From Kibdelosporangium persicum (lineage in GTDB: Bacteria > Actinomycetota > Actinomycetes > Mycobacteriales > Pseudonocardiaceae): 64,000 nucleotides of DNA. A program made the position numbers and the translations under genes. Positions 1-64,000 of the stretch are shown here, in pieces (position 1 is the first letter of the stretch; each line of letters opens with the position of its first letter). The notes below the pieces were generated by a model that searched no databases, had not been told where the DNA came from, and saw only the letters and a list, made by a program, of their open reading frames with translations. The stretch spans positions 163,820-227,819 of the forward strand of contig NZ_JAAATY010000004.1 of NCBI RefSeq assembly GCF_013280595.1, read 5' to 3'.

Positions 1-1050
1 GCGGTTGAACAGGTTGCCCACGCCGTTGGCCAGTTCGCTGTCCGCACGGTCGACCAGCCGCTCCTCGGTGAAGTCGGTGTCGCCCAGTTTGGCCGGTTCC
101 CGCAACAACCACCAGCGCAGCGCGTCGACGCCGTACTTGCCGACGATGTCCAAAGGGGACACCCGGAGGCCTGAGCTCTTCGAGATCTTGGCGCCGTGCG
201 ACGTCAGGTACTCGTGCACGAAGATGGTCTTCGGCAACGGCAATCCGGCCGACAGCAGCAAAGCGGGCCAGTAGACCGCGTGGAACCGGATGATTCCCTT
301 GCCGATCACGTGCACCTGCTCGCCGTCGCGCCACCACTGGCCGAACGAGTCCGCCAGTGTCGTGACGTAGTTGGCCAGCGCGTCCCACCACACGTAGATC
401 ACCTGAGACGGGTCGTCCGGCACCGGGATGCCCCAGCCGTTCGACCGGGCGGCGGGCCGGGACACGCTGATGTCCGACAGCCCTGACCGCACGAACGACA
501 GCACCTCGTTGCGCCGCGCCTCCGGCTCGATCCGGATGTCGTTCTCCAGCGCGTGCAGGACCTGGTCGGCGTACTTCGACAACCGGAAGAACCAGTTCTC
601 CTCCGTGACGACCTCGGCCTTGGTGCCGTGCTCGGGGCAGTACGGCTCGGTCACGAACGCCTCGCAGCCCGCGCAGTAATACCCGGTGTAGGACTTGCGG
701 TAGAAGTCGCCGCGCTCGGCCGAGGCACGCCACAGCTTCTCGACGCCCGCGAGGTGCCGGGGGTCGGAGCTGGTGCTGACGAAGTCGTCGTACGACAGGT
801 CCAGCGGCTCTCGTAAGGCCGCGAACCGTGCCGCGTTGCCCCGGACGAACTCGCTCACCTCGACACCGGCCGCCTTCGCGGCTGTGACGTTCTTGAAGGC
901 GTTGTCGTCCGTGCCGGTCTGGAACCTGACCTGCTCGCCGCGTAGTCGGCGATGCCTCGCGAGCACATCCGCCTGGACCAACTCCAGTGCGTACCCGATG
1001 TGGGGCTCGGCGTTGACGTACGCGATGGATGTGGCTACGTAGAAGCTCAC
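1..1050 (-). CDS. metG: methionine--tRNA ligase, 3' end cut by the window edge
   Basis: This charges tRNA-Met with methionine in the cytoplasm. The visible 350 residues begin at a GTG (1050-1048) with a GGAGGG ribosome site at about 1057-1062. The class I HIGH-type signature reads HIGYA near residue 16, a zinc-knuckle-like CAGC...CPEHG segment lies near residues 125-140, and the KMSKS loop reads KISKS near residue 300. The reading frame stays open to base 1, so the anticodon-binding C-terminus is missing only because of the window edge. The segment that is usually TGTDEHG reads TGTDDNA, which suggests the divergent second MetRS type seen in some actinomycetes rather than the housekeeping copy. 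The family call is firm; paralogue status is inference. Confidence 0.93.
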   Translation of the reverse strand, partial: MSFYVATSIAYVNAEPHIGYALELVQADVLARHRRLRGEQVRFQTGTDDNAFKNVTAAKAAGVEVSEFVRGNAARFAALREPLDLSYDDFVSTSSDPRHLAGVEKLWRASAERGDFYRKSYTGYYCAGCEAFVTEPYCPEHGTKAEVVTEENWFFRLSKYADQVLHALENDIRIEPEARRNEVLSFVRSGLSDISVSRPAARSNGWGIPVPDDPSQVIYVWWDALANYVTTLADSFGQWWRDGEQVHVIGKGIIRFHAVYWPALLLSAGLPLPKTIFVHEYLTSHGAKISKSSGLRVSPLDIVGKYGVDALRWWLLREPAKLGDTDFTEERLVDRADSELANGVGNLFNR

Positions 1051-1098
1051 TGCTGTCCCTCCTGACGACTGGACCGGCCGCCGGCGGGGACGTGGCGC

Positions 1099-1120
1099 GT
1101 ACCCGGTGACGACCGGGTAC
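1099..1120. promoter_or_regulatory. 9-bp inverted repeat between metG and fbiC
   Basis: GTACCCGGT (1099-1107) and ACCGGGTAC (1112-1120) form a perfect inverted repeat around a 4-base loop, about 50 bases upstream of the metG start and 105 bases upstream of fbiC. The genes diverge, so this is more likely a regulator site or leader hairpin than a terminator. Its function is unknown. Confidence 0.4.
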
Positions 1121-1224
1121 CTGGCGCGAATCAGTGCACGCTGACGGACCCCGGAAGGGGCCACATCATGAGCGCCACACTCTTACGCATGTCGCCATTG
1201 TACTGGTTCGCCTAGGCTAGTTCG

Positions 1225-3756
<2,532 letters not shown>

Positions 3757-3764
3757 CCCAGGTA

Positions 3765-3790
3765 CCCGCCGCGCTCCCGGGCGCGGCGGG
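3765..3790 (+). terminator. terminator hairpin after fbiC
   Basis: CCCGCCGCGC (3765-3774) pairs perfectly with GCGCGGCGGG (3781-3790) across a 6-base loop, starting 8 bases after the fbiC stop. Only a short T-containing tail (TCTTG) follows, as is usual for high-GC actinobacterial terminators. Confidence 0.75.
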
Positions 3791-3864
3791 TCTTGATCGA
3801 CACCCCGGGCCGGGTCCGTGCCCGAACGGGCGATAGCCTCCCAAACCGGTGAGTGCGGTCGTGC

Positions 3865-3893
3865 TTGACACACTCGGTAGCTTTTTCTTGGCT
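3865..3893 (+). promoter_or_regulatory. possible promoter of the small membrane protein gene
   Basis: A consensus -35 TTGACA (3865-3870) is followed 17 bases later by TTGGCT (3888-3893), a weak -10. It lies about 55 bases upstream of the GTG at 3948. The -35 is convincing; the -10 is a guess. Confidence 0.4.
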
Positions 3894-3947
3894 CGTTGGA
3901 CAACCGTGTCCCTCGTCCGGGGGATTTGTGTCGCAGGAGGCGAACCA

Positions 3948-4298
3948 GTGCGTGACCGGGTGGCAAGGACCCGTTCCCTGGTGACTGTGTCTTTCGTGGC
4001 TCTGTTCATGGTCGCGTCCGCCGGGGCGGCATTCGCCCAGGACGGCGCCGGGGCCGGCGTCCCGTTCAACTTCGGCGGCCCGCTGGGCATCGGCGTCGCC
4101 GCGGTCGGCCTGACCGGCATGGTGCTCGGCATCTGGCGCTTCTTCCGCAAGCTGGCGAAGGACAAGGCCGCGGCGGCCGAAGCACCCACCGCCGTGCAGC
4201 CCGTCGCCATGGCCGACCCGGAGCCCGCCCCAGCCTCAGCGTCCACCCCGGCCCCCGCCCCCGCACCGGCCCCAGCGCCTCAGCCCGCGACTCCCTGA
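3948..4298 (+). CDS. small membrane protein with Pro/Ala-rich tail
   Basis: This is a 116-residue protein not assigned to a named family. The GTG at 3948 is chosen because AGGAGG lies 7 bases upstream. An Arg-rich N-terminus is followed by a hydrophobic stretch ending in AFAQ, consistent with a signal peptide or anchor, then a Gly-rich segment and a second membrane segment (about residues 45-65). A basic/Ala linker comes next. The last 40 residues are mostly Pro and Ala (PAPAPAPAP type), which would extend as a flexible arm. It sits alone between fbiC and trpS and is followed by a palindromic repeat that could end its transcript. Its role is unknown. Confidence 0.65.
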   Translation: MRDRVARTRSLVTVSFVALFMVASAGAAFAQDGAGAGVPFNFGGPLGIGVAAVGLTGMVLGIWRFFRKLAKDKAAAAEAPTAVQPVAMADPEPAPASASTPAPAPAPAPAPQPATP

Positions 4299-4315
4299 CG
4301 TTTCCCCAGCGTGCG

Positions 4316-4363
4316 CCTCGTGAGTGTTTATCCGGGTTAGAACACCGATAACCACTCACGAGG
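4316..4363. repeat. dispersed palindrome family, copy 1
   Basis: CCTCGTGAGTG (4316-4326) and CACTCACGAGG (4353-4363) are perfect inverted arms. The inner TTTATC/GATAAC pairing extends them to about 17 bp with one mismatch. It starts 18 bases after the upstream stop codon. Three related copies lie at 20633, 31107 and 45608. It probably works as an intergenic terminator-like hairpin. Confidence 0.85.
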
Positions 4364-4383
4364 GGGGAGCTGGGGGTGAATAG

Positions 4384-5400
<1,017 letters not shown>

Positions 5401-5444
5401 CGTTTCGTCATGCGGATGCCCGCGTGCCGACCTAGCGTCGACAC

Positions 5445-6422
5445 GTGGGCAAACTGGACGACTACCGAGCCAGGTGGCGGTGGCTCGACCACCTGGTCCG
5501 GGCGAAAGATGCCTTCTCCGAGCGCTACGGCAACCAGTTCGCCGCGGCCATCACCTACTTCAGCGTGCTGTCGCTGTTCCCGCTGCTGATGATCGCGTTC
5601 GCGGTGGCCGGGTTCATCCTCGCCGCCCAGCCGGAGCTGCTCCAGCAGCTCAAGGACGGCATCAGCAAGGCCGTCCCCGGCAACCTCGGCGGCACGATCA
5701 ACGAAGTGGTCACGACCGCGCTCGCGTCCAAGGGCACGGTCGGGATCCTCGGCCTGCTGGCCGCGTTGTACTCCGGCATCGGCTGGATGACCAACCTGCG
5801 GGACGCGCTGACCGCGCAGTGGGGGCACGAACGCAGGCAGTTGCCGCTGGTGTCCACCACCCTCAAGGACTTCGTCGCCCTGCTCGGCCTCGGCCTCGCC
5901 CTGGTCGTCTCGTTCGGCCTCACCGCGGCGGGCACCGGCCTGGGCAACGTGTTGCTGCGGCTCGTCGGCCTCGAAGACGTGGGCTGGGCCCGTTTCCTGC
6001 TGTTCCTGGCCGCTCTGGTGCTGTCGGTGGTCGCGAACTGGCTGGTGTTCATCTGGGTGCTCACCCGGCTGCCGCGCGAGAAGGTCGACGTCCGCAGCGC
6101 GGTCAAGGGCGCGCTGGCCGCCGCGATCGGCTTCGAGATCCTCAAGCAGCTCGGCGCGATCTACCTGACCGCGGTCACCAGCTCACCGACCGGCGCGCTG
6201 TTCGGGCCGGTGATCGGTCTGCTCGTGTTCGCCAACCTGGTGGCGCGCTTCCTGCTGTTCATCACCGCGTGGACGGCGACGGCTAGTCCTCCCGGAACAA
6301 CGGGTCGATCCGGTCAAGCTGAACCGTCTGCTCAGGATCTGTCTCCCGTCGAGGCCCGGCGGGTAGAGCCGGACGGGCGTAGCGCCGCCGAATCCGCCAG
6401 ACCAGGAAACCGAGGATCGTGA
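5445..6422 (+). CDS. YihY/BrkB-family inner-membrane protein
   Basis: This 325-residue protein of the YihY/virulence factor BrkB family has about six membrane segments. The N-terminus (YRARWRWLDHLVRAKDAF, then ITYFSVLSLFPLLM near residues 40-60) is characteristic of the family; the biochemical function is not settled. The GTG start at 5445 lies 44 bases after trpS. The last 46 codons overlap the convergent dac gene by 140 bases. This tail (Pro, Ser and Arg rich, no membrane segment) looks like readthrough into antisense sequence rather than a conserved domain, so an ancestral stop codon near 6280 was probably lost. Confidence 0.88.
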   Translation: MGKLDDYRARWRWLDHLVRAKDAFSERYGNQFAAAITYFSVLSLFPLLMIAFAVAGFILAAQPELLQQLKDGISKAVPGNLGGTINEVVTTALASKGTVGILGLLAALYSGIGWMTNLRDALTAQWGHERRQLPLVSTTLKDFVALLGLGLALVVSFGLTAAGTGLGNVLLRLVGLEDVGWARFLLFLAALVLSVVANWLVFIWVLTRLPREKVDVRSAVKGALAAAIGFEILKQLGAIYLTAVTSSPTGALFGPVIGLLVFANLVARFLLFITAWTATASPPGTTGRSGQAEPSAQDLSPVEARRVEPDGRSAAESARPGNRGS

Positions 6423-7590
6423 CACCGGAGATCGACATCGCGGCCGTGGGCAGCACCCCTGACGTGTTGTCGATCGGACCGGCGCTGGTGCCCGTGCCCG
6501 ACACTCCGCCGTTCGCCAGTGCACCTTCCGACTCGGCCGGGCTCGGCGTCCGCTGAGGCGGCGTGTTCAGCGTGCCGACGGGCTCGGCATTCCTGCCCAC
6601 CGCGGCAAAGCCCCACGTCAGCAGTTTTGATGCCTGGTCGGTGATGCGGACCGGCTGCTGCTCGCCGCGCAGCAGCACGACCACGAGCCTGCGGCCCTTC
6701 TGCTCGGCGCCGCCGAGGTACGTGTGGCGTGCGTCGTCGGTGAAACCCGTTTTGCCGCCGAGGAATCCCTGGTACCTGCCGAGCAGGCGGTTGTCGTTGT
6801 TGACTTTGAAGCCCGCCTTGGTGCCGTAGCCCGGCCAGTCGATCTGCTTGGTGGCGACCGCCTTGCCGAACTCCGGGTTCTTCATCGCCTCGCGGTAGAA
6901 CAGCGCCATGTCGTAGGCCGACGTCATCATCCCCGGCCCGTCCAGGCCGGACGGCGTGGCGACCTGGGTGTCCTGGGCACCCAGTTTCCTGGCGATGGCG
7001 TTCATCTTCCGCACCGTCTGCTCGACACCGCCGAGCTGCACGGCCAACGCGTGCGCGGCGTCGTTGGCGGAATGCATCAGCAGCGCCAGGAACAGCTGGT
7101 TGACGGTGTACTGCCCGCCCGGGCCCATGCCGACCTTGGTGCCCTGCTGGTTGGCGTCCTGCTGGGTGCCGGTGACGACCTTCGACATGTCCAACTCGTC
7201 CAGCACCGCCATGGCGAGCAGCACCTTGACCAGCGAGGCCGGCCGCTGCCGCCCGTGCGGGTCCTTCGCTCCGACCACGTCACCGGTCGTCAGGTCGGCC
7301 ACGATCCACGACGCGGTGGTCACGTCCGCGGGCGGTGCGGCGGCCCCGGACGGCACCACGACGCCGCATTCGCCCATCCGCGGCCCGCCGGACGGCTTCT
7401 CCGGCACCGGAACCGGGCTCGGCGAAGGCTGGCCCGGCGGCGGGTTCTCCGAGGTGTCCACCGGAGGCGGCGGAGCAGTCTTGTTCGGGCACGAGTCGTT
7501 CGGCTGCGCCGCCGCCGTCAGGCTCGCGGACGCGAACAGGCACAGCGCGGCGAGCAGAACGGCGACCAGTCGCCGGGACGTCAGGACCAC
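6283..7590 (-). CDS. dacB: D-alanyl-D-alanine carboxypeptidase (low-mass PBP, S11 type)
   Basis: This exported enzyme trims the terminal D-Ala from peptidoglycan stem peptides. It starts at GTG 7590 with a signal peptide (hydrophobic residues 8-27, TAAAQ), a Pro-rich linker (residues 38-68), then the transpeptidase-like domain. All active-site motifs are present: Ser119-Leu-Val-Lys122, Ser174-Ala-Asn176 and Lys280-Thr-Gly282. A C-terminal membrane segment (about residues 385-405) is followed by a short basic and then acidic cytoplasmic tail. It lies 33 bases downstream of a close paralogue whose motifs are all mutated, so the two probably form one transcript. The family call is firm; the symbol follows the mycobacterial homologue by synteny. 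Confidence 0.93.
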   Translation of the reverse strand: MVLTSRRLVAVLLAALCLFASASLTAAAQPNDSCPNKTAPPPPVDTSENPPPGQPSPSPVPVPEKPSGGPRMGECGVVVPSGAAAPPADVTTASWIVADLTTGDVVGAKDPHGRQRPASLVKVLLAMAVLDELDMSKVVTGTQQDANQQGTKVGMGPGGQYTVNQLFLALLMHSANDAAHALAVQLGGVEQTVRKMNAIARKLGAQDTQVATPSGLDGPGMMTSAYDMALFYREAMKNPEFGKAVATKQIDWPGYGTKAGFKVNNDNRLLGRYQGFLGGKTGFTDDARHTYLGGAEQKGRRLVVVLLRGEQQPVRITDQASKLLTWGFAAVGRNAEPVGTLNTPPQRTPSPAESEGALANGGVSGTGTSAGPIDNTSGVLPTAAMSISGVTILGFLVWRIRRRYARPALPAGPRRETDPEQTVQLDRIDPLFRED

Positions 7591-7623
7591 AGCCTCAGGT
7601 TAGGGCGTGACACCGACGTCAAG

Positions 7624-8979
7624 TCACCGGCCCTGTGCCCGTAACCGCTTGGCACGAGCCATCTTGCGCTTGGCGGTCATCAGCAGGGCGATCAGCACGA
7701 CCACACCGGCGAGGATGGTGATCGGCAGGCCGAACGTGCCGAACGCGGAGCGGTGCACCGAGTTGGAGCCGGCCAGGCTGGTCGTTTCCTTCTCGTCGCT
7801 GGTCGGGGTGCCCGCGTCGCGGTTGGGTCGCGTCGGCTGGTCGGTCGCGCCCGCGAGTTTCCCGATCGGCTGGACACGGGCCCCGGCGAGCTTGAAACCG
7901 TAGTCCAGCAACGATTCCGCCTGCTCGAACGGCTGCCGGTCGGAGCGCATGACCGTGACGATCAGGTGCCTGCCGTCCCGTTCGGCGCTGCCGACGAAGA
8001 CGTTCTTGGCCGCGTTGGTGGTGCCTGCCTTGCCACCCGTCGTGCCCTTGTACGTGTTCAGCAGCGCGTTGTCGTTGTTCCGGGTGATCGTGGTGTTCCG
8101 GTTGCCCTGCGGCTTGATCTGCACCCGCTTCGACCCGGTCGCCTCGGCGAACTCGGGCAGCCGCATCGCCTCGCGGTAGATCAGCGCGGTGTCGAACGCC
8201 GAGGTGCTCTGCCCGGGCACGTCGTTTCCGTTCGGGTTGACCACCCGGGTGTCGAGCGCCTTGAGCTCACGGGCCAGCGCGTTCATCTTCTGGGCCGCTT
8301 CGTCGGTGCCGCCGAGTTCACGGGCCAGCGCGTTGGCCGCGTCGGCCGCGGGCATCACGATCAGCGCGCGGATCAGGTCGCCGGCCAGGTACTTGCCGTC
8401 GGCGATGATGCCGACCTTGGTGCCCAGCTGCCGGGTGTCCTCCCGGGTGCCGACGATGACCTTGTCCAGCGGGATTTCCTTGAGCGCGACCATGGCCAGC
8501 AGGATCTTGACCGTGCCGGCCGGGCGCTGCCGGGCATGCGGTGCATAACTGGCGAGCACGTCACCGCTCGCCTGGTCGGCGATCAGCCACGAATCGGCCG
8601 TCAGCCCGTCCGGCGGCAGGGTGGCGTTCGGCGGCAGGACGACACCGCAGTCGCCCATCCGCGGGCCGCCGACCGGCTCCTCCGGCAGGTCCAGCGGCGG
8701 CAGCTGGTCGCCGTTGCCCTCGTTGGCGGGCGGCGGCACGGCCTTCGCCGTGCAGCCCGCGGCCGCGGCGCCGTCGGACGGCCTGCTCGAGGTCGTGCTG
8801 GACCCCGGCGTCTTGGCGGACGTCGAGTTCTTGGGGGAGGTGGCCGTCGAACCTCGCGACGGGCTGCTCGGCGAGGTCGGTTGGGCGTTCGCCACCGGCA
8901 GGGCGGCGAACGTGACGGCAGCGGCGATGCTGAGACTCAGGTTCAGTACGCGGGCCAGTTGCCGAGCTCGTTCAGGCAC
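7624..8979 (-). CDS. D-Ala-D-Ala carboxypeptidase-like protein with no catalytic residues
   Basis: This is a 451-residue paralogue of the downstream dac gene with the same layout: signal peptide (residues 10-33), Ser/Thr/Pro-rich linker (35-70), PBP-like domain, C-terminal membrane segment and a basic tail. The shared GGPRMGxCGVV block confirms homology. However, the nucleophile motif SLVK reads Gly155-Thr-Val-Lys158, SAN reads Ala211-Ala-Asp213, and KTG reads Lys317-Ala-Gly319. With the serine absent the protein cannot acylate, so it should be a pseudoenzyme, perhaps a binding or scaffolding partner of the active copy. The frame is intact with no stops or shifts, arguing for selection rather than decay. 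It is the first gene of the pair. Confidence 0.9.
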   Translation of the reverse strand: MPERARQLARVLNLSLSIAAAVTFAALPVANAQPTSPSSPSRGSTATSPKNSTSAKTPGSSTTSSRPSDGAAAAGCTAKAVPPPANEGNGDQLPPLDLPEEPVGGPRMGDCGVVLPPNATLPPDGLTADSWLIADQASGDVLASYAPHARQRPAGTVKILLAMVALKEIPLDKVIVGTREDTRQLGTKVGIIADGKYLAGDLIRALIVMPAADAANALARELGGTDEAAQKMNALARELKALDTRVVNPNGNDVPGQSTSAFDTALIYREAMRLPEFAEATGSKRVQIKPQGNRNTTITRNNDNALLNTYKGTTGGKAGTTNAAKNVFVGSAERDGRHLIVTVMRSDRQPFEQAESLLDYGFKLAGARVQPIGKLAGATDQPTRPNRDAGTPTSDEKETTSLAGSNSVHRSAFGTFGLPITILAGVVVLIALLMTAKRKMARAKRLRAQGR

Positions 8980-9127
8980 ACCTGCAGGCTAGTCACTCGA
9001 TCGTGATGTCGGTTGACGGGGCCGTGGTTCCGGTCCGGTTCCAGGCCCCGCGCTGTCGCGTTCGGCGATGGGCGAATAATGCCGTTCCGGCTGTTTCGCA
9101 CCGCTTTCCACCGCGAGGGAGAAGTCC

Positions 9128-9475
9128 GTGGAGTTCGTCAGGCACCTGCTCGTGTTCCTGCACCTGCTCGGTATGGCGATGTTGGTCGGCACGCTGATGC
9201 TGCAGCTCAAGGCCGGCAAGGAGGCGCCGGTGAACAAGGGCTGGCTGCACGGTGCCGGCGTGCAGCTCGTCACCGGTCTGGCGTTGATGCTGCTCGCGCC
9301 GCTGACCAACCAGGACTACAACCACATGAAGCTGGGCATCAAGCTGCTCGTGCTCGTGGTGATCGGCGTGCTGGCGGTGCTCTACGTGACCAAGGACAAG
9401 GCGCCGAAGTGGTTCAGCCCGACGCTCGGTGGCCTGGTCGTGTTGAACGTGGGACTGGCGGTGTTCTGGGCCTGA
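9128..9475 (+). CDS. small four-helix membrane protein
   Basis: This 115-residue protein is almost entirely hydrophobic, with four predicted membrane helices (about residues 3-25, 40-58, 68-88 and 95-114) separated by short charged loops such as KAGKEAP and TKDKAPKW. The GTG start at 9128 follows GGAG at 9118-9121. It is divergent from the pseudo-carboxypeptidase gene and stands alone. Homologues are annotated only as hypothetical or integral membrane proteins as far as I recall, and no function can be offered. Confidence 0.8.
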   Translation: MEFVRHLLVFLHLLGMAMLVGTLMLQLKAGKEAPVNKGWLHGAGVQLVTGLALMLLAPLTNQDYNHMKLGIKLLVLVVIGVLAVLYVTKDKAPKWFSPTLGGLVVLNVGLAVFWA

Positions 9476-9532
9476 TCGGGTGGGACCAGGCCATATGAAC
9501 TCATAGCGTTAACCCTACGTATGGCGTATTTC

Positions 9533-9544
9533 ACTCAAATGAGT
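9533..9544. promoter_or_regulatory. short palindrome in the AT-rich region before the M6 protease
   Basis: ACTCA-AA-TGAGT lies in an unusually AT-rich stretch (about 9500-9560) some 75 bases upstream of the protease start. It has the size and symmetry of a dimeric regulator half-site pair. No regulator can be named. Confidence 0.35.
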
Positions 9545-9575
9545 TAGTTCGTACTGTCGGCCCGGTCATCTGTGG

Positions 9576-9597
9576 CCGGAGAGCGTGCACTCTCCGG
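9576..9597 (+). promoter_or_regulatory. hairpin in the M6 protease leader
   Basis: CCGGAGAG (9576-9583) pairs perfectly with CTCTCCGG (9590-9597) across a 6-base loop and ends 12 bases before the GGGAGGG ribosome site. It may protect the transcript or control translation. Confidence 0.5.
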
Positions 9598-9619
9598 CGT
9601 TCAGTGCACGGGAGGGCAA

Positions 9620-12004
9620 GTGCATCGAAGAACTTCCACCGGCCTGGCGCTGCTGGCGCTGGCCGGCCTGGGCGTCAGCTCCTTATCCGCGCCGGCGGTC
9701 GCCGCGCCCATCGCGGCGGCGCCTGGCGTCGAGTACAGGTCAGGCGACGGCCACGACCTACCGAACAAGTACGAGGAGAAGCGCCGCGCGCTGCGCCAGG
9801 AGGCACTCGCCGAAGTGCTGTCCGGCGAGGCCACGGTGGAGAAGCGGGGCGCGAGCACGGTCGCCAAGGTCGGCGACAAGCCCGCCGACGCCAGCCGTGG
9901 CGGCGGCCGGGACCAGCGCGTCGACCAGTACGTCGAGCTCGGCAGGGAGAAGACCGACAAGATCTTCGTGGTCCTCGCCGAGTTCGGCAACCAGCGCGAC
10001 CCGCGCTACCCCGACGTCGACACCGCGCCGGCGATCCCCGGCCCGACCAAGTTCGACGGCCCGCTGCACAACGAGATCCCGGCGCCCAACCGCGCCGTCG
10101 ACAACAGCACGATCTGGCAGCCGGACTACTCCCGTGAGCACTTCCAGCAGCTGTACTTCGGCGAGGGGCCCGGCGTCGAGTCGCTGAAGACCTTCTACGA
10201 GAAGCAGTCCTCCGGCCGGTACTCGGTCGACGGCATGGTGACCGACTGGGTCAAGGTCGACCACAACGAGGCCAGGTACGGCCGGTCCAACGGCTTCCCC
10301 TGCGCGGGCAACGTCTGCAACAACACCTGGGACCTGATCCGTGACTCGGTGAACCGGTGGGTCGAGAACCGGGTCGCGGCCGGGGCGACGGTCGAGCAGA
10401 TCCGTGAGGAGCTCAAGCCGTACGACACGTGGGACCGCTACGACCACGACAGCGACGGCGACTTCAACGAGCCGGACGGCTACCTCGACCACTTCCAGAT
10501 CGTGCACTCGGGCGGCGACCAGGCCGACGGTGACCCGATCCAGGGTGAGGACGCGATCTGGAGCCACCGCTGGTACGCGTACGACAACTCGCCGGAAGGC
10601 CCCGCGGGCAACAAGCGCGGCGGTACCCAGATCGGCTCGACCGGCCTGTGGGTCGGCGACTACACGATCCAGCCGGAGAACGGCGGCCTCGGCGTGTTCG
10701 CGCACGAGTACGGCCATGACCTCGGCCTGCCCGACCACTACGACACCGAGGGGCCCGGTGGCGCGCAGGAGAACGGCGTCAACTGGTGGTCGCTGATGGG
10801 TCAGAGCCGCGTGTCGGCGCCGGGTGAGGCGATCGGTACACGTGCGGCCGACCTGTCCGCGTGGGACAAGTTGCAGCTGGGCTGGCTGGACTACGAAGTC
10901 GTTGTGGCGGGCCAGGACCGGCGGCTTGAACTCGGTCCGCACGAGTACAACACGGACAAGGCGCAAGGCGTTGTCGTCGTGTTGCCGGACAAGCAGAAGA
11001 CGTTCGAGTACGGCAAGCCCTTCGCCGGTACGAAGATGTACTGGAGCGGCAAGGGCGACGACCTCGACCACTCCCTCGTCCGGGATGTCGACCTGACGGG
11101 CAAGACGTCGGCTTCGCTGAACCTCAAGGCGCGCTACGCCATCGAGGCGGACTTCGACTACCTGTACGTGCAGGCGTCGACCGACGGCGGCACGACGTGG
11201 ACCTCGTTGGACGGCACCGTCAACGGCGCCGCGTTCCCGAAGGACGGCGCCAACGCCCCGGCGCTGACCGGCACGCAGGCCGACTGGGCCGACGTGGCCG
11301 TGCCGCTGAACTCGTTGGCAGGCAAGCAGGCCAAGCTCCGGTTCCGCTACGTGACTGACGGTGGCGTGGCACCGAACGGCTTCTTCGCCGACGACATCCG
11401 GATCACCGCGGACGGCGCGGTCGTGGCTGAGGACGGCGCCGAAGGCACGCCCGCGGGCTGGACTCCCAACGGGTTCAAGACCACCACCGGCACGGAAACG
11501 GCGGCGTACGACCACTTCTACATCGCCACCAACCGCACGTACGCGTCCTTTGACCAGTACATGCGGACCGGGCCGTACAACTTCGGCTTCCCGGACCGGC
11601 CGGACTACGTGGAGCACTTCCCGTACCAGGACGGCCTGTTGGTGTCCTATTGGGACACTTCGCAGCCGGACAACAACACCAGCGTCCACCCGGGCGAGGG
11701 CCTGATCCTGCCGGTCGACGCGAACCCCGAGCCGATCTACAACCTGCAGGGCCAGCCGTGGCGGCCGCGCATCGCCGGCTACGACGCGCCGTTCTCGCTG
11801 CAGAAGTCGGACTCGTTCACGCTGCACGCGGCGGGCAGGCCGAGCTACGTCCGTGGCAAGGCCGCACAACCGCTGTTCGACGACACCAAGCCGTACTGGT
11901 CGGCAGACCAGCCGACCGCGGGCGTGAAGCTGCCCGCGGCCGGGGTGAAGATCCGCGTGCTGAAGCAGGAGGGCACGGCGATGACGGTGCACGTCTCCAA
12001 GTAA
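9620..12004 (+). CDS. secreted M6-family (immune inhibitor A type) metalloprotease
   Basis: This is a zinc endopeptidase exported to the medium. GTG 9620 is chosen because GGGAGGG (9610-9616) lies directly upstream and because it starts a clean signal peptide (HRRTSTGLALLALAGLG... ending AVAAP). A propeptide-like charged segment (residues 35-110) precedes the catalytic domain. The zinc motif is His362-Glu363-Tyr-Gly-His366, followed by DLGLPDHYD with the expected third ligand. Typical M6 sequences surround it (IWSHRW, WWSLMGQSR). The C-terminal half (from about residue 470) holds an immune-reactive-type beta-sandwich region. Total length 794 residues is normal. The gene is transcribed alone from an AT-rich promoter region. 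Confidence 0.93.
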   Translation: MHRRTSTGLALLALAGLGVSSLSAPAVAAPIAAAPGVEYRSGDGHDLPNKYEEKRRALRQEALAEVLSGEATVEKRGASTVAKVGDKPADASRGGGRDQRVDQYVELGREKTDKIFVVLAEFGNQRDPRYPDVDTAPAIPGPTKFDGPLHNEIPAPNRAVDNSTIWQPDYSREHFQQLYFGEGPGVESLKTFYEKQSSGRYSVDGMVTDWVKVDHNEARYGRSNGFPCAGNVCNNTWDLIRDSVNRWVENRVAAGATVEQIREELKPYDTWDRYDHDSDGDFNEPDGYLDHFQIVHSGGDQADGDPIQGEDAIWSHRWYAYDNSPEGPAGNKRGGTQIGSTGLWVGDYTIQPENGGLGVFAHEYGHDLGLPDHYDTEGPGGAQENGVNWWSLMGQSRVSAPGEAIGTRAADLSAWDKLQLGWLDYEVVVAGQDRRLELGPHEYNTDKAQGVVVVLPDKQKTFEYGKPFAGTKMYWSGKGDDLDHSLVRDVDLTGKTSASLNLKARYAIEADFDYLYVQASTDGGTTWTSLDGTVNGAAFPKDGANAPALTGTQADWADVAVPLNSLAGKQAKLRFRYVTDGGVAPNGFFADDIRITADGAVVAEDGAEGTPAGWTPNGFKTTTGTETAAYDHFYIATNRTYASFDQYMRTGPYNFGFPDRPDYVEHFPYQDGLLVSYWDTSQPDNNTSVHPGEGLILPVDANPEPIYNLQGQPWRPRIAGYDAPFSLQKSDSFTLHAAGRPSYVRGKAAQPLFDDTKPYWSADQPTAGVKLPAAGVKIRVLKQEGTAMTVHVSK

Positions 12005-12222
12005 GCCCACGTGCGGTGAACGGGGTGGCCGGGTTTCCGGCCACCCCGTTCGTATGTCTACGAATCCTGGTCGGCGAGCGCGGGGAGCAGGTGCGCCGGG
12101 CCGGCCGGCTTCGGAGTGACTTTCCGCAGCTGCGCGGCCGGGCCAACTGGAAGGACCCGCGCACGGCTCTCCGGGGCGCGGATTTCCGTACGATGGTATT
12201 GGCGCCTGAAGGGGGAAAGATC

Positions 12223-13224
12223 ATGCTCCGACGACGAACCATCCTCGTGGGGACGGCAGCCGGGCTCGCGGTGACTGCCACACCCGCCTTCGCCTCCAGC
12301 GACCTCAAGTCCCTTGTAGACAGTAAGGTCGCCGCGCTCGCCGAGTACGACACGGTCGCGGTCGGTGCGTTCCGCGGCCGTGAGCAGTACTCGGTGCGCG
12401 GCGACCGGATCTTCCAGATCGGCTCGATCACGAAGACCTTCACCGCGGTGGCCCTGGCCCTGACCGACCACGTCGACGACCCGCTCGCCCGCCACCTCCC
12501 GCGCAGGTTCCCTGCCCCAGAGGGCGTGACGATGGGGCAGTTGTCCGCGCACACCTCGGGCCTGCCGCGGCTCCCACCCGGCCTGATCGAGCATCCCGAC
12601 TTCGACCTGCGTGACCCGTACGCCCATATCACCGAGGAATTCCTGATCACGGCGCTGAAACAGACCACGCTGCTCACCCCACCGGGAACGGCGTACCTGT
12701 ACTCCAACTACGGCGCCGGACTACTGGGCCTCGCGCTGAGCCGCAACTACGAGGCCCTGATCCGTCATCGGATCAGCATTCCCTTGCGGCTCAAGGACAC
12801 CACGCTGACGCTGACCGGCGAACAGCGTCGCCGAAAGGTCCAGGGCTACGACTCGAACGGCGCGGCGACACCGGACTGGCGACTGCCGCTGATCGCCGGA
12901 GCGGGCGGGCTGTACGGCACGGTTGACGACCTGCTGAGGTACATGCGCGCACATCTGGGCGACGCGCCGGGTTTCCTGAAGCCGGCGCTGAACCTGGTGC
13001 AGCAGCCGAGATTCGAGATCAGCGCGGGCTACGAGGTCGGTCTGGCGTGGCACATGTACACCTTGCCCAGTGGCCGGACGGTGACGTTCCACGACGGCGG
13101 CACGGGCGGCTTCACCAGCATCGCCATGTTCTCGCCGAAGGACAACACAGGCGTCGCGATCATCGTGAACAAGTTCAACTCGGAGATGTTCAGCCACGGG
13201 ACGGAACTGCTCGAAGCCCTCTGA
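12223..13224 (+). CDS. exported serine hydrolase, class C beta-lactamase/DD-peptidase family
   Basis: This is a 333-residue penicillin-recognising-type hydrolase. ATG 12223 follows the ribosome site GGGGGAAAG. The N-terminus (LRRRTILVGTAAGLAVTA, then AFA) looks like a twin-arginine or Sec signal peptide. The nucleophile motif is Ser68-Ile-Thr-Lys71, the second motif Tyr160-Ser-Asn162, and a third motif of HxG type (HDGGTGG) lies near residue 290. The set matches the beta-lactamase family whose members include D-aminopeptidases, esterases and DD-carboxypeptidases; the substrate cannot be told. It converges on sdhB and shares a strong bidirectional terminator with it. Confidence 0.9.
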   Translation: MLRRRTILVGTAAGLAVTATPAFASSDLKSLVDSKVAALAEYDTVAVGAFRGREQYSVRGDRIFQIGSITKTFTAVALALTDHVDDPLARHLPRRFPAPEGVTMGQLSAHTSGLPRLPPGLIEHPDFDLRDPYAHITEEFLITALKQTTLLTPPGTAYLYSNYGAGLLGLALSRNYEALIRHRISIPLRLKDTTLTLTGEQRRRKVQGYDSNGAATPDWRLPLIAGAGGLYGTVDDLLRYMRAHLGDAPGFLKPALNLVQQPRFEISAGYEVGLAWHMYTLPSGRTVTFHDGGTGGFTSIAMFSPKDNTGVAIIVNKFNSEMFSHGTELLEAL

Positions 13225-13250
13225 GAAGCAACCCTGAGGGCAAGCACAAC

Positions 13251-13289
13251 GAAGGCGGGGTGCGGGTCTGACACCCGCACCCCGCCTTC
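13251..13289. terminator. bidirectional terminator between the serine hydrolase gene and sdhB
   Basis: A perfect 17-bp stem, GAAGGCGGGGTGCGGGT (13251-13267) with ACCCGCACCCCGCCTTC (13273-13289), closes a 5-base loop midway between two convergent stop codons. It should end transcription from both sides. Confidence 0.88.
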
Positions 13290-13297
13290 GTGCACGG

Positions 13298-14070
13298 TCA
13301 GCGGCGGAAGAGCAGCGCTCGCTTCACTTCCTGGATCGCCTTTGTCACCTGGATGCCGCGAGGACACGCGTCGGTGCAGTTGAACGTCGTCCGGCAACGC
13401 CAGACGCCCTCGGTGTCGTTGAGGATGTCCAGGCGGTCGCCTGCCCCTTCATCCCGGCTGTCGAAGATGAAGCGGTGGGCGTTGACGATCGCGGCAGGCC
13501 CGAAGTAGGACCCGTCGCTCCAGTACACCGGGCATGAGGTCGTGCAGCAGGCGCACAGGATGCACTTCGTCGTGTCGTCGAAGCGCTCGCGGTCGGCCTG
13601 GGACTGGATCCGCTCACGGGTCGGCTCGTTCCCGTAGGTGATCAGGTACGGCTTCACCGCACGGAATGCCTCGAAGAACGGTTCCATGTCGACGAGGAGG
13701 TCCTTGCGGGCCTCCAGGCCCTTGATCGGGGCGACCGTGATGGTCGTCGTCTTTCCCTTGCGCGCCAGCAGGTCCTTCACCAGGACCTTGCAGGCCAGCC
13801 GGTTCATGCCGTTGATCTGCATCGCGTCGGAGCCGCAGATGCCGTGCGCGCAGGAGCGGCGGAACGTCAGCGTGCCGTCGAGGTACCACTTCACGTAGTG
13901 CAGCAGGTTCAGCACACGGTCGGTCGGCAGCGCCGGGACGTCGTAGGTCTCCCAGTGCGGCTCGTCGTCGATTTCCGGGTTGTAGCGCAGGATCTTCAGT
14001 GCGACCGTCACCGCGCCGTCCGGCACCGGCGGAGCCTCACCGCGAATACCCGATTCCACTGTGGCAGTCA

Positions 14071-14071
<1 letters not shown>
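13298..14071 (-). CDS. sdhB: succinate dehydrogenase iron-sulfur subunit
   Basis: SdhB carries electrons from the flavoprotein to the quinone site of complex II. The 257-residue product has the 2Fe-2S ligands in SCAHGICGSDAMQING (near residue 75) and the 4Fe-4S/3Fe-4S ligands in CILCACCTTSCP (near residue 167) and CTDACPRGI (near residue 230). ATG 14071 shares its A with the sdhA stop (TGATG), a translational coupling arrangement. A longer in-frame extension upstream is only antisense sequence of sdhA. It is the last gene of sdhCDAB and ends at the shared terminator. Confidence 0.97.
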
Positions 14072-15825
<1,754 letters not shown>

Positions 15826-15855
15826 TGGTTCATCCGGCCTTCGTGGTGGGGTGGA

Positions 15856-16263
15856 TCAGGCGTCCATGTTCGGGTCGAAGGTGAAGATCACGAACGTGCC
15901 GAGCGCGAGGATCAGCACCATCGAGACGTACAGCAGGACCTTCAGCCAGAACCGGGTGGCGTCCTTGCGGGCGTAGTCGTTGATGATCGTGCGCAGCCCG
16001 TTGCCGCCGTGGATCTCCGCCAGCCACAGCATCGCCAGGTCCCAGAACTGCCAGAACGGCGAGGACCAGCGGCCGGCCACGAACCCCCAGTTGATCCGGT
16101 GCACGCCGCCGTCGAGGATGTTCATGATCAGCAGGTGGCCGAGCACGAGCACCAGCAGCGCGACACCGGACACCCGCATGAAGACCCAGCTGGCCAGCTC
16201 CCAGTTGCTGCGCCGGACGGACGGGCGGAGTGGGGCGCGGGGGCTGTCGAGTCCGAGCGTCAT
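15856..16263 (-). CDS. sdhD: succinate dehydrogenase membrane anchor subunit
   Basis: This 135-residue anchor subunit has three membrane helices (about residues 28-48, 68-84 and 105-126). A histidine within the first helix region (LVLGHLLIM) is a candidate haem ligand. It helps bind haem b and quinone together with SdhC. The ATG at 16263 overlaps the sdhC stop by the ATGA arrangement. Order and spacing (C, D, A, B) are those of actinobacterial complex II. Confidence 0.93.
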   Translation of the reverse strand: MTLGLDSPRAPLRPSVRRSNWELASWVFMRVSGVALLVLVLGHLLIMNILDGGVHRINWGFVAGRWSSPFWQFWDLAMLWLAEIHGGNGLRTIINDYARKDATRFWLKVLLYVSMVLILALGTFVIFTFDPNMDA

Positions 16264-16679
16264 GACGCCCCTCCGAACATCTCGGTGACCGTGCGGACCA
16301 GCATGAAGTACGCGCCGGGGATCATCACCAGCAGCCAGACCACGAGGATGCCCCAGAGCATCTGCTTCTGGTAGCGCGGGCCCTTCTCCCAGAAGTCCAC
16401 CAGCATCACACGGACGCCGTTGAGCGCGTGGTACAGCACCGCGCCGACCAGGCCGACCTCAAGCAGGTTGACGAGCGGGGTCTTGTACGTCTCGATGATC
16501 TCGTTGTACGCCTGCGGCGACACCCGCACCAAAGCGGTGTCCAGCACGTGCGCGAACAGGAAGAAGAACGTGAGCACACCCGTGATCCGGTGCGCCACCC
16601 ATGACCACATACCCGGGTCACCGCGGTACAGCGTCCCGCGTCGGCTGGGCCGCGACGCCTCAGCGGCTTCGGCGGACAT
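16260..16679 (-). CDS. sdhC: succinate dehydrogenase cytochrome b556 subunit
   Basis: This first gene of the sdh operon encodes a 139-residue anchor with three membrane helices. The family signature SWVAHRITGVLTFFFLFAHVLDTAL (near residues 26-50) includes the conserved His/Arg and a haem-ligand candidate, and YHALNGVRVML (near residue 84) carries a second conserved histidine. The start codon at 16679 is followed by MSAEAAEASRPSRRGTLYRG, similar to other actinobacterial SdhC. The divergent region 16680-16887 should carry the operon promoter. Confidence 0.95.
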   Translation of the reverse strand: MSAEAAEASRPSRRGTLYRGDPGMWSWVAHRITGVLTFFFLFAHVLDTALVRVSPQAYNEIIETYKTPLVNLLEVGLVGAVLYHALNGVRVMLVDFWEKGPRYQKQMLWGILVVWLLVMIPGAYFMLVRTVTEMFGGAS

Positions 16680-16887
16680 CGGTTTTCAGGCCTCCAACAT
16701 CGCTGATCACTCGGCTAGATGGGACTGGGAGTCCAACCGGGACGAATACCCACCGGGCCTTGACCTCAGGGATGCTAGTCCGGTCGCCTGCGGCTGACCC
16801 AACCAGCGGTTGGCGTCTGTGACACACAGAACACCCGGGCCGCGTGAAAGCGCCGCCCGAACGGGCGATCGGTGCCAGGCTGTCGGC

Positions 16888-18066
16888 GTGGTCCCCCTGA
16901 TCGGCCTTGTCGTCGGCCTCGCCGTGCTGCAGCCCTCTGACGTGCCCAAGCTCGATGTCCCGGCGGCGACCGGCGCACTGGAGACCCAGCAGGTCTACCA
17001 GGCTCCGGGCGTCGTGACGCACATCGATCTGCCCGTGGTCACCAAGGAGATGGCGCCGGACACGAAGCTGCTCATCGCCCCGTTCAGCTCGTACAAGGAC
17101 GACGAGCGGCACGACAAGGTTTACGAGCCGCTCAGGAAATGGGCCGAGAGCAGGAAGGTGCGACTGATCACAGTGGAGGGCCTGTACACCCGACGGGGTC
17201 CTTCGAACGTGACGGAGCTGCGCCAGCAGACGGCGTACATGGACATCACCGGCCCCGCTTTGGCTTCGGTGCGGGAGGTCAACAAGGTCCCGGCCGGCCA
17301 GGTCTACCCGGCGTACGAGGTGCGTACGCCGACCCCGGCGCAACTGGCCGACCTGGCGGGAAAGCTGCGGCAGAACCGGATCCACAACGCGCCGGACCGG
17401 GCGGACAAGTTCACCCTGTCGCCTTCGGCGATCCAGGAGAAGACCGGCTTCACCGTCCGGGTGGCGGCGCTGCCCGCGCTCAAACCGGGCGAGCCGTTCG
17501 TGGACTACGCGCCCGCACTGGCCAGAGAATTCCCTGACGACATCGTGTTGGTAGCCCAAGGCTATTGGATCGAGGTCGCCGGCAAGGACCGGGAACGCCT
17601 TGAGTCGGCGCGGAACTACGCCTTCGGCCGGTACGAGATCGGAACGTTCCTGAAGGGCGGCACGGTCGACGGCCGGGTCGCCACGATCCTGACCCGGCTA
17701 GACGAACTGAGCCGCCGCAAGCCTTTCGGCCGTCCGCAGCCGGAGACCTACGACCCGGCCGCCACCATCACGCGCTACACGCCGCTGGCGTGGGGCGGAT
17801 CGGCTGTAGTCCTCGGTGGTGGCGCGCTCGCCGGGTTCGCCGTGCGCGGGCGCAAGCGCCGGCAGCGGGAAGAGGCCGAGCTGTGGAAGGCGAAAGCCAA
17901 GGCGTACGCGAAGATCAGCGCTCTGGGAACGGCCCTGATGGACAGTGGGGATCTGGCGGCCGCCGAACGGTATACCACCGCGCGGGACCTGTTCGAGCAG
18001 GCGCGCACCGCCGAGGCGATGGCCGAAGTGGAGCGGATCGCCGACGAAGGGCTGGAACTGCTGTGA
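16888..18066 (+). CDS. membrane protein of unknown function, gene 1 of a three-gene operon
   Basis: This 392-residue product was not recognised. GTG 16888 is chosen because it begins a hydrophobic anchor (VVPLIGLVVGLAVLQ); the open frame extends upstream but lacks a better start. A large extracytoplasmic region follows (about residues 20-305). A second membrane segment near residues 305-330 (TPLAWGGSAVVLGGGALAG) is followed by a basic, helical cytoplasmic tail. The tail segment around residues 365-390 (YTTARDLFEQARTAEAM and EGLEL) resembles the end of gene 3. The stop overlaps the next start (GTGA), so the three proteins probably act together. The gene is divergent from sdhC. Confidence 0.75.
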   Translation: MVPLIGLVVGLAVLQPSDVPKLDVPAATGALETQQVYQAPGVVTHIDLPVVTKEMAPDTKLLIAPFSSYKDDERHDKVYEPLRKWAESRKVRLITVEGLYTRRGPSNVTELRQQTAYMDITGPALASVREVNKVPAGQVYPAYEVRTPTPAQLADLAGKLRQNRIHNAPDRADKFTLSPSAIQEKTGFTVRVAALPALKPGEPFVDYAPALAREFPDDIVLVAQGYWIEVAGKDRERLESARNYAFGRYEIGTFLKGGTVDGRVATILTRLDELSRRKPFGRPQPETYDPAATITRYTPLAWGGSAVVLGGGALAGFAVRGRKRRQREEAELWKAKAKAYAKISALGTALMDSGDLAAAERYTTARDLFEQARTAEAMAEVERIADEGLELL

Positions 18067-18974
18067 AGAAGCTGCCTCCGGTCGAGCGGTTGCTGTGGCG
18101 GGAGAAGTACTTCGGCGTGCCGCGCTGGATCGTCGGCGGCGTGCTGGTCGGCGTGATCGCGTGCCTCGCGTTGCTGCGCAACCAGGTGACGACGTCCGAC
18201 CGGGTACGGGCGATCGTCGAGGGATTCCGGCACAGCTCGGTGTACGTCGAACCCGGCGCGCCGGGCACGGTGAACGCGGACCGTGTCCGTCAGGTGCTCG
18301 GAGATCGCCCGATCGTGGTGGCGATCCTGTCGGACGACCCGTACCCGGCCACCGACGCGGCCGGCGGCCCGGGCCAGCAGTTCTGCGCCGACGTGGCGAG
18401 ACTGGTACCGACCAACATCGTCATCGTCTACGGCAACGAACCGGAGGACGGTTACAACCCGTCGTTCTGCGTCGGCCCCAGGTTCACCAACGAGGAACAC
18501 CCGGTGACGGGCGCGAACTTCGACTTCGTGCTGATCGCCAAGGCTGAGACGGCGTGGAAGTACCGAGCCTCGCCCACCGACCTGACGCCGCAGGTGGAGG
18601 AGTACGTGCTGGCCTTCGACGCGCAGGCGGCCAAGGACTACCCGGACACCGTGCCGCGCCGTGGCGCCGTGCCCGACGAACTGGCGACCGGCGAGGTCGT
18701 GCTGGCCCTCGGCGGGATCGTCGCGGCCTGTGTCGCGGTGTTCTTCCTGCTGCATGTCGTCGCACTCGGGATCGGCCGCCGCACGCCGCGGACGCGCACA
18801 CGGCTGGCGACGGGTGCCCGGCTGAGCAGGATCGGCGAGTACGTGATGTCCGCCGATCCGCGGCGGGCCAAGCAGGCCGAGGTGGCCAGGAAGTACGTGC
18901 TGGCGTTGCAGGACCACGAGTCCGGCGCGAACGTGGAACGCCAGGTCGACGAGCTGGAAAGGCTGATCCGATGA
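18063..18974 (+). CDS. membrane protein of unknown function, gene 2 of a three-gene operon
   Basis: This 303-residue product has a membrane anchor at about residues 20-38 (WIVGGVLVGVIACLALL), an extracytoplasmic domain with two cysteines (QFCAD and SFCVG, near residues 108 and 140) that could pair as a disulfide, a second membrane segment near residues 220-245, and a basic cytoplasmic tail ending in a charged helix. Topology matches gene 1. GTG 18063 overlaps the gene 1 stop, and the stop overlaps the gene 3 start by ATGA. No known family was recognised; a two-anchor membrane complex is the most that can be inferred. Confidence 0.72.
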   Translation: MKKLPPVERLLWREKYFGVPRWIVGGVLVGVIACLALLRNQVTTSDRVRAIVEGFRHSSVYVEPGAPGTVNADRVRQVLGDRPIVVAILSDDPYPATDAAGGPGQQFCADVARLVPTNIVIVYGNEPEDGYNPSFCVGPRFTNEEHPVTGANFDFVLIAKAETAWKYRASPTDLTPQVEEYVLAFDAQAAKDYPDTVPRRGAVPDELATGEVVLALGGIVAACVAVFFLLHVVALGIGRRTPRTRTRLATGARLSRIGEYVMSADPRRAKQAEVARKYVLALQDHESGANVERQVDELERLIR

Positions 18975-19288
18975 CGTGGATCTGGATCGTCGGCGCCGTG
19001 CTGCTGCTGGGCGCGGGCGCGCTCGTCCCGGCGTTGCTGAGCAGGCCGGGACACAGCAGCGACGACGAGGCCATCGCGGCACGCGCCAAGCACAACCAGT
19101 TGGGCCTGCACGTCGAGGTCCTGCCGCCGTCCGGCGACGAGCGCGTGGCCGCCTTGCTGAACCGGGCCCGTGAACGCTGGATAACCGCGGGCGGGGTGCT
19201 GGCCCAGGCCCGTACCGAGGAGGAATACCGGCTGGCGGAGCGGATCTGCGCGGAAGGTCTCGCTCTGGTGAAGGAAGCGCGGACGTGA
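18971..19288 (+). CDS. small membrane-anchored protein, gene 3 of a three-gene operon
   Basis: This 105-residue product has one N-terminal membrane segment (WIWIVGAVLLLGAGALVPALL) and a soluble helical remainder. Its last 45 residues (RARERWITAGGVLAQARTEE, then EGLAL) line up with the C-terminal cytoplasmic helix of gene 1, suggesting a shared interaction module. ATG 18971 overlaps the gene 2 stop. A strong hairpin follows 73 bases downstream. Function is unknown. Confidence 0.7.
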   Translation: MTWIWIVGAVLLLGAGALVPALLSRPGHSSDDEAIAARAKHNQLGLHVEVLPPSGDERVAALLNRARERWITAGGVLAQARTEEEYRLAERICAEGLALVKEART

Positions 19289-19360
19289 TCACCCTGCGTG
19301 TCCGCGCGGGATCGCGAGCGGTATCGCCGGCAAACGATTAGGTTACGCCCTGCCAGTGGT

Positions 19361-19388
19361 GTACTGGCCCGCTCAACGGGCCAGGTAC
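19361..19388 (+). terminator. hairpin after the three-gene membrane operon
   Basis: GTACTGGCCCG (19361-19371) pairs with CGGGCCAGGTAC (19377-19388) with one bulged base and a 5-base loop. It lies between the operon and the BMP lipoprotein gene. It lacks a T-run, so it is either a high-GC terminator or a leader structure. Confidence 0.55.
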
Positions 19389-19466
19389 GGTTCGCCAATT
19401 CGCAAGTTCCCGGCGAGTAGGGCCGGGGTTCGTCGCCGCTCACCCGAGCGGGGAGGGAGACACGTC

Positions 19467-20612
19467 GTGCGTCGATCGCGCGTTACCACGTTGGCGGCCG
19501 TCGCCCTGACCGGTGCTCTCGCACTGGCCGGCTGCGCCAAGGACACCGGGGGCGGGTCGACCCCGCCCGCCGGCGGCAACCAGGCGGAGAGCTGCAAGAA
19601 GAACCCGGTTCCGACCGGCGGCAGCGGCAGCGCCGCCGGCAGCACCAGCGCCGGCCCGAAGGTGGACGCCAGTGCGTTGAAGGTCGGCCTCGCCTACGAC
19701 ATCGGCGGCCGTGGCGACGCGTCGTTCAACGACTCCGCCGCCGCCGGTCTGGACAAGGCCAAGGCTGACATGGGTCTCAAGGAGACCAAGGAGCTCACCG
19801 CCGCGCCGAACGAGCCGGAGGACGCCAAGCAGAGCCGGCTGCGCCAGCTCGCGCAGGAGGGCTTCAACCCGATCATCGCGGTCGGCTTCGCGTACGCCAA
19901 GTCGGTCGAGGCCGTCGCCACGCAGTTCCCGAACACCAAGTTCGCCGTCGTCGACGACGACACCGTGAAGCTGCCGAACGTCACCGGCCTGGTTTTCGCC
20001 GAGGAGCAGGGCTCGTTCCTGGTCGGCGTCGCCGCCGTGTACAAGAGCAAGAACTGCCACGTGGGCTTCGTCGGCGGCGTGAACGTGCCGCTGATCCAGA
20101 AGTTCCAGGCGGGCTTCGAGCAGGGTGTGAAGGCCGCGTCGAACGACGCCAAGATCGAGGCCGAGTACATCACCCCGGCCGGTGACTTCACCGGTTTCCA
20201 GGACCCGGCCAAGGGCAACGTGGTCGCCGCCGGTGAGATCAGCCGCGGCGCCGACGTGATCTACCAGGCCGCGGGCGCGTCCGGCAAGGGCGTGTTCGAG
20301 GCGGCGAAGTCCAAGAACGCGCTGGCCATCGGCGTGGACTCGGACCAGTACAACCAGAAGACGGTGGAGAACTCGCGTGACGTGATCATCACGTCGATGC
20401 TCAAGCGGGTCGACGTCGCGGTGTACGACTACGTCCGCGCGGTCGCGGGCAACACGCTGGCCTCGTTGCCCAAGCGGTTCGACCTGAAGGCCGACGGCGT
20501 CGGCTACGCGACCTCCGGCGGCAAGATCGACGACATCAAGGCCACGCTGGACGCGTACAAGCAGCAGATCATCGACGGCAAGATCACGGTTTCGGACAAG
20601 CCAAGCAACTAA
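19467..20612 (+). CDS. BMP-family substrate-binding lipoprotein of a nucleoside ABC importer
   Basis: This lipoprotein captures nucleosides outside the membrane for the ABC importer encoded next. GTG 19467 follows GGGAGGGAG. The signal peptide ends in the lipobox LAGC (Cys near residue 23), after which a low-complexity Gly/Ser/Thr linker leads to the PnrA/BMP domain. Family sequences include GLAYDIGGRGDASFNDSA (near residue 75), GVAAVYKSKNCHVGFVGG and the sugar/base-contact segment YQAAGASGKGVFEAA. The gene ends at a palindrome with a T-run, so full-length mRNA for the downstream ATPase may be reduced relative to the binding protein, as is common for importers. Confidence 0.93.
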   Translation: MRRSRVTTLAAVALTGALALAGCAKDTGGGSTPPAGGNQAESCKKNPVPTGGSGSAAGSTSAGPKVDASALKVGLAYDIGGRGDASFNDSAAAGLDKAKADMGLKETKELTAAPNEPEDAKQSRLRQLAQEGFNPIIAVGFAYAKSVEAVATQFPNTKFAVVDDDTVKLPNVTGLVFAEEQGSFLVGVAAVYKSKNCHVGFVGGVNVPLIQKFQAGFEQGVKAASNDAKIEAEYITPAGDFTGFQDPAKGNVVAAGEISRGADVIYQAAGASGKGVFEAAKSKNALAIGVDSDQYNQKTVENSRDVIITSMLKRVDVAVYDYVRAVAGNTLASLPKRFDLKADGVGYATSGGKIDDIKATLDAYKQQIIDGKITVSDKPSN

Positions 20613-20632
20613 GCCCTCATGCGCTGGTAGCG

Positions 20633-20686
20633 CCTCGTGAGTGGTTGTCAGGGTTCTAACCCGGATAACCACTCACGAGGCTTTTT
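20633..20686 (+). terminator. dispersed palindrome family, copy 2, acting as a T-tailed terminator
   Basis: CCTCGTGAGTGG at 20633 and CCACTCACGAGG ending at 20680 are perfect arms of a 48-bp palindrome whose inner part also pairs (GGGTT/AACCC). It is directly followed by CTTTTT, giving a textbook intrinsic terminator 20 bases after the BMP gene. This is the clearest evidence for what the repeat family does. Confidence 0.88.
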
Positions 20687-20722
20687 CTGGGCTTGGGCTT
20701 GTGTTTCCTAAGAAGGGCGAAG

Positions 20723-22246
20723 ATGGCTGACGACCTGGCTGTCGAGCTTGAGGGGATCACCAAGCGGTTCCCCGGGGTGGTCGCCAACAGCGACATCCAT
20801 CTCACAGTGCGCACCGGTGAGGTGCACGCGGTCTGTGGCGAGAACGGCGCGGGCAAGTCCACCTTGATGAAGATCCTGTACGGGATGCTGCAGCCGGACG
20901 AGGGCACCATCAAGGTGAACGGCCGTCCGGTGCGGTTGCGCAACCCGTCGGACGCCATCAAGGTGGGCGTCGGCATGGTGCACCAGCACTTCATGCTCGC
21001 CGACAACCTGAGCGTGCTCGAGAACATCGTGCTCGGCGCGGAGGGGCTGCACGGCATCGGCGCCAAGGCGCGCAAGGAGGTCGCCGAGCTGGCCAGGAGA
21101 ACCGGCCTGACCGCCGACCTGGACATCGCGCTGGAGTACCTCGGTGTCGCCGACCGCCAGCGGGTGGAGATCGTCAAGGTCCTCTACCGCGGCGCGCGGA
21201 TCGTGATCCTGGACGAGCCGACGGCCGTGCTCGTGCCGCAGGAGGTCGACGACCTGTTCGAGACCGTCCGGCAGATGCGCGACGACGGGTTCACGTTCAT
21301 CTTCATCTCGCACAAGCTCGACGAGGTCCGTGCGATCGCCGACACCATCACGGTCATCCGCCGTGGCACCACGGTCGGCACCGCGGACCCGAAGACCACC
21401 AGCTCACGCCAGCTGGCCGAGATGATGGTCGGCAGCGAGCTGCCGAGCCCGGAGACCCGCGAGTCGACCGTCACGGACACCGCCGTGCTGACGGTTTCCG
21501 GTCTGCGGCTGGCGGAACCCGGCTCGGCGCGTGCCGTGCTCGACGACATCGACCTGGTCGTGCACTCCGGCGAGGTGCTGGGCATCGCCGGCGTCGAGGG
21601 CAACGGGCAGACCGAGCTGGTCGAGACGATCATGGGTATGCGCCGGGCCACTGCGGGCTCGATCACGTTGAGCGGCAAGGACATCACCAAGCTGGGCACG
21701 CTCGCCCGGCGGGAGGCGGGGATCGGCTACATCGCCGAGGATCGCACCCGGCACGGCCTGCTGCTGACCCAGCCGTTGTGGGCCAACCGGATGCTCGGCT
21801 ACCAGACCCGTGAGCCCGTCTCCCGAGGACAGTGGCTGGACATCGCGGGTGCCAAGCGGGACACGCAGCGCATCGTCGAGGCGTACGACGTCCGCACGCC
21901 GGGCATCGACGTGGCCGCGGCCGCGCTGTCCGGTGGCAACCAGCAGAAACTGGTGGTCGGCCGCGAGCTGTCCGGCGACCCGAAGCTGCTGATCGCCTCG
22001 CACCCGACCCGCGGTGTCGACGTCGGGGCGCAGGCGTTGATCTGGGACCATATCCGCCAGGCGCGGGCCGCGGGCCTGGCGGTGCTGCTGATCTCCGCCG
22101 ACCTCGACGAGCTGATCGGCCTGTCCGACCGGATCGTGGTGATGCTGCGCGGCCGTCTGGTGTCCGAAGAGGACCCGGCGACGGTCACCGCCGAGGATCT
22201 GGGCTGTGCCATGACCGGCACCGCGCCAAGGGAGGCCACGAAGTGA
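20723..22246 (+). CDS. nucleoside ABC importer ATPase with two nucleotide-binding domains
   Basis: This energises import of the BMP substrate. ATG 20723 follows AAGAAGG. The first domain has a complete Walker A (GENGAGKST, residues 39-47), while its signature reads LGVADRQRVEI instead of the LPVG/LSGGQ type. Walker B is VILDEPTAVL. The second domain, from about residue 255, has a degenerate P-loop (GVEGNGQTEL) and an intact signature LSGGNQQK, the usual asymmetry of sugar/nucleoside importers of the RbsA/YufO class. The length is 507 residues. It is coupled to the first permease by a GTGA overlap. Confidence 0.95.
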   Translation: MADDLAVELEGITKRFPGVVANSDIHLTVRTGEVHAVCGENGAGKSTLMKILYGMLQPDEGTIKVNGRPVRLRNPSDAIKVGVGMVHQHFMLADNLSVLENIVLGAEGLHGIGAKARKEVAELARRTGLTADLDIALEYLGVADRQRVEIVKVLYRGARIVILDEPTAVLVPQEVDDLFETVRQMRDDGFTFIFISHKLDEVRAIADTITVIRRGTTVGTADPKTTSSRQLAEMMVGSELPSPETRESTVTDTAVLTVSGLRLAEPGSARAVLDDIDLVVHSGEVLGIAGVEGNGQTELVETIMGMRRATAGSITLSGKDITKLGTLARREAGIGYIAEDRTRHGLLLTQPLWANRMLGYQTREPVSRGQWLDIAGAKRDTQRIVEAYDVRTPGIDVAAAALSGGNQQKLVVGRELSGDPKLLIASHPTRGVDVGAQALIWDHIRQARAAGLAVLLISADLDELIGLSDRIVVMLRGRLVSEEDPATVTAEDLGCAMTGTAPREATK

Positions 22247-23337
22247 GGACCACGTTGCGCGGCAAGCTGTTGCCGCCCGTGCTGGCGATCGTGTTCTCGG
22301 TGCTGCTGTGCACGATCGCGCTGGTGATCTCGGGCGACAACCCGCTCGACGCGTTCGGCGCGATGATCGGCCAGCTGTTCCGCGGCACCACCGCGGTCGA
22401 CACCCTCAACAGCGGCGCGGTCTACTACCTCGCCGGGCTGGCGGTCGCCATCGGCTTCCAGATGAACCTGTTCAACATCGGTGTCGAGGGCCAGTACCGG
22501 TTCGCCGCGGTGATCGCGGCGATCATCGGCGGCGAGATCGTGCTGCCGCCGGGCATCCACACCCTGGTGATCATCATCGTCGCGGTGGTGGCGGGCTCGT
22601 TCTACGCGCTGATCCCCGCGCTGCTGAAGGTCTACCGCGGGGTGTCCGAGGTCATCTCGACGATCATGCTGAACGCCATCGCGATCGGCCTGATCGCGTA
22701 CCTGGTCAGCACGGACGCGTTCGGTGTGCAGGTGGGCAACAACATCGGCACCCGGCCGATCGAGGAGTCCGGCTGGATGCCGGGGATCCCGTTCGGCGAC
22801 AACGGGACGCTGTTCGGGTTCGTGTTCGTCGCCGCCCTCGTCGGCTTCGGCTACTGGGTGCTGCTCAACCGGACCCGGTTCGGCTTCGAGCTCAAGGCCA
22901 GCGGCGAGTCGCCGACCGCGGCGACCGCGGGTGGCGTCGACGCCCGCAAGATGATCATGACGGCGATGCTGCTGTCCGGCGGTGTCGCCGGCCTGACGGC
23001 GCTGCCCGAACTGCTCGGCCGTGACCACGAGTACCTGCAGACGTCGCCCGCGGGTTACGGGTTCGCCGGTATCGCGGTCGCGCTGCTGGGCCGCAACCAC
23101 CCAGGCGGTATCGCGCTGGGTGCCGTGCTGTGGGCGTTCCTCGACAAGTCCGCGGTGTCGCTGGACAACGTCGGTGTGCCGCAGGAGATCACGACGATCA
23201 TGCAGGGAGCGATCGTGCTGTCCGTGGTCATCGCGTACGAGATCGTGCGCCGGATGGAACTCGCTGCTGAACAGCGCCGCGTGGGCCGTCAGCTTGGCCG
23301 GGATACCAGCGATGTCGCAGCCGGAGGGAGTGTCTGA
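22243..23337 (+). CDS. nucleoside ABC importer permease 1
   Basis: This 364-residue integral membrane protein of the BPD_transp_2 family (YufP-like) has about nine to ten helices. Conserved features include FQMNLFNIGVEGQYRF near residue 75 and the ATPase-coupling region RTRFGFELKASGESPTAA near residue 213. GTG 22243 overlaps the ATPase stop, and the stop shares its last base with the ATG of the second permease. The two permeases form the heterodimeric channel. Confidence 0.95.
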   Translation: MRTTLRGKLLPPVLAIVFSVLLCTIALVISGDNPLDAFGAMIGQLFRGTTAVDTLNSGAVYYLAGLAVAIGFQMNLFNIGVEGQYRFAAVIAAIIGGEIVLPPGIHTLVIIIVAVVAGSFYALIPALLKVYRGVSEVISTIMLNAIAIGLIAYLVSTDAFGVQVGNNIGTRPIEESGWMPGIPFGDNGTLFGFVFVAALVGFGYWVLLNRTRFGFELKASGESPTAATAGGVDARKMIMTAMLLSGGVAGLTALPELLGRDHEYLQTSPAGYGFAGIAVALLGRNHPGGIALGAVLWAFLDKSAVSLDNVGVPQEITTIMQGAIVLSVVIAYEIVRRMELAAEQRRVGRQLGRDTSDVAAGGSV

Positions 23338-24614
23338 TGGCCACCGGTATCGCGGACAGCCCGATCGCCGGGCCGGTCACCATGGCGGTGCCGCCGAAGC
23401 GGCGCAAACTGCCCGGCTGGCTGATGGGTGTGCTGTGGGCGGTGGGTGCGATCGCCGTGCTGTCAACGGCTTCGTACCTGACCGGCAACACGGATCTGAC
23501 GTCGTCCACGACGACCCAGACCGCGTTGCGGCTGGCGTTGCCGATCCTGCTCGCGGCCCTCGGTGGTCTGTGGGCCGAGCGCGCGGGCGTGGTGAACATC
23601 GGTCTCGAGGGCATGATGATCCTCGGAACCTGGGGCGCCGCCTGGGGTTCGTACTACGGCGGTGTCTGGGTCGGCCTGTTGGTCGCCGTGCTGTTCGGCG
23701 CGGTCGGTGGTCTGCTGCACGCGATCGCGACCGTGACGTTCGGCGTCAACCACATCGTGTCCGGTGTGGCGATCAACCTGCTGGGCCTCGGTGTGACGAA
23801 GTACCTGGCGCATCTGGTGTTCCAGCCGCTGTCCGGCAACCCCCGGCAGTCACCGGTGGTGCCGAAGTTCGACACGTACTCGGCGACCGGGATCACCGGC
23901 TGGCTGGCGGATCTGGAGGCCGAGCAGCGGGTGGTGATCTCCGACGTGGCCGGCATCCTGCGTGGTCTGCTGACCCAGGTGGCGCCGCTGACGATGATCG
24001 CGATCCTGCTGGTGCCGATCAGCTACATCCTGTTGTGGCGCACGCGGTTCGGCCTGCGGCTCCGGTCGTGTGGTGAGAACCCGGTGGCCGCGGAGTCGTT
24101 GGGCGTCAACGTCTACGCGTTCAAGTACACCGCGGTGCTGATCTCCGGTGCGCTGGCCGGGATGGGTGGCGCGTCGTTGGTGCTGTTGAAGGACGGCGCC
24201 GACTACCTGGAGAACCAGACGAACGGCCGTGGGTACATCGGTCTGGCCGCGATGATCTTCGGCAACTGGCGGCCGGGTGGTCTGCTGGGTGGCTCGGCCT
24301 TGTTCGGCTACACCGACGGTCTGCAGCTCTCCGGCCGTGGACCCGCTGTGCTGGCCCTGCTTTACGCGGCGGTGCTGCTGCTTGTGGTCGTGGTCGTCGT
24401 GCAACTGTTCCGCCGCAAGTGGTTCGCGGCCGGTGCCGCGGTGCTCGCCGCCGGTCTGCTGTACGCGATCTACTACTCGGTCGACGAGTTGCCGCGTGAC
24501 CTGACACCGTACGCACCGCACTTCGTGACGCTGATCGTGCTTGCCGTGGCGTCGCAGCGGTTGCGGATGCCGCAGGCCGACGGCTTCATCTACCGGCGAG
24601 GACAGGGTTCATGA
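23337..24614 (+). CDS. nucleoside ABC importer permease 2
   Basis: This 425-residue YufQ-like BPD_transp_2 permease is the partner of the preceding gene. The sequences GLWAERAGVVNIGLEGMMI (near residue 82) and RTRFGLRLRSCGENPVAAESLGV (near residue 235) are the family landmarks. It is longer than most permeases because of two extra hydrophobic stretches at the C-terminus (residues 335-410). The stop overlaps the cdd start (ATGA), tying transport to deamination. Confidence 0.95.
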   Translation: MATGIADSPIAGPVTMAVPPKRRKLPGWLMGVLWAVGAIAVLSTASYLTGNTDLTSSTTTQTALRLALPILLAALGGLWAERAGVVNIGLEGMMILGTWGAAWGSYYGGVWVGLLVAVLFGAVGGLLHAIATVTFGVNHIVSGVAINLLGLGVTKYLAHLVFQPLSGNPRQSPVVPKFDTYSATGITGWLADLEAEQRVVISDVAGILRGLLTQVAPLTMIAILLVPISYILLWRTRFGLRLRSCGENPVAAESLGVNVYAFKYTAVLISGALAGMGGASLVLLKDGADYLENQTNGRGYIGLAAMIFGNWRPGGLLGGSALFGYTDGLQLSGRGPAVLALLYAAVLLLVVVVVVQLFRRKWFAAGAAVLAAGLLYAIYYSVDELPRDLTPYAPHFVTLIVLAVASQRLRMPQADGFIYRRGQGS

Positions 24615-25000
24615 CGCCCGACTGGGACGCGTTGCGGGCGGCGGCGATCGAGGCCGCCGCCCAGGCGTACTGCCCGTACTCCGGTTTGCAGGTCGGCGCG
24701 GCCGCTTTGGTCTCCGACGGCCGCGTGGTGACCGGCTGCAATGTCGAGAACGCGTCGTACGGCCTGGGTCTGTGTGCCGAGTGCACGATGGCCGGGCAGT
24801 TGCGGATGACCGGCGGCGGCCGCTTCGTCGCGGTGGCCTGCCGTAGCGGCACAGGCGAGTTGCTGATGCCGTGCGGCCGATGCCGTCAGATCATCTACGA
24901 GTTCGGCGGCCCGGAGTGCCTTGTGGACACTCCGCGCGGGATTCTGCCGATGAGCGAGGTCCTTCCGGACGCCTTCGGCCCTGAGCACCTACCCGCGTAG
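24611..25000 (+). CDS. cdd: cytidine deaminase
   Basis: This zinc enzyme converts cytidine and deoxycytidine to uridine and deoxyuridine for pyrimidine salvage. It has 129 residues, as expected for the small tetrameric type. The catalytic Cys-Ala-Glu-Cys (CAEC, near residue 55) supplies one zinc ligand and the proton-shuttling Glu, and PCGRC (near residue 90) supplies the other two cysteines. The N-terminal CPYSGLQVGAA is typical. It is the last gene of the importer operon and overlaps the convergent tetR-type gene by 12 bases. Confidence 0.96.
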   Translation: MTPDWDALRAAAIEAAAQAYCPYSGLQVGAAALVSDGRVVTGCNVENASYGLGLCAECTMAGQLRMTGGGRFVAVACRSGTGELLMPCGRCRQIIYEFGGPECLVDTPRGILPMSEVLPDAFGPEHLPA

Positions 25001-25576
25001 GCCTTTCAGGATCAGGTCGAGCCCGAAGCGGTAGCGGTCTTCGAAACTGCCGCCCATGTGGCGCAGGACGCGTGCCATGGCCGGGAACCGCCCGGCCGTG
25101 ACCGCTTCGGCGAGGCGTTCGCCGACCGCTTGCGGCTCGCCCTGCTCCTCCTGGACGAGGCCGAGGGTGAAGTAGTCGATCGTCCACATCGTCCACGCCG
25201 ATTCCGCTTCGCCGCAGCCGGCGTCGAGCAGGGCCTGGATGAACGCGTTGCCGACGCCGAGCGTGTTCGGCCTGGCCGGGTACGTCCCGACCACCACCGC
25301 GGCGCCGTCACGGTGGTTGAGCAGTGCCTCGCGATAGCGCTTCGCCAACTCCCGTACCCGCGGCTCCCCTTCCTCGGGCAGCCTGGTCAGGCTCACCTCG
25401 CCGACGATCGCGTCCGCCATCAGTTCGAGCAGCCCGGCCTTGGACTTGACGTGCCAGGTGACGGTGTTGAGCCGGACGCCGAGCCGATCGGCGACCGCGC
25501 GCAGGCTCACGCCGTCCTTCCCGGCTTCCTCAAGCAGTTCCAGTGCCGCCTCGGCGATCTCGTTCTGCCTGCTCAC
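24989..25576 (-). CDS. TetR-family repressor, probable regulator of the adjacent FAD monooxygenase
   Basis: This 195-residue repressor has an N-terminal helix-turn-helix (SLRAVADRLGVRLNTVTWHVKSKAGLLELM, residues 24-53) and a C-terminal region like the tetracycline-repressor class (TetR_C). The start is GTG 25576. It is divergent from the FAD monooxygenase with a 74-base gap that contains two palindromic operators, so it very likely represses both genes and is released by a substrate of the monooxygenase. The ligand cannot be read from the sequence. Confidence 0.92.
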   Translation of the reverse strand: MSRQNEIAEAALELLEEAGKDGVSLRAVADRLGVRLNTVTWHVKSKAGLLELMADAIVGEVSLTRLPEEGEPRVRELAKRYREALLNHRDGAAVVVGTYPARPNTLGVGNAFIQALLDAGCGEAESAWTMWTIDYFTLGLVQEEQGEPQAVGERLAEAVTAGRFPAMARVLRHMGGSFEDRYRFGLDLILKGLRG

Positions 25577-25598
25577 GGGGTGATCCTAACCCGCTCTA

Positions 25599-25640
25599 GG
25601 TCACTGACCAAGAGTTGGACTACCTTGGTCAGTGACCAAG
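25599..25640. promoter_or_regulatory. twin TetR-type operators between repressor and monooxygenase
   Basis: Site 1 contains the palindrome GGTCACTGACC (25599-25609). Site 2 is a perfect 17-bp palindrome, CTTGGTCAGTGACCAAG (25624-25640). The centres are 28 bp apart. The larger block GGTCACTGACCAAG/CTTGGTCAGTGACC is itself inverted. Site 2 ends immediately before the AGGAGG ribosome site of the monooxygenase. Confidence 0.85.
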
Positions 25641-25650
25641 AGGAGGAATC

Positions 25651-27000
25651 GTGGACCAGGTTGTCATCGCCGGTGCGGGCCCAGTCGGCCTCTGGCTGGC
25701 GGCGGAGCTGCGGCTCGGCGGGATACCGGTGACCGTGCTGGAGTCCAGGCTGTCCCGTAACCCGCACTCGAAGGCGTTGGGCATGCAACCCCGCACGATC
25801 GAGGTGCTGGCCATGCGCGGGCTGGACGGCTTGTTCACCGCCGAGGCGAGGCGGATTCCCAACGGGCACTTCGGCATGCTGGACACCCGGCTGGACTTCC
25901 GAGCGCTCGACACGGACTTCCCGTACCAGCTGGTGATCCCGCAAGCCCGGACCGAGGAACTGCTCGAAGAACGTGCGGCCGGACTCGGCGCGACGATCCG
26001 CAGAGGACATCAGGTTACCTCCGTCGAGGACACCGGTTCCGCTGTCGTCGTGCACGCTTCCGGCCCGGACGGCCCGTATTCGCTCGAAGCCGCGTACGTC
26101 GTGGGCTGCGATGGCGTGCACAGCACGGTCCGGCAGTCGGTGGGCATCGACTTTCCGGGCACGGCAGCGAACGCCTGGGGATGGCTCGCCGACGTGACGC
26201 TGGACGCCCCGCCCGCGGTGCAGGGGTACAACCGGAGCACAGCGGACGGTGCCGTGTTGGTGGCTCCGCTTCCCGACGGCCGTCATCGCGTTGTCGGCAT
26301 GAGCCCGTCCGACCTGCGCGCTTCGCGGCCTGATGACCTGACGATGGACGAGGTGCGTGCCAAGATTATCGCGGCCACAGGCACGGATTTCGGTGCGCAT
26401 TCACCGGTGTGGCTGTCGCGGTTCGGCAACGCCGCCAACCTGGCGGCGGAGTACCGGCGTGGCCGGGTGTTCCTCGCCGGTGACGCGGCACATCGGCACA
26501 TGCCTGCCGGGGGCGTCGGCATGAACGTCGGTATCCAGGACGCCATGAACCTCGGCTGGAAACTGGCGGCGGTGCTGAACGGCTCCGCGCCGGCAAGCCT
26601 GCTCGACACGTACCACGCCGAGCGGCACCCGGTCGGCGTCGAACTGCTGGAGAGCACGCAGGCACAGACGGCGTTGATCTGCTCCTTCACACCGGACGGA
26701 CTGCAGTTGCGTTCGCTGATGTCCCGTCAGATAGCGCAGTCGCCGGAGTTCTCCCGGCAGTTGGCCGAACAGATATCCGGGTTGTCCGTGCGGTATCCGG
26801 CCAGTGAGCCGCTGGCCGGAACCCGTGCGCCGAACCTCAAGTTCCGCGACGGCACAACGCTTTTCGAACGGCTGACGCCCGGGCGTCCGGTCCGGATCGA
26901 CCACTCGGAGCTGGCCGAGGACTGGGCAGGGGTCCGGTCCGCGCTCATCCGCCCGGACGGCTACGTGGCCTCGCCGACGATGTCCATGCCGGACCACTGA
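25651..27000 (+). CDS. FAD-dependent aromatic-type monooxygenase (class A)
   Basis: This single-component flavin hydroxylase is related to the family that includes rifampicin and tetracycline monooxygenases and polyketide hydroxylases. The FAD dinucleotide motif is GAGPVGLWLAAEL (residues 7-19), the DG motif is CDGVHSTVR (near residue 155), and the GD motif is FLAGDAAHRHMPAGGVGMN (near residue 275). GTG 25651 follows AGGAGG. The C-terminus at 449 residues is shorter than in rifampicin monooxygenases, which carry a thioredoxin-like tail. TetR control and twin operators suggest inducible detoxification of an aromatic antibiotic or similar compound; the substrate is inference. Confidence 0.9.
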   Translation: MDQVVIAGAGPVGLWLAAELRLGGIPVTVLESRLSRNPHSKALGMQPRTIEVLAMRGLDGLFTAEARRIPNGHFGMLDTRLDFRALDTDFPYQLVIPQARTEELLEERAAGLGATIRRGHQVTSVEDTGSAVVVHASGPDGPYSLEAAYVVGCDGVHSTVRQSVGIDFPGTAANAWGWLADVTLDAPPAVQGYNRSTADGAVLVAPLPDGRHRVVGMSPSDLRASRPDDLTMDEVRAKIIAATGTDFGAHSPVWLSRFGNAANLAAEYRRGRVFLAGDAAHRHMPAGGVGMNVGIQDAMNLGWKLAAVLNGSAPASLLDTYHAERHPVGVELLESTQAQTALICSFTPDGLQLRSLMSRQIAQSPEFSRQLAEQISGLSVRYPASEPLAGTRAPNLKFRDGTTLFERLTPGRPVRIDHSELAEDWAGVRSALIRPDGYVASPTMSMPDH

Positions 27001-27094
27001 ACCGGGACCAGCACCCGTTACCTGTCGAAGGACAGGGCGGACCGGTTGCTTTCGGCAGAGGTGCGGCGAAGACGATCTCCATAACGTCGAGTCC

Positions 27095-27646
27095 ATGGTG
27101 GATCAGTGGTATCTCGACATCGCCGGCCTTGGTGCGCGGAGCCCGGAGTTCGTGCGGTGGTTCAGTGCCTTCGCGACTGACGCGATCATCGGTGTGTTCC
27201 CGGTGATGTTCGTTGTGGTGTGGTGGCGTGCACGGCACCGTCAGGCAGCGGCGATGGCGCGAGCGATCGCCGCGCCTGTGCTGGCTGTGGTCGCGTATGT
27301 GGTCAGTGAGGTGGTCAAGAACATCTGGCAGGAAGACCGGCCGTGCCGCGTGCTCGGTGACGTCGCCACGATCGTGACGTGCCCGGAGTTCGGCGACTGG
27401 TCGTTCCCGAGCAATCACGCGACGGTCGCGGGTGCCGCCGCGGCCGGCATTCTGTGGTCGAGCCGGAACCTCGGCATCGTTGCCGCCGGACTGGCGGTTC
27501 TGGCTGCCCTGTCACGGGTCTTCGTTGGTGCGCACTACCCCCACGACGTCCTGGCGGGACTGTTGTTGGGCGTGGCTCTCGCTGCGTTCGTGCCGCCGCT
27601 GGCACGGGCGATGACTCCCGTCGTCGCCCGTGTGCGTACGAGATGA
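27095..27646 (+). CDS. PAP2-family membrane phosphatase
   Basis: This 183-residue membrane phosphatase acts on lipid phosphates such as undecaprenyl pyrophosphate or phosphatidic acid. The three signature blocks are present: KNIWQEDRP (near residue 72), PSNHAT (near residue 108, in place of PSGH) and SRVFVGAHYPHDVLAG (near residue 140) with the two catalytic-pair histidines of blocks 2 and 3. About five helices are predicted. ATG 27095 is taken; GTG 27098 is an alternative. The stop overlaps the sensor kinase start (ATGA), so the phosphatase and two-component system are co-transcribed. Confidence 0.9.
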   Translation: MVDQWYLDIAGLGARSPEFVRWFSAFATDAIIGVFPVMFVVVWWRARHRQAAAMARAIAAPVLAVVAYVVSEVVKNIWQEDRPCRVLGDVATIVTCPEFGDWSFPSNHATVAGAAAAGILWSSRNLGIVAAGLAVLAALSRVFVGAHYPHDVLAGLLLGVALAAFVPPLARAMTPVVARVRTR

Positions 27647-29148
27647 TGCCGTTTGTGCGCGCGACAACCCTCTGGGCCTTGACCGCCCTGCCCGTCGTGT
27701 GGGCCGCGCTGACGGCGCGGCCCACACGGCTGGCTGTGTGGGAGGCAGCGGCGTATCTCGCTGTGCTTGCCGTGACGGTGGCGTTGGTCCGTCGTCGGCC
27801 TGTCACAGCGCTTGCGCTTGCCATCGCAGCGTGGCAGGTCTGTTTCTTCTCCCGGGCAACAGTGGACACCACCTTGGGTGCGATCGCGCTCGCCGCCGGA
27901 ATCGTCGCCATCGGCTTTCTGGCCGGCAGACACGCAACGACGGGTCACCAGGGCGTCGTCGTGCTGGTTGTCGCGATGGGCAGCGCGATCATCGGAGGGC
28001 TCGTTACGACTGGCGGTGCGGACACGGCACTCGCGGCCGTCACGGGCAGTGCTGTGCTCGCGGTCGTGCCATGGTCGATTGGCCGTTACCGTCGCCAGTA
28101 CGCGGAAATGATTCAAGCCGGGTGGGATCGCGCCGAGCTGTGGGAGCGGGAAGCGGAGCAGGCTCGGACACGGGAACGAGCGCGACTCGCGGCGGAGATG
28201 CACGACCTCGTCGGGCACGAACTGGCGCAGGCCGCGCTGTCCGTTGGCGTGCTTGAGGTCACGGCCACCCTCCCGGCGGAACACCGCGAGGCCGCCCGTG
28301 CCGCGCGAGCCGGTGTCACCGCGGCTGCGGAACGTCTGGCCGACGCGGTCCGTTTGCTCCGCGCCGAGCAGGAGGAAACTGTCGAGTCCGTTCAGGACAT
28401 CGTCGACCGCGCACGACGGTCCGGTCTGCACGTGGACTTGGTCGCCGACGACACAGGGCAACCCGATGCCGTGATCGCGCGCACGATCCACCGCGTCATC
28501 GCCGAGTCGATCACCAACGCGATCAAGCACGCGCCCGGCGCACCGGTCGCTGTCCGCCTTGAGCGGGCCGCCGACGGCTTCGAGTTGCACGTCGTCAACG
28601 GGCCTGCGCATCGAACACCCACCGAAGCGGCAGGGAGCGGGCACGGACTGCTGGGACTCTCCGAGCGCGTCACGCTCGTCGGCGGCCGGTTCGACGCCGG
28701 TCCACGCCCTGGCGGCGGGTTCGAGGTCAGCGCTTACCTGCCGGACAAGCCGATCACGACGGTCGCTCCCGGCTCGTATCGCAAACACGTGGAACAACGA
28801 GTCCGGCACAGTGCCCGGCGCACTGTGCTGCTCGCCGCGGGGATATCCGCAGGCGTCGTGATCAGCGTGCTCGGCTACCTCGTTTTCGACGCGGCGACTT
28901 CGGTGCTGGAGCCCGCCGACTACCACCGTCTGCGGATCGGCCAGACGGAATCCGAGGTCACCACGGTGCTCCCGGCGCGGACTCGCGTCGACAACCCGGA
29001 CAGCCGTCCAGCGCCGCCTGACGGGTCGAGCTGCCGGTACTACAGCACGCACGCGAACCCGTTCGACGAGCGGCGCCATGACCTCTACCGGCTGTGCTTC
29101 CGGGACGGTGTCCTTGTCGGCAAGGACCTGCTCACGGCTGTCCCGTGA
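27643..29148 (+). CDS. NarL-type sensor histidine kinase with a C-terminal extracytoplasmic domain
   Basis: This 501-residue sensor has five to six N-terminal membrane helices (residues 5-150), a short coiled linker, and the HisKA_3 dimerisation domain with phospho-acceptor His187 in MHDLVGHEL. The ATPase domain has its N-box around residue 290 (SITNAIKHAPG) and a G-box (GSGHGLLGLSERV) near residue 327. Unusually, a further membrane helix follows at about residues 392-414. A roughly 80-residue outside domain comes after it, with LRIGQTESEV and paired cysteines, resembling the SmpA/BamE fold. ATG 27643 overlaps the phosphatase stop, and the response regulator follows directly. Confidence 0.9.
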   Translation: MMPFVRATTLWALTALPVVWAALTARPTRLAVWEAAAYLAVLAVTVALVRRRPVTALALAIAAWQVCFFSRATVDTTLGAIALAAGIVAIGFLAGRHATTGHQGVVVLVVAMGSAIIGGLVTTGGADTALAAVTGSAVLAVVPWSIGRYRRQYAEMIQAGWDRAELWEREAEQARTRERARLAAEMHDLVGHELAQAALSVGVLEVTATLPAEHREAARAARAGVTAAAERLADAVRLLRAEQEETVESVQDIVDRARRSGLHVDLVADDTGQPDAVIARTIHRVIAESITNAIKHAPGAPVAVRLERAADGFELHVVNGPAHRTPTEAAGSGHGLLGLSERVTLVGGRFDAGPRPGGGFEVSAYLPDKPITTVAPGSYRKHVEQRVRHSARRTVLLAAGISAGVVISVLGYLVFDAATSVLEPADYHRLRIGQTESEVTTVLPARTRVDNPDSRPAPPDGSSCRYYSTHANPFDERRHDLYRLCFRDGVLVGKDLLTAVP

Positions 29149-29168
29149 GCGGCGGCGAGGATGCGGAC

Positions 29169-29822
29169 ATGATCCGAGTTGTGCTTGCCGACGACGAGCC
29201 TGTCGTGCGGATGGGGGTGCGTGCGATCCTCGCCGCGGCGGACGACATCGAGGTCGTCGCCGAGGCGGACACCGGCCGCGCTGCCGTTGATCTGGTCCTG
29301 GCCCACCGCCCGCACGTGGCCATGCTCGACATTCGCATGCCTGGACTCAACGGACTGGACGCGGCCGCGGAGATCCGCAGACTGGACACCGCGACGGCGG
29401 TGCTGATCCTCACCACGTTCGCCGACGACTCGTACGTTTCCCGTGCGCTCACTGAAGGTGCGAGCGGGTTCGTGCTGAAAACCGGTGACCCGCACGACAT
29501 CATCGCCGGTGTGCGGGCGGTCGCGGCCGGTGCCGCGTACCTTTCACCCGTTGTGGCCAAGCGCGTGGTCGACCACCTCTCCGGCAGCGGTCCACGCCTG
29601 CGCATGACCGAACGGCTGACCGGACTGACCGACCGGGAACGGGAAGTGCTCGGGCTGATCGGCACGGGCATGTCCAATGCCGAGATCGCCGAGCGGATCC
29701 ACGTCGTGGAAGGCACCGTCAAGGTGTACGTGAGCACGATCCTCAAGCAGCTCGACGTCCGCAACCGGGTACAGGCCGCGATCATCGCCCACGAGGCCGG
29801 ACTGATCCCGCCCGCCGTCTAG
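29169..29822 (+). CDS. NarL/FixJ-family response regulator
   Basis: This is the 217-residue partner of the upstream kinase. The receiver domain has the acidic pair Asp8-Asp9, the phospho-acceptor Asp54 in MLDIRMPG, a Thr switch residue in LILTTF, and Lys in FVLKTG. The LuxR-type helix-turn-helix spans about residues 150-205 (LTDREREVLGLIGTGMSNAEIAERIHV). ATG 29169 is preferred because IRVVLADDE follows at once and GAGG lies 8 bases upstream. GTG 29145, which overlaps the kinase stop, is possible. Targets are unknown, but the phosphatase gene is the obvious candidate. Confidence 0.94.
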   Translation: MIRVVLADDEPVVRMGVRAILAAADDIEVVAEADTGRAAVDLVLAHRPHVAMLDIRMPGLNGLDAAAEIRRLDTATAVLILTTFADDSYVSRALTEGASGFVLKTGDPHDIIAGVRAVAAGAAYLSPVVAKRVVDHLSGSGPRLRMTERLTGLTDREREVLGLIGTGMSNAEIAERIHVVEGTVKVYVSTILKQLDVRNRVQAAIIAHEAGLIPPAV

Positions 29823-29831
29823 GGTGGTCCC

Positions 29832-31115
29832 ATGACCCGAGAACGACTGTCCGCTGTGGACGTGATCCGGACCAAGCGGGATGGTCACCGCCTGACCGAC
29901 GACCAGATCGACTGGGTGGTGGACGCGTACACCCGTGGTGTCGTCGCGGACGAGCAGATGTCCGCACTCGCCATGGCGATCTTCCTGAACGGGATGGACA
30001 CCGCCGAGGCCGCCCGGCTGACCCAGGCGATGATCGACTCCGGCGAGACGCTCGACCTGCGGGTCGACCGGCCGACCGTGGACAAGCACTCGACCGGCGG
30101 GGTGGGCGACAAGATCACGCTTCCGTTGGCGCCCTTGGTCGCCGCGTGTGGCGCGGCCGTGCCCCAGCTGTCCGGGCGCGGGCTCGGCCACACCGGCGGG
30201 ACGCTCGACAAGCTGGAGTCGATCCCGGGCTGGCGGGCGCGGCTGTCCATCGACGAGATCACCAAGCAGCTCGCCGACGTGGGCGCGGTCGTCTGCGCGG
30301 CAACGGAAGGGCTCGCGCCCGCGGACAAGAAGCTTTACGCCCTCAGGGATGTCACGTCGACCGTCGAGTCGATCCCGTTGATCGCCAGCTCGATCATGAG
30401 CAAGAAGATCGCCGAGGGTGCCGAGGCGCTCGTGCTCGACGTCAAGGTCGGCTCCGGCGCGTTCATGAAGAACCTGGCCGATGCCCGTGCCCTCGCCGAA
30501 GCCCTTGTGGGGATCGGCAAGCAGCACGGCCGTAAGGTCACCGCGCTGCTGACCGACATGTCCGTTCCGCTCGGTCGCGCGGTCGGTAACGCCGTCGAAG
30601 TCGAGGAGTCCGTCGAAGTCCTCAAGGGCGGCGGGCCGCGGGACGTCATCGACCTGACGGTCGCGCTGGCCCGGGAAATGCTTGGCCTGGCGGGGATCTC
30701 GACCGATCCAGCCGAGGTGCTCGCCGGCGGTGGGGCGTACGAGACCTGGTGCCGCATGATCACCGCCCAGGGCGGCGACCCGGAGGCACCGTTGCCGAAG
30801 GCCTCACACGTGCACGTGGTCACCGCCGAGGAGACCGGTGTCCTGTCGACGCTTGACGCCTACGGCGTCGGCGTCGGGGCTTGGCGGCTGGGCGCGGGCC
30901 GGGCCCGGAAGGAGGACGCCGTACAGCACGCTGCCGGCGTCATGTGCCTCGCCAAGCCCGGTGACCGGGTCTCGGCCGGGGATCCGCTCCTGGAGCTGCG
31001 TACGGACACGCCAGACGCCGTTCCGGCGGCACTGGAAGCCCTGCGGGGCGCGTACACCATCGGAGACGCACCCGCCGACCGCAAACTCCTCATCGACACA
31101 GTTCAGCCCTCGTGA
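29832..31115 (+). CDS. deoA: thymidine/pyrimidine-nucleoside phosphorylase
   Basis: This releases thymine (or uracil) from pyrimidine deoxynucleosides and yields deoxyribose-1-phosphate for the DeoC route. At 427 residues it matches the family. Landmarks are DKHSTGGVGDK (near residue 83, phosphate loop), GRGLGHTGGTLDKLESIPG (near residue 115) and the catalytic region SIMSKKIAEG near residue 187. ATG 29832 lies 9 bases after the response regulator stop, which places deoA at the end of that transcript as well. The stop codon TGA lies inside the left arm of palindrome copy 3. Confidence 0.96.
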   Translation: MTRERLSAVDVIRTKRDGHRLTDDQIDWVVDAYTRGVVADEQMSALAMAIFLNGMDTAEAARLTQAMIDSGETLDLRVDRPTVDKHSTGGVGDKITLPLAPLVAACGAAVPQLSGRGLGHTGGTLDKLESIPGWRARLSIDEITKQLADVGAVVCAATEGLAPADKKLYALRDVTSTVESIPLIASSIMSKKIAEGAEALVLDVKVGSGAFMKNLADARALAEALVGIGKQHGRKVTALLTDMSVPLGRAVGNAVEVEESVEVLKGGGPRDVIDLTVALAREMLGLAGISTDPAEVLAGGGAYETWCRMITAQGGDPEAPLPKASHVHVVTAEETGVLSTLDAYGVGVGAWRLGAGRARKEDAVQHAAGVMCLAKPGDRVSAGDPLLELRTDTPDAVPAALEALRGAYTIGDAPADRKLLIDTVQPS

Positions 31116-31156
31116 GTGGTTATCCGGGTTTTAACCCTGATTTTCACTCACGAGGG
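31107..31156. repeat. dispersed palindrome family, copy 3, overlapping the deoA stop
   Basis: CCCTCGTGAGTG (31107-31118) and CACTCACGAGGG (31145-31156) are perfect 12-bp arms. The left arm contains the deoA stop codon (31113-31115). The repeat sits between convergent genes and would serve as a two-way terminator. Confidence 0.85.
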
Positions 31157-31173
31157 CTGAGCTGGGGGTTTGC

Positions 31174-32511
31174 TTAGTTGTCGTCGCCGGGCTCGGCTTC
31201 TTCCAGCTCTTCGACGCGCGGCTTCTCGCCGTTGACCTTCTTGCCGCCGCGGGCCCGCCGCTGCTGGCGCGGGAGGGTCGACGGCGGGGCCGCAGGCATC
31301 GCCGGGCCGCCGCCCATCATCAGCTCGGCGAACGTGGCCATGGCCTCGTCGAGGTGGCCGCCGATGCGCCGCTCGGTCTCCTCGTTGCTCTTCTTCACCA
31401 GCGAGGTCACCACGGTGGTGTCCGGCTGGCTGGCCAGGGTGCCCTGGACCTTGGTGAGGCTCTGCTCGATCGTGCCGCCCAGCTCACCGAGGCGGGCAGC
31501 TAAGCCGTCCTCCACGGTGTCCAGCCTGGTCGCCATGTCGTCGAGCCGGCCGAGGGCCTGCTCGAGCCGCTGCGCGAGGGCTTCGAGCCGGTCGCTGGCG
31601 TCCATCGTCTCCTTGGTCTCGTCCAGCGCCGCGTTGAGCGCGTTGCGGGCCTCGTCCAGGGAGTGCGTGATGCCGTCGCGGGCGTCGTTCAGCGAGCCGT
31701 TCAGCGCCTCACGCGAGTCGGCCACGGCGGAGGCGACCACCTCACGCGAGTCGGCGACCGCGGAGCTGATCGAGTCACGCGTCGAGTTGACGGTGTCGCG
31801 GGTCTCGTCGAGCTTGTGCGCGAGGCCGTCGTTGACCTCGGTGACGTGCCGGTGCAGCGAGTCCTTGGTGCCGTCGAGGTGCTCGTGCACGCCCTCGTCG
31901 ACCTCGTCGAGCCGGCCGCGCAGCGCGGTCTCGAGGGTGTCGAGGCGCTCCCTGACCGGCACGTGGACCTGGCCCGGCAGGGTGTCGATCCGGACGTCCT
32001 GCTTGTCGAGGTGGGAGTCGAGGGAGTCGATGCGCCGGTGGATGTTCGCCAGCTTGTCCTCCAGACCGTCCATCCGGCCGACGACGCCCTCCATCTTGCC
32101 CACGACGCCGTCGAGACGGCCGTCGAGCTGGGCGAAGGGGGTGGCCAGCTTGTCGACGATCGACTCGACCGCACGCGCAAGGCCGGCGATGGCCGTGTCC
32201 TGGGACTCGAGCTTCGCCATCGCCTCGTCCAGGCGCTCGGCGATCACGCCGACCTCGGTGCGGTCCGGGAGCTCGGACAGCCGCTTGCGCACCGAACCGA
32301 GCGAGTCCAGCGGGCTCAGCCGCGCGTGGATCTCGTCCAGTGCGTCGAACACCTGCTGCTGTTCGCTTTCACGGATCTCGGCCGCGCGCGTCAGCATGTT
32401 GCGCATTCGGTCGAACGACACCGTGGCGTTGTTGTTCTCGTTCACGGAGGTGACCTTCGTCCTGGGGAGGGGAGACGCAGGGGAGCCTAGCCAGTCCCAA
32501 AACGCGTCCAT
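31174..32511 (-). CDS. large coiled-coil protein of unknown function
   Basis: The body is almost all heptad-rich helix from about residue 25 to 400 with repeated motifs of the LDEARDALN / VADSREA kind (two near-identical SAVADSRE units) and spaced MDGLEDKL-type segments. This indicates a long rod. The C-terminal 60 residues are Pro-rich, then basic (RQQRRARGGKK), then very acidic (EELEEAEPGDDN). No signal peptide or membrane segment is seen, so it is probably cytoplasmic, perhaps structural or chromosome- or envelope-associated. The start is uncertain: ATG 32511 begins MDAFWDWLG; GTG 32445 (VNENNNATVSFDRM) has GAAGG 8 bases upstream and may be the true start; GTG 32544 is also open. It converges on deoA. 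Confidence 0.8.
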   Translation of the reverse strand: MDAFWDWLGSPASPLPRTKVTSVNENNNATVSFDRMRNMLTRAAEIRESEQQQVFDALDEIHARLSPLDSLGSVRKRLSELPDRTEVGVIAERLDEAMAKLESQDTAIAGLARAVESIVDKLATPFAQLDGRLDGVVGKMEGVVGRMDGLEDKLANIHRRIDSLDSHLDKQDVRIDTLPGQVHVPVRERLDTLETALRGRLDEVDEGVHEHLDGTKDSLHRHVTEVNDGLAHKLDETRDTVNSTRDSISSAVADSREVVASAVADSREALNGSLNDARDGITHSLDEARNALNAALDETKETMDASDRLEALAQRLEQALGRLDDMATRLDTVEDGLAARLGELGGTIEQSLTKVQGTLASQPDTTVVTSLVKKSNEETERRIGGHLDEAMATFAELMMGGGPAMPAAPPSTLPRQQRRARGGKKVNGEKPRVEELEEAEPGDDN

Positions 32512-32660
32512 ACACCACCCGTTAGTTTCGTGTGAGTTGATCACGGCTAATTAGGCCGTTCGGCGGTAATGCGCTCGTCGCGAGCGATGACCGAGTGGAC
32601 ACTCTACGTGGGCACGATCGGACACGATCGGGTGACGGCAGGGGCGGGTAACGTACTGGC

Positions 32661-33773
32661 ATGTCGAACCCGAACCCGGTGACTCACGAGGCGATCCGGC
32701 GTGCCCCCAAAGTGTTGCTGCACGACCATCTGGACGGCGGCCTGCGACCCGGCACGGTGATCGAACTCGCCGACGCCTCAGGCTATCCCGATCTTCCCAC
32801 AACGGACGAGGCCGAGCTCGGCCGGTGGTTCACCGAAGCGGCGAACGCGGGCACGCTCGAGCGTTACCTGGAGACCTTCGCGCACACGTGCGGGGTGATG
32901 CAGAGTGAGGATGCCCTCGTTCGGGTCGCATCCGAATGTGCACAGGACCTGGCGGACGACGGGGTGGTCTACGCCGAGGTGCGTTACGCACCGGAGCTGT
33001 TCACGGAGAAGGGCATGAGCCTCGACGCGGTGATCGAGGCGGTCGAAGCGGGCTTCCGTGAAGGCGAGAAGGCGACCGGTGGCAAGATCAGGATCGGCAC
33101 GCTGCTCTGCGCGATGCGGCAGAACGCGCGCTCGGCGGAGATCGCGGAAATGGCGGTGCGCTACCGCGACCACGGCGTGGTCGGCTTCGACATCGCAGGC
33201 CCGGAGGCGGGCTTCCCACCCACCCGTAACCTCGACGCCTTCGAATATTTGCGGCAACAGAACGCACATTTCACGATCCACGCGGGCGAGTCCTTCGGCC
33301 TGCCCTCGATCTGGGAGGCGATCCAGCACTGCGGCGCGGAGCGGCTGGGGCACGGCGTCCGGATCGTGGACGACATCAAGATCGACCCGGACGGCACGGC
33401 CCACCTGGGCAGGCTGGCCAGCTACGTGCGCGACCGCCGGATCCCGCTGGAGATGTGCCCGTCCTCGAACATCCAGACGGGCGCGGCCCCGTCGATCGCC
33501 GAGCACCCGATCGGCCTGCTGACCAAGCTGCGGTTCCGCGTGACAGTGAACACGGACAACAGGTTGATGAGCGGCTGCACGGTGTCCAGCGAGATGGCCG
33601 CCCTGGCCGACACCTTCGGGTACGGCTGGCCGGACCTGCGCTGGTTCACGGTGAACGCGATGAAGTCGGCCTTCATCGGCTTCGACGAGCGCCTCGACCT
33701 GATCAACAAGGTGATCAAGCCGGGCTACGCGGCCCTGTTGGCCGAGGACGGGCAAGACGCGTCCGAGCGCTGA
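32661..33773 (+). CDS. add: adenosine deaminase
   Basis: This zinc enzyme deaminates adenosine and deoxyadenosine to inosine forms in purine salvage. The 370-residue product has the metal-binding [10 protein letters not shown] (near residue 21), the catalytic region TIHAGESFG (near residue 206), GHGVRIVDD with the catalytic histidine, and the NTDNRL aspartate near residue 297. ATG 32661 is the conserved start. It is divergent from the coiled-coil gene and ends exactly where the 288-bp repeat element begins. Confidence 0.96.
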
Positions 33774-34061
33774 ACCCGCGTGTCCACCTTTCCGGCACCC
33801 CGTGTCGCACGTTCCGGCACCCCGTGTCGCACGTTCCGGCACCCCGTGTCGCACGTTCCGGCACCCCGTGTCGCACGTTCCGGCACCCCGTGTCGCACGT
33901 TCCGGCACCCCGTGTCGTACGTTCCGGCACCCCGTGTCGCACGTTCCGGCACCCCGTGTCGTACGTTCCGGCACGGTGAAATCCACTTTCCGGCACCGCT
34001 GAGGGAATTTCGGGGTGCCGGAACGGTGGACACACCGTGCCGGAAAGGTGGACACGCGGGT
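33774..34061. repeat. 22-bp tandem-repeat element with 25-bp terminal inverted repeats
   Basis: Eight head-to-tail 22-bp units with consensus CGTGTCGCACGTTCCGGCACCC fill 33801-33976; units 6 and 8 carry T instead of C (GTCGTACG). A variant unit (GTGTCCACCTTTCCGGCACCC) precedes the array, another follows it, and two units lie inverted at about 34012-34058. The outermost 25 bases, 33774-33798 and 34037-34061, are perfect inverted repeats. The element starts at the first base after the add stop and ends 7 bases before the stop of the convergent gene at 34069. There are no spacers, so it is not CRISPR. The transcript could fold into a very large hairpin. Confidence 0.9.
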
Positions 34062-34068
34062 GGGAGCC

Positions 34069-35331
34069 TCAGTGGGTCTCGAGGCGGTCCTCGAAGGCGT
34101 TGACGACCTTCTGCCACGCCTCGACTTCCGCGTCGAACGGCGCGCTGGGCACCAGCCGGGTCGGGTCCGGGCGCAGCACGAACGAGATGAGCCAGCCGAG
34201 CGGCTCGGACTCCGACAGGGCCTCGGCCACGGTGTCGTCGTTCGCCCACTCCGCCGTGTCGGTCAGCAGTTCCACGGCGAGGTCGAGCTGGGTCGGGTCG
34301 ATCGCGTTCGGGCCGTCCGCCAGGTCCTCGGTCAGGCCCTGCAGCACGTAGGTGTTGTCCTCGTCGACCTCGATCTCCAGGGTGCCGTCGGTCGCCTTGG
34401 TGACGACCTCGTCCCACGTGGAGACCTCGGCCAAGTCGTTGTCGCCGAGTTCACCGGACGCGATGTGCCGGCTCAGCGCGCGCGGCGAGGAGAAGACGTC
34501 GATCTTGCCGTCGTGGCCGAGGAAGACCGGGGCGTCGTCGAGGTAGCACCGGAGCGTGTAGTACTCCGACCCGTCGGTGATGATCTTGATCGGGTCGATG
34601 CCGACCTCGCCCCAGAAGCCGACCGGCGCGGGCTCGGCGTCCTCGTCCTCGTCGGAATCCGAGTCCGCCGCCGACTCGGCGTCTTCGTCTTCGTCTTCGT
34701 CGTCCGCGTTTTCGGCCGCTTCGCTCTCGGCCTGGAACTTGGCCAGCTCCTCGGCCGCGACGGTCAGCGCGGCCTCGTCGACCTCGGGGACGGCGACGAC
34801 CTCGTCGATCGCGTCGAGCACCTCGTCCCAGCGCTCCACGATCGTCTCGGCGAGTTCGGTCCAGCGGCGCTCGCCGTCGCGGCCGGTGAAGGCGAGGGTG
34901 CCCTGGTCGAGCAGGTCGAAGCCTTCGGCGGCGGCCAGCACGTCGTTCACCGCGTCCAGTTCGCACACGTCCGCCAGCGACCGGACGATGGCCACGATCG
35001 CGGCCAGCTCGTCCAGCGTCCAGGTGTCCGGTTCCTGTGCCGCGAGTTCGGGCACGCCCACCAGGTCGTACTGGTGCTCCTCGTCGGGCAGCAGCTCTTC
35101 GACGGTCAGCTTCGGCACGACCGGCCACGCGGGGTGGTCCGCCAGGTCGTGTTCGTCGACTGTCCGGACGAACGCCGCCAGGTGGGCTGCGTCTGGGAAC
35201 CCGTACAGGTCTTCCTCGTCACCGAGGAACGCCTCCCAGTCCTCGCCTTCCTCCCGCCAGCGAGGCGCCCAGAGGGTGACGACGTCGCCCTGGGGCAGCC
35301 CGAGCTCGATCGGGACGATGTCCTGAGCCAT
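34069..35331 (-). CDS. conserved acidic actinobacterial protein of unknown function
   Basis: This 420-residue soluble protein is strongly acidic. A central linker of Asp/Glu/Ser repeats (about residues 205-232) separates two globular halves. The N-terminal half starts VPIELGLPQGDVVTLWAPRW; the C-terminal half contains GFWGEVGIDPIKIIT and FSSPRALSRHI. I recall similar proteins as conserved actinobacterial hypotheticals, sometimes labelled primosomal protein without basis, and its place next to add matches a hypothetical gene between add and upp in mycobacteria (from memory). No catalytic motif is visible. ATG 35331 gives the whole conserved N-terminus. Confidence 0.85.
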   Translation of the reverse strand: MAQDIVPIELGLPQGDVVTLWAPRWREEGEDWEAFLGDEEDLYGFPDAAHLAAFVRTVDEHDLADHPAWPVVPKLTVEELLPDEEHQYDLVGVPELAAQEPDTWTLDELAAIVAIVRSLADVCELDAVNDVLAAAEGFDLLDQGTLAFTGRDGERRWTELAETIVERWDEVLDAIDEVVAVPEVDEAALTVAAEELAKFQAESEAAENADDEDEDEDAESAADSDSDEDEDAEPAPVGFWGEVGIDPIKIITDGSEYYTLRCYLDDAPVFLGHDGKIDVFSSPRALSRHIASGELGDNDLAEVSTWDEVVTKATDGTLEIEVDEDNTYVLQGLTEDLADGPNAIDPTQLDLAVELLTDTAEWANDDTVAEALSESEPLGWLISFVLRPDPTRLVPSAPFDAEVEAWQKVVNAFEDRLETH

Positions 35332-35434
35332 TGGCCCTCCGCCTTCTCCTGCACGATCCCAGTCGATCCCACGGCCGGTGCGATTGTGGGCACACCGGAC
35401 GCGGGCAGCCTACGGGTTTTGCCAATACCGTCGA

Positions 35435-35905
35435 TCACCGGTCGCTACGCAGCGACGAAGGATCGAACGAGAACACATCATCGTCCTCTTCCTCCGGCGC
35501 TGGAGCGGGAGCCGAGGCCGGCGTGGCCGACGGCGTGCGGTCGCCGACGACGTCCCAGCCGGCCGCGCGGGCAGGGGCGATCCCCATCGCCCCTTCAAGC
35601 TGCGCGGTCGCGTCGTCACCCAGCACCAGCGCGAGCTGGTTGAGGCTGCGTTGCCGGGCGAACTCGGCGGCCTGGTGCGCCGTCGCCATGATCGTTTCGG
35701 ACAGCCAGCGCACGCCGCGGTGCAGTGCGGCCGGTTGCAGCCGGAGTGACTTCAACTCGCCGCTGGCCGTGGTGGTCGCCTCGACGAGGCCTTCGGGATC
35801 ACGGGCGACGGCGTGGATCGACGCGACCCGGCGCCGCAGGTCCTCGCTCGCCTTGCGGCGCTGTTCGGCCTGCTGGACGAGTTCGTCGACGGGTGGTTCG
35901 GTCAC
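35435..35905 (-). CDS. YbaB/EbfC-like protein 2
   Basis: This 156-residue product has an N-terminal helical half that resembles a YbaB/EbfC nucleoid-associated protein (helix, then VARDPEGLVEATTTASGELKSLRLQPAAL as the short beta part, then a long helix). It ends in a Pro/Ala linker and an acidic tail (EEEDDDVFSFD). GTG 35905 overlaps the stop of the preceding YbaB-like gene (GTGA), so both are made together and may form a heterodimer. In actinomycetes such pairs often lie near type VII secretion substrates. DNA binding is inferred from the family. Confidence 0.72.
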   Translation of the reverse strand: MTEPPVDELVQQAEQRRKASEDLRRRVASIHAVARDPEGLVEATTTASGELKSLRLQPAALHRGVRWLSETIMATAHQAAEFARQRSLNQLALVLGDDATAQLEGAMGIAPARAAGWDVVGDRTPSATPASAPAPAPEEEDDDVFSFDPSSLRSDR

Positions 35906-36303
35906 GTCAGCACACCACCGAACTCGTCGTCATCGCGTTCCCTGGGCAGCGGTTCGTCCGGCATGCCGAGATCGGTCAGGCTCTTGGCCGCGCTCGCGCT
36001 CATCACCTGCCGCAGCGAGGAGTGCATCCGGCTGTTGGCGATCTTGGTGGCCTGCGCGGCGAGCCGCACCACCTCGCGGGCGACCTCGTCCGGATGGCGG
36101 CCGAGCACCGCCGGGTTGATGTCGACGGCACGCAGCATCCCGCCGGGGCTCACCGACACGCTGATCGCGTTGTCGCCGGACGCCGCCTGGCCGATGATCG
36201 GGCCGGTGCGGCCGACGACCGCGGCGACCTGTTCCCCCGTCTCCGCGACGTTCCGGCCGAGCCGGTCCAGCTCGTCCTGAACGTGATCCTCATTCCCCAC
36301 CAC
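35902..36303 (-). CDS. YbaB/EbfC-family DNA-binding protein 1
   Basis: This 133-residue protein has the YbaB layout: N-terminal helix (DELDRLGRNVAETGEQVAAV), a beta-hairpin core (ISVSVSPGGMLRAVDINPAVL, residues 46-66) and a second long helix (DEVAREVVRLAAQATKIANSRM). It is expected to dimerise and bind DNA. The gene is the first of a two-gene overlap and lies 9 bases downstream of the P-loop gene on the same strand, so the three may be one unit. Confidence 0.8.
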   Translation of the reverse strand: MVGNEDHVQDELDRLGRNVAETGEQVAAVVGRTGPIIGQAASGDNAISVSVSPGGMLRAVDINPAVLGRHPDEVAREVVRLAAQATKIANSRMHSSLRQVMSASAAKSLTDLGMPDEPLPRERDDDEFGGVLT

Positions 36304-36312
36304 GGGAGAAGT

Positions 36313-36870
36313 CTATGACCCGCTGTGTTCCGCGCGCACGCAAAGCCCTGTTCTGCGGCCCACCACCGTGATGCTGCGCCAGCCGCGGGGCGGCCTGGAC
36401 AAGTCGAGGCGTTCGGCGCGGTCGACGTGTCGCGCGAACGACGTGCGCCGCAGCATCCGGCCGCGTGCGCGTTGCCCGGCCAGTGCTTCCACCGGAGTGG
36501 TGTCGACCCAGACGAAGTGCGGTGCCCGCCGGGTGATCAGCCCGATCAGCACGAGCGTGAGCCGGGTGCCCACGCCCGTGGCCGGATCGTGCACCGCGAT
36601 GGGGCCCGACGCAAAGATGGCGGTCAGTGCGATTCGCACGCGGTGCACGATGTGCACGAGTGGCCGGTACCGCGAGTACGGCGTGCCTGCCGGCAGCACC
36701 TCGGCGAGCCAGGTCCTGATCTGGTCGGAGTCCAGCACGGTCACCCCGGGGCCGACGTCCCGCAGCAGCGTGCTCTTGCCCGCGCCGGGCAGGCCCGCGA
36801 CGACCACGAGCGACCTGTGCTGCACTGGTGTCACAAGTCGTTCCATACCCGGAAAACGCCCGCGGGCCAC
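36313..36870 (-). CDS. P-loop kinase-like NTPase
   Basis: This 185-residue protein has Walker A GLPGAGKSTLL (residues 26-36) and LDSDQIRTWL, the layout of small AAA_33/zeta-toxin-like or nucleoside-kinase-like P-loop proteins. A Lid-type Arg-rich segment (RARGRMLRRTSFARHVDRAERL) lies near residues 134-155. It probably phosphorylates a small molecule or tRNA-like substrate; the target is unknown. GTG 36870 is given; ATG 36846 (MERLVTPVQ) is equally possible and would shorten it by 8 residues. It shares a divergent promoter region with the small gene at 37042. Confidence 0.78.
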   Translation of the reverse strand: MARGRFPGMERLVTPVQHRSLVVVAGLPGAGKSTLLRDVGPGVTVLDSDQIRTWLAEVLPAGTPYSRYRPLVHIVHRVRIALTAIFASGPIAVHDPATGVGTRLTLVLIGLITRRAPHFVWVDTTPVEALAGQRARGRMLRRTSFARHVDRAERLDLSRPPRGWRSITVVGRRTGLCVRAEHSGS

Positions 36871-36942
36871 CTGCTCGTTCCCGTTTCCCGTGATTCACAG
36901 GTGTTCGACAGGAACGGAAGAGTCCATAAGGGACGGTCGCGG

Positions 36943-36972
36943 TTGCGGCCCGCCGGACCGCGCTGTTATCAT
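36943..36972 (+). promoter_or_regulatory. sigma-A-type promoter upstream of a small gene
   Basis: TTGCGG (36943-36948) and TATCAT (36967-36972) are spaced by 18 bases, a good housekeeping promoter for an actinomycete. It points to the small open frame at 37042, about 70 bases downstream. Confidence 0.55.
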
Positions 36973-37041
36973 GGCGCAAGCGCAACGACCGCCGCGCGGG
37001 GGGAGCGATCCGGCGAACTCAGGCGGTCAAAGGAATCCGAA

Positions 37042-37311
37042 GTGGCGACTCTGTTCACGTTGCTCGCGCTTGTTCTCCTCCTGAAGCAGATCCTCGCTGT
37101 GCCCGGCAGGCGGTTCCAGTTCCGGGTGACGGTGCTGCCGGTGCCGTCGATCGAGATCAGCGGCTCGTCATGCGGCCATGACTGCCTCCAGCTGTCCGGG
37201 ACGCGGGTTTCCGCCGGTCAGCACGACAGCGACGCGGTCACCGGGCACCTGGCCGAGGGCGGCGAGGCCGGCGGCGCCCGCGGGTTCGAGGCGAACGCCG
37301 ACGCCGCGTAG
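37042..37311 (+). CDS. possible small membrane protein overlapping the PLP enzyme gene
   Basis: This is an 89-residue open frame. GTG 37042 has AAAGGA 7 bases upstream, and a promoter lies further upstream. The first 20 residues are a membrane helix (TLFTLLALVLLLKQILAV), followed by a beta-rich stretch. The last 48 codons run antisense over the 3' end of the PLP-enzyme gene and have no obvious structure. Either a genuine short membrane peptide has lost its native stop, or the frame is fortuitous despite good initiation signals. No homologue is known to me. Confidence 0.4.
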   Translation: MATLFTLLALVLLLKQILAVPGRRFQFRVTVLPVPSIEISGSSCGHDCLQLSGTRVSAGQHDSDAVTGHLAEGGEAGGARGFEANADAA

Positions 37312-38094
37312 TGCCGTGCCCATCGCAGCCAACAGCGCGGAATCGTCGACGAGCACGATGTCGTCGACGAGCTTTCGCATCCACCGCACGGACTCCGGCA
37401 GTGGACTGCCGATCGCGATCCCGTCGGCGATCGTCGTGACCGGGCGTCGTACGGGTTCGCCCGCGCGCCAGCTGTGCAGCATCGCCTGCGCGCCGGTCGA
37501 ACCCACGCCGACGACCCGGGTGGATGGTGAATGGGCCTTGATCCAGCGGGCGATCCCGTTGATCAGGGCGCCATCGCCGACCGGAACGACCACTGTGTCC
37601 AGTGGCCCGGCGCGGAGCAGTTCGACGCCGATGGTTCCCGCGCCTTCCGCGATGAGCGACTCGTCACCGTCGCGGACCAGCAACCGGTCGGACCGTTCTG
37701 CCGCATAAGCGGAAGCGTGCTGTTTGGCCGCGTCACCATCCACTCCGGACACGTGCACCCCCGCGCCGAAGGATCGGATCGCGGCGAGCTTGGCCGGGTT
37801 GACGTTCTCCGGCAGGAACACTTCGATGGCGATTTCCTTTCGGTTGCAGGCGTAAGCCATCGCCTGGCCGAAGTTCCCGCTGGATGCGACGACCACGGTC
37901 ACCCCGGGAGCGAGTCCGGCCGTGAAGGCGGTGGCGCCCCGGCCTTTGAAGCAGTGCAAGGGGTTCATCGTTTCGATCTTGACGAGCACCGGCCGCCCGG
38001 CCAGTTCGGCGGTGAACTGTGGACTGTCGCGGAACGTCGGATCGAGGGTGTGTGAGAGACGCTCGATCTGGTCGAGTCGGAGATCCATGGCCAT
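37168..38094 (-). CDS. PLP-dependent threonine/serine dehydratase-family enzyme
   Basis: This 308-residue fold-type II PLP enzyme is of the catabolic threonine/serine ammonia-lyase kind. The PLP lysine lies in NPLHCFKGRGA (near residue 45). The cofactor-phosphate and substrate loops are SSGNFGQAMAY (near residue 68) and the C-terminal TGGNPRPGQ. The start at ATG 38094 (or 38088) is chosen because the longer frame runs into antisense of the divergent lrp-type gene. The 64-base divergent gap contains a palindrome. Control by the neighbouring Lrp-type regulator is very likely. The substrate may be threonine, serine or a related beta-hydroxy amino acid. Confidence 0.9.
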   Translation of the reverse strand: MAMDLRLDQIERLSHTLDPTFRDSPQFTAELAGRPVLVKIETMNPLHCFKGRGATAFTAGLAPGVTVVVASSGNFGQAMAYACNRKEIAIEVFLPENVNPAKLAAIRSFGAGVHVSGVDGDAAKQHASAYAAERSDRLLVRDGDESLIAEGAGTIGVELLRAGPLDTVVVPVGDGALINGIARWIKAHSPSTRVVGVGSTGAQAMLHSWRAGEPVRRPVTTIADGIAIGSPLPESVRWMRKLVDDIVLVDDSALLAAMGTALRGVGVRLEPAGAAGLAALGQVPGDRVAVVLTGGNPRPGQLEAVMAA

Positions 38095-38130
38095 CACGCT
38101 AACCAGATGCGACGTGATGGCGATTGAAAG

Positions 38131-38151
38131 TTTTCGCGCCGGGGCGCAAAA
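38131..38151. promoter_or_regulatory. candidate Lrp-type operator
   Basis: TTTTCGCGCC (38131-38140) and GGGGCGCAAAA (38141-38151) form an interrupted palindrome in the divergent gap. It has the A/T-flanked dyad character of Lrp/AsnC sites. It would serve the regulator and the PLP-enzyme gene. Confidence 0.55.
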
Positions 38152-38158
38152 TTCTTGC

Positions 38159-38614
38159 GTGACCCTCGACGAGATCGACCGCCACCTGCTCGGCCTGCTG
38201 CAACGCGATTCCACCAGGACACTGCACGATCTGGGCGCGGACGTCGGGTTGTCGCCGAGTGCGGTGCAACGGCGGATCGCCCGCTACCGCAGCGAAGGGT
38301 TGATCACGCGGCAGGTCGAGGTGCTGGCCCAGGAGAAGGTCGGCGGCATGCTGGCGGTGGTCCTGGTCACGATCGACCGCGAGTCCGTCGAACACCACAC
38401 CGAGCTGCGTGGACGCATGATGAAGAACCCGAACGTGCAGCAGTGCTACGCGATCGCCGGCGAGTGGGACTACCTGGTCGTGCTGGCCTGCCAGAACATC
38501 GCGCACTGCCGTGACCTGGTGCGCGGGATGTTCCTGGCGGACCCGAACGTCAAACGGTTCGACACCATGCCGGTCTTCGACGCCGTCAAGGTCGGCTTGG
38601 AGCTGCCGGTGTGA
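38159..38614 (+). CDS. Lrp/AsnC-family transcriptional regulator
   Basis: This 151-residue feast/famine regulator has an N-terminal winged helix-turn-helix (IDRHLLGLLQRDSTRTLHDLGADVGLSPSAVQRRI, residues 5-40) and a C-terminal ligand-binding RAM domain (from about residue 65, with MKNPNVQQCYAIAGEWDYLV). GTG 38159 gives the conserved start TLDEIDRHLL. It is divergent from the threonine/serine dehydratase-like gene, so an amino acid probably serves as effector. It ends with a 29-base overlap on the convergent hxlR-type gene. Confidence 0.93.
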   Translation: MTLDEIDRHLLGLLQRDSTRTLHDLGADVGLSPSAVQRRIARYRSEGLITRQVEVLAQEKVGGMLAVVLVTIDRESVEHHTELRGRMMKNPNVQQCYAIAGEWDYLVVLACQNIAHCRDLVRGMFLADPNVKRFDTMPVFDAVKVGLELPV

Positions 38615-38999
38615 GCAGTTCGCTGCCGACCTCGTAGAGCGCGATCAGCAACGGCCGCAAGGCGAGTCCGCGATCGGTGAGCCGGTACGCGGTCCGCGGC
38701 GGAAAGCCCGCGGTGCGCACACAGTCGGCCAGGCCACGGGAAGTCAGCCCGTGCAGCCGTTCGCTGAGCACCTTCGCGGACACCGAAGGCAGCCGGGACC
38801 GCAGTTCGCTGAACGACAGCGGCCCGTGCATCAGCTCCCGCAGCACCAACGTCGTCCACCGGCCGGAGATCGCGTCGAGCGCGACCTCGACCGGGCAGCC
38901 CGGTGACGGCCGGTCGGTCCGGCCCCGGGAGTCCGGGACGAGCGACGAGTCCCAGGTTTCCGTTTGGTGACCTGCGTGCGCGTCGACTTCGCTGTGCAT
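38586..38999 (-). CDS. HxlR-family transcriptional regulator
   Basis: This 137-residue winged-helix regulator has the family core CPVEVALDAISGRWTTLVLRELMHGPLSFSELRSRL (residues 35-70) with the N-terminal conserved cysteine, often a redox sensor in this family, and the wing region RTAYRLTDRGLAL. ATG 38999 abuts the ATG of the divergent neighbour with no base in between (CATATG). Control of that neighbour, an NTF2-like protein, is expected. Confidence 0.9.
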   Translation of the reverse strand: MHSEVDAHAGHQTETWDSSLVPDSRGRTDRPSPGCPVEVALDAISGRWTTLVLRELMHGPLSFSELRSRLPSVSAKVLSERLHGLTSRGLADCVRTAGFPPRTAYRLTDRGLALRPLLIALYEVGSELLTPAAPSRP

Positions 39000-39356
39000 A
39001 TGACCAGTGTGCAACACGCCGCCGACATGCCCCACGCCTTCGCGCGTGCCTTCAACACCTTCGATCCCGCCGAGGTCGAGCGCCTCTACGAGCCCGAAGG
39101 CCTGCTGGCGCTGGACCCGGACAACCCGGTGACGGGCGCCGATCGTGCCAAGGCCAACGCCGAGCTGCAGGCCGCGCGCCAGCCGATCACCGTCAAGCCG
39201 AGGCACGTCTACGTCAACGGCGACATCGCGCTGCTGATCGTGGACTGGGAGATCCCGGACGCGGGCATCTCCGGAACCGCGACGGACGTGGCCCGGCGCG
39301 GCCCGGACGGGCTCTGGCGTTACGTGATCGACAACCCTCAGCCGGTCGGCCGGTAG
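39000..39356 (+). CDS. NTF2/SnoaL-like small protein (DUF4440 type)
   Basis: This 118-residue protein has the cone-shaped NTF2-like pattern: N-terminal helices (MPHAFARAFNTFDPAEVERLYEPEG), then beta strands (HVYVNGDIALLIVDWEI and LWRYVIDN). Members are isomerases, hydrolases or stress-related proteins of unknown activity; no catalytic residues can be assigned here. ATG 39000 touches the HxlR start; ATG 39027 would leave room for a leader. The 3' end overlaps the convergent NlpC/P60 gene by 19 bases. Confidence 0.8.
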   Translation: MTSVQHAADMPHAFARAFNTFDPAEVERLYEPEGLLALDPDNPVTGADRAKANAELQAARQPITVKPRHVYVNGDIALLIVDWEIPDAGISGTATDVARRGPDGLWRYVIDNPQPVGR

Positions 39357-40519
39357 AAGCCCATGAACGGCATGCCGATGTTGGACGTGCGGATCGGGTT
39401 GATCTGCACCGGGTCGCCGGCCTCGATCATCTGCCCGTCGCCGATCACCATCGCCACGTGGCCCTTCCAGACCACCAAGTCACCGGGCAGCAACTGGCTC
39501 TGATCCGGCACCGAGGCGCCGATCGCCTGTGCCGACGAGTGCCGCGGGATCTCCATGCCCGCACCGGCGTAGGCCCACGAGGTCAGGCCACTGCAGTCCG
39601 TGCCGGAAGGCGGGTTCGACGCGCCCCACACGTACGGCGTGCCCAGAGCGGTCAACGCGTTGCGGACGGCTGCCGCGGCGATCTCGTTCGGCGCCTCCAC
39701 GGAGGCGCCGCCTGGCAGGTTGATGCCCACGCCACTGCCTGGCTGCGGCGGGACCGCGACGGGCAGATTCGGGCCGACAGCGGTGCCGCCGCCCCCACCG
39801 CCACCGCCGCCTCCTGCACCGCCCCCGCCTCCGCCGCCTCCACCACCGGAGCCGGAGCCGCCGTGGCTGCCGCTCTGCGCGGAGTCGATGCCACTGCGGC
39901 CGTCGACGGTGGCGCTGGCCGTGGAGGTCCCGGTGCTGGGCGGGCCCATCTGGCCGCCGAGCGAGCCCATCGCGCCGGCGTCCACCTTGGGCAGCCCGGT
40001 CAGCTTGCCGACCAACGGGGTCAGCTCGTCACGGACCTTCTGCAGTTCCTGCGCGGTCTTGGTGGCGTAGTCGTCGGCCTTCGCCTTGCAGTCGGCGGCC
40101 GCCTGGCCCCACGCGGCCTCGTTGCCGCTCTGCTTGGCCGCCTCGGCGGCCTGCATGATCGGCGTGGCCCAGCCGACGAACTCGTCGATCAGGCCCTGGA
40201 TCTTGGTGCGGCCGCCGGTCACCGCGGTCGCCGCCGTGCTCGCGACCTGTTGCGCGGTGGTGCAGTTGCCGGCCAGCGTGGTCATCGCGTTGGTGAACGA
40301 CGCGGACTTGCCCTGGAAGACGTTGGCCTGCTCGCCGTACCAGCCCTGCAGGGCCGACTTCGCCTGCGACTCCTGACGGTCCTTCATCTCGGTCAACGCG
40401 GTCGCGCCGCGGCCGAACGTCTCCCCGGCCCGGCTGCCCGCGCCGGTGTCACCGTCCAGTTTGGCCAGGTGCTGCCGCATCGGCTCGACCAGGCTGCCGA
40501 CGAACCCCGCCGCGCTCAT
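39338..40519 (-). CDS. NlpC/P60 peptidoglycan hydrolase with a type VII-like N-terminal domain
   Basis: This 393-residue protein starts with a helical WXG100/EspA-like region (residues 1-175, with GWYGEQA at 59-65), followed by a linker containing two runs of ten or more glycines (residues 225-245), and ends in an NlpC/P60 cysteine peptidase domain. Catalytic Cys309 lies in GTDCSGLTSW and His354 in GHVAMVIGDG. It probably cleaves stem peptides after export. No Sec signal is present, which fits type VII export with the EspC-like partner whose stop overlaps this ATG (TGATG). Confidence 0.9.
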   Translation of the reverse strand: MSAAGFVGSLVEPMRQHLAKLDGDTGAGSRAGETFGRGATALTEMKDRQESQAKSALQGWYGEQANVFQGKSASFTNAMTTLAGNCTTAQQVASTAATAVTGGRTKIQGLIDEFVGWATPIMQAAEAAKQSGNEAAWGQAAADCKAKADDYATKTAQELQKVRDELTPLVGKLTGLPKVDAGAMGSLGGQMGPPSTGTSTASATVDGRSGIDSAQSGSHGGSGSGGGGGGGGGGAGGGGGGGGGGTAVGPNLPVAVPPQPGSGVGINLPGGASVEAPNEIAAAAVRNALTALGTPYVWGASNPPSGTDCSGLTSWAYAGAGMEIPRHSSAQAIGASVPDQSQLLPGDLVVWKGHVAMVIGDGQMIEAGDPVQINPIRTSNIGMPFMGFYRPTG

Positions 40520-40845
40520 CAGACGTTCTCCGCGCGCTTGATCGAGCTCGCCGTCTCACCCTGCTGGTGCTGGTAGGCGACCAGCGCGTCACCCACCGCC
40601 TTGGCCAAGTCGGCCAGCCCGGTGGACGCGGCCTTGACCCCGTCCAGCTGGGCCTGCGCGGCCTGCTGGAACGCCGCGTTCAGGCCGATCTCGGCGCCGA
40701 TCTTGCCGAAGCAGTCGCCGGGCAGCGCGGTGACACCGCTCAACGTGCCCGAACCGACCGTGCCGATCTCACCGGCCAGCGCGGTCATCGTGCTCTTGTA
40801 GGCCTCGAGCGCCTCAGGCTCGACTCTGAAGCCGCCTTCCGGCAT
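40519..40845 (-). CDS. EspC-like type VII secretion target
   Basis: This 108-residue helical protein fits the ESX/EspC-type secretion target family. It has an N-terminal amphipathic segment (FRVEPEALEAYKSTMTALAGEI), a middle Gly/Ser-rich part and a C-terminal helix (LADLAKAVGDALVAYQHQQGETASSIKRAE) with a YxxxE-like element at YQHQQGE. It is expected to pair with the product of the overlapping NlpC/P60 gene and guide it to an ESX channel encoded elsewhere. Function is inferred from family and pairing. Confidence 0.8.
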   Translation of the reverse strand: MPEGGFRVEPEALEAYKSTMTALAGEIGTVGSGTLSGVTALPGDCFGKIGAEIGLNAAFQQAAQAQLDGVKAASTGLADLAKAVGDALVAYQHQQGETASSIKRAENV

Positions 40846-40919
40846 TTCCGTTTCCCCCCGTGGAGACAGTGCTAGCCCTACTCTGCCCTACGACGCGCGT
40901 GCACGGTGCCAGGTTCCCC

Positions 40920-41588
40920 CTAATTGCGGTAGTCGGACGGCCTGTGCAGCACCGCCCACGACTTGACCGTGCCGCTGCCGTCGCCCCAGTCCAGGTCGTC
41001 GGAGAAACCCGCGAAGTGCTCGGTCATCAGCGCGTTGTTCACGGTCACCTCCTCCGCCTCGACCCCGGAGACGCGGCTGCACGTGGTGTACAGCCAGGTC
41101 GGCCGGTCCGGCAGCTGCCCGCCGGTGGCCAGCCAGCCCGCGACGACCATGGTCGGCGGGTTGGCGGCGACCTTCTCCTCGAAGTCCGCGGGTAAGTCGT
41201 GGAAGTTTCGGGTCACCACCGGCCCGGCCAGGATCTCGCCGCCCGGCACGGCCTGCCGGTACACCACACCGGTCAACGGGTGGTCCGGCTTGCGTAAGGC
41301 GATGAACAACGGCAGCACGTAGTGCGTCCACGTGAGCACGGCCTCGCCGATCGGATGGCTGCCGTCGCGGCTCACGCCGACGGATCGGTCCCACGCGTAG
41401 CCGCCCCACTCGGGGTCACCGACGCCGATCAGGACCTCGACGAACGACTCGTCGTGCTCCATCACGCCGCCGACCTCGATGCGGTACCCGAGTTCGGGCA
41501 GCACCAACACGTTGCCGTCCCGCACGTGTTCGGTGTCCACCATGCTCGCGATGAACTGCGCGATCTGCGCCGGCTCGAACTCAGCCAT
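40920..41588 (-). CDS. protein of unknown function, paralogue 2 of a tandem pair
   Basis: This 222-residue soluble protein is about a third identical by eye to its upstream neighbour. Shared blocks include GDPxWxxxAWD, HYVLPLFIALRKPDHPLTG, VTVNN and the C-terminal GTVKSWAVLH. It begins MAEFEPAQIAQF at ATG 41588, which overlaps the upstream stop by 8 bases. No signal peptide, membrane segment or known catalytic motif is seen. The pair may be a duplicated actinobacterial family without a described role. Confidence 0.75.
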   Translation of the reverse strand: MAEFEPAQIAQFIASMVDTEHVRDGNVLVLPELGYRIEVGGVMEHDESFVEVLIGVGDPEWGGYAWDRSVGVSRDGSHPIGEAVLTWTHYVLPLFIALRKPDHPLTGVVYRQAVPGGEILAGPVVTRNFHDLPADFEEKVAANPPTMVVAGWLATGGQLPDRPTWLYTTCSRVSGVEAEEVTVNNALMTEHFAGFSDDLDWGDGSGTVKSWAVLHRPSDYRN

Positions 41589-42261
41589 GCCCGTGCAGCA
41601 CCACCCACGACTTGACCGTTCCGCTGGCGGCACCCCAGTCCAGCGCCGCGTCGAAACCCGGGAAGTCGTCCGTGGCGGCGGTGTTGTTGACGGTGACCTC
41701 CCGGACCGCCTCACCGCCCGCCATGCCCGACAACGTGGAGAGCCAGAGTGGCTGGCCGGCCAGCCGGACCTCGCCGAGCAGCCGTTCGGCGACCAGCAGG
41801 CTGGGCGGGTCGTCCGCGAGCACCTGCTGGAACGACGGGCCAGGTTCGCCGAACATGCGCATCATCACCGGTGCGGCGAGCAGCTCCGCCGGGTTTCCGG
41901 CCGCGTCCGTGGCTCCCATCCGGTACACCGCGCCTGCCAACGGGTTGTCCGGATCGCGCAACGCGATGAACAACGGCAGCACGTGGTGCACCCAGGCCAT
42001 CAGGGCCTGGGCGAGCGGGTGCGCGTCCTCGCCCGCGACGCCGACGGCCTGGTCCCACGCGAGCGCCGACCAGGACGGGTCGCCGATCGCGACGGGCAAC
42101 TGCACGAGCCGGCCGTCCTGGTGCCAGATCGGCGGGTCGACCTTGACCCGCAGTGCCAGGTCGGGCAGGTCAACGACGTCATCGCGCTGAACCGCCGCGA
42201 TGCCATGGCTTTCGCTCAGCATCGCGGCGATCAGCCCGGTGATCTTGTCGGCGTCGGTCAT
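41581..42261 (-). CDS. protein of unknown function, paralogue 1 of a tandem pair
   Basis: This 226-residue soluble protein is paralogous to the next gene. It contains GDPSWSALAWDQAVGV, HHVLPLFIALRDPDNPLAG, VTVNN and GTVKSWVVLHG. ATG 42261 overlaps the stop of the short aldehyde dehydrogenase homologue (ATGA), so translation of deoC, both dehydrogenase homologues and this pair is linked in one long transcript. What the pair contributes to deoxyribose catabolism, if anything, is unclear. Confidence 0.75.
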   Translation of the reverse strand: MTDADKITGLIAAMLSESHGIAAVQRDDVVDLPDLALRVKVDPPIWHQDGRLVQLPVAIGDPSWSALAWDQAVGVAGEDAHPLAQALMAWVHHVLPLFIALRDPDNPLAGAVYRMGATDAAGNPAELLAAPVMMRMFGEPGPSFQQVLADDPPSLLVAERLLGEVRLAGQPLWLSTLSGMAGGEAVREVTVNNTAATDDFPGFDAALDWGAASGTVKSWVVLHGHG

Positions 42262-43127
42262 ACCCCGAGAGGGTGCCAGACCGTCTTGGATTCTAGGTAG
42301 GCACGCAGCCGGGAAATGTCGGGCTGCTTGGTCCAGTCCGGCTCGGCGGACGGTGCGCGCAGCACGCGTTTCACCGTGCCCGCCGCGGCTCTCTCCAGTT
42401 CGGCGCGCAGGATCGTGGGAGCGCCGGTCAGGTCGAGCGCGTTGACGTCGGCGTGTGACGCCAGCCATGGCGCCAGCTCCACCGCGCTGCCGGTCAGGAT
42501 GTTGACAACGCCGCCGGGCACGTCCGAGGTCGCCAGCACCTCGGAGAGCGTGATGGACGGCAGCGGGCGCTCCTTGCTCGTCACGACAACCGCCGTGTTG
42601 CCCGAGGCGATCACCGGTGCCACCACACTGACCAGGCCGAGCAACGACGACTCCTGCGGCGCGAACACCGCGACCACGCCGGTCGGTTCGGGCACCGTGA
42701 AGGAGAAGTACGGACCAGCGACCGGGTTCGCGGCGCCCAGCACGGTCGCGATCTTGTCCGTCCAGCCCGCGTACCAGACCCAGCGGTCGATCGCGCTGTC
42801 CACAAGGGACTGTGCGCGCCTGGTCTGAACGCCTTCACTGGCGGCGACTTCGGTGACGAACTGCTCGCGACGGCCTTCCATCAGCTCCGCGACCCGGTAG
42901 AGCACCTGGCCGCGGTTGTACGCCGTCGCGCCGGACCACTTCGGGAAAGCCTTGCGCGCGGCGACGACCGCTTCCCGAGCGTCCTTCCGGGACGCCTGCG
43001 CCGCGTTGGCCAGGAACTTGCCCTTGCTGTCGTTCACCGGGTACGAACGCCCGGACTCCGATCGCGGGAAGGCGCCGCCGACGTAGAGCTTGTAGGTCTT
43101 GGCAATGCCCAAACGGTTCTCAGACAT
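42258..43127 (-). CDS. short aldehyde dehydrogenase homologue lacking the catalytic domain
   Basis: This 289-residue protein aligns with the N-terminal, cofactor-binding part of aldehyde dehydrogenases (YPVNDSKGKFLANAAQAS; GPYFSFTVPEPTGVVAVFAP; GNTAVVV; DVPGGVVNILTG). The catalytic half is absent: after VNALDLTGAP it passes to a different short tail, with neither the LELGGK glutamate nor the GQxCCA cysteine. No frameshift is seen and the frame is well kept. It lies directly behind a full-length dehydrogenase with an 8-base overlap, so it is probably a non-catalytic partner subunit rather than a decayed gene. Confidence 0.88.
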   Translation of the reverse strand: MSENRLGIAKTYKLYVGGAFPRSESGRSYPVNDSKGKFLANAAQASRKDAREAVVAARKAFPKWSGATAYNRGQVLYRVAELMEGRREQFVTEVAASEGVQTRRAQSLVDSAIDRWVWYAGWTDKIATVLGAANPVAGPYFSFTVPEPTGVVAVFAPQESSLLGLVSVVAPVIASGNTAVVVTSKERPLPSITLSEVLATSDVPGGVVNILTGSAVELAPWLASHADVNALDLTGAPTILRAELERAAAGTVKRVLRAPSAEPDWTKQPDISRLRAYLESKTVWHPLGV

Positions 43128-44553
43128 CGAGGTACGCCTCCAGCCCGGCCCGTCCGCCCTCGCGGCCGAAGCCCGACTCCTGGTAGCCACCGAACGGCGC
43201 GGTGGGATCGAAGCGGTTGAACGTGTTGGCCCAGACCACACCGGCCCGCATCCGGTCGGCCATGTACAGGATCCGGGAGCCCTTCTCGGTCCAGATTCCG
43301 GCCGACAGCCCGTACGGCGTGTTGTTCGCCTTGGCCACGGCCTCTTCCGGGGTGCGGAACGTCAGCACCGACAGCACCGGCCCGAAGATCTCCTCGCGGG
43401 CGATCCGCATCGCCTGGCTGACGTTCGAGAACACCGTCGGGGCGAAGAAGAAACCCTTGTCCGGCAACGAGCACGGGCTCGTCCACCGCTCGGCGCCCTC
43501 GTCCTCGCCCGCCTGGGTCAGCTCACGGATCTTGGCCAGCTGCTCGCTGGAGTTGATCGCGCCGACGTCGGTGTTCTTGTCCAACGGATCGCCGACCCGC
43601 AGCGTCGACACGCGCGTGCGCAGCTTCTCCAGCAGTTCGTCCGCGATGGACTCCTGCACCAGCAGCCGCGACCCGGCGCAGCAGACGTGCCCCTGGTTGA
43701 AGAAGATCCCGTTGACGATGCCCTCGACGGCCTGGTCGAGCGGTGCGTCGTCGAACACGATGTTCGCGGCCTTGCCGCCCAGTTCCAGGGTGAGCTTCTT
43801 GCCGGTGCCTGCCAGCGAGCCCTGGATGAGCTTGCCGACCTCGGTGGACCCGGTGAACGCCACCTTGTCGACCTGCGGGTGGTTGACCAGTTCGGCGCCG
43901 ATGCCGCCCGCGCCCGGAATGATGTTCACGACACCCGGCGGCAGATCGGCCTGCTGGATGATCTCGGCCAGCACCAGCGCGGTCAGCGGCGTGGTCTCCG
44001 CGGGCTTGAGCACGACCGTGTTGCCGCAGGCCAACGCGGGCGCGATCTTCCACGCGGCCATCAGCAGCGGGAAGTTCCACGGGATCACCTGGCCCGTGAC
44101 GCCCAGCGGCCGCGGCGACGGGCCGTAACCCGCGTAGTCGAGCTTGTCGGCCCAGCCCGCGTGGTAGAAGAAGTGCGCGGACGCGGTCGGGATGTCGGTG
44201 TCCCTGGACTCCTTGATCGGCTTGCCGTTGTCCAGGCTCTCCAGCACGGCGAGCTCACGGCCGCGCTCGGCGATCATCCGTGCGATCCGGAAGATGTACT
44301 TGGCCCGCTCGGCGCCGGGCATCCGGCCCCACACCTTGTCGTACGCCCGCCGTGCCGCCTTGACCGCGGTGTCCACATCGGACGGCGACGCGGTCGAGAC
44401 CTCGGCGAGGACCTCCTCGGTGGCCGGGTTGACCGACTTCAGCGGCTCGCCGGTGCCCTCGACGAACTTGCCGTCGACGAACATCCGGTAACTCGGTTTG
44501 AGGTTGGCGATGTCCCGTGACTCCGGCGCGGGTGCGTAGTCCCAAGTGGTCAT
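43120..44553 (-). CDS. aldehyde dehydrogenase, probably for acetaldehyde from DeoC
   Basis: This full-length 477-residue NAD(P)-dependent enzyme has the cofactor motif TGSTEVGK (near residue 232), the general-base glutamate in LELGGKAANIV (near residue 255) and the catalytic cysteine in NQGHVCCAGSR (near residue 288). It lies 3 bases downstream of deoC, whose products are acetaldehyde and glyceraldehyde-3-phosphate, so oxidation of acetaldehyde to acetate is the likely role. A deoC-ALDH-ALDH order is also known in streptomycetes (from memory). Confidence 0.95.
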   Translation of the reverse strand: MTTWDYAPAPESRDIANLKPSYRMFVDGKFVEGTGEPLKSVNPATEEVLAEVSTASPSDVDTAVKAARRAYDKVWGRMPGAERAKYIFRIARMIAERGRELAVLESLDNGKPIKESRDTDIPTASAHFFYHAGWADKLDYAGYGPSPRPLGVTGQVIPWNFPLLMAAWKIAPALACGNTVVLKPAETTPLTALVLAEIIQQADLPPGVVNIIPGAGGIGAELVNHPQVDKVAFTGSTEVGKLIQGSLAGTGKKLTLELGGKAANIVFDDAPLDQAVEGIVNGIFFNQGHVCCAGSRLLVQESIADELLEKLRTRVSTLRVGDPLDKNTDVGAINSSEQLAKIRELTQAGEDEGAERWTSPCSLPDKGFFFAPTVFSNVSQAMRIAREEIFGPVLSVLTFRTPEEAVAKANNTPYGLSAGIWTEKGSRILYMADRMRAGVVWANTFNRFDPTAPFGGYQESGFGREGGRAGLEAYLDV

Positions 44554-44556
44554 GTG

Positions 44557-45531
44557 TCAGTCCACCGTCACATAGTCCGGGCCGCTGTAGTGGCCCTCGA
44601 GTTGGGTCCTGCGTTGCATCAGCAGGTCGTTGAGCAGGCTGGAGGCGCCGAACCGGAACAGCTTCGGGTCCAGCCACCGCGGCCCGGCGACCTCGTTCAC
44701 CGCGACCAGGTAGCGGACCGCCGTCTTGGTGTCCCGGATGCCGCCCGCGGGCTTCACCCCGCGCAGCTGGCCGGTGGCCTTGTGCCAGTCGTGCACGGCC
44801 TGCAGCATCACGTGCGTGACCGGAAGCGTGGCCGCGGGGGAGACCTTGCCGGTCGAGGTCTTGATGAAGTCGCCGCCGGCCAGCAGCGCCAGCCAGGACG
44901 CGCGGCGGACGTTGTCGTACGTGACCAGCTCGCCGGTCTCCAGGATGACCTTGAGGTGCGCGTCGCCGCAGGCCGCCTTGACCGCCTGGATCTCGTCGAA
45001 GAGGAGACCGTACCGGCCGGAGAGGAAGGCACCGCGGTCGATCACCATGTCCACTTCGGACGCGCCCGCGGCCACGGCCTGCTTGACGTCGGCCAGTTTG
45101 ACCTCACGCGCCGCACGCCCGGACGGGAACGCGGTCGCGACACTGGCCACCCCGATCGGCGTGCCCCGCAGGGCCTCGACCGCGGTCGCCACCAGGTCGG
45201 GGTAGACACAGACCGCCGCGACCTGCGGCACGTCCGGCCGTTCGGGATCGGGACGGCGGGCCTTGGCGCACAGCGACCGCACCTTGCCGGGCGTGTCCGC
45301 GCCTTCGAGGGTGGTCAGGTCGACCATCGCGATGGCCATGTCGATGGCCTGGAGTTTCGACGCCTTCTTGATGCTCCGCGTGGCCAGGCCCGCGGCTCGC
45401 TGTTCGACGCCGACCTGGTCGACACCGGGCAGCCCGTGCAGGAACCTGCGCAGGGTCGTCTCGTCGCGGGTCGCGTCGGCGAGTTCGGGCGGTAGCCCTT
45501 CGCCCGACCTCGCTGTCGTGGGTGTGGCCAT
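44557..45531 (-). CDS. deoC: deoxyribose-phosphate aldolase
   Basis: This class I aldolase splits 2-deoxyribose-5-phosphate into acetaldehyde and glyceraldehyde-3-phosphate, finishing deoxynucleoside breakdown begun by DeoA. The Schiff-base lysine lies in AHLKVILETGEL (near residue 193), the second lysine in GDFIKTSTGKV (near residue 226), and the phosphate-binding block is VKPAGGIR (near residue 260). At 324 residues it is of the long actinobacterial type. ATG 45531 is the first gene of a five-gene overlapping run to 40920. Confidence 0.96.
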   Translation of the reverse strand: MATPTTARSGEGLPPELADATRDETTLRRFLHGLPGVDQVGVEQRAAGLATRSIKKASKLQAIDMAIAMVDLTTLEGADTPGKVRSLCAKARRPDPERPDVPQVAAVCVYPDLVATAVEALRGTPIGVASVATAFPSGRAAREVKLADVKQAVAAGASEVDMVIDRGAFLSGRYGLLFDEIQAVKAACGDAHLKVILETGELVTYDNVRRASWLALLAGGDFIKTSTGKVSPAATLPVTHVMLQAVHDWHKATGQLRGVKPAGGIRDTKTAVRYLVAVNEVAGPRWLDPKLFRFGASSLLNDLLMQRRTQLEGHYSGPDYVTVD

Positions 45532-45607
45532 GCCGACGAGTCTATGTCCTCGCAGGTAGGCCGCTGATTGACCCGCTTGTCGCAGTGAGCGGTGTTTCCG
45601 CAGGTCA

Positions 45608-45659
45608 CCCCTCGTGAGTGGTTATCGGTGTCCTAACCCTGATAAACACTCACGAGGGG
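45608..45659. repeat. dispersed palindrome family, copy 4
   Basis: CCCCTCGTGAGTG (45608-45620) and CACTCACGAGGGG (45647-45659) are perfect 13-bp arms, the longest outer arms of the four copies. It lies 19 bases after the stop of the DUF1707 gene (minus strand) and about 75 bases upstream of deoC, so it can end the former transcript. Confidence 0.85.
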
Positions 45660-45678
45660 GCGGTCGGGGTGCCGCTGG

Positions 45679-46350
45679 TCAGTCCTCGATCTGGCCGCGG
45701 TGGTCGTCGTCCGCCCTGAGGTGCTTCTTCTTGGGCGGCTTCACTTCGACCGCGCCCATCATGGCGAAACCGGTGATCCGGACGATCGGGCGGCCGGGAG
45801 CCTGCACGCCCATCGACTTGTCCTCGAAGGCGCCCATGAAGCCGATGCCGTCCACCACTACATGGATGTCGTCGGGCACGTAGATCTCGACGGCGCCCCA
45901 GAAGGCGAAGCACTGGATCACGGTCTCCGGCGCGGTGAACCGCGCGTACGTCAGGTTGATCTCCACGCCGCCCATCACGGCGACGGCGCTGTGGTGCGGC
46001 GGCACGATCCAGTCGCCCCGGCGCTCGACGCCGGACATGACGGCGATCGAGTTGCTCGGGCCCGCGGTCGCGCCGGGCACGATCCGGCCACCTTGCTGCA
46101 CGGGCGCCGCCGGTGCCGGCATCCGCGGCGGCTGCGGGACTGGGCTGGTCGACTGCACGGGCAGGTCACGGGTGACCGGTTCGAGGTCGGCGAACGTCTT
46201 CGCGGCGTAGACCGCGTCCAGCCGTTCCTCCAGCTCCGAGAGGTCTATCCGGCCCTCGGCCATCGCGTTGTGCAGTATCTGCGCCACCCGCTCACGGTCC
46301 GCGTTGGAGATCCGGATGCTCAGGTGGTCCCCCGGCTGGTCTTGGCTCAC
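45679..46350 (-). CDS. DUF1707 protein with LiaF-like C-terminal domain
   Basis: This 223-residue protein has an N-terminal DUF1707 domain (LSIRISNADRERVAQILHNAMAEGRIDLSELEERL, residues 8-45), a Pro/Ala linker with no membrane segment, and a C-terminal beta-helix-like domain related to the LiaF/cell-wall-active antibiotic response family (repeated MGGVEINL / FWGAVEIYV / MMGAVEV blades). Such proteins respond to envelope stress; the exact activity is unknown. GTG 46350 is chosen at MSQDQPGDHLSIR; longer frames run into the divergent upp promoter. Confidence 0.85.
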   Translation of the reverse strand: MSQDQPGDHLSIRISNADRERVAQILHNAMAEGRIDLSELEERLDAVYAAKTFADLEPVTRDLPVQSTSPVPQPPRMPAPAAPVQQGGRIVPGATAGPSNSIAVMSGVERRGDWIVPPHHSAVAVMGGVEINLTYARFTAPETVIQCFAFWGAVEIYVPDDIHVVVDGIGFMGAFEDKSMGVQAPGRPIVRITGFAMMGAVEVKPPKKKHLRADDDHRGQIED

Positions 46351-46405
46351 GTGCCGAGGGTAGTACCGCGCGCCGCGGGGCGGACAGGAAAGTACGGTGT
46401 GCCGC

Positions 46406-47029
46406 ATGGACGTCGTCGAGGTGGACCACCCGCTGGCGAAAGCACGCCTCACCACCATGCGGGATGCCCGCACCGACAGCGCCGCCTTCCGGGCCGCGCT
46501 GCAGGAACTGACCGTGATGCTGATCTACGAGGCGTTGCGGGAAGCGCCCGTGCGCACCGAGCGCATCCACACGCCGGTGGCGCGCACGGACGGGTACTGG
46601 CTGGCCAACCCGCCGCTGCTGGTGCCCGTGCTGCGAGCCGGTCTCGGCATGGCCGACCAGGCGCACAAGCTGATCCCGGACGCCCAGATGGGCTTCGTCG
46701 GGATGAGCCGGGACGAGGAGACGCTGCTGCCGACTCCCTACATGGAGTCGCTGCCCGACGACCTGTCCGGGCGCCCGGTGTTCGTGCTCGACCCGATGCT
46801 GGCGACCGGCGGCTCGATGAAGCACACGATCGACCTGCTGACCACGCGTGGCGCGACGGACGTCACGGCGGTGTGCGTGCTCGCGGCGCCCGAGGGCATC
46901 CAGGCCCTCGCCGACTCCGGCCTGCCGGTCCGGTTGGTCACGGCGAGCATCGACGAACGGCTCAACGACTCCGGTTTCATCGTGCCCGGTCTCGGCGACG
47001 CGGGCGACCGCCAGTACGGAGCTGTCTGA
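46406..47029 (+). CDS. upp: uracil phosphoribosyltransferase
   Basis: This makes UMP from uracil and PRPP, salvaging the base released by DeoA-type phosphorolysis. The 207-residue product has the N-terminal [23 protein letters not shown] (near residue 73), the PRPP loop [11 protein letters not shown] (near residue 128) and the uracil-binding C-terminus [14 protein letters not shown] 46406 matches homologues; GTG 46397 would add three residues. It is divergent from the DUF1707 gene and followed by a strong terminator. Confidence 0.96.
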
Positions 47030-47047
47030 AAGGCGACCAACCTGCAT

Positions 47048-47079
47048 CACCTGTTCGCGTGCCCGCACGCGAACAGGTG
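47048..47079 (+). terminator. terminator hairpin after upp
   Basis: CACCTGTTCGCGTG (47048-47061) pairs perfectly with CACGCGAACAGGTG (47066-47079) around a 4-base loop, 18 bases after the upp stop. It lies between convergent genes and can act in both directions. Confidence 0.8.
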
Positions 47080-47122
47080 GAGTGTCCGTGCTCAGCCGTG
47101 ATGTCCCCAGCCGACATGGCGG

Positions 47123-47713
47123 CTATGCGTACGGACTGGTTGTCGCCCTTGGTTCGGCCACTGATACGCCGAAGCCGGCGAGACCGGCGCGCAGAACGCG
47201 CTCGACCTGGCCGGCATCGGTGAGGTTCCCGTTGAGTTCCAGCGAGACCAATCCGTGTACGAGCCCCCAGACCGTCATCGCGGCGGTCTCGGGGTCGGAT
47301 AAGCCCGCCAGCCTGCCGACCTCGACCATCGGCCCGAGCACGTGCGCCGCCGTCTCACGGTCGGGCTCGAACCCGGCGACCGCCTTGGTGAACATGATCA
47401 GGTACAGGTGCGGCTCGGCCAGCGCCGCACTGCGGTAGGCCAGACCGAGCCGCACCAGGTCCTCGGCGGCGTCGCCGGTCAGGCTCACCTCGGTGAGCCG
47501 GTTGCCGAACCGGTGGAACGCATCGACGTACAGCTCTCGCACGAGCGCGGGTTTCCCCCCGAACAGCGAGTAGACAGCGGTGGTCGATGTTCCGACGTCG
47601 GCTGCGAGTCTGCGTAAGCTCAGCGCGTCCGGTCCTTCACCGGACAACAGCTCTCCGGCACGAGCCAGCAAGCGGACGCGCAGAGCCTCGTCATGTGTCT
47701 TTGGGCGCGGCAC
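47123..47713 (-). CDS. TetR-family transcriptional regulator
   Basis: This 196-residue repressor has helix-turn-helix SLRRLAADVGTSTTAVYSLFGGKPALVRELY (residues 32-62) and a TetR_C-type C-terminal region (TAAMTVWGLVHGLVSLELNG). The GTG 47713 start gives the conserved MPRPKTHDEALR opening. The divergent neighbour is the antitoxin gene at 47830, with no clear palindrome between them, so its targets cannot be assigned. Confidence 0.9.
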   Translation of the reverse strand: MPRPKTHDEALRVRLLARAGELLSGEGPDALSLRRLAADVGTSTTAVYSLFGGKPALVRELYVDAFHRFGNRLTEVSLTGDAAEDLVRLGLAYRSAALAEPHLYLIMFTKAVAGFEPDRETAAHVLGPMVEVGRLAGLSDPETAAMTVWGLVHGLVSLELNGNLTDAGQVERVLRAGLAGFGVSVAEPRATTSPYA

Positions 47714-47829
47714 TTGTCGAGATTAGCCCGGTTTTCCGTGGTCGGAACCGACTGTGCACAAAGGGGCAAACTGGAGGGCAGCGCAAACCGGGGCTCTGCT
47801 TTCCGAGATCCAACCGTTAAGATGCCGCA

Positions 47830-48036
47830 ATGGCCATGACCTTGCGCCTGGGTGACGAGGAGAGCGAGCAGCTCGCGGCGCTGGCGGAGGCCGAGGGGCG
47901 CTCCACCGAGGACGTCCTGCGGCTCGCGCTCGCCGAACGATGGTCGAAGCTGCACAAACAGCAGCAGATCGGGGATGTGCTCGAACGTGTTCTGCCCCGT
48001 TACCAGGGGCTGCTGGAGCGGCTCGGGACCGGCTGA
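47830..48036 (+). CDS. antitoxin of a Doc-type toxin-antitoxin pair
   Basis: This 68-residue protein has a short N-terminal strand (MAMTLRLGDEESEQLAALAEAEGRS-type ribbon-helix-helix), typical of antitoxins that bind their own promoter, and a charged C-terminal helix (WSKLHKQQQIGDVLERVLPRY) that would wrap the toxin. It lies 15 bases upstream of the Fic/Doc-like gene. No strong ribosome site is seen; ATG 47836 is an alternative start. Confidence 0.8.
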   Translation: MAMTLRLGDEESEQLAALAEAEGRSTEDVLRLALAERWSKLHKQQQIGDVLERVLPRYQGLLERLGTG

Positions 48037-48051
48037 CGATATAAGTCCGCA

Positions 48052-48432
48052 GTGATCACCTACCTGGACGCCAGCGACCTGCTGGTGCTCGCGGCGGCGG
48101 TGACCGGGGGAGATCTGGTGGTTCGCGACCTCGGCCTGCTCGACTCAGCCGCGCATCGGCCACAGGCGACCGTGCTCGGCGTCGAGGCCTACGGCACGCT
48201 CTGGCTGAAATCCGCGGCCCTGATGGAGTCCATCATCCGCAACCGGCCACTCGCCGAGGGCAACTGGCGGCTGGGCTGGGTCGCCGCCGTGACGTTGTGC
48301 GACATCAACGGCTACTGGATCGACGCCGACGAGGACGCCGCGCTCGACCTGGTCAGAGAGGTCGACCGGGGCAGCATCGAGATCGCCACGATCGCCGGGC
48401 GGCTCGAATCGTGGGGCGTCCCCCGTCAATAG
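48052..48432 (+). CDS. Fic/Doc-family toxin homologue with altered catalytic motif
   Basis: This 126-residue protein has the Doc layout: VRDLGLLDSAAHRPQAT (residues 24-40), then the Fic-motif helix and a C-terminal helix pair. The canonical HxFxxGNKR motif reads Arg65-Pro-Leu-Ala-Glu-Gly-Asn71-Trp-Arg73: the catalytic His is Arg, Phe is Leu, and Lys is Trp. The Gly-Asn and final Arg that hold the nucleotide remain. Active Doc proteins phosphorylate EF-Tu; this one may be inactive or altered. The GTG start at 48052 lies 15 bases after the antitoxin stop. Confidence 0.85.
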   Translation: MITYLDASDLLVLAAAVTGGDLVVRDLGLLDSAAHRPQATVLGVEAYGTLWLKSAALMESIIRNRPLAEGNWRLGWVAAVTLCDINGYWIDADEDAALDLVREVDRGSIEIATIAGRLESWGVPRQ

Positions 48433-48443
48433 TCGTAAGGGGC

Positions 48444-48474
48444 TTGACCTGGAGCGCACTCCAGGTTCTAGCGT
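48444..48474 (+). promoter_or_regulatory. MerR-type promoter with 19-bp spacer and operator
   Basis: The -35 TTGACC (48444-48449) and -10 TAGCGT (48469-48474) are 19 bases apart, as in MerR-activated promoters. The perfect dyad ACCTGGAG-CGCA-CTCCAGGT (48447-48466) fills the spacer. The start site would fall at about 48481-48482, at the GTG of the MerR gene, so the mRNA is probably leaderless. Confidence 0.85.
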
Positions 48475-48481
48475 CGAAGGC

Positions 48482-48853
48482 GTGAGTTACGCGATCGCCC
48501 AAGCTGCCGAACGCAGTGGGTTGTCCATCGACACCCTGCGTTACTACGAACGGATCGGCCTGGTCGAGCCGCCCGCCCGAGACTCCGGCGGCAGGCGCAG
48601 CTACAGCGACGAGGACCTGGCCTGGCTGGAGTTCCTCACCAAGCTGCGCACGACCGGGATGCCGATCAGGATGATGCGCGAGTACGCGCAACTGCGGATG
48701 CGCGGGGTGGGGACCGAGACCCGCCGCCAGCAGATCCTCATCGACCACCGCAAGGACGTGCTCGACCGGATCGCCGAACTGCAGGGCTGCCTCGCCGCCC
48801 TGAACTACAAGATCGATCGCTACCGGACCACCATCCAGGAGGCCACCGCATGA
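48482..48853 (+). CDS. MerR-family transcriptional regulator
   Basis: This 123-residue activator has the winged helix-turn-helix [33 protein letters not shown] (residues 3-35) and a dimerisation helix ending near residue 115. Only one cysteine is present in the C-terminal region (LQGCLAALN), so it is not a classic metal sensor. It is more like the organic-compound-responsive group often found with aldo/keto reductases. The gene is autoregulated through the operator in its own promoter and overlaps the reductase start by ATGA. Confidence 0.93.
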
Positions 48854-49824
48854 CGCTGCCCACCCGCTTTCTGGGAGACCTGGAGGTCAGCGCGCAGGGC
48901 CTCGGCTGCATGGGGATGAGCCAGAGCTACGGGCCCGCGGACCGCGACGAGTCGATCGCCACCATCCACGCGGCGCTCGACGCGGGCGTGACCCTGCTGG
49001 ACACGGCGGACGTCTACGGCCTCGGCCACAACGAGCAACTGGTCGGCGAGGCCATCAGGTCCCGTCGTGACGAGGTCGTGCTGGCCACCAAGTTCGGGTT
49101 CAAGCGTGTTCTCGACCCGTCCGACGACGGCGTTCGCGGCGACGCGGACTACGTGCGGTCCGCGTGTGACGCTTCGCTGAAACGTCTCGGCGTCGACCAC
49201 ATCGACCTGTACTACGCGCACCGCGTCGACCCCAACGTGCCGGTCGAGGAGACCGTCGGCGCGATGGCGTCACTCGTCGAAGCCGGGAAGGTCCGGTACA
49301 TCGGCCTGTCCGAGGCCGGCGCGGACTCGATCCGGCGGGCCTGCGCGGTGCACCCGGTCGCCGCGCTGCAGAGCGAATGGTCACTGTGGACTCGCGACAT
49401 CGAGGGCGAGATCCTCGACACCTGCCGTGAACTGGGCGTCGGCGTCGTGCCGTTCTCCCCGCTCGGCCGCGGTTTCCTGACCGGGCGCCTGTCCCAGGAC
49501 CTCGCCGAGGACGACGCTCGCCGCGCCATGCCGCGGTTCACGGGCGAGAACTACGACCGCAACTCCGCGATCGTCGAGTCCCTCAAGGCGCTGGCCGCCA
49601 AGCTGGACCTCACGCCGGGCCAGGTGGCGTTGGCCTGGGTGCAGAACCAGGGCGCGGACGTCGTGCCGATCCCCGGCACCAAGCGCCGGACGTACCTGGC
49701 CGAGAACGTGGCCGCCGCGAGTGTGGTGCTGTCCGCCGAGGACCTGGCGGAGATTTCGGCGGTGGGGCGTGAGGTGGCGGGTGACCGTTATTCACCCGAG
49801 GCCCTGAAGCTGGTCAACGGATAG
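48850..49824 (+). CDS. aldo/keto reductase
   Basis: This 324-residue NADPH-dependent reductase of the AKR superfamily (IolS/Tas-like group) reduces carbonyl compounds. Catalytic residues are visible: Asp and Tyr in [14 protein letters not shown] (near residues 50-55), Lys in LATKFGF (near residue 80) and His in [11 protein letters not shown] (near residue 122). The cofactor part [15 protein letters not shown] lies near residue 275. It is controlled by the MerR gene it overlaps and ends with a 33-base overlap on the convergent sigma factor gene. Confidence 0.95.
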
Positions 49825-50751
49825 GTCGAATGTGGCGACCAGGCTGGGATCGCCGAAAGCGTTCACCCGTGCCACTCCTGTCGGCGTGACGGTGAGCACC
49901 AGAACGCCGTACGGCCGGTCAAGGTGATGCACGACTGCGGCTGGTTGGCCGTTCGCGGAGGTCGCGGACAGCCGCCAGTCGCCTGGCGAGCCCATGACCT
50001 GGTCGACCAGGAACGGCAGGCACGTGTCCCGGCCGGCGAACCAGGTCGTGAACGGCACCGCTTCGAGCGTCGCGTCCTGCCGTAGCACCCGCTCCAGCGC
50101 CGCCGGATCGGAGTTCTCGAACGCGGCGATGTACTCCTGGAGCAGTGCGCGGGCTTGGGGATTCGTGGGTTCGACGAGGTCAGCGCCCTCGTCCACCCGG
50201 TCAAGCGTGGCGCGGGCACGTTGCAGCGCGCTTTTCACCGCCGCGGGCGTGGTTTGCAGCATGACGGCGACGTCGTTGGCCGGGAACGCCAGGACCTCGC
50301 GCAGGATCAGCACGGCCCGCTGCCGGGGTGGCAGGTACTGCAGGCTCGCGATCAGCGCCAGCCGGATGCTTTCCCGCACGGCGACGATCGCGGCCGGATC
50401 GTCCGTCTCGGGCGTCACCAGGGCGTCGGGAATCGGTTGCAGCCAGGCGACTTCCGGTCCTGCCGGTTCGGGTGCGGCGTGCGGATCGGCCGACGGACCG
50501 GCCAGACCGGACGGCAACTCCCGCCGTTGCCGCCGGTCAAGCGCGGTGAGGCACGCGTTCGTCGCGATCCGGTACAGCCACGACCGCAGCGACGCCCGGC
50601 CTTCGAAGCCGTCGTACGACCGCCAGGCGCGCAGGTACGTCTCCTGGACCAGGTCCTCCGCGTCGTGCACCGAACCGAGCATGCGGTAGCAGTAGGCCAG
50701 CAGCTCACGCCGGAACGGTTCGGTGCCGCGGACGAAATCGCCCTCACCCAT
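49792..50751 (-). CDS. ECF sigma factor with C-terminal SnoaL-like domain (SigG/TIGR02960 type)
   Basis: This 319-residue extracytoplasmic-function sigma factor has region 2 in [23 protein letters not shown] (residues 20-42) and region 4 in [42 protein letters not shown] (near residues 140-180). From about residue 205 a SnoaL/NTF2-like domain ([21 protein letters not shown]) is fused, as in groups that lack a separate anti-sigma factor. ATG 50751 gives the usual short N-terminus. The upstream gene for a DHFR-like reductase ends 7 bases before it, so the two are co-transcribed. Confidence 0.92.
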
Positions 50752-50758
50752 GGCGGCA

Positions 50759-51325
50759 CTATGCCTTGGCCGGCCGGTAGCTGAGCGTCGCCACACCAGT
50801 GGGCGTGATCTTCTGATCGGCCAGCCGCAGCCGCGTGCCCGCGATGCCGTCGTCGAAGAGCCGCTTGCCGGTGCCCAGCACGAGCGGGAACACCCAGACC
50901 TCGAACTCGTCGACCAGGCAGTGCCGCAGCAGTGCCGCTGCGAGGTTCCCGGCGCCGTAGACGATGATGTCCTTGCCGGGCCGCTGCTTGAGCTTGCCGA
51001 CCTCCTCGACGGCGTCGCCCTTGAGCAGGCTCGCGTTCCAGGTCAGCGGTTCGGTCAGGGTGTTCGAGGCGACCAGCTTCGGCATCTTGTTGAGGTGGTC
51101 GGCGTACGGACCGGTGCCGGTCGGCCAGTACTTCGAGAAGAACTCGTAGGTCACTCGGCCGCACAGGAACAGATCGCAGTCCTGGAGTTTGCGCAACGCG
51201 TGCTCGGCGCCGTGGTCGCCGAAGTACGGCGGCGCCCAGCCGCCGTGGTGGAACTCGCTGAACCCGCCTGGGTCCTCGATCACGCCGTCGAGCGTCGACA
51301 GCGTGGAAACGATCAGCCTGCGCAT
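50759..51325 (-). CDS. dihydrofolate reductase/RibD C-terminal-like protein
   Basis: This 188-residue protein of the RibD_C (DHFR-like) superfamily has the start RRLIVSTLSTLDGVIEDPGG, the DLFLCGRVTYEFFSKYW block (near residue 50) and the cofactor-type sequence KDIIVYGAGNLAAALLRHCLVDEF (near residues 118-141). Family members bind NADPH but often have no proven substrate. It is the first gene of a pair with the ECF sigma factor, an association repeated in many actinomycetes. Confidence 0.92.
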   Translation of the reverse strand: MRRLIVSTLSTLDGVIEDPGGFSEFHHGGWAPPYFGDHGAEHALRKLQDCDLFLCGRVTYEFFSKYWPTGTGPYADHLNKMPKLVASNTLTEPLTWNASLLKGDAVEEVGKLKQRPGKDIIVYGAGNLAAALLRHCLVDEFEVWVFPLVLGTGKRLFDDGIAGTRLRLADQKITPTGVATLSYRPAKA

Positions 51326-51473
51326 CCGGTCCTCCCAGGTAGTGCCTTGTCACCTGTACTGACCCGGCAGGAACCGGAAAGGAATCGGCCGCCGTGCAAC
51401 CTCGCCGGGCTACGGGGCGTAAGCAGGTGTGAGCCGGCGGTGGGCGCCGGCCACACCTACCCGAGGGAACCAA

Positions 51474-54400
51474 GTGGGCAGAAAGCAGTGCGCGGTCCTG
51501 ACAGCCGCGCTGATCGGCGCCGGGCTGGTGGTGACACCGGCCGGGGCGGTCGAGCTCAAGCCGATGAACGCCGAGCAGGGGCTGGGGACGGTCACCCTGA
51601 TCACCGGTGACCAGGTGCGGATCCGGGGTGAGCGGGTCGCCGGTGTGCGGATGGCGAAGGGCCGCGAGCACGTCCGGTATTGGCGGTACCAGCTGAACGG
51701 CCACGACTACGTGGTGCCCGACGACGCGATGCGCCAGGTCAGCGCGAACAAGCTGGACAAGCGCTTGTTCGACATCACGGGGCTGGTGCGGCAGGGCTAT
51801 GACGACGCGCACGAACCGAACGTGCCGACGATCGTCACAGCAGGTGCGACCAGGCGCGGAACTCCGAGCCACCAGGCCGTCGACATCCCCAAGGCCGAGG
51901 CGGTCAAGCACTGGCTGTCGGACCAGGCCAAGGCTGCGGACGCCCGGAAGGTCTGGCTGAACGGCAAGGTGCACGCCACCCTCGACCAGAGCGTCAAGCA
52001 GGTCGGTGCGCCCCAGGCGTGGGAGAAGGGTTTACGGGCGGACGGTGTGAAAGTCGCGGTCCTGGACACCGGGTACGACCCGGGCCACCCCGACTTGAAG
52101 TCCAAAGTAGACGCAATGCGGAACTTCACCGACGAGGGTGACGGCGACACCGTCGGCCACGGAACCCATGTGGCCGGCACGATCGCGGGCACCGGCGCCG
52201 CGTCGAACGGGAAGTACGCCGGCGTCGCGCCCGGCGCGCGGCTGCTGATCGGCAAGGTTCTCGGCGAGTACGGCGGCCGTGAGGACTGGATCATCAACGG
52301 CATGCAGTGGGCCGTCGACAACGGCGCCAAGGTCGTCAACATGAGCCTCGGTGGCGGCGTGACCGACGGCACGGACCTGATGTCGCAAATGGTGAACCAG
52401 CTCTCGGAGTCCACCGGTGCGTTGTTCGTGATCGCCGCGGGCAACTCAGGCGTACCGGAGTCCGTGGGTTCGCCCGGAGCCGCGGACCGCGCGCTCACGG
52501 TGGCCAACGTGACCAAGTCCGACACGCTGAGCGTGACCTCGAGCCAGGGCCCGCGGGCCGGGGACTACGGCCTCAAGCCGGAGATCGCCGCGCCAGGCAC
52601 GGACATCGTCGCCGCGCGGGCCGCGGGCACCCTGGCCCCGGTCTCGATCAACGAGCACTACGCCAAGATCTCCGGCACCTCGATGGCCGCGCCGCACGTC
52701 GCCGGGGCGGCCGCGATCCTGGCCGGACAGCATCCGCAGTGGACCGGCGAGCAGCTGAAGAACGCGCTGATCAGCTCGGCCAAGCGCTTGCCCGGGATCA
52801 ACACGTTCGCGCAGGGCGCGGGCAGACTGGACATCGCGCGTGGAGTGGCGCAGCAGGTGCGGGCGGAGGGCGTGATCGCGTTCGGCAACCTGTGGGGCAA
52901 GCAGGACGCCGTCCGCAAGATCACGTACGTCAACGACGGCCCGGACCCGGTGCGGTTGGCGCTCACGTTGGACGTCCAGCAGAAGCACGGCGGACCGACG
53001 AACCTGTTCAGCACGGACAAGACCGTCACAGTCCCGGCCAAGTCGAGTGCTTCGGTGACGGTCACCGCGCACGCAGGTGACCAGCCTGCCGGTGAGTTCC
53101 ACGGAGTGCTGCGTGCGCAGGCCGGTGACGTCGTGCTGACCACGCCGTTGACCGCGAACCTCAAAGGCAGCAAGAACACCCTGACGGTCAAGGTGCCGTC
53201 CCGGGAGGGCGACCCGTACCGCGCGCTCGTGATCGTGCAGAACGAGGAGACCGGCGTCGCGGACGGATACGTCACCGAGTCCGGCGAGGCGACGTTCGAG
53301 GTGCCCGTGGGCAAGTACCGTGCGCTCGGCCAGATCCTCGACCCGTCGTTCGCCACGACCATGTTCGCGTTGCCCGTACAGGTCTCCGGGAACACCGAGC
53401 TGACCGTGGACAGCAAGCAGGCCAAGAAGGTCACGGTCGGCATCGACGACCCGGACGCCCGGGTGCAGAGCGGTGGCGGGATCGGCATCCTGTCCGATGT
53501 GGACGAACTGGGCCCGCGGCTCGGTGCGGCGGTGCTCGCCGGCGGCCCCGCGACGAACCTGTACACCCTTGGCGGTCATCGGATGCGCGGCCTGAGCCTG
53601 AACTCGTCCAGCTACTGGACGCATCCATGGGCGGTGATCACGGCGGACGGTCCCGGGGGATTCGAGTTCCGCAACGTCTACGCGCCGCTCGACGTCGACT
53701 TCGGCAAGCTGACCGCCCGGGTCGTCGACGTCGGGCCCGCCGACACCGAGTCCATCGAGAAAGCGGGCGACGTCACCGGCGCGATCGCGATGATCAGGCC
53801 GCAGGACTGGTCCAGCCCCGGCTATCCGCCGGAGGAGCAGTTGCGAAGCGGGATCGAACTGTTGAAGGCCAAGGGTGCCCGTGCTGTGATCTCGTACTTC
53901 CACCCGGCCCTTCACGACCAGACACCGCCCGCGCTGAGCACGCTCCTGACGTACGACCAGACCGATCTGATCGGTGTCCAGGAGTTGCTGAAGCAGCGCC
54001 AGGTCGAGCTGACGCTCACCGTGCGGCCCGACAGCCCGGTGGCGTACTTCCTGGCCGACGCGGTGCGGGGCGTGGTGCCGACCGGGCACGACTTCCAGTT
54101 CCGCACGGACTCGCTCGGCCGGATCGACCGGCAGTTCAACAACACCCTGCCGAAGGGGACGTACCGCTACCAGGTCGCGGTGCTGACCGCGGGCGGCCTG
54201 ATCGCCAACGCCGAGGTGGAGACGAAGTGGCCGCAACGCCGGACCGACTACGTCTCCGCGGGTGCGGAACTGCTGCTGTACTCGGCGGCGGGTTTCTGGG
54301 AGAAGGGCGACTTCGGTGCCGAGGTCTCGCTTCCGGTGCGGCTCAAGCCCGGTGAGCGGCGGGCCACGAAGGTGTTCGCCGCGCCGTTCGGTCCTGAGCT

Positions 54401-55061
54401 GACGCAGCCCCCGGTCAGTCGCCAGGACGGCAAGCCGGTGCCGGCGGCGTACCGGCTGGGCGACCGGATCACCTTGGCGATTCCCATGTTCGCCGACAGC
54501 GACCCCGGCAATGCCGGTGAGTTCGACGAGACCAACGTGGGCAGCACGGTGTTGGTGAAGGACGGCAAGCCGATCGGCCGTCGCGACGACCGTCCCGGAC
54601 TGGGCGAGTTCCCGGTCCCGGCCGGTCCGGGCCGGTTCCAGCTGACCGCGGACGCCACCCGGCCGCAGTCGGAGACCCAGGCGCCGCCACTGTCCACAAA
54701 GACTCGTGCCGAGTGGACGTTCAAGGCGCCAGCCGGGAGTGACCAGCGAACCGCGTTGCCGTTGCTGGACGTCCGGTTCGACCTGCCACTCGACGAGCAG
54801 AACACCGCGGCTGCCGGAAAGCCGTTGTCCGGCAAGGTGACCGCGGCGCACCAGCCCGGTGCGAGGCCGTCATGGATCGTCGAGCTCTCCGTCGAGATCT
54901 CCTTCGACGAGGGCAAGACGTGGCAGCGGGCAAAGGTCCGTGGCGACCGGGTCGAACTACCGGCCGGACAAGCCGGATTCGCCTCGCTCAAGGCCACGGC
55001 TCGGGACAGCGCGGGGAACTCGGTGACGGAGACCGTCATCCGGGCGTACGCGATCCAGTAG
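51474..55061 (+). CDS. large secreted S8-family subtilase
   Basis: This 1195-residue extracellular serine protease starts at GTG 51474 (GAGGGA 5 bases upstream) with a signal peptide (CAVLTAALIGAGLVVTPAGA). The propeptide carries the typical VTLITGDQVR. The catalytic triad is Asp198 (VLDTGYDPGHPDL), His229 (GHGTHVAGT) and Ser403 (GTSMAAPHVAGAA), with the oxyanion Asn in AAGNSGVPE. The remaining 750 residues hold several beta-sandwich modules and a possible PA-like insert region near residue 780. Such proteins usually degrade extracellular protein and may self-process. The gene is transcribed alone. Confidence 0.95.
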   Translation: MGRKQCAVLTAALIGAGLVVTPAGAVELKPMNAEQGLGTVTLITGDQVRIRGERVAGVRMAKGREHVRYWRYQLNGHDYVVPDDAMRQVSANKLDKRLFDITGLVRQGYDDAHEPNVPTIVTAGATRRGTPSHQAVDIPKAEAVKHWLSDQAKAADARKVWLNGKVHATLDQSVKQVGAPQAWEKGLRADGVKVAVLDTGYDPGHPDLKSKVDAMRNFTDEGDGDTVGHGTHVAGTIAGTGAASNGKYAGVAPGARLLIGKVLGEYGGREDWIINGMQWAVDNGAKVVNMSLGGGVTDGTDLMSQMVNQLSESTGALFVIAAGNSGVPESVGSPGAADRALTVANVTKSDTLSVTSSQGPRAGDYGLKPEIAAPGTDIVAARAAGTLAPVSINEHYAKISGTSMAAPHVAGAAAILAGQHPQWTGEQLKNALISSAKRLPGINTFAQGAGRLDIARGVAQQVRAEGVIAFGNLWGKQDAVRKITYVNDGPDPVRLALTLDVQQKHGGPTNLFSTDKTVTVPAKSSASVTVTAHAGDQPAGEFHGVLRAQAGDVVLTTPLTANLKGSKNTLTVKVPSREGDPYRALVIVQNEETGVADGYVTESGEATFEVPVGKYRALGQILDPSFATTMFALPVQVSGNTELTVDSKQAKKVTVGIDDPDARVQSGGGIGILSDVDELGPRLGAAVLAGGPATNLYTLGGHRMRGLSLNSSSYWTHPWAVITADGPGGFEFRNVYAPLDVDFGKLTARVVDVGPADTESIEKAGDVTGAIAMIRPQDWSSPGYPPEEQLRSGIELLKAKGARAVISYFHPALHDQTPPALSTLLTYDQTDLIGVQELLKQRQVELTLTVRPDSPVAYFLADAVRGVVPTGHDFQFRTDSLGRIDRQFNNTLPKGTYRYQVAVLTAGGLIANAEVETKWPQRRTDYVSAGAELLLYSAAGFWEKGDFGAEVSLPVRLKPGERRATKVFAAPFGPELTQPPVSRQDGKPVPAAYRLGDRITLAIPMFADSDPGNAGEFDETNVGSTVLVKDGKPIGRRDDRPGLGEFPVPAGPGRFQLTADATRPQSETQAPPLSTKTRAEWTFKAPAGSDQRTALPLLDVRFDLPLDEQNTAAAGKPLSGKVTAAHQPGARPSWIVELSVEISFDEGKTWQRAKVRGDRVELPAGQAGFASLKATARDSAGNSVTETVIRAYAIQ

Positions 55062-55083
55062 TACCAGGATATTCCGCGGACAG

Positions 55084-55111
55084 GGCGGGGACCGGCGTGC
55101 CGGCCCTCGCC
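55084..55111 (+). terminator. terminator-like hairpin after the subtilase gene
   Basis: GGCGGGGACCGGC (55084-55096) pairs with GCCGGCCCTCGCC (55099-55111) with two mismatches and a 2-base loop, 22 bases after the stop. Confidence 0.6.
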
Positions 55112-55269
55112 CTCTCCGCCGCCTGCACCGCGCAGCAGCCGGAACTGACAGTTGCACAATGTGGCACTTCGAACTGGCGACAATCCCGGACGAGGAAAGC
55201 CACCACAAGTGAGCGACGCCGTGGAAGGTTTGAGACGAAGTCTTTTTCCGTGCTCGCGAGCGCTTGTCG

Positions 55270-56235
55270 TTATCCGCGGGGGACCTTTCGAACCAGATCA
55301 GGGCGCCGGTTTCGTACGTGTTCGGCGAACTGGCGCCAGGCTTGCGAGCAGTCGTTGGCCACCTCGGCGACGGCCTCGACCCAGTGCGACGGCACTGTGT
55401 CGATGAGTTCCGGCCAGCTCCTGGCGACCACCGCGTGCGAGTCGAGGAGGCGCAACAGGACACGCCCTTTCTCGGAGAATCGCAGGATCGGGTCCTGGCG
55501 CAGCACTTTCAACAACGCTTCCAGGTCGAAGGCGTCATCCGGTCTGCTTTCGGTGAGTCTGGCGCGGCGTTGGGTGGGTAACAGTGGGTCGTCGCCGCGG
55601 TGGACGCGGTTGCGCACGTCACGCGCTGTGTTCAGGGATACGCCCGCACCCTCGGAGATCTCACGCAGGGTCGCGTCCGGCTTGCCTGCCAGGATGTCCG
55701 CGGCGCGTTCCCGGCTTGCCGCGCCGTCGACCGGACGGGTCCGGCCGTCCCGGCCGATTCTGGTGGTCACCGGCAGGACTTCGTGGGCCAGTTCTCGCCG
55801 CATCGCCGCCACGGTGCCGGCCGCCAGGCCCACCGCCGACGCGATCGCCCGGTCGGACCAGTGTGGATGGGACTCGAAGATCCGTTCGGCGGCGGCCTTG
55901 CGGTCGGCGAGCGACAGTGGCAGTCCGTGGCTGACGTTCATCTTCACGGCGAGCACGAAGGCGTCGTCCGCGGTGCCGTCGAAATACCGGACCTTGATCG
56001 TTCGTTCGCCCCGCAGCACCGCCGCTTTCAGCCGGTGCGCGCCGTCGATCACCCGCATCGTCTGCCGGTGCACGACGATCGCGGGGAGTTCGTCGCCGAT
56101 TCCGGCGAGAACGTGCGCGTGTTCCTCGTTTCGCCCATTGATCCGAGGAGAGTCGCTGACCGACAACGCGTCGATCGGCACGATCTCGGTGCGGTCATCG
56201 ACCACGTCGAATGAAGCGCATTCCTTCGCATCCAT
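55270..56235 (-). CDS. StrR/Bbr-type ParB-like pathway-specific activator
   Basis: This 321-residue DNA-binding regulator matches the family of StrR (streptomycin), NovG and Bbr/Tei15* (glycopeptide) activators. The ParB N-terminal domain has PIDALSVSDSPRINGRNEEHA (near residue 20) and RVIDGAHRLKAAVLRGERTIKV (residues 61-82), followed by MNVSHGLPLSLADRKAAAERI and a helix-turn-helix (SDRAIASAVGLAAGTVAAMRREL, residues 127-149). A second conserved half (GVSLNTARDVRNRVHRG) follows. ATG 56235 follows GGGGA 6 bases upstream. It borders a group of biosynthetic-type genes, which it probably switches on. A perfect 17-bp palindrome lies 81 bases upstream. Confidence 0.9.
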   Translation of the reverse strand: MDAKECASFDVVDDRTEIVPIDALSVSDSPRINGRNEEHAHVLAGIGDELPAIVVHRQTMRVIDGAHRLKAAVLRGERTIKVRYFDGTADDAFVLAVKMNVSHGLPLSLADRKAAAERIFESHPHWSDRAIASAVGLAAGTVAAMRRELAHEVLPVTTRIGRDGRTRPVDGAASRERAADILAGKPDATLREISEGAGVSLNTARDVRNRVHRGDDPLLPTQRRARLTESRPDDAFDLEALLKVLRQDPILRFSEKGRVLLRLLDSHAVVARSWPELIDTVPSHWVEAVAEVANDCSQAWRQFAEHVRNRRPDLVRKVPRG

Positions 56236-56315
56236 GGAAAATCCCCACTGTGATTTCCGCGTGCCGGCCGCATGGCCGTTCGTCGAAACGTTCCCCTCGG
56301 TGGACTTGGTCGCGC

Positions 56316-56332
56316 GAACCGGACACCGGTTC
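56316..56332. promoter_or_regulatory. perfect palindrome upstream of the StrR-type gene
   Basis: GAACCGG-ACA-CCGGTTC lies 81-97 bases upstream of the regulator start. Its GAAC...GTTC ends resemble the outer bases of StrR-family sites (GTTCGACTG/CAGTCGAAC) in inverse order. It may be an autoregulatory site. Confidence 0.5.
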
Positions 56333-56470
56333 TGTGGAAGGGCGCGGCGGCACCACGGTTCATCGGCTTCGACGAACCGCACTCCAGCCGGACGCGCCCA
56401 GTCCTAGGTGGACCCACCAGGTCTGGTCTTGTGATTTCCCACCGTGCTCATCCCCTCGCGGCCAGCGTCC

Positions 56471-56489
56471 CGGGCGGCGACGCCGCCCG
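56471..56489 (-). terminator. hairpin downstream of the methyltransferase gene
   Basis: CGGGCGGC (56471-56478) pairs perfectly with GCCGCCCG (56482-56489) over a 3-base loop. It lies about 205 bases beyond the methyltransferase stop on the same transcript and may end it before the regulator gene. No T-run is present. Confidence 0.4.
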
Positions 56490-56695
56490 CACGACCCTCC
56501 CAACGGGTCACTTCCCCGGCGTACAGCCGTTTGGAAGCCCTTAGGAGGCCACGCTACCGCGAGACCGATTGAGGTGTTCGGCCTGAAAGTGGCGATTTGG
56601 TAACGGCGGCCGTGCCGTCCCGGTTGCCCGAGTGGACACTCAAAACAGGTCGGCCAGGCATCTTCGCAGGTGAGAGCGGTTCACACCGCAGTGGT

Positions 56696-57841
56696 CTAGA
56701 CCGTTGGACAGCGTGGGACGCCGCCTTCGGTGTTCCGGCCCTTTTCGATGAAGGCGATGTTGTGGTACACGTGCAGGCCGGTCACGTTGGCCGCGGCGTA
56801 CCCGCCGATACCCGCCACCGGCAGCTCCTCGTGGTGTAGACCATCCGTCAGCGTCTTCAGCAGGCCGAGTGACGTGCCGCCGCAGTCGGCCGGATCCTCG
56901 CTGCCGCCATAGCTTGGCCGGTACGAGGTCCACAAGTCCTCGATGACGTAATACCCGCCAGTTCGCACGTATGGCAAAAGAGCGGCGAAGGACGAGCGGA
57001 CGTGCTCGTTGATGTGACTGCCGTCGTCGATGACGACGTCGAACGGGCCGTATTGCCCGGCAATCCGCACCAGGGCGTCAGTGTCGCTCTGGTCGGCCCG
57101 CAGCGTGGTGATCCGCTGCTCGTCCAGGTGTGACTGGTCAGAAATGTCTAGACCAAAGATCCAGGACCGCGGAAAGTAGTGTTTCCACATCCGCAACGAG
57201 CCGCCGTCGAACGCGGAGTCGTATCCGCCGAAGCCGATTTCCAGGACGCGCAACGATTCCCGGCGCAATGGGCGCAAATGCCGTTCGTACCGCGGCCCGA
57301 ACCGATGGACTAGACCATTTTTGGCCGACCGGTGACGCACCGCGAGTTTCGCCAGATCCGGCGCTTTCGACGTGCATCCTTCGAGCACCGCGTGCACCGC
57401 TTGGGCGGCCGCACCGAGATAAGCGAGTTGTTCCGGACTGGTCGAACTGCCCGGACCGGCCTTGGTCGCCCGTGGCAGCGGAGTCGTCGCGCGCGCCGCG
57501 GATTCGAGGTTGTCGCGTGACCCGAACAGTTCCCTGGCCAGTTCGGCGACGTCGTAGTCGATCCGCATGGCCACCCGCTTGTCCGGCGACGGCTGCGGGA
57601 TCAGGTCGACCGGAACGCCTTTCGCCGCGCGGATGAAGTACGGGATGGTCAGGCCCTTGGTCATGATGCGCACCTCGATCACGACGGGCCAGTCGTTGTC
57701 GGGGATGCCTGCACGGAACAGGACCTCGTCGATCAGGATCGACGCCACCTGCTCCGGCCGCATCGCGGCGGTCACCGCGTCGAGCTCGGCGGCACCGGAA
57801 CCGGCCGCTCGAACCAGCTGCTCGACTGCCTTGTGCGTCAT
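56696..57841 (-). CDS. MycE-like SAM-dependent O-methyltransferase
   Basis: This 381-residue enzyme resembles the macrolide-sugar O-methyltransferase MycE. An N-terminal auxiliary domain (residues 1-115) is followed by a Rossmann methyltransferase with motif I VLEIGFGGYDSAFDGGSLRMW (residues 199-219), GLDISDQSHLD (Asp232) and the metal/catalytic block VVIDDGSHINEH (Asp272, Asp273, His276). Such enzymes are Mg-dependent and methylate hydroxyls of sugars or sugar-like scaffolds. ATG 57841 excludes an unsupported 5' extension. It is divergent from the PhyH-like oxygenase with a shared 316-base promoter region. The substrate is unknown. Confidence 0.9.
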   Translation of the reverse strand: MTHKAVEQLVRAAGSGAAELDAVTAAMRPEQVASILIDEVLFRAGIPDNDWPVVIEVRIMTKGLTIPYFIRAAKGVPVDLIPQPSPDKRVAMRIDYDVAELARELFGSRDNLESAARATTPLPRATKAGPGSSTSPEQLAYLGAAAQAVHAVLEGCTSKAPDLAKLAVRHRSAKNGLVHRFGPRYERHLRPLRRESLRVLEIGFGGYDSAFDGGSLRMWKHYFPRSWIFGLDISDQSHLDEQRITTLRADQSDTDALVRIAGQYGPFDVVIDDGSHINEHVRSSFAALLPYVRTGGYYVIEDLWTSYRPSYGGSEDPADCGGTSLGLLKTLTDGLHHEELPVAGIGGYAAANVTGLHVYHNIAFIEKGRNTEGGVPRCPTV

Positions 57842-58157
57842 CGAATCGTGCCTTCCCCTGGGATGATCGCTGTCCGCACGGTATCCGGTTGTGGTGCGGT
57901 GTTTCCTCAGTCCACAGCCGGAAGCCCGGCCTCCGCCTGTGGTCTGACCGGACCGGCGGCGACCACATCCGGCCCGGTTCGCTGATCCGGACACGATCCT
58001 GTTATCTGGTGGTAAGTTCACGTCACCCGTTGTGTCCGAGATGTCACCGGATCGCTTCAACCTGGTGGATGAGGCCAGATTCCAGTCCGGCGACTGACGA
58101 CAACCCCTCCTCGCGCTGGAAAAGTAGCTCGCAAGATCGTTCAGCAGAGGTGATGAC
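57842..58157. promoter_or_regulatory. divergent promoter region between methyltransferase and oxygenase
   Basis: There is no gene in these 316 bases. TGTGGTC (57938-57944) and GACCACA (57961-57967) form an inverted repeat with a 16-base spacer, and CAGTC-CGGC-GACTG (58083-58096) forms a second, smaller dyad nearer the oxygenase start. Either could be an operator for the cluster regulators. No promoter hexamers stand out. Confidence 0.45.
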
Positions 58158-59174
58158 ATGATCGATTCTGATCGGTATACGCACCGAGCTTCCTCCGCTC
58201 TTCCCTACTACAGCGCCGACGGCGAGAGTTACCGCGCCGAGACGGCCTTGCGGGACCTCGAGAAAACCCTGCCACTGCGCGTTCTGTCCGAATCGGACTT
58301 CGAGTTCTGGCAGACCTACGGGTACGTCGTGGTGAAGGAGGCGATTCCGCGCGAGCATGCCCGGCGGTTGCACGACTTCGCCTGGGAGTTCCAGGGTCTG
58401 GACCCGGACCGGCCGGAGACCTGGTACCCGGAGCGGCATTTCGCGTCCGACCTGGAACGCGACCTGTACGTCTACGGCCTGGTTGAGGCGTACCACCATC
58501 AGTTGATGTGGGACAGCCGCCAGACCCAACGGGTCTACGACGCCTTCGTCGACGTGTGGGACTGCGAAGAGCTGTGGGTCACGTTGGACCGGCTCAACCT
58601 GAACCCGCCGAACGTCCGCAACCGGGACTGGAGCGTCATTCCGCGCACCGACCGGGGCTTCGACATGGACCTGCACTGGGACGTCGACACCACGCTCGGC
58701 ATGCCGCCGCAGCGTGTCCAGGGCATCATCGCCCTGAACGACACGTCACCGGACCGTGGCGGTTTCCAGTGCAATCCCGAGCTGTTCCGGCGCTTCACCG
58801 AATGGAAGCGCACGCAGCCGGCGGACCGTGATCCCATCCGCCCGGACGTCGACCGGTCGGCGTACCCGGTCATCAAGCCGCAGCTCGAAGCCGGTGACCT
58901 GCTGATCTGGAACGGGTTGCTGGCACACGGCGCGGCACCGAACCAGTCCGCGTCCGGTGTGCGGGTCGCGCAGTACCTGGCGATGATGCCCGCGCTGGAA
59001 TCACACGACGAGCTCCGGCAGTCGAGGGTCGACTCCTGGCGTCATCTCCGGACGCCGGAGTGGAACGCGACGCTCATCGGCGACAAGGACCAGCACGAGT
59101 CACAGCGGTACTCGGCCGCGAAACTGTCCGGCCTGGGCGAGAGATTGCTGGGCCTGCGGTCATGGCACGAGTGA
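58158..59174 (+). CDS. phytanoyl-CoA dioxygenase (PhyH)-family Fe(II)/2-oxoglutarate oxygenase
   Basis: This 338-residue non-haem iron enzyme has the metal triad His173-Trp-Asp175 and His257, and the 2-oxoglutarate-binding Arg269 in SGVRVAQY. The double-stranded beta-helix core spans about residues 130-275. PhyH proteins in actinomycetes usually hydroxylate or halogenate metabolite scaffolds or amino acids; since Asp175 is present, hydroxylation or a related oxidation is expected rather than halogenation. ATG 58158 follows GAGGTG. It is the first of five same-strand genes ending with the exporter. Confidence 0.9.
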   Translation: MIDSDRYTHRASSALPYYSADGESYRAETALRDLEKTLPLRVLSESDFEFWQTYGYVVVKEAIPREHARRLHDFAWEFQGLDPDRPETWYPERHFASDLERDLYVYGLVEAYHHQLMWDSRQTQRVYDAFVDVWDCEELWVTLDRLNLNPPNVRNRDWSVIPRTDRGFDMDLHWDVDTTLGMPPQRVQGIIALNDTSPDRGGFQCNPELFRRFTEWKRTQPADRDPIRPDVDRSAYPVIKPQLEAGDLLIWNGLLAHGAAPNQSASGVRVAQYLAMMPALESHDELRQSRVDSWRHLRTPEWNATLIGDKDQHESQRYSAAKLSGLGERLLGLRSWHE

Positions 59175-59199
59175 CCCGTCGGCGACACGGAGCAACAGC

Positions 59200-60507
59200 A
59201 TGCAGAAGATATGCCTGAGCCTGCCCACTAACCGGGCGTGCGCCGCCACGGTGTCCGCCCTGATCGAGGAGGCGGGGTACGCGGCGGACACCTTCGCGGT
59301 GGAAGTCCACGTCCTGATCCTGGATTCCTCTGACGAAGCCACGTTCGCCCGGCACGCGGAAGCCGCCTCCGGAGCACGCCCCGATGTGATCGTCCACCAC
59401 CTGAACGAATCGGCTCAGCGTGACCTGCTGTCCCGGACCGTGCGCGGTGCGGACGTGAGCGACCCGGATCGCTTGCTGGACTTGATGCTTCCGGACGGGG
59501 TGGCATACGGAGCCTGCACCAACCGCGCGTTCCTGTTCAGCTCGGCGCTGGGCTGTGCGTCGATCCACCGCAGGGACTCCGACAGCCGCTACCAGGAGCT
59601 GGGCGGCAGAAAGATCTTCCCGATCCAGCACGAACTGGGCACGCTGGGCAAGCGTGCGATCGACGCGGCCGACGCCGTGTCCGAGACAGACCTTGACCTG
59701 TCGCACGCACATCAGCCCGTGGTTCTGGCAGGCGCGTCCTTCGTCGGTGAGATGTCCGTGGACATCGACGAGATCCGTCAGCTGGATCCGGAGGTCTACT
59801 ACGACGTCGTCGGCCTGTGGGCGCCGAGCCGGGCGTCGGCCGCGGAACGGCGTGCCTTGGTCGACGAATCGTTCCTGGGCGCCGAGAACGCCACCTTCAC
59901 CAAAGATCGCGCCACTTTGACGGTCGTCGACCCGATGCACGTCGACATGTGCAACATCGCCTTCCACTCGGTGCACGAGCAGCTCCCGCTGCCCCCGGCG
60001 AAGCAGACCATCGGCAGTGACTACTTCCTGTTCCACGTGATCCGGCACGCGGCATTGCCTGGCGTGCACCACAACCGGCACATCGTCAACTACTACACGC
60101 CGGAGCGCCGGACGCCGGACGGGTTCGTCGACTACCAGACCCGGCTGGTCAAGTTTTTCCTGTCCATGCCGTACCTGCATCACGTCTACGACGCCATGGC
60201 CAAGGCAGGCAAGGAATTGGTGCGGGACAGGGCTTCCCTGGACGTCGCGCGGATCGCGGGTTTCGTCCGGGAGAGCATGCTGCTTTCCACGGAGGAGAAC
60301 GCGGGGAAGCTGGACGAGATCGACCGCGCGTACCGCAAACTCGGCGGCAAGTACGAGCGGCTCGCCGACCTGCTCAGCGGGCAACGGCGGCAGTTGATCG
60401 ACGCCGCCGTGCGGGACATGGACGACTTCGCGTTCCTGATCGACAACTGGCGGTCGCTCGTCCGGTCGGCCAGGTCCGCGGGCGTGCTCCAGCCCGCCGG
60501 TACGTGA
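59200..60507 (+). CDS. DUF6271-like protein, possible GT-A-type glycosyltransferase
   Basis: This 435-residue cytoplasmic protein matches, from memory, the DUF6271 family. The first strand and loop (KICLSLPTNRACAATVSALIEEA) and the DxD-like Asp126-Ser-Asp128 in HRRDSDSRYQ recall GT-A nucleotide-sugar transferases. Further conserved blocks are LMLPDGVAYGACTNRAFL, VDIDEIRQLDPEVYYDVVGLW, PMHVDMCNIAFHSV and IGSDYFLFHVIRH. The C-terminal 120 residues are helical. It lies 25 bases after the oxygenase and 3 bases before the decarboxylase. Transfer of a sugar or sugar-like group is inference; no activity is known for the family. Confidence 0.78.
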   Translation: MQKICLSLPTNRACAATVSALIEEAGYAADTFAVEVHVLILDSSDEATFARHAEAASGARPDVIVHHLNESAQRDLLSRTVRGADVSDPDRLLDLMLPDGVAYGACTNRAFLFSSALGCASIHRRDSDSRYQELGGRKIFPIQHELGTLGKRAIDAADAVSETDLDLSHAHQPVVLAGASFVGEMSVDIDEIRQLDPEVYYDVVGLWAPSRASAAERRALVDESFLGAENATFTKDRATLTVVDPMHVDMCNIAFHSVHEQLPLPPAKQTIGSDYFLFHVIRHAALPGVHHNRHIVNYYTPERRTPDGFVDYQTRLVKFFLSMPYLHHVYDAMAKAGKELVRDRASLDVARIAGFVRESMLLSTEENAGKLDEIDRAYRKLGGKYERLADLLSGQRRQLIDAAVRDMDDFAFLIDNWRSLVRSARSAGVLQPAGT

Positions 60508-60510
60508 GAC

Positions 60511-61695
60511 ATGGTCGAGTACGACTCGGTTCTCGCCGCACTGGCATCGGTCGGCGGGGACCAGCTGGTCTTCGACCTCGCCGGCATCCGGCAGCGGTAC
60601 GACTCCCTGGTCCGGGAACTGCCCGGCGCGGCCGTCCGGTTCGCGATCAAGTCGTGTCCGGCGCCTGAACTGCTGGATTTCCTGACCGAGTGGAACAGCG
60701 GCTTCGACGCGGCCAGCCCCAGGGAACTGGCGCTGGCGATCGAGGCGGGCGCGCCGATCGACCGGATCCACTACGGCAACACGGTCAAGTCCGATGAGGA
60801 CATTCTGGCCGCGTACCGCCTCGGGGTTCGGGACTTCGCCACCGACAGCGTGGAAGACGTCGTGTCGATCGCCGCCCATGCGCCTGGTTCACGGGTGTTC
60901 TGCCGGATCGCCACCTCGGGTGAGGGAGCGTTCTGGGGCCTCAGCCGCAAGTACGGGTGCTCGACGGTCGAGGCGGTCCGGGTGCTGGTCACGGCCAACT
61001 CGTTGGGGCTGAAGCCATCGGGCCTGTCGTTCCATGTCGGATCGCAGCAAATGACCGCCACGGCATGGACACGTGCCTTCGCCGATGTCGCCGAAGTGAT
61101 CGTGGCGTTGCGTGCGCACGGGATTGCGCCCGATCACGTCAACGTCGGCGGCGGTTTGCCCGCGCTCGGCTACCTGGACACGAACGGCACGCCGTTGGTA
61201 CCGCCCATCGGCGAGATGTTCGCGTCCATCAGGGCGGGCATGGCCGAGGTCCGGCGGGTGGCCGGGGCACCGATCGGCTTCAGGCTGGAGCCGGGGCGGC
61301 ATCTTGTCGCCGACAGCGGGGCGATCAAGGCCCGGGTGTCGCGCTTTGCCGTGCGGGAGCTGCGCGACGGTGAACGGGAGCACTGGCTCTACCTCAGTTG
61401 CGGGAAGTTCAACGGCCTGTACGAGCTGGATCAGGTCGTCTACCCGTTCGTGTTCCCGACGCACATCGGCGAGGAGTCCGCGCCTGCCGTCGTCGGCGGG
61501 CCGACGTGCGACAGTGACGACATCTTCTTCCAGGGACGGCCGGTGGTGCACGTGCCCACGTCGATCCGGTCCGGCGATCCAGTGTGGATTCTGTCCAGCG
61601 GCGCCTATTCGATCAGCTACACCACGGTCGGCTTCAACGGTTTCCCGCCGCTTCCGGCGACGTTCGTGCGCCCGTTGGAAGGAGTGGCGTGCTGA
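60511..61695 (+). CDS. fold-III PLP amino-acid decarboxylase (Orn/Lys/DAP type)
   Basis: This 394-residue enzyme is of the alanine-racemase-fold decarboxylases. The PLP lysine is Lys47 (RFAIKSCPAPELL), followed by SGFDAASPREL. His175 stacks on the cofactor (SFHVGSQ), the Gly loop is GGGLP (213-217), Glu260 lies in LEPGRHLVADSG, and the second-subunit Cys333-Asp334 (GPTCDSDDI) and Tyr366 complete the site. These residues are those of active dimeric decarboxylases. The substrate may be ornithine, lysine, diaminopimelate or a pathway-specific amino acid. It overlaps the acetyltransferase gene by 7 bases. Confidence 0.9.
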   Translation: MVEYDSVLAALASVGGDQLVFDLAGIRQRYDSLVRELPGAAVRFAIKSCPAPELLDFLTEWNSGFDAASPRELALAIEAGAPIDRIHYGNTVKSDEDILAAYRLGVRDFATDSVEDVVSIAAHAPGSRVFCRIATSGEGAFWGLSRKYGCSTVEAVRVLVTANSLGLKPSGLSFHVGSQQMTATAWTRAFADVAEVIVALRAHGIAPDHVNVGGGLPALGYLDTNGTPLVPPIGEMFASIRAGMAEVRRVAGAPIGFRLEPGRHLVADSGAIKARVSRFAVRELRDGEREHWLYLSCGKFNGLYELDQVVYPFVFPTHIGEESAPAVVGGPTCDSDDIFFQGRPVVHVPTSIRSGDPVWILSSGAYSISYTTVGFNGFPPLPATFVRPLEGVAC

Positions 61696-62159
61696 TCCGT
61701 GCGGTGGCCGACGAGGATTGGGACAGCATCGCGACTCTGGAAGCCGGTGCCTACCAGGACCTCGGGCTCTCCGAGGACCTGTCGGTGCTGAAGTCACGCG
61801 CGCAGACCGCCTTCGTGCTGGAGCTCGACGGGACGACGGCCGGGTACGTCCTCGCGTTGCCCTGGCGGCCTTTCCACTGCCCTGATCTGGGCCGTCCGGA
61901 ACGGGAAATCGTCGCTTCCACGAACCTGCACCTGCACGACATGGTGGTCGCCGACGAGCACCGACGGCGTGGGCTGGGACGGCTTCTGCTGTCCCGGCTC
62001 GTGCGGGCGGCCAAGGACGCGGGGTACGGGCGGATCTCGTTGGTGGCGATCGGGGGACGCGAGAAGTTCTGGTCGGCCAACGGTTTCCGGCCTCACCCGC
62101 AGATCACCGTGCCGAGCTGTTACGGCCCGGGCGCGCTGTACATGTCCACGGCGATATAG
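61689..62159 (+). CDS. GNAT-family N-acetyltransferase
   Basis: This 156-residue acetyl-CoA-dependent transferase has the core LHLHDMVVADEHRRRGLGRLLLSRLVRAA (residues 77-105) with the acetyl-CoA pyrophosphate loop RRRGLG, and the C-terminal strand/helix FWSANGFRPH. GTG 61689 overlaps the decarboxylase stop, so an amine made by that enzyme is the likely acceptor. It may serve biosynthesis or self-protection. Confidence 0.88.
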   Translation: MLIRAVADEDWDSIATLEAGAYQDLGLSEDLSVLKSRAQTAFVLELDGTTAGYVLALPWRPFHCPDLGRPEREIVASTNLHLHDMVVADEHRRRGLGRLLLSRLVRAAKDAGYGRISLVAIGGREKFWSANGFRPHPQITVPSCYGPGALYMSTAI

Positions 62160-62171
62160 GAAGTGGTTCCC

Positions 62172-63338
62172 ATGACACGGCAGTCCCTGCGGGCCGAGAT
62201 CGCGGTGGCCGCGTTCTTCCTCTGCCTCGGTTTCCAGTACGCCACCTGGACGTCGAGGTTGCCTGCCATCAAAGACACCTTGGGGCTGACCACCGGCCAA
62301 ACCGGACTGCTGATCCTGGCGTCCGGAGCGGGCGCGGCGGTGTCGTTCCCGCTCGTGACGGTGTTGATGCGCAAGCTCGGTTCCCGGAGCCTGGCAGGCG
62401 TTTCGGCGATCACCGTGGCGTTGTGCCTGATTCCGATCGCCCAAACGCCGCCGTACCCGGTGATGCTGGCGATCCTGTTCGTCAACGGGATTGGCTGCGC
62501 CTGTCTTGACGTCGCGATGAACGCACAGGGCGCGCTGCTCGAAGAGACCTACGAGCGGACCGTCATGTCCCGGTTGCACGCCGTTTTCAGCGGTGGCGGA
62601 CTGATCGGCGCGCTGGCGGCGGCCGGAGTCAGCAGTGTGACCCCGAACCTGACGGTCAACTTCGGGATCGCGGCCGCCTTCATCGTAGTGCTTGTCGCGT
62701 ACGCGTGGCCGCGGCTGTCGCCCGGTGATCTCGCGGGCCAGACGCGATCGTCCGAAAAGGTCAGACGCGGATTCACCCTGCCGACCCGCCTGGCTTTGCT
62801 GCTGGGCTTGGCAATGGCTTTCGCCACCGTTGTCGAAGGCGCGATGACCGACTGGTCTGCGGTGTATCTCAAGGATGTCGCCGGGGCGTCCGCCGAACTC
62901 GCGCCGATGGGCGTCGCGGTGTTCTCCGGCACGATGCTCGTGGCCCGGTTGTTCGCGGATCGCTGGCGGAGCCGTTGGGGGGACCGGCAGGTCGTCATGG
63001 TCGGGTGCACATTGGCTGCCATCGGGTTGTCGATCGGCCTTGTGTTCGGTGGCATCGTGCCGATGTTGGCCGGTATCGCGTGCGTGGGCCTCGGTGTGGC
63101 CGCGGCTGGTCCGTGCGTGTATGTCGCGGCGGCCAAGCAAGGTCCGGACGCCCTGACGTTGGTGGCCGCGACGGGCATCACCGGAATGCTGGCCGGGCCG
63201 CCGGTCATCGGCTACCTGGCCGAATTCAGCAGCCTCACGTGGGGCATGACGGCGGTCGCCGTCGCGGCGTTGCTCGTGGTGTTCTGTGCCACGCGGATTC
63301 CGTGGCCGGTGGCGGAGAAGCAGGATGCCCGAAGCTAG
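62172..63338 (+). CDS. MFS exporter
   Basis: This 388-residue major facilitator protein has 12 predicted helices. Landmarks are FFLCLGFQYATWTSRLPAIKDTLG (residues 14-37), a loop 2-3 motif VTVLMRKLGSRS, and the second-half ADRWRSRWGDRQ. The family includes YbjJ/FucP-like and antibiotic efflux members. ATG 62172 follows AGGAAG 8 bases upstream. It closes the oxygenase-to-acetyltransferase operon, so export of the end product is the natural role. Confidence 0.92.
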   Translation: MTRQSLRAEIAVAAFFLCLGFQYATWTSRLPAIKDTLGLTTGQTGLLILASGAGAAVSFPLVTVLMRKLGSRSLAGVSAITVALCLIPIAQTPPYPVMLAILFVNGIGCACLDVAMNAQGALLEETYERTVMSRLHAVFSGGGLIGALAAAGVSSVTPNLTVNFGIAAAFIVVLVAYAWPRLSPGDLAGQTRSSEKVRRGFTLPTRLALLLGLAMAFATVVEGAMTDWSAVYLKDVAGASAELAPMGVAVFSGTMLVARLFADRWRSRWGDRQVVMVGCTLAAIGLSIGLVFGGIVPMLAGIACVGLGVAAAGPCVYVAAAKQGPDALTLVAATGITGMLAGPPVIGYLAEFSSLTWGMTAVAVAALLVVFCATRIPWPVAEKQDARS

Positions 63339-63427
63339 AAACGGCCGATCAGTCGAACTCCCTTCTGTACAACGTTCTCAGGCAAACGTCAACCTGTGGC
63401 CGAAGTGCGCCAGGTCCCGGTGTGGTG

Positions 63428-63449
63428 CAACTGTTCAATCAGACAGTTG
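63428..63449. promoter_or_regulatory. inverted repeat between exporter and terminal regulator gene
   Basis: CAACTGT (63428-63434) and ACAGTTG (63443-63449) flank 8 bases. Upstream, CAGTCGAAC (63350-63358) equals one half of the published StrR-type site, but its partner half is not at the usual 11-base distance. The interval 63339-63573 carries no other gene. Confidence 0.45.
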
Positions 63450-63573
63450 AACCCCGGCGGCCGTGCGTCCCGGAAAGTTGCGTGGCCGTAGGCGGCTCGG
63501 GATGATCACCGCGGCTCTGGGCGAGCCGGCGCGTCCCGAGAAGTCCGACACGACAGGTTTGGGGAGTTCGGCT

Positions 63574-64000
63574 GTGACGTTTCCTGGTGCGAAAACGGAG
63601 ATCCTGGTGTGCAGCCCGCATCCGGTGATCAGGGAGGGGCTCGTCTCGATCATCGACCGCGATCCCGTGCTGACCGTGGCGGGTGATGCCGGGACCGGTG
63701 ACGCACTGGTGGAACTCGCCAGGACGCTGCGGCCCTCGATCGTGGTGACGGCCCACGTACCGCCGGCGCTGGACGCGATGCGGATCAGCGCGGCGCTCGG
63801 CCGGGGCACCGATCCCCGGGGCCGTCCACGGGTGGTCGCGCTGGTCGGCGACCTGGACCACCGGGAACTGCTGGAGATGATCCAGGCGGGAGTGCGCGGG
63901 ATCGTGCTGGAGGACATGATCTCCAGCGAGCTGACGTCGGCGTTGCGCACTGTCGCGTCAGGACTGATGGTGCTCGGTGTGCCCGCGATCGACAGCACGT
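63574..64000 (+). CDS. response-regulator-like protein with degenerate receiver domain, cut by the window edge
   Basis: The first 142 residues resemble a NarL-type receiver domain (ILVCSPHPVIREGLVSII). The acidic pair that normally precedes HPVxREG is replaced by Cys-Ser-Pro (13-15), and the phospho-acceptor Asp position is Ala60 (VVTAHVPP). Phosphorylation is therefore not expected, as in the atypical response regulators that read metabolites or cluster end products. GTG 63574 has GGGGAG 7 bases upstream; ATG 63502 is in frame. The DNA-binding part lies beyond the window. It borders the exporter and may control the cluster. Confidence 0.82.
   Translation, partial: MTFPGAKTEILVCSPHPVIREGLVSIIDRDPVLTVAGDAGTGDALVELARTLRPSIVVTAHVPPALDAMRISAALGRGTDPRGRPRVVALVGDLDHRELLEMIQAGVRGIVLEDMISSELTSALRTVASGLMVLGVPAIDST

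Follow-up and report, generated by a model that had tools for sequence, protein, structure and literature searches.

A candidate specialised-metabolite cassette of five co-inherited genes, associated with a StrR-like gene in Kibdelosporangium persicum

We analysed a stretch of 64,000 nucleotides from Kibdelosporangium persicum (the window), at the right end of which eight genes, including a regulator at either end, are found together. StrR-like and MycE-like genes, both on the minus strand, lie to the left of five plus-strand genes running from PhyH to an MFS exporter. The features are as follows:

55270..56382, minus strand: StrR/ParB-like activator (translation may actually begin at 56232 or 56205)
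56696..57841, minus strand: MycE/TylE-type sugar O-methyltransferase (PF17843, 75.6 bits; PDB 3ssm and 8ia9)
58158..59174, plus strand: PhyH-family Fe(II)/2-oxoglutarate dioxygenase (PF05721, 48.4 bits)
59200..60507, plus strand: DUF6271 protein, probably a metal-dependent glycosyltransferase of GT-A fold (PF19787, 676 bits)
60511..61695, plus strand: fold-III PLP decarboxylase of ornithine/lysine decarboxylase type (PF02784, 133 bits)
61689..62159, plus strand: GNAT N-acetyltransferase (PF00583, 48 bits)
62172..63338, plus strand: predicted MFS exporter, last in the conserved order (PF07690, 102 bits)
63425..63452, no strand: candidate palindromic operator of StrR type (17/18 arm positions matched), preceding the terminal regulator gene
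63463..64000, plus strand: LuxR/NarL-type regulator with an atypical receiver, running on to the equivalent of position 64272 (ORF L002 9283-10092)

An earlier sequence-only reading had reported the spacing from PhyH to MFS correctly: gaps of 25 and 3 bases, then GNAT overlapping the decarboxylase gene by 7 bases, then a gap of 12. The start codons of the GNAT and MFS genes are the same choice as in that reading, and a second determination agrees. Pfam scores matched the families it had named for the PhyH, DUF6271, decarboxylase, GNAT, MFS and MycE products. A family search of the eight turned up no gene for a PKS or NRPS and none for cyclitol or deoxysugar formation, in line with its description of a compact locus lacking PKS and NRPS genes. 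Sequence beyond position 64000 completes the second regulator at 269 aa from its first possible start. This protein had been called atypical; it carries a LuxR-type helix-turn-helix (GerE, 69.7 bits), and its Response_reg score of 21.5 bits falls below the cut-off of 30.2. PADLOC gave weak matches only, to this helix-turn-helix, and a phage search gave none.

PhyH-type Fe(II)/2-oxoglutarate dioxygenases possess an HxD...H facial triad and a 2-oxoglutarate arginine. These residues are present here (H173-x-D175, H257 and R269) and invariant in 69 sequences. No other gene of this genome matches PhyH at E 0.001, and a PDB sequence search with its product returned no credible match. The decarboxylase matched PDB 2plj at 1e-36, and its alignment with 2plj and 5gjm contains the PLP lysine, HxGSQ, GGG, EPGR, TCD and the tyrosine, confirming that all catalytic residues are present. 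K47, H175, GGG213-215, E260, R263, D307, C333, D334 and Y366 are invariant in 59 sequences. Its score against diaminopimelate decarboxylase (TIGR01048) was 126.6 bits, below the cut-off of 297.9. For the GNAT protein, only a weak PDB match was obtained, NATA1-like, at 9e-4 over 47 residues. This weak likeness and the ornithine/lysine decarboxylase-type residues retained in the decarboxylase, D307 and D334 among them, would suit a product without a sugar, either a modified polyamine or a modified amino acid, with the GT-A-like fold of DUF6271 serving another nucleotide-dependent reaction. We consider this quite unlikely, since the invariant DxD and His of DUF6271 and its whole-length GT-A matches, described below, favour a nucleotide sugar, and a MycE-type sugar methyltransferase lies in the same locus.

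Co-occurrence counts place the gene set together far beyond chance, and the conserved unit comprises five genes: PhyH, DUF6271, decarboxylase, GNAT and MFS. In each of 69 loci the PhyH gene lies immediately 5' of a canonical DUF6271 gene and in the same orientation, with 12-153 bases separating the aligned ends. Both genes are present in 119 of the 392 genomes sampled (about 30%) from one Streptomyces-like genus. Wherever the decarboxylase, GNAT and MFS genes were all matched (30 loci), they follow in that order, although in one of these loci (L036) the decarboxylase is a 53-aa remnant only. As the short locus L084 also yielded no decarboxylase, the decarboxylation step is not obligatory. Genes flanking the cassette vary between most loci. 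Thus the genes do not occur separately without co-conservation; the cassette is co-inherited in many actinomycetes. What stood of the originally proposed set is this five-gene core, whereas MycE was not found at other cassette loci over the span covered and a StrR-like gene adjoins 6 of the 29 decarboxylase-type (A-type) loci with enough flank. No description of the gene set was found in the open-access literature searched; the frequency of the PhyH-DUF6271 pair shows that it is not a one-off. An alternative, condensation-type lineage of loci contains condensation and carrier proteins. Transketolase was considered as a core partner and rejected: it adjoins DUF6271 in Streptomyces clavuligerus (L028) and Apilactobacillus (L030), but the stretches covered at the remaining six condensation-type loci showed none. 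No account of the Apilactobacillus plasmid cluster was found in the open-access literature.

The DUF6271 protein matches PF19787 over residues 3-429 of 435, at 676 bits against a cut-off of 25. For 8 members of the family, no Pfam glycosyltransferase profile was matched at thresholds as loose as E 10, a PDB sequence search gave no credible match, and the family is not named in the open-access literature searched. When the predicted model was compared by VIA-align, its best structural matches were GT-A nucleotide-sugar enzymes, the best of all being mutases rather than transferases. The model has a GT-A fold with the DxD motif. DxD and H291 are invariant among DUF6271 sequences, H291 falling within residues 291-299, which are modelled at low confidence (pLDDT under 50). 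In profile-profile comparison (hhalign), GT2 (PF00535) ranked first of 41 families with a weak match (E 0.0011, probability 21%), and its score exceeded those of all 60 column-permuted copies. The DxD aligns with the DDD of an MtdL-like protein; the MtdL profile itself reached E 0.017, no better than one unrelated family at E 0.013. Separately, 12 DUF6271 genes had been flagged for TGA codons in frame, which raised the possibility of recoding; this was dismissed when the four read at both ends (L090, L093, L097 and L099) proved to have a normal C-terminal stop. DUF6271 is probably a metal-dependent glycosyltransferase, and we infer that it transfers a sugar rather than isomerising one. The glycosylation proposed earlier from the DxD motif now has a structural basis, while the reaction itself is putative.

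On a different reading of the same fold, DUF6271 would belong with MtdL and plant UAM (GT75) as an NDP-pyranose/furanose mutase and would provide a furanosyl donor without performing the transfer. GT75 is described as requiring a conserved Arg nucleophile, Arg159 of MtdL (PMC9937993); in MtdL a distal His, His287, binds the metal. A column test found no Arg conserved between residues 126 and 290 of DUF6271, with either 10 diverse or 71 sequences, although R124, R125, R293 and R303, conserved outside this region, could substitute. In addition, the cassette holds no second gene recognisable as a glycosyltransferase, and PF03214 (GT75/RGP), a profile positive in 1 of 150 genomes, had no match in this genome. 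We therefore regard the mutase as unlikely and retain glycosyl transfer as the preferred activity.

Two further genes bear on the presence of a sugar. The MycE-like protein matches MycE_N (PF17843) at 75.6 bits, 3ssm at 7e-112 (residues 5-377 of 381) and 8ia9 at 5e-94, in agreement with the earlier MycE-like assignment. The gene was not found at other cassette loci over the span covered, which makes O-methylation a local addition at most. A GH3 gene is found at 19 of the 29 A-type loci with enough flank, a count inflated by one clade of 11 (8 of 18 without it). The encoded enzyme is of NagZ type, with KHFPGHGDVAVDSHH, and is closest to 6k5j; its N-terminus has no signal peptide on reading, so it is probably cytosolic. 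Both the GH3 and the MycE-like enzyme point to a sugar. A cytosolic NagZ-type enzyme could also be a resistant target copy conferring self-resistance, rather than a deglycosylating enzyme, if the product inhibited beta-N-acetylglucosaminidases. This is again a rather improbable account, as an intact GH3 gene is missing next to the cassette in the window and in 9 more of the flanked A-type loci, and no iminosugar-forming enzyme was recognised among the cassette genes.

Next to the cassette, the StrR-like protein had no Pfam match over the cut-off. It shares 46-51% identity with the best 15 of 88 matched plasmid records, the annotated ones of which are named ParB-family or ParB N-terminal, helix-turn-helix and, once, 'streptomycin biosynthesis protein'. 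Homologs adjoin the cassette in L016 and L018-L021. Operators were scored against 18 arm positions of what we take to be the StrR consensus, which was not found printed in the StrR-related papers searched. In the first scan, one of 11 control loci (L013) also scored 15/18, away from PhyH. Arm position 5 was then relaxed to A or G, so later scores come from a model partly fitted to the relatives. Operator-like palindromes of 15-17/18 lie upstream of PhyH in 5 of 5 StrR-bearing relatives, against 11-14/18 in all 17 scanned loci without StrR (of 32 long canonical ones). The palindrome at 63425-63452 scored 17/18, and 60 shuffled windows yielded no site of 17 or more. Its pattern occurs once in 10.35 Mb, at that position (reversed control, 0); having been written after the sites were seen, it tests specificity, not discovery. 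Whole-length similarity and the palindromes agree with the earlier assignment of a StrR-type activator, whose binding is putative. Upstream of PhyH in the window there is no StrR site (best 13/18, reached by 34 of 100 shuffles), so any direct StrR control of its five genes is hypothetical. GH3 and GNAT enzymes also act in sugar catabolism, and the cassette is frequent, as a catabolic or stress role towards amino sugars or amines would allow. Such a role is nevertheless very improbable given that a StrR-like gene and matching operators occur together in six loci, and given the MFS gene, the patchy distribution, and the condensation and carrier proteins of the alternative lineage.

We consider it an even call that these genes form a specialised-metabolite cassette, StrR-linked in this lineage, for hydroxylation, glycosylation, decarboxylation, acetylation and export. 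PhyH would hydroxylate an amino-acid-derived substrate using Fe(II) and 2-oxoglutarate. DUF6271, holding a metal and a nucleotide sugar via DxD and probably the distal His, would transfer a sugar from primary metabolism to the new hydroxyl group. The PLP decarboxylase would remove the carboxyl group, GNAT would acetylate an amine and MFS would export the product. Methylation of the sugar by the MycE-like enzyme may be added in this genome, where StrR would act at least on the terminal LuxR-type regulator. What the data show directly is the gene content and its co-inheritance, the conservation of active-site residues, a predicted DUF6271 fold and palindromes resembling operators; we infer the substrates, the order of the steps, the identity of the sugar and binding by StrR. 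Of the product first suggested, a hydroxylated, glycosylated, decarboxylated and acylated small amine would fit the enzymes, but O-methylation at most locally. A bolder version, which we find doubtful, proposes a large, undescribed class of non-modular natural products: an enzyme built on a GT75-like scaffold, but lacking the internal Arg acceptor, would glycosylate an amino acid that has just been hydroxylated. The pathway would then end in one of two interchangeable ways, decarboxylation with acetylation or aminoacylation from a carrier protein by a condensation protein, and GH3, where present, would later remove the sugar as a cryptic protecting step.

If the cassette is as proposed, the following would hold: 1) about 30% of the genomes sampled from the Streptomyces-like genus carry a short biosynthetic pathway with no product described in the open-access literature searched; 2) PKS and NRPS genes, which give many clusters away, are missing from this pathway; and 3) DUF6271 can be assigned a fold and a probable type of chemistry. 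Its five-gene size, strict PhyH-DUF6271 pairing and operators make the cassette directly testable in a standard host.

Among known systems, the anisomycin pathway is reportedly a small non-PKS/NRPS route with a glycosyltransferase, an acetyltransferase and later deglycosylation (cryptic glycosylation), features resembling those proposed here. The cassette instead has PhyH, a fold-III decarboxylase and DUF6271, with transketolase and dehydrogenase not recognised in it. Vinylglycine and anisomycin were rejected as known products, as a literature search found no link to the gene set. Mannosyl-3-phosphoglycerate, glucosyl-3-phosphoglycerate and mannosylglycerate synthases, GT-A transferases acting on small hydroxy acids, are 8-15% identical to DUF6271, and no sequence-level link to them was found. 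GT75 mutases (MtdL of the A201A pathway; plant UAM/RGP) share the GT-A fold and DxD with DUF6271, whose model aligned over residues 1 to 425 (297 residues) with an invariant His similarly placed in a low-confidence part; DUF6271 differs in having no conserved Arg in the nucleophile region (126-290) and is 11-14% identical to MtdL. Streptomycin, novobiocin and glycopeptide clusters are named as StrR-controlled in PMC10886168. Those clusters contain NRPS, cyclitol or deoxysugar genes, unlike the eight genes here, but have in common with this locus a StrR-type activator, putative in our case, and a palindromic operator.

The open reading frames of the window bear out the coordinates, gene order and spacing that the sequence-only reading had assigned to a proposed specialised-metabolite locus. 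Its family names were upheld by Pfam for all genes except the StrR-like one, which owes its name to similarity to annotated StrR/ParB-N proteins. From left to right, the features are:

55270-56382, minus strand: StrR/ParB-like gene (by similarity to annotated StrR/ParB-N proteins)
56696-57841, minus strand: MycE-like gene (Pfam)
58158-63338, plus strand: cassette of PhyH, DUF6271, fold-III PLP decarboxylase, GNAT and MFS, in that order (Pfam)
from 63463, plus strand: terminal regulator, truncated at 64000 (Pfam)

Reading on past 64000, as had been proposed, showed that the terminal regulator is 269 aa long. It carries a LuxR-type HTH, and its receiver domain scores below the cut-off. Because the flavodoxin-like, phosphomannomutase-like and nucleoside phosphorylase-like genes to its right look like housekeeping genes by eye, the right border of the locus probably falls after this regulator. 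G+C is 0.65-0.67 at 56001-62000 versus about 0.69 over the preceding 20 kb. This is a weak sign consistent with foreign acquisition, since other parts of the window also drop to 0.66.

Next, we examined DUF6271 in other genomes. It scored above cut-off in 7 of 150 relatives and matched in 5 of 396 genomes sampled across the phylum (K. persicum included in both); in one Streptomyces-like genus, 123 of 392 genomes had a match. The set was extended with named contigs of Streptomyces (six) and Lentzea aerocolonigenes, and with plasmid records of Embleya, Streptantibioticus cattleyicolor, S. chartreusis and S. clavuligerus. In all 69 non-duplicate loci with a canonical DUF6271 (38 long, 31 short; 48-62% identity to the window protein), PhyH lies immediately upstream on the same strand. 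It was not found, over the span examined, in five loci (L030, L102-L105) whose DUF6271 relative is remote (20-28% identity). Within the Streptomyces-like genus, 119 genomes match both families. Four have DUF6271 without PhyH, three with a remote DUF6271 only (G573, G657, G685) and one with fragments only (G900); another four match PhyH without DUF6271, all through paralogs at 47-50% identity versus 67-74% for cassette PhyH. Inter-locus distances correlate among cassette genes (Spearman 0.71-0.80, a statistic that ignores species relatedness), and the flanking genes differ between most loci. The expected gene set recurs for PhyH, DUF6271, the fold-III decarboxylase and GNAT, but the MycE-like gene was found at no other cassette locus over the span examined. 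In many relatives the genes for PhyH and DUF6271 share 19 bases, whereas they are 25 bases apart in the window (59174-59200); a PhyH C-terminal tail present in the seven aligned relatives is missing from the window copy.

The decarboxylase, GNAT and MFS ending (A-type) was counted in 29 long loci that extend far enough upstream, leaving out L092 and 31 short loci with cut flanks. Gene order is identical in all 29. Only 53 aa of the decarboxylase are left in L036 (region 10317-10646), and in the L084 cassette none was found, GNAT following DUF6271, indicating that the decarboxylase step can be lost. A NagZ-type GH3 gene adjoins 19 of the 29 loci and a StrR-like gene six, never both together; L022, L032, L033 and L035 have neither, L035 retaining a 31-aa GH3 remnant. 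Eleven of the 19 GH3 loci form one clade sampled for its in-frame TGA flag, and with that clade removed GH3 adjoins 8 of 18. The loci include two pairs of close relatives (L019 and L020; L011 and L015). The edge of a GH3 gene is visible in four short loci (L060, L065, L067, L069).

Seven loci (L017, L028, L037, L106-L109) carry a B-type ending. Here the place of the decarboxylase and GNAT is taken by a condensation-domain protein, an MFS of another kind, a carrier-protein-like gene, a PPTase and a class-II aaRS-like protein. For L028, Pfam cut-offs are exceeded by the condensation and PPTase domains but not by the carrier protein (18.7 of 20.8 bits) or the aaRS-like domain (26.1 of 29.3). In a tree rooted on the B-type loci, these cluster. 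L029, from S. clavuligerus, carries the PhyH-DUF6271 pair but neither of the two endings. As A-type loci, B-type loci and L029 differ in their endings, PhyH and DUF6271 are the shared core and the finishing steps are exchangeable. S. clavuligerus plasmids hold two kinds of locus, condensation-type (L028) and the pair alone (L029).

The PhyH residues H173-x-D175, H257 and R269 are kept in 69 sequences; the decarboxylase residues K47, H175, GGG213-215, E260, R263, D307, C333, D334 and Y366 are kept in 59. Lysine/ornithine decarboxylases are the nearest match to the decarboxylase (2plj, 1e-36). D307 and D334 correspond to two ODC residues that bind the distal amine, and their conservation suggests that the substrate has a second polar group. 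Diaminopimelate decarboxylase identity was ruled out by the NCBIfam cut-off. The MycE-like protein matches 3ssm (7e-112) and TylE-type 8ia9 (5e-94), and its homologs outside the K. persicum genome, among 60 relatives, show 38-46% identity.

We then scanned for StrR-type sites over 18 arm positions, with a StrR consensus and again with one arm position relaxed. In the first scan the best site lay upstream of PhyH in L018-L021 (15-16 of 18); in L016 (Lentzea aerocolonigenes) the highest-scoring sites are in front of other genes, and PhyH has a weaker one (13) before it. A score of 15 was also found in one of 11 control loci, away from PhyH. The relaxed scan gave 15-17 upstream of PhyH in all five StrR-bearing relatives (0 of 100 shuffles each) and 11-14 in all 17 scanned loci without StrR. 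Upstream of PhyH in the window no significant site was found, the best (13) being equalled by 34 of 100 shuffles. A site scoring 17 precedes the terminal regulator (63425-63452); scores of at least 17 were absent from 60 shuffled windows, and the pattern was found once in the K. persicum genome. Because the strong site precedes the terminal regulator and none significant precedes PhyH, StrR most likely drives the LuxR-type regulator in this locus, judging from operator placement. As a guess, that regulator may relay StrR control to the five cassette genes. In L016 (regions 5641-7670 and 14922-17343), StrR-type sites are also found in front of a PALP gene and of a gene for an aldehyde dehydrogenase. 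The PALP gene adjoins an ornithine-cyclodeaminase-family gene, a pair resembling SbnA/SbnB, makers of 2,3-diaminopropionate.

Remote DUF6271 relatives in L030, L104 and L105 have other neighbours. The one on an Apilactobacillus kunkeei plasmid (L030, 7453-17851) has 20% identity, keeps HRRDSD and scores 96.6 bits. Around it are two ATP-grasp ligases, a carrier protein, an aaRS-like protein and an MFS, along with genes annotated as a methyltransferase, a transketolase pair and an IlvE-type aminotransferase; the group may be a further biosynthetic cluster, here in a symbiont of honeybees. Two genomes share a further neighbourhood (L104, 1552-11825; L105, 1507-11912) with Asn-synthase-type, DegT aminotransferase, GNAT and GT2 enzymes and a histidine-phosphatase protein with a P-loop region, its families assigned by scan in L104 and as homologs of those genes in L105.

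The literature searched, mostly open-access, holds no mention of DUF6271 by name, though a product may appear under other gene names, and no description of the gene set was found there. Specialised-metabolite cassettes in general are a known kind; this cassette family, and the placement of DUF6271 in it, seem to be undescribed in that literature.
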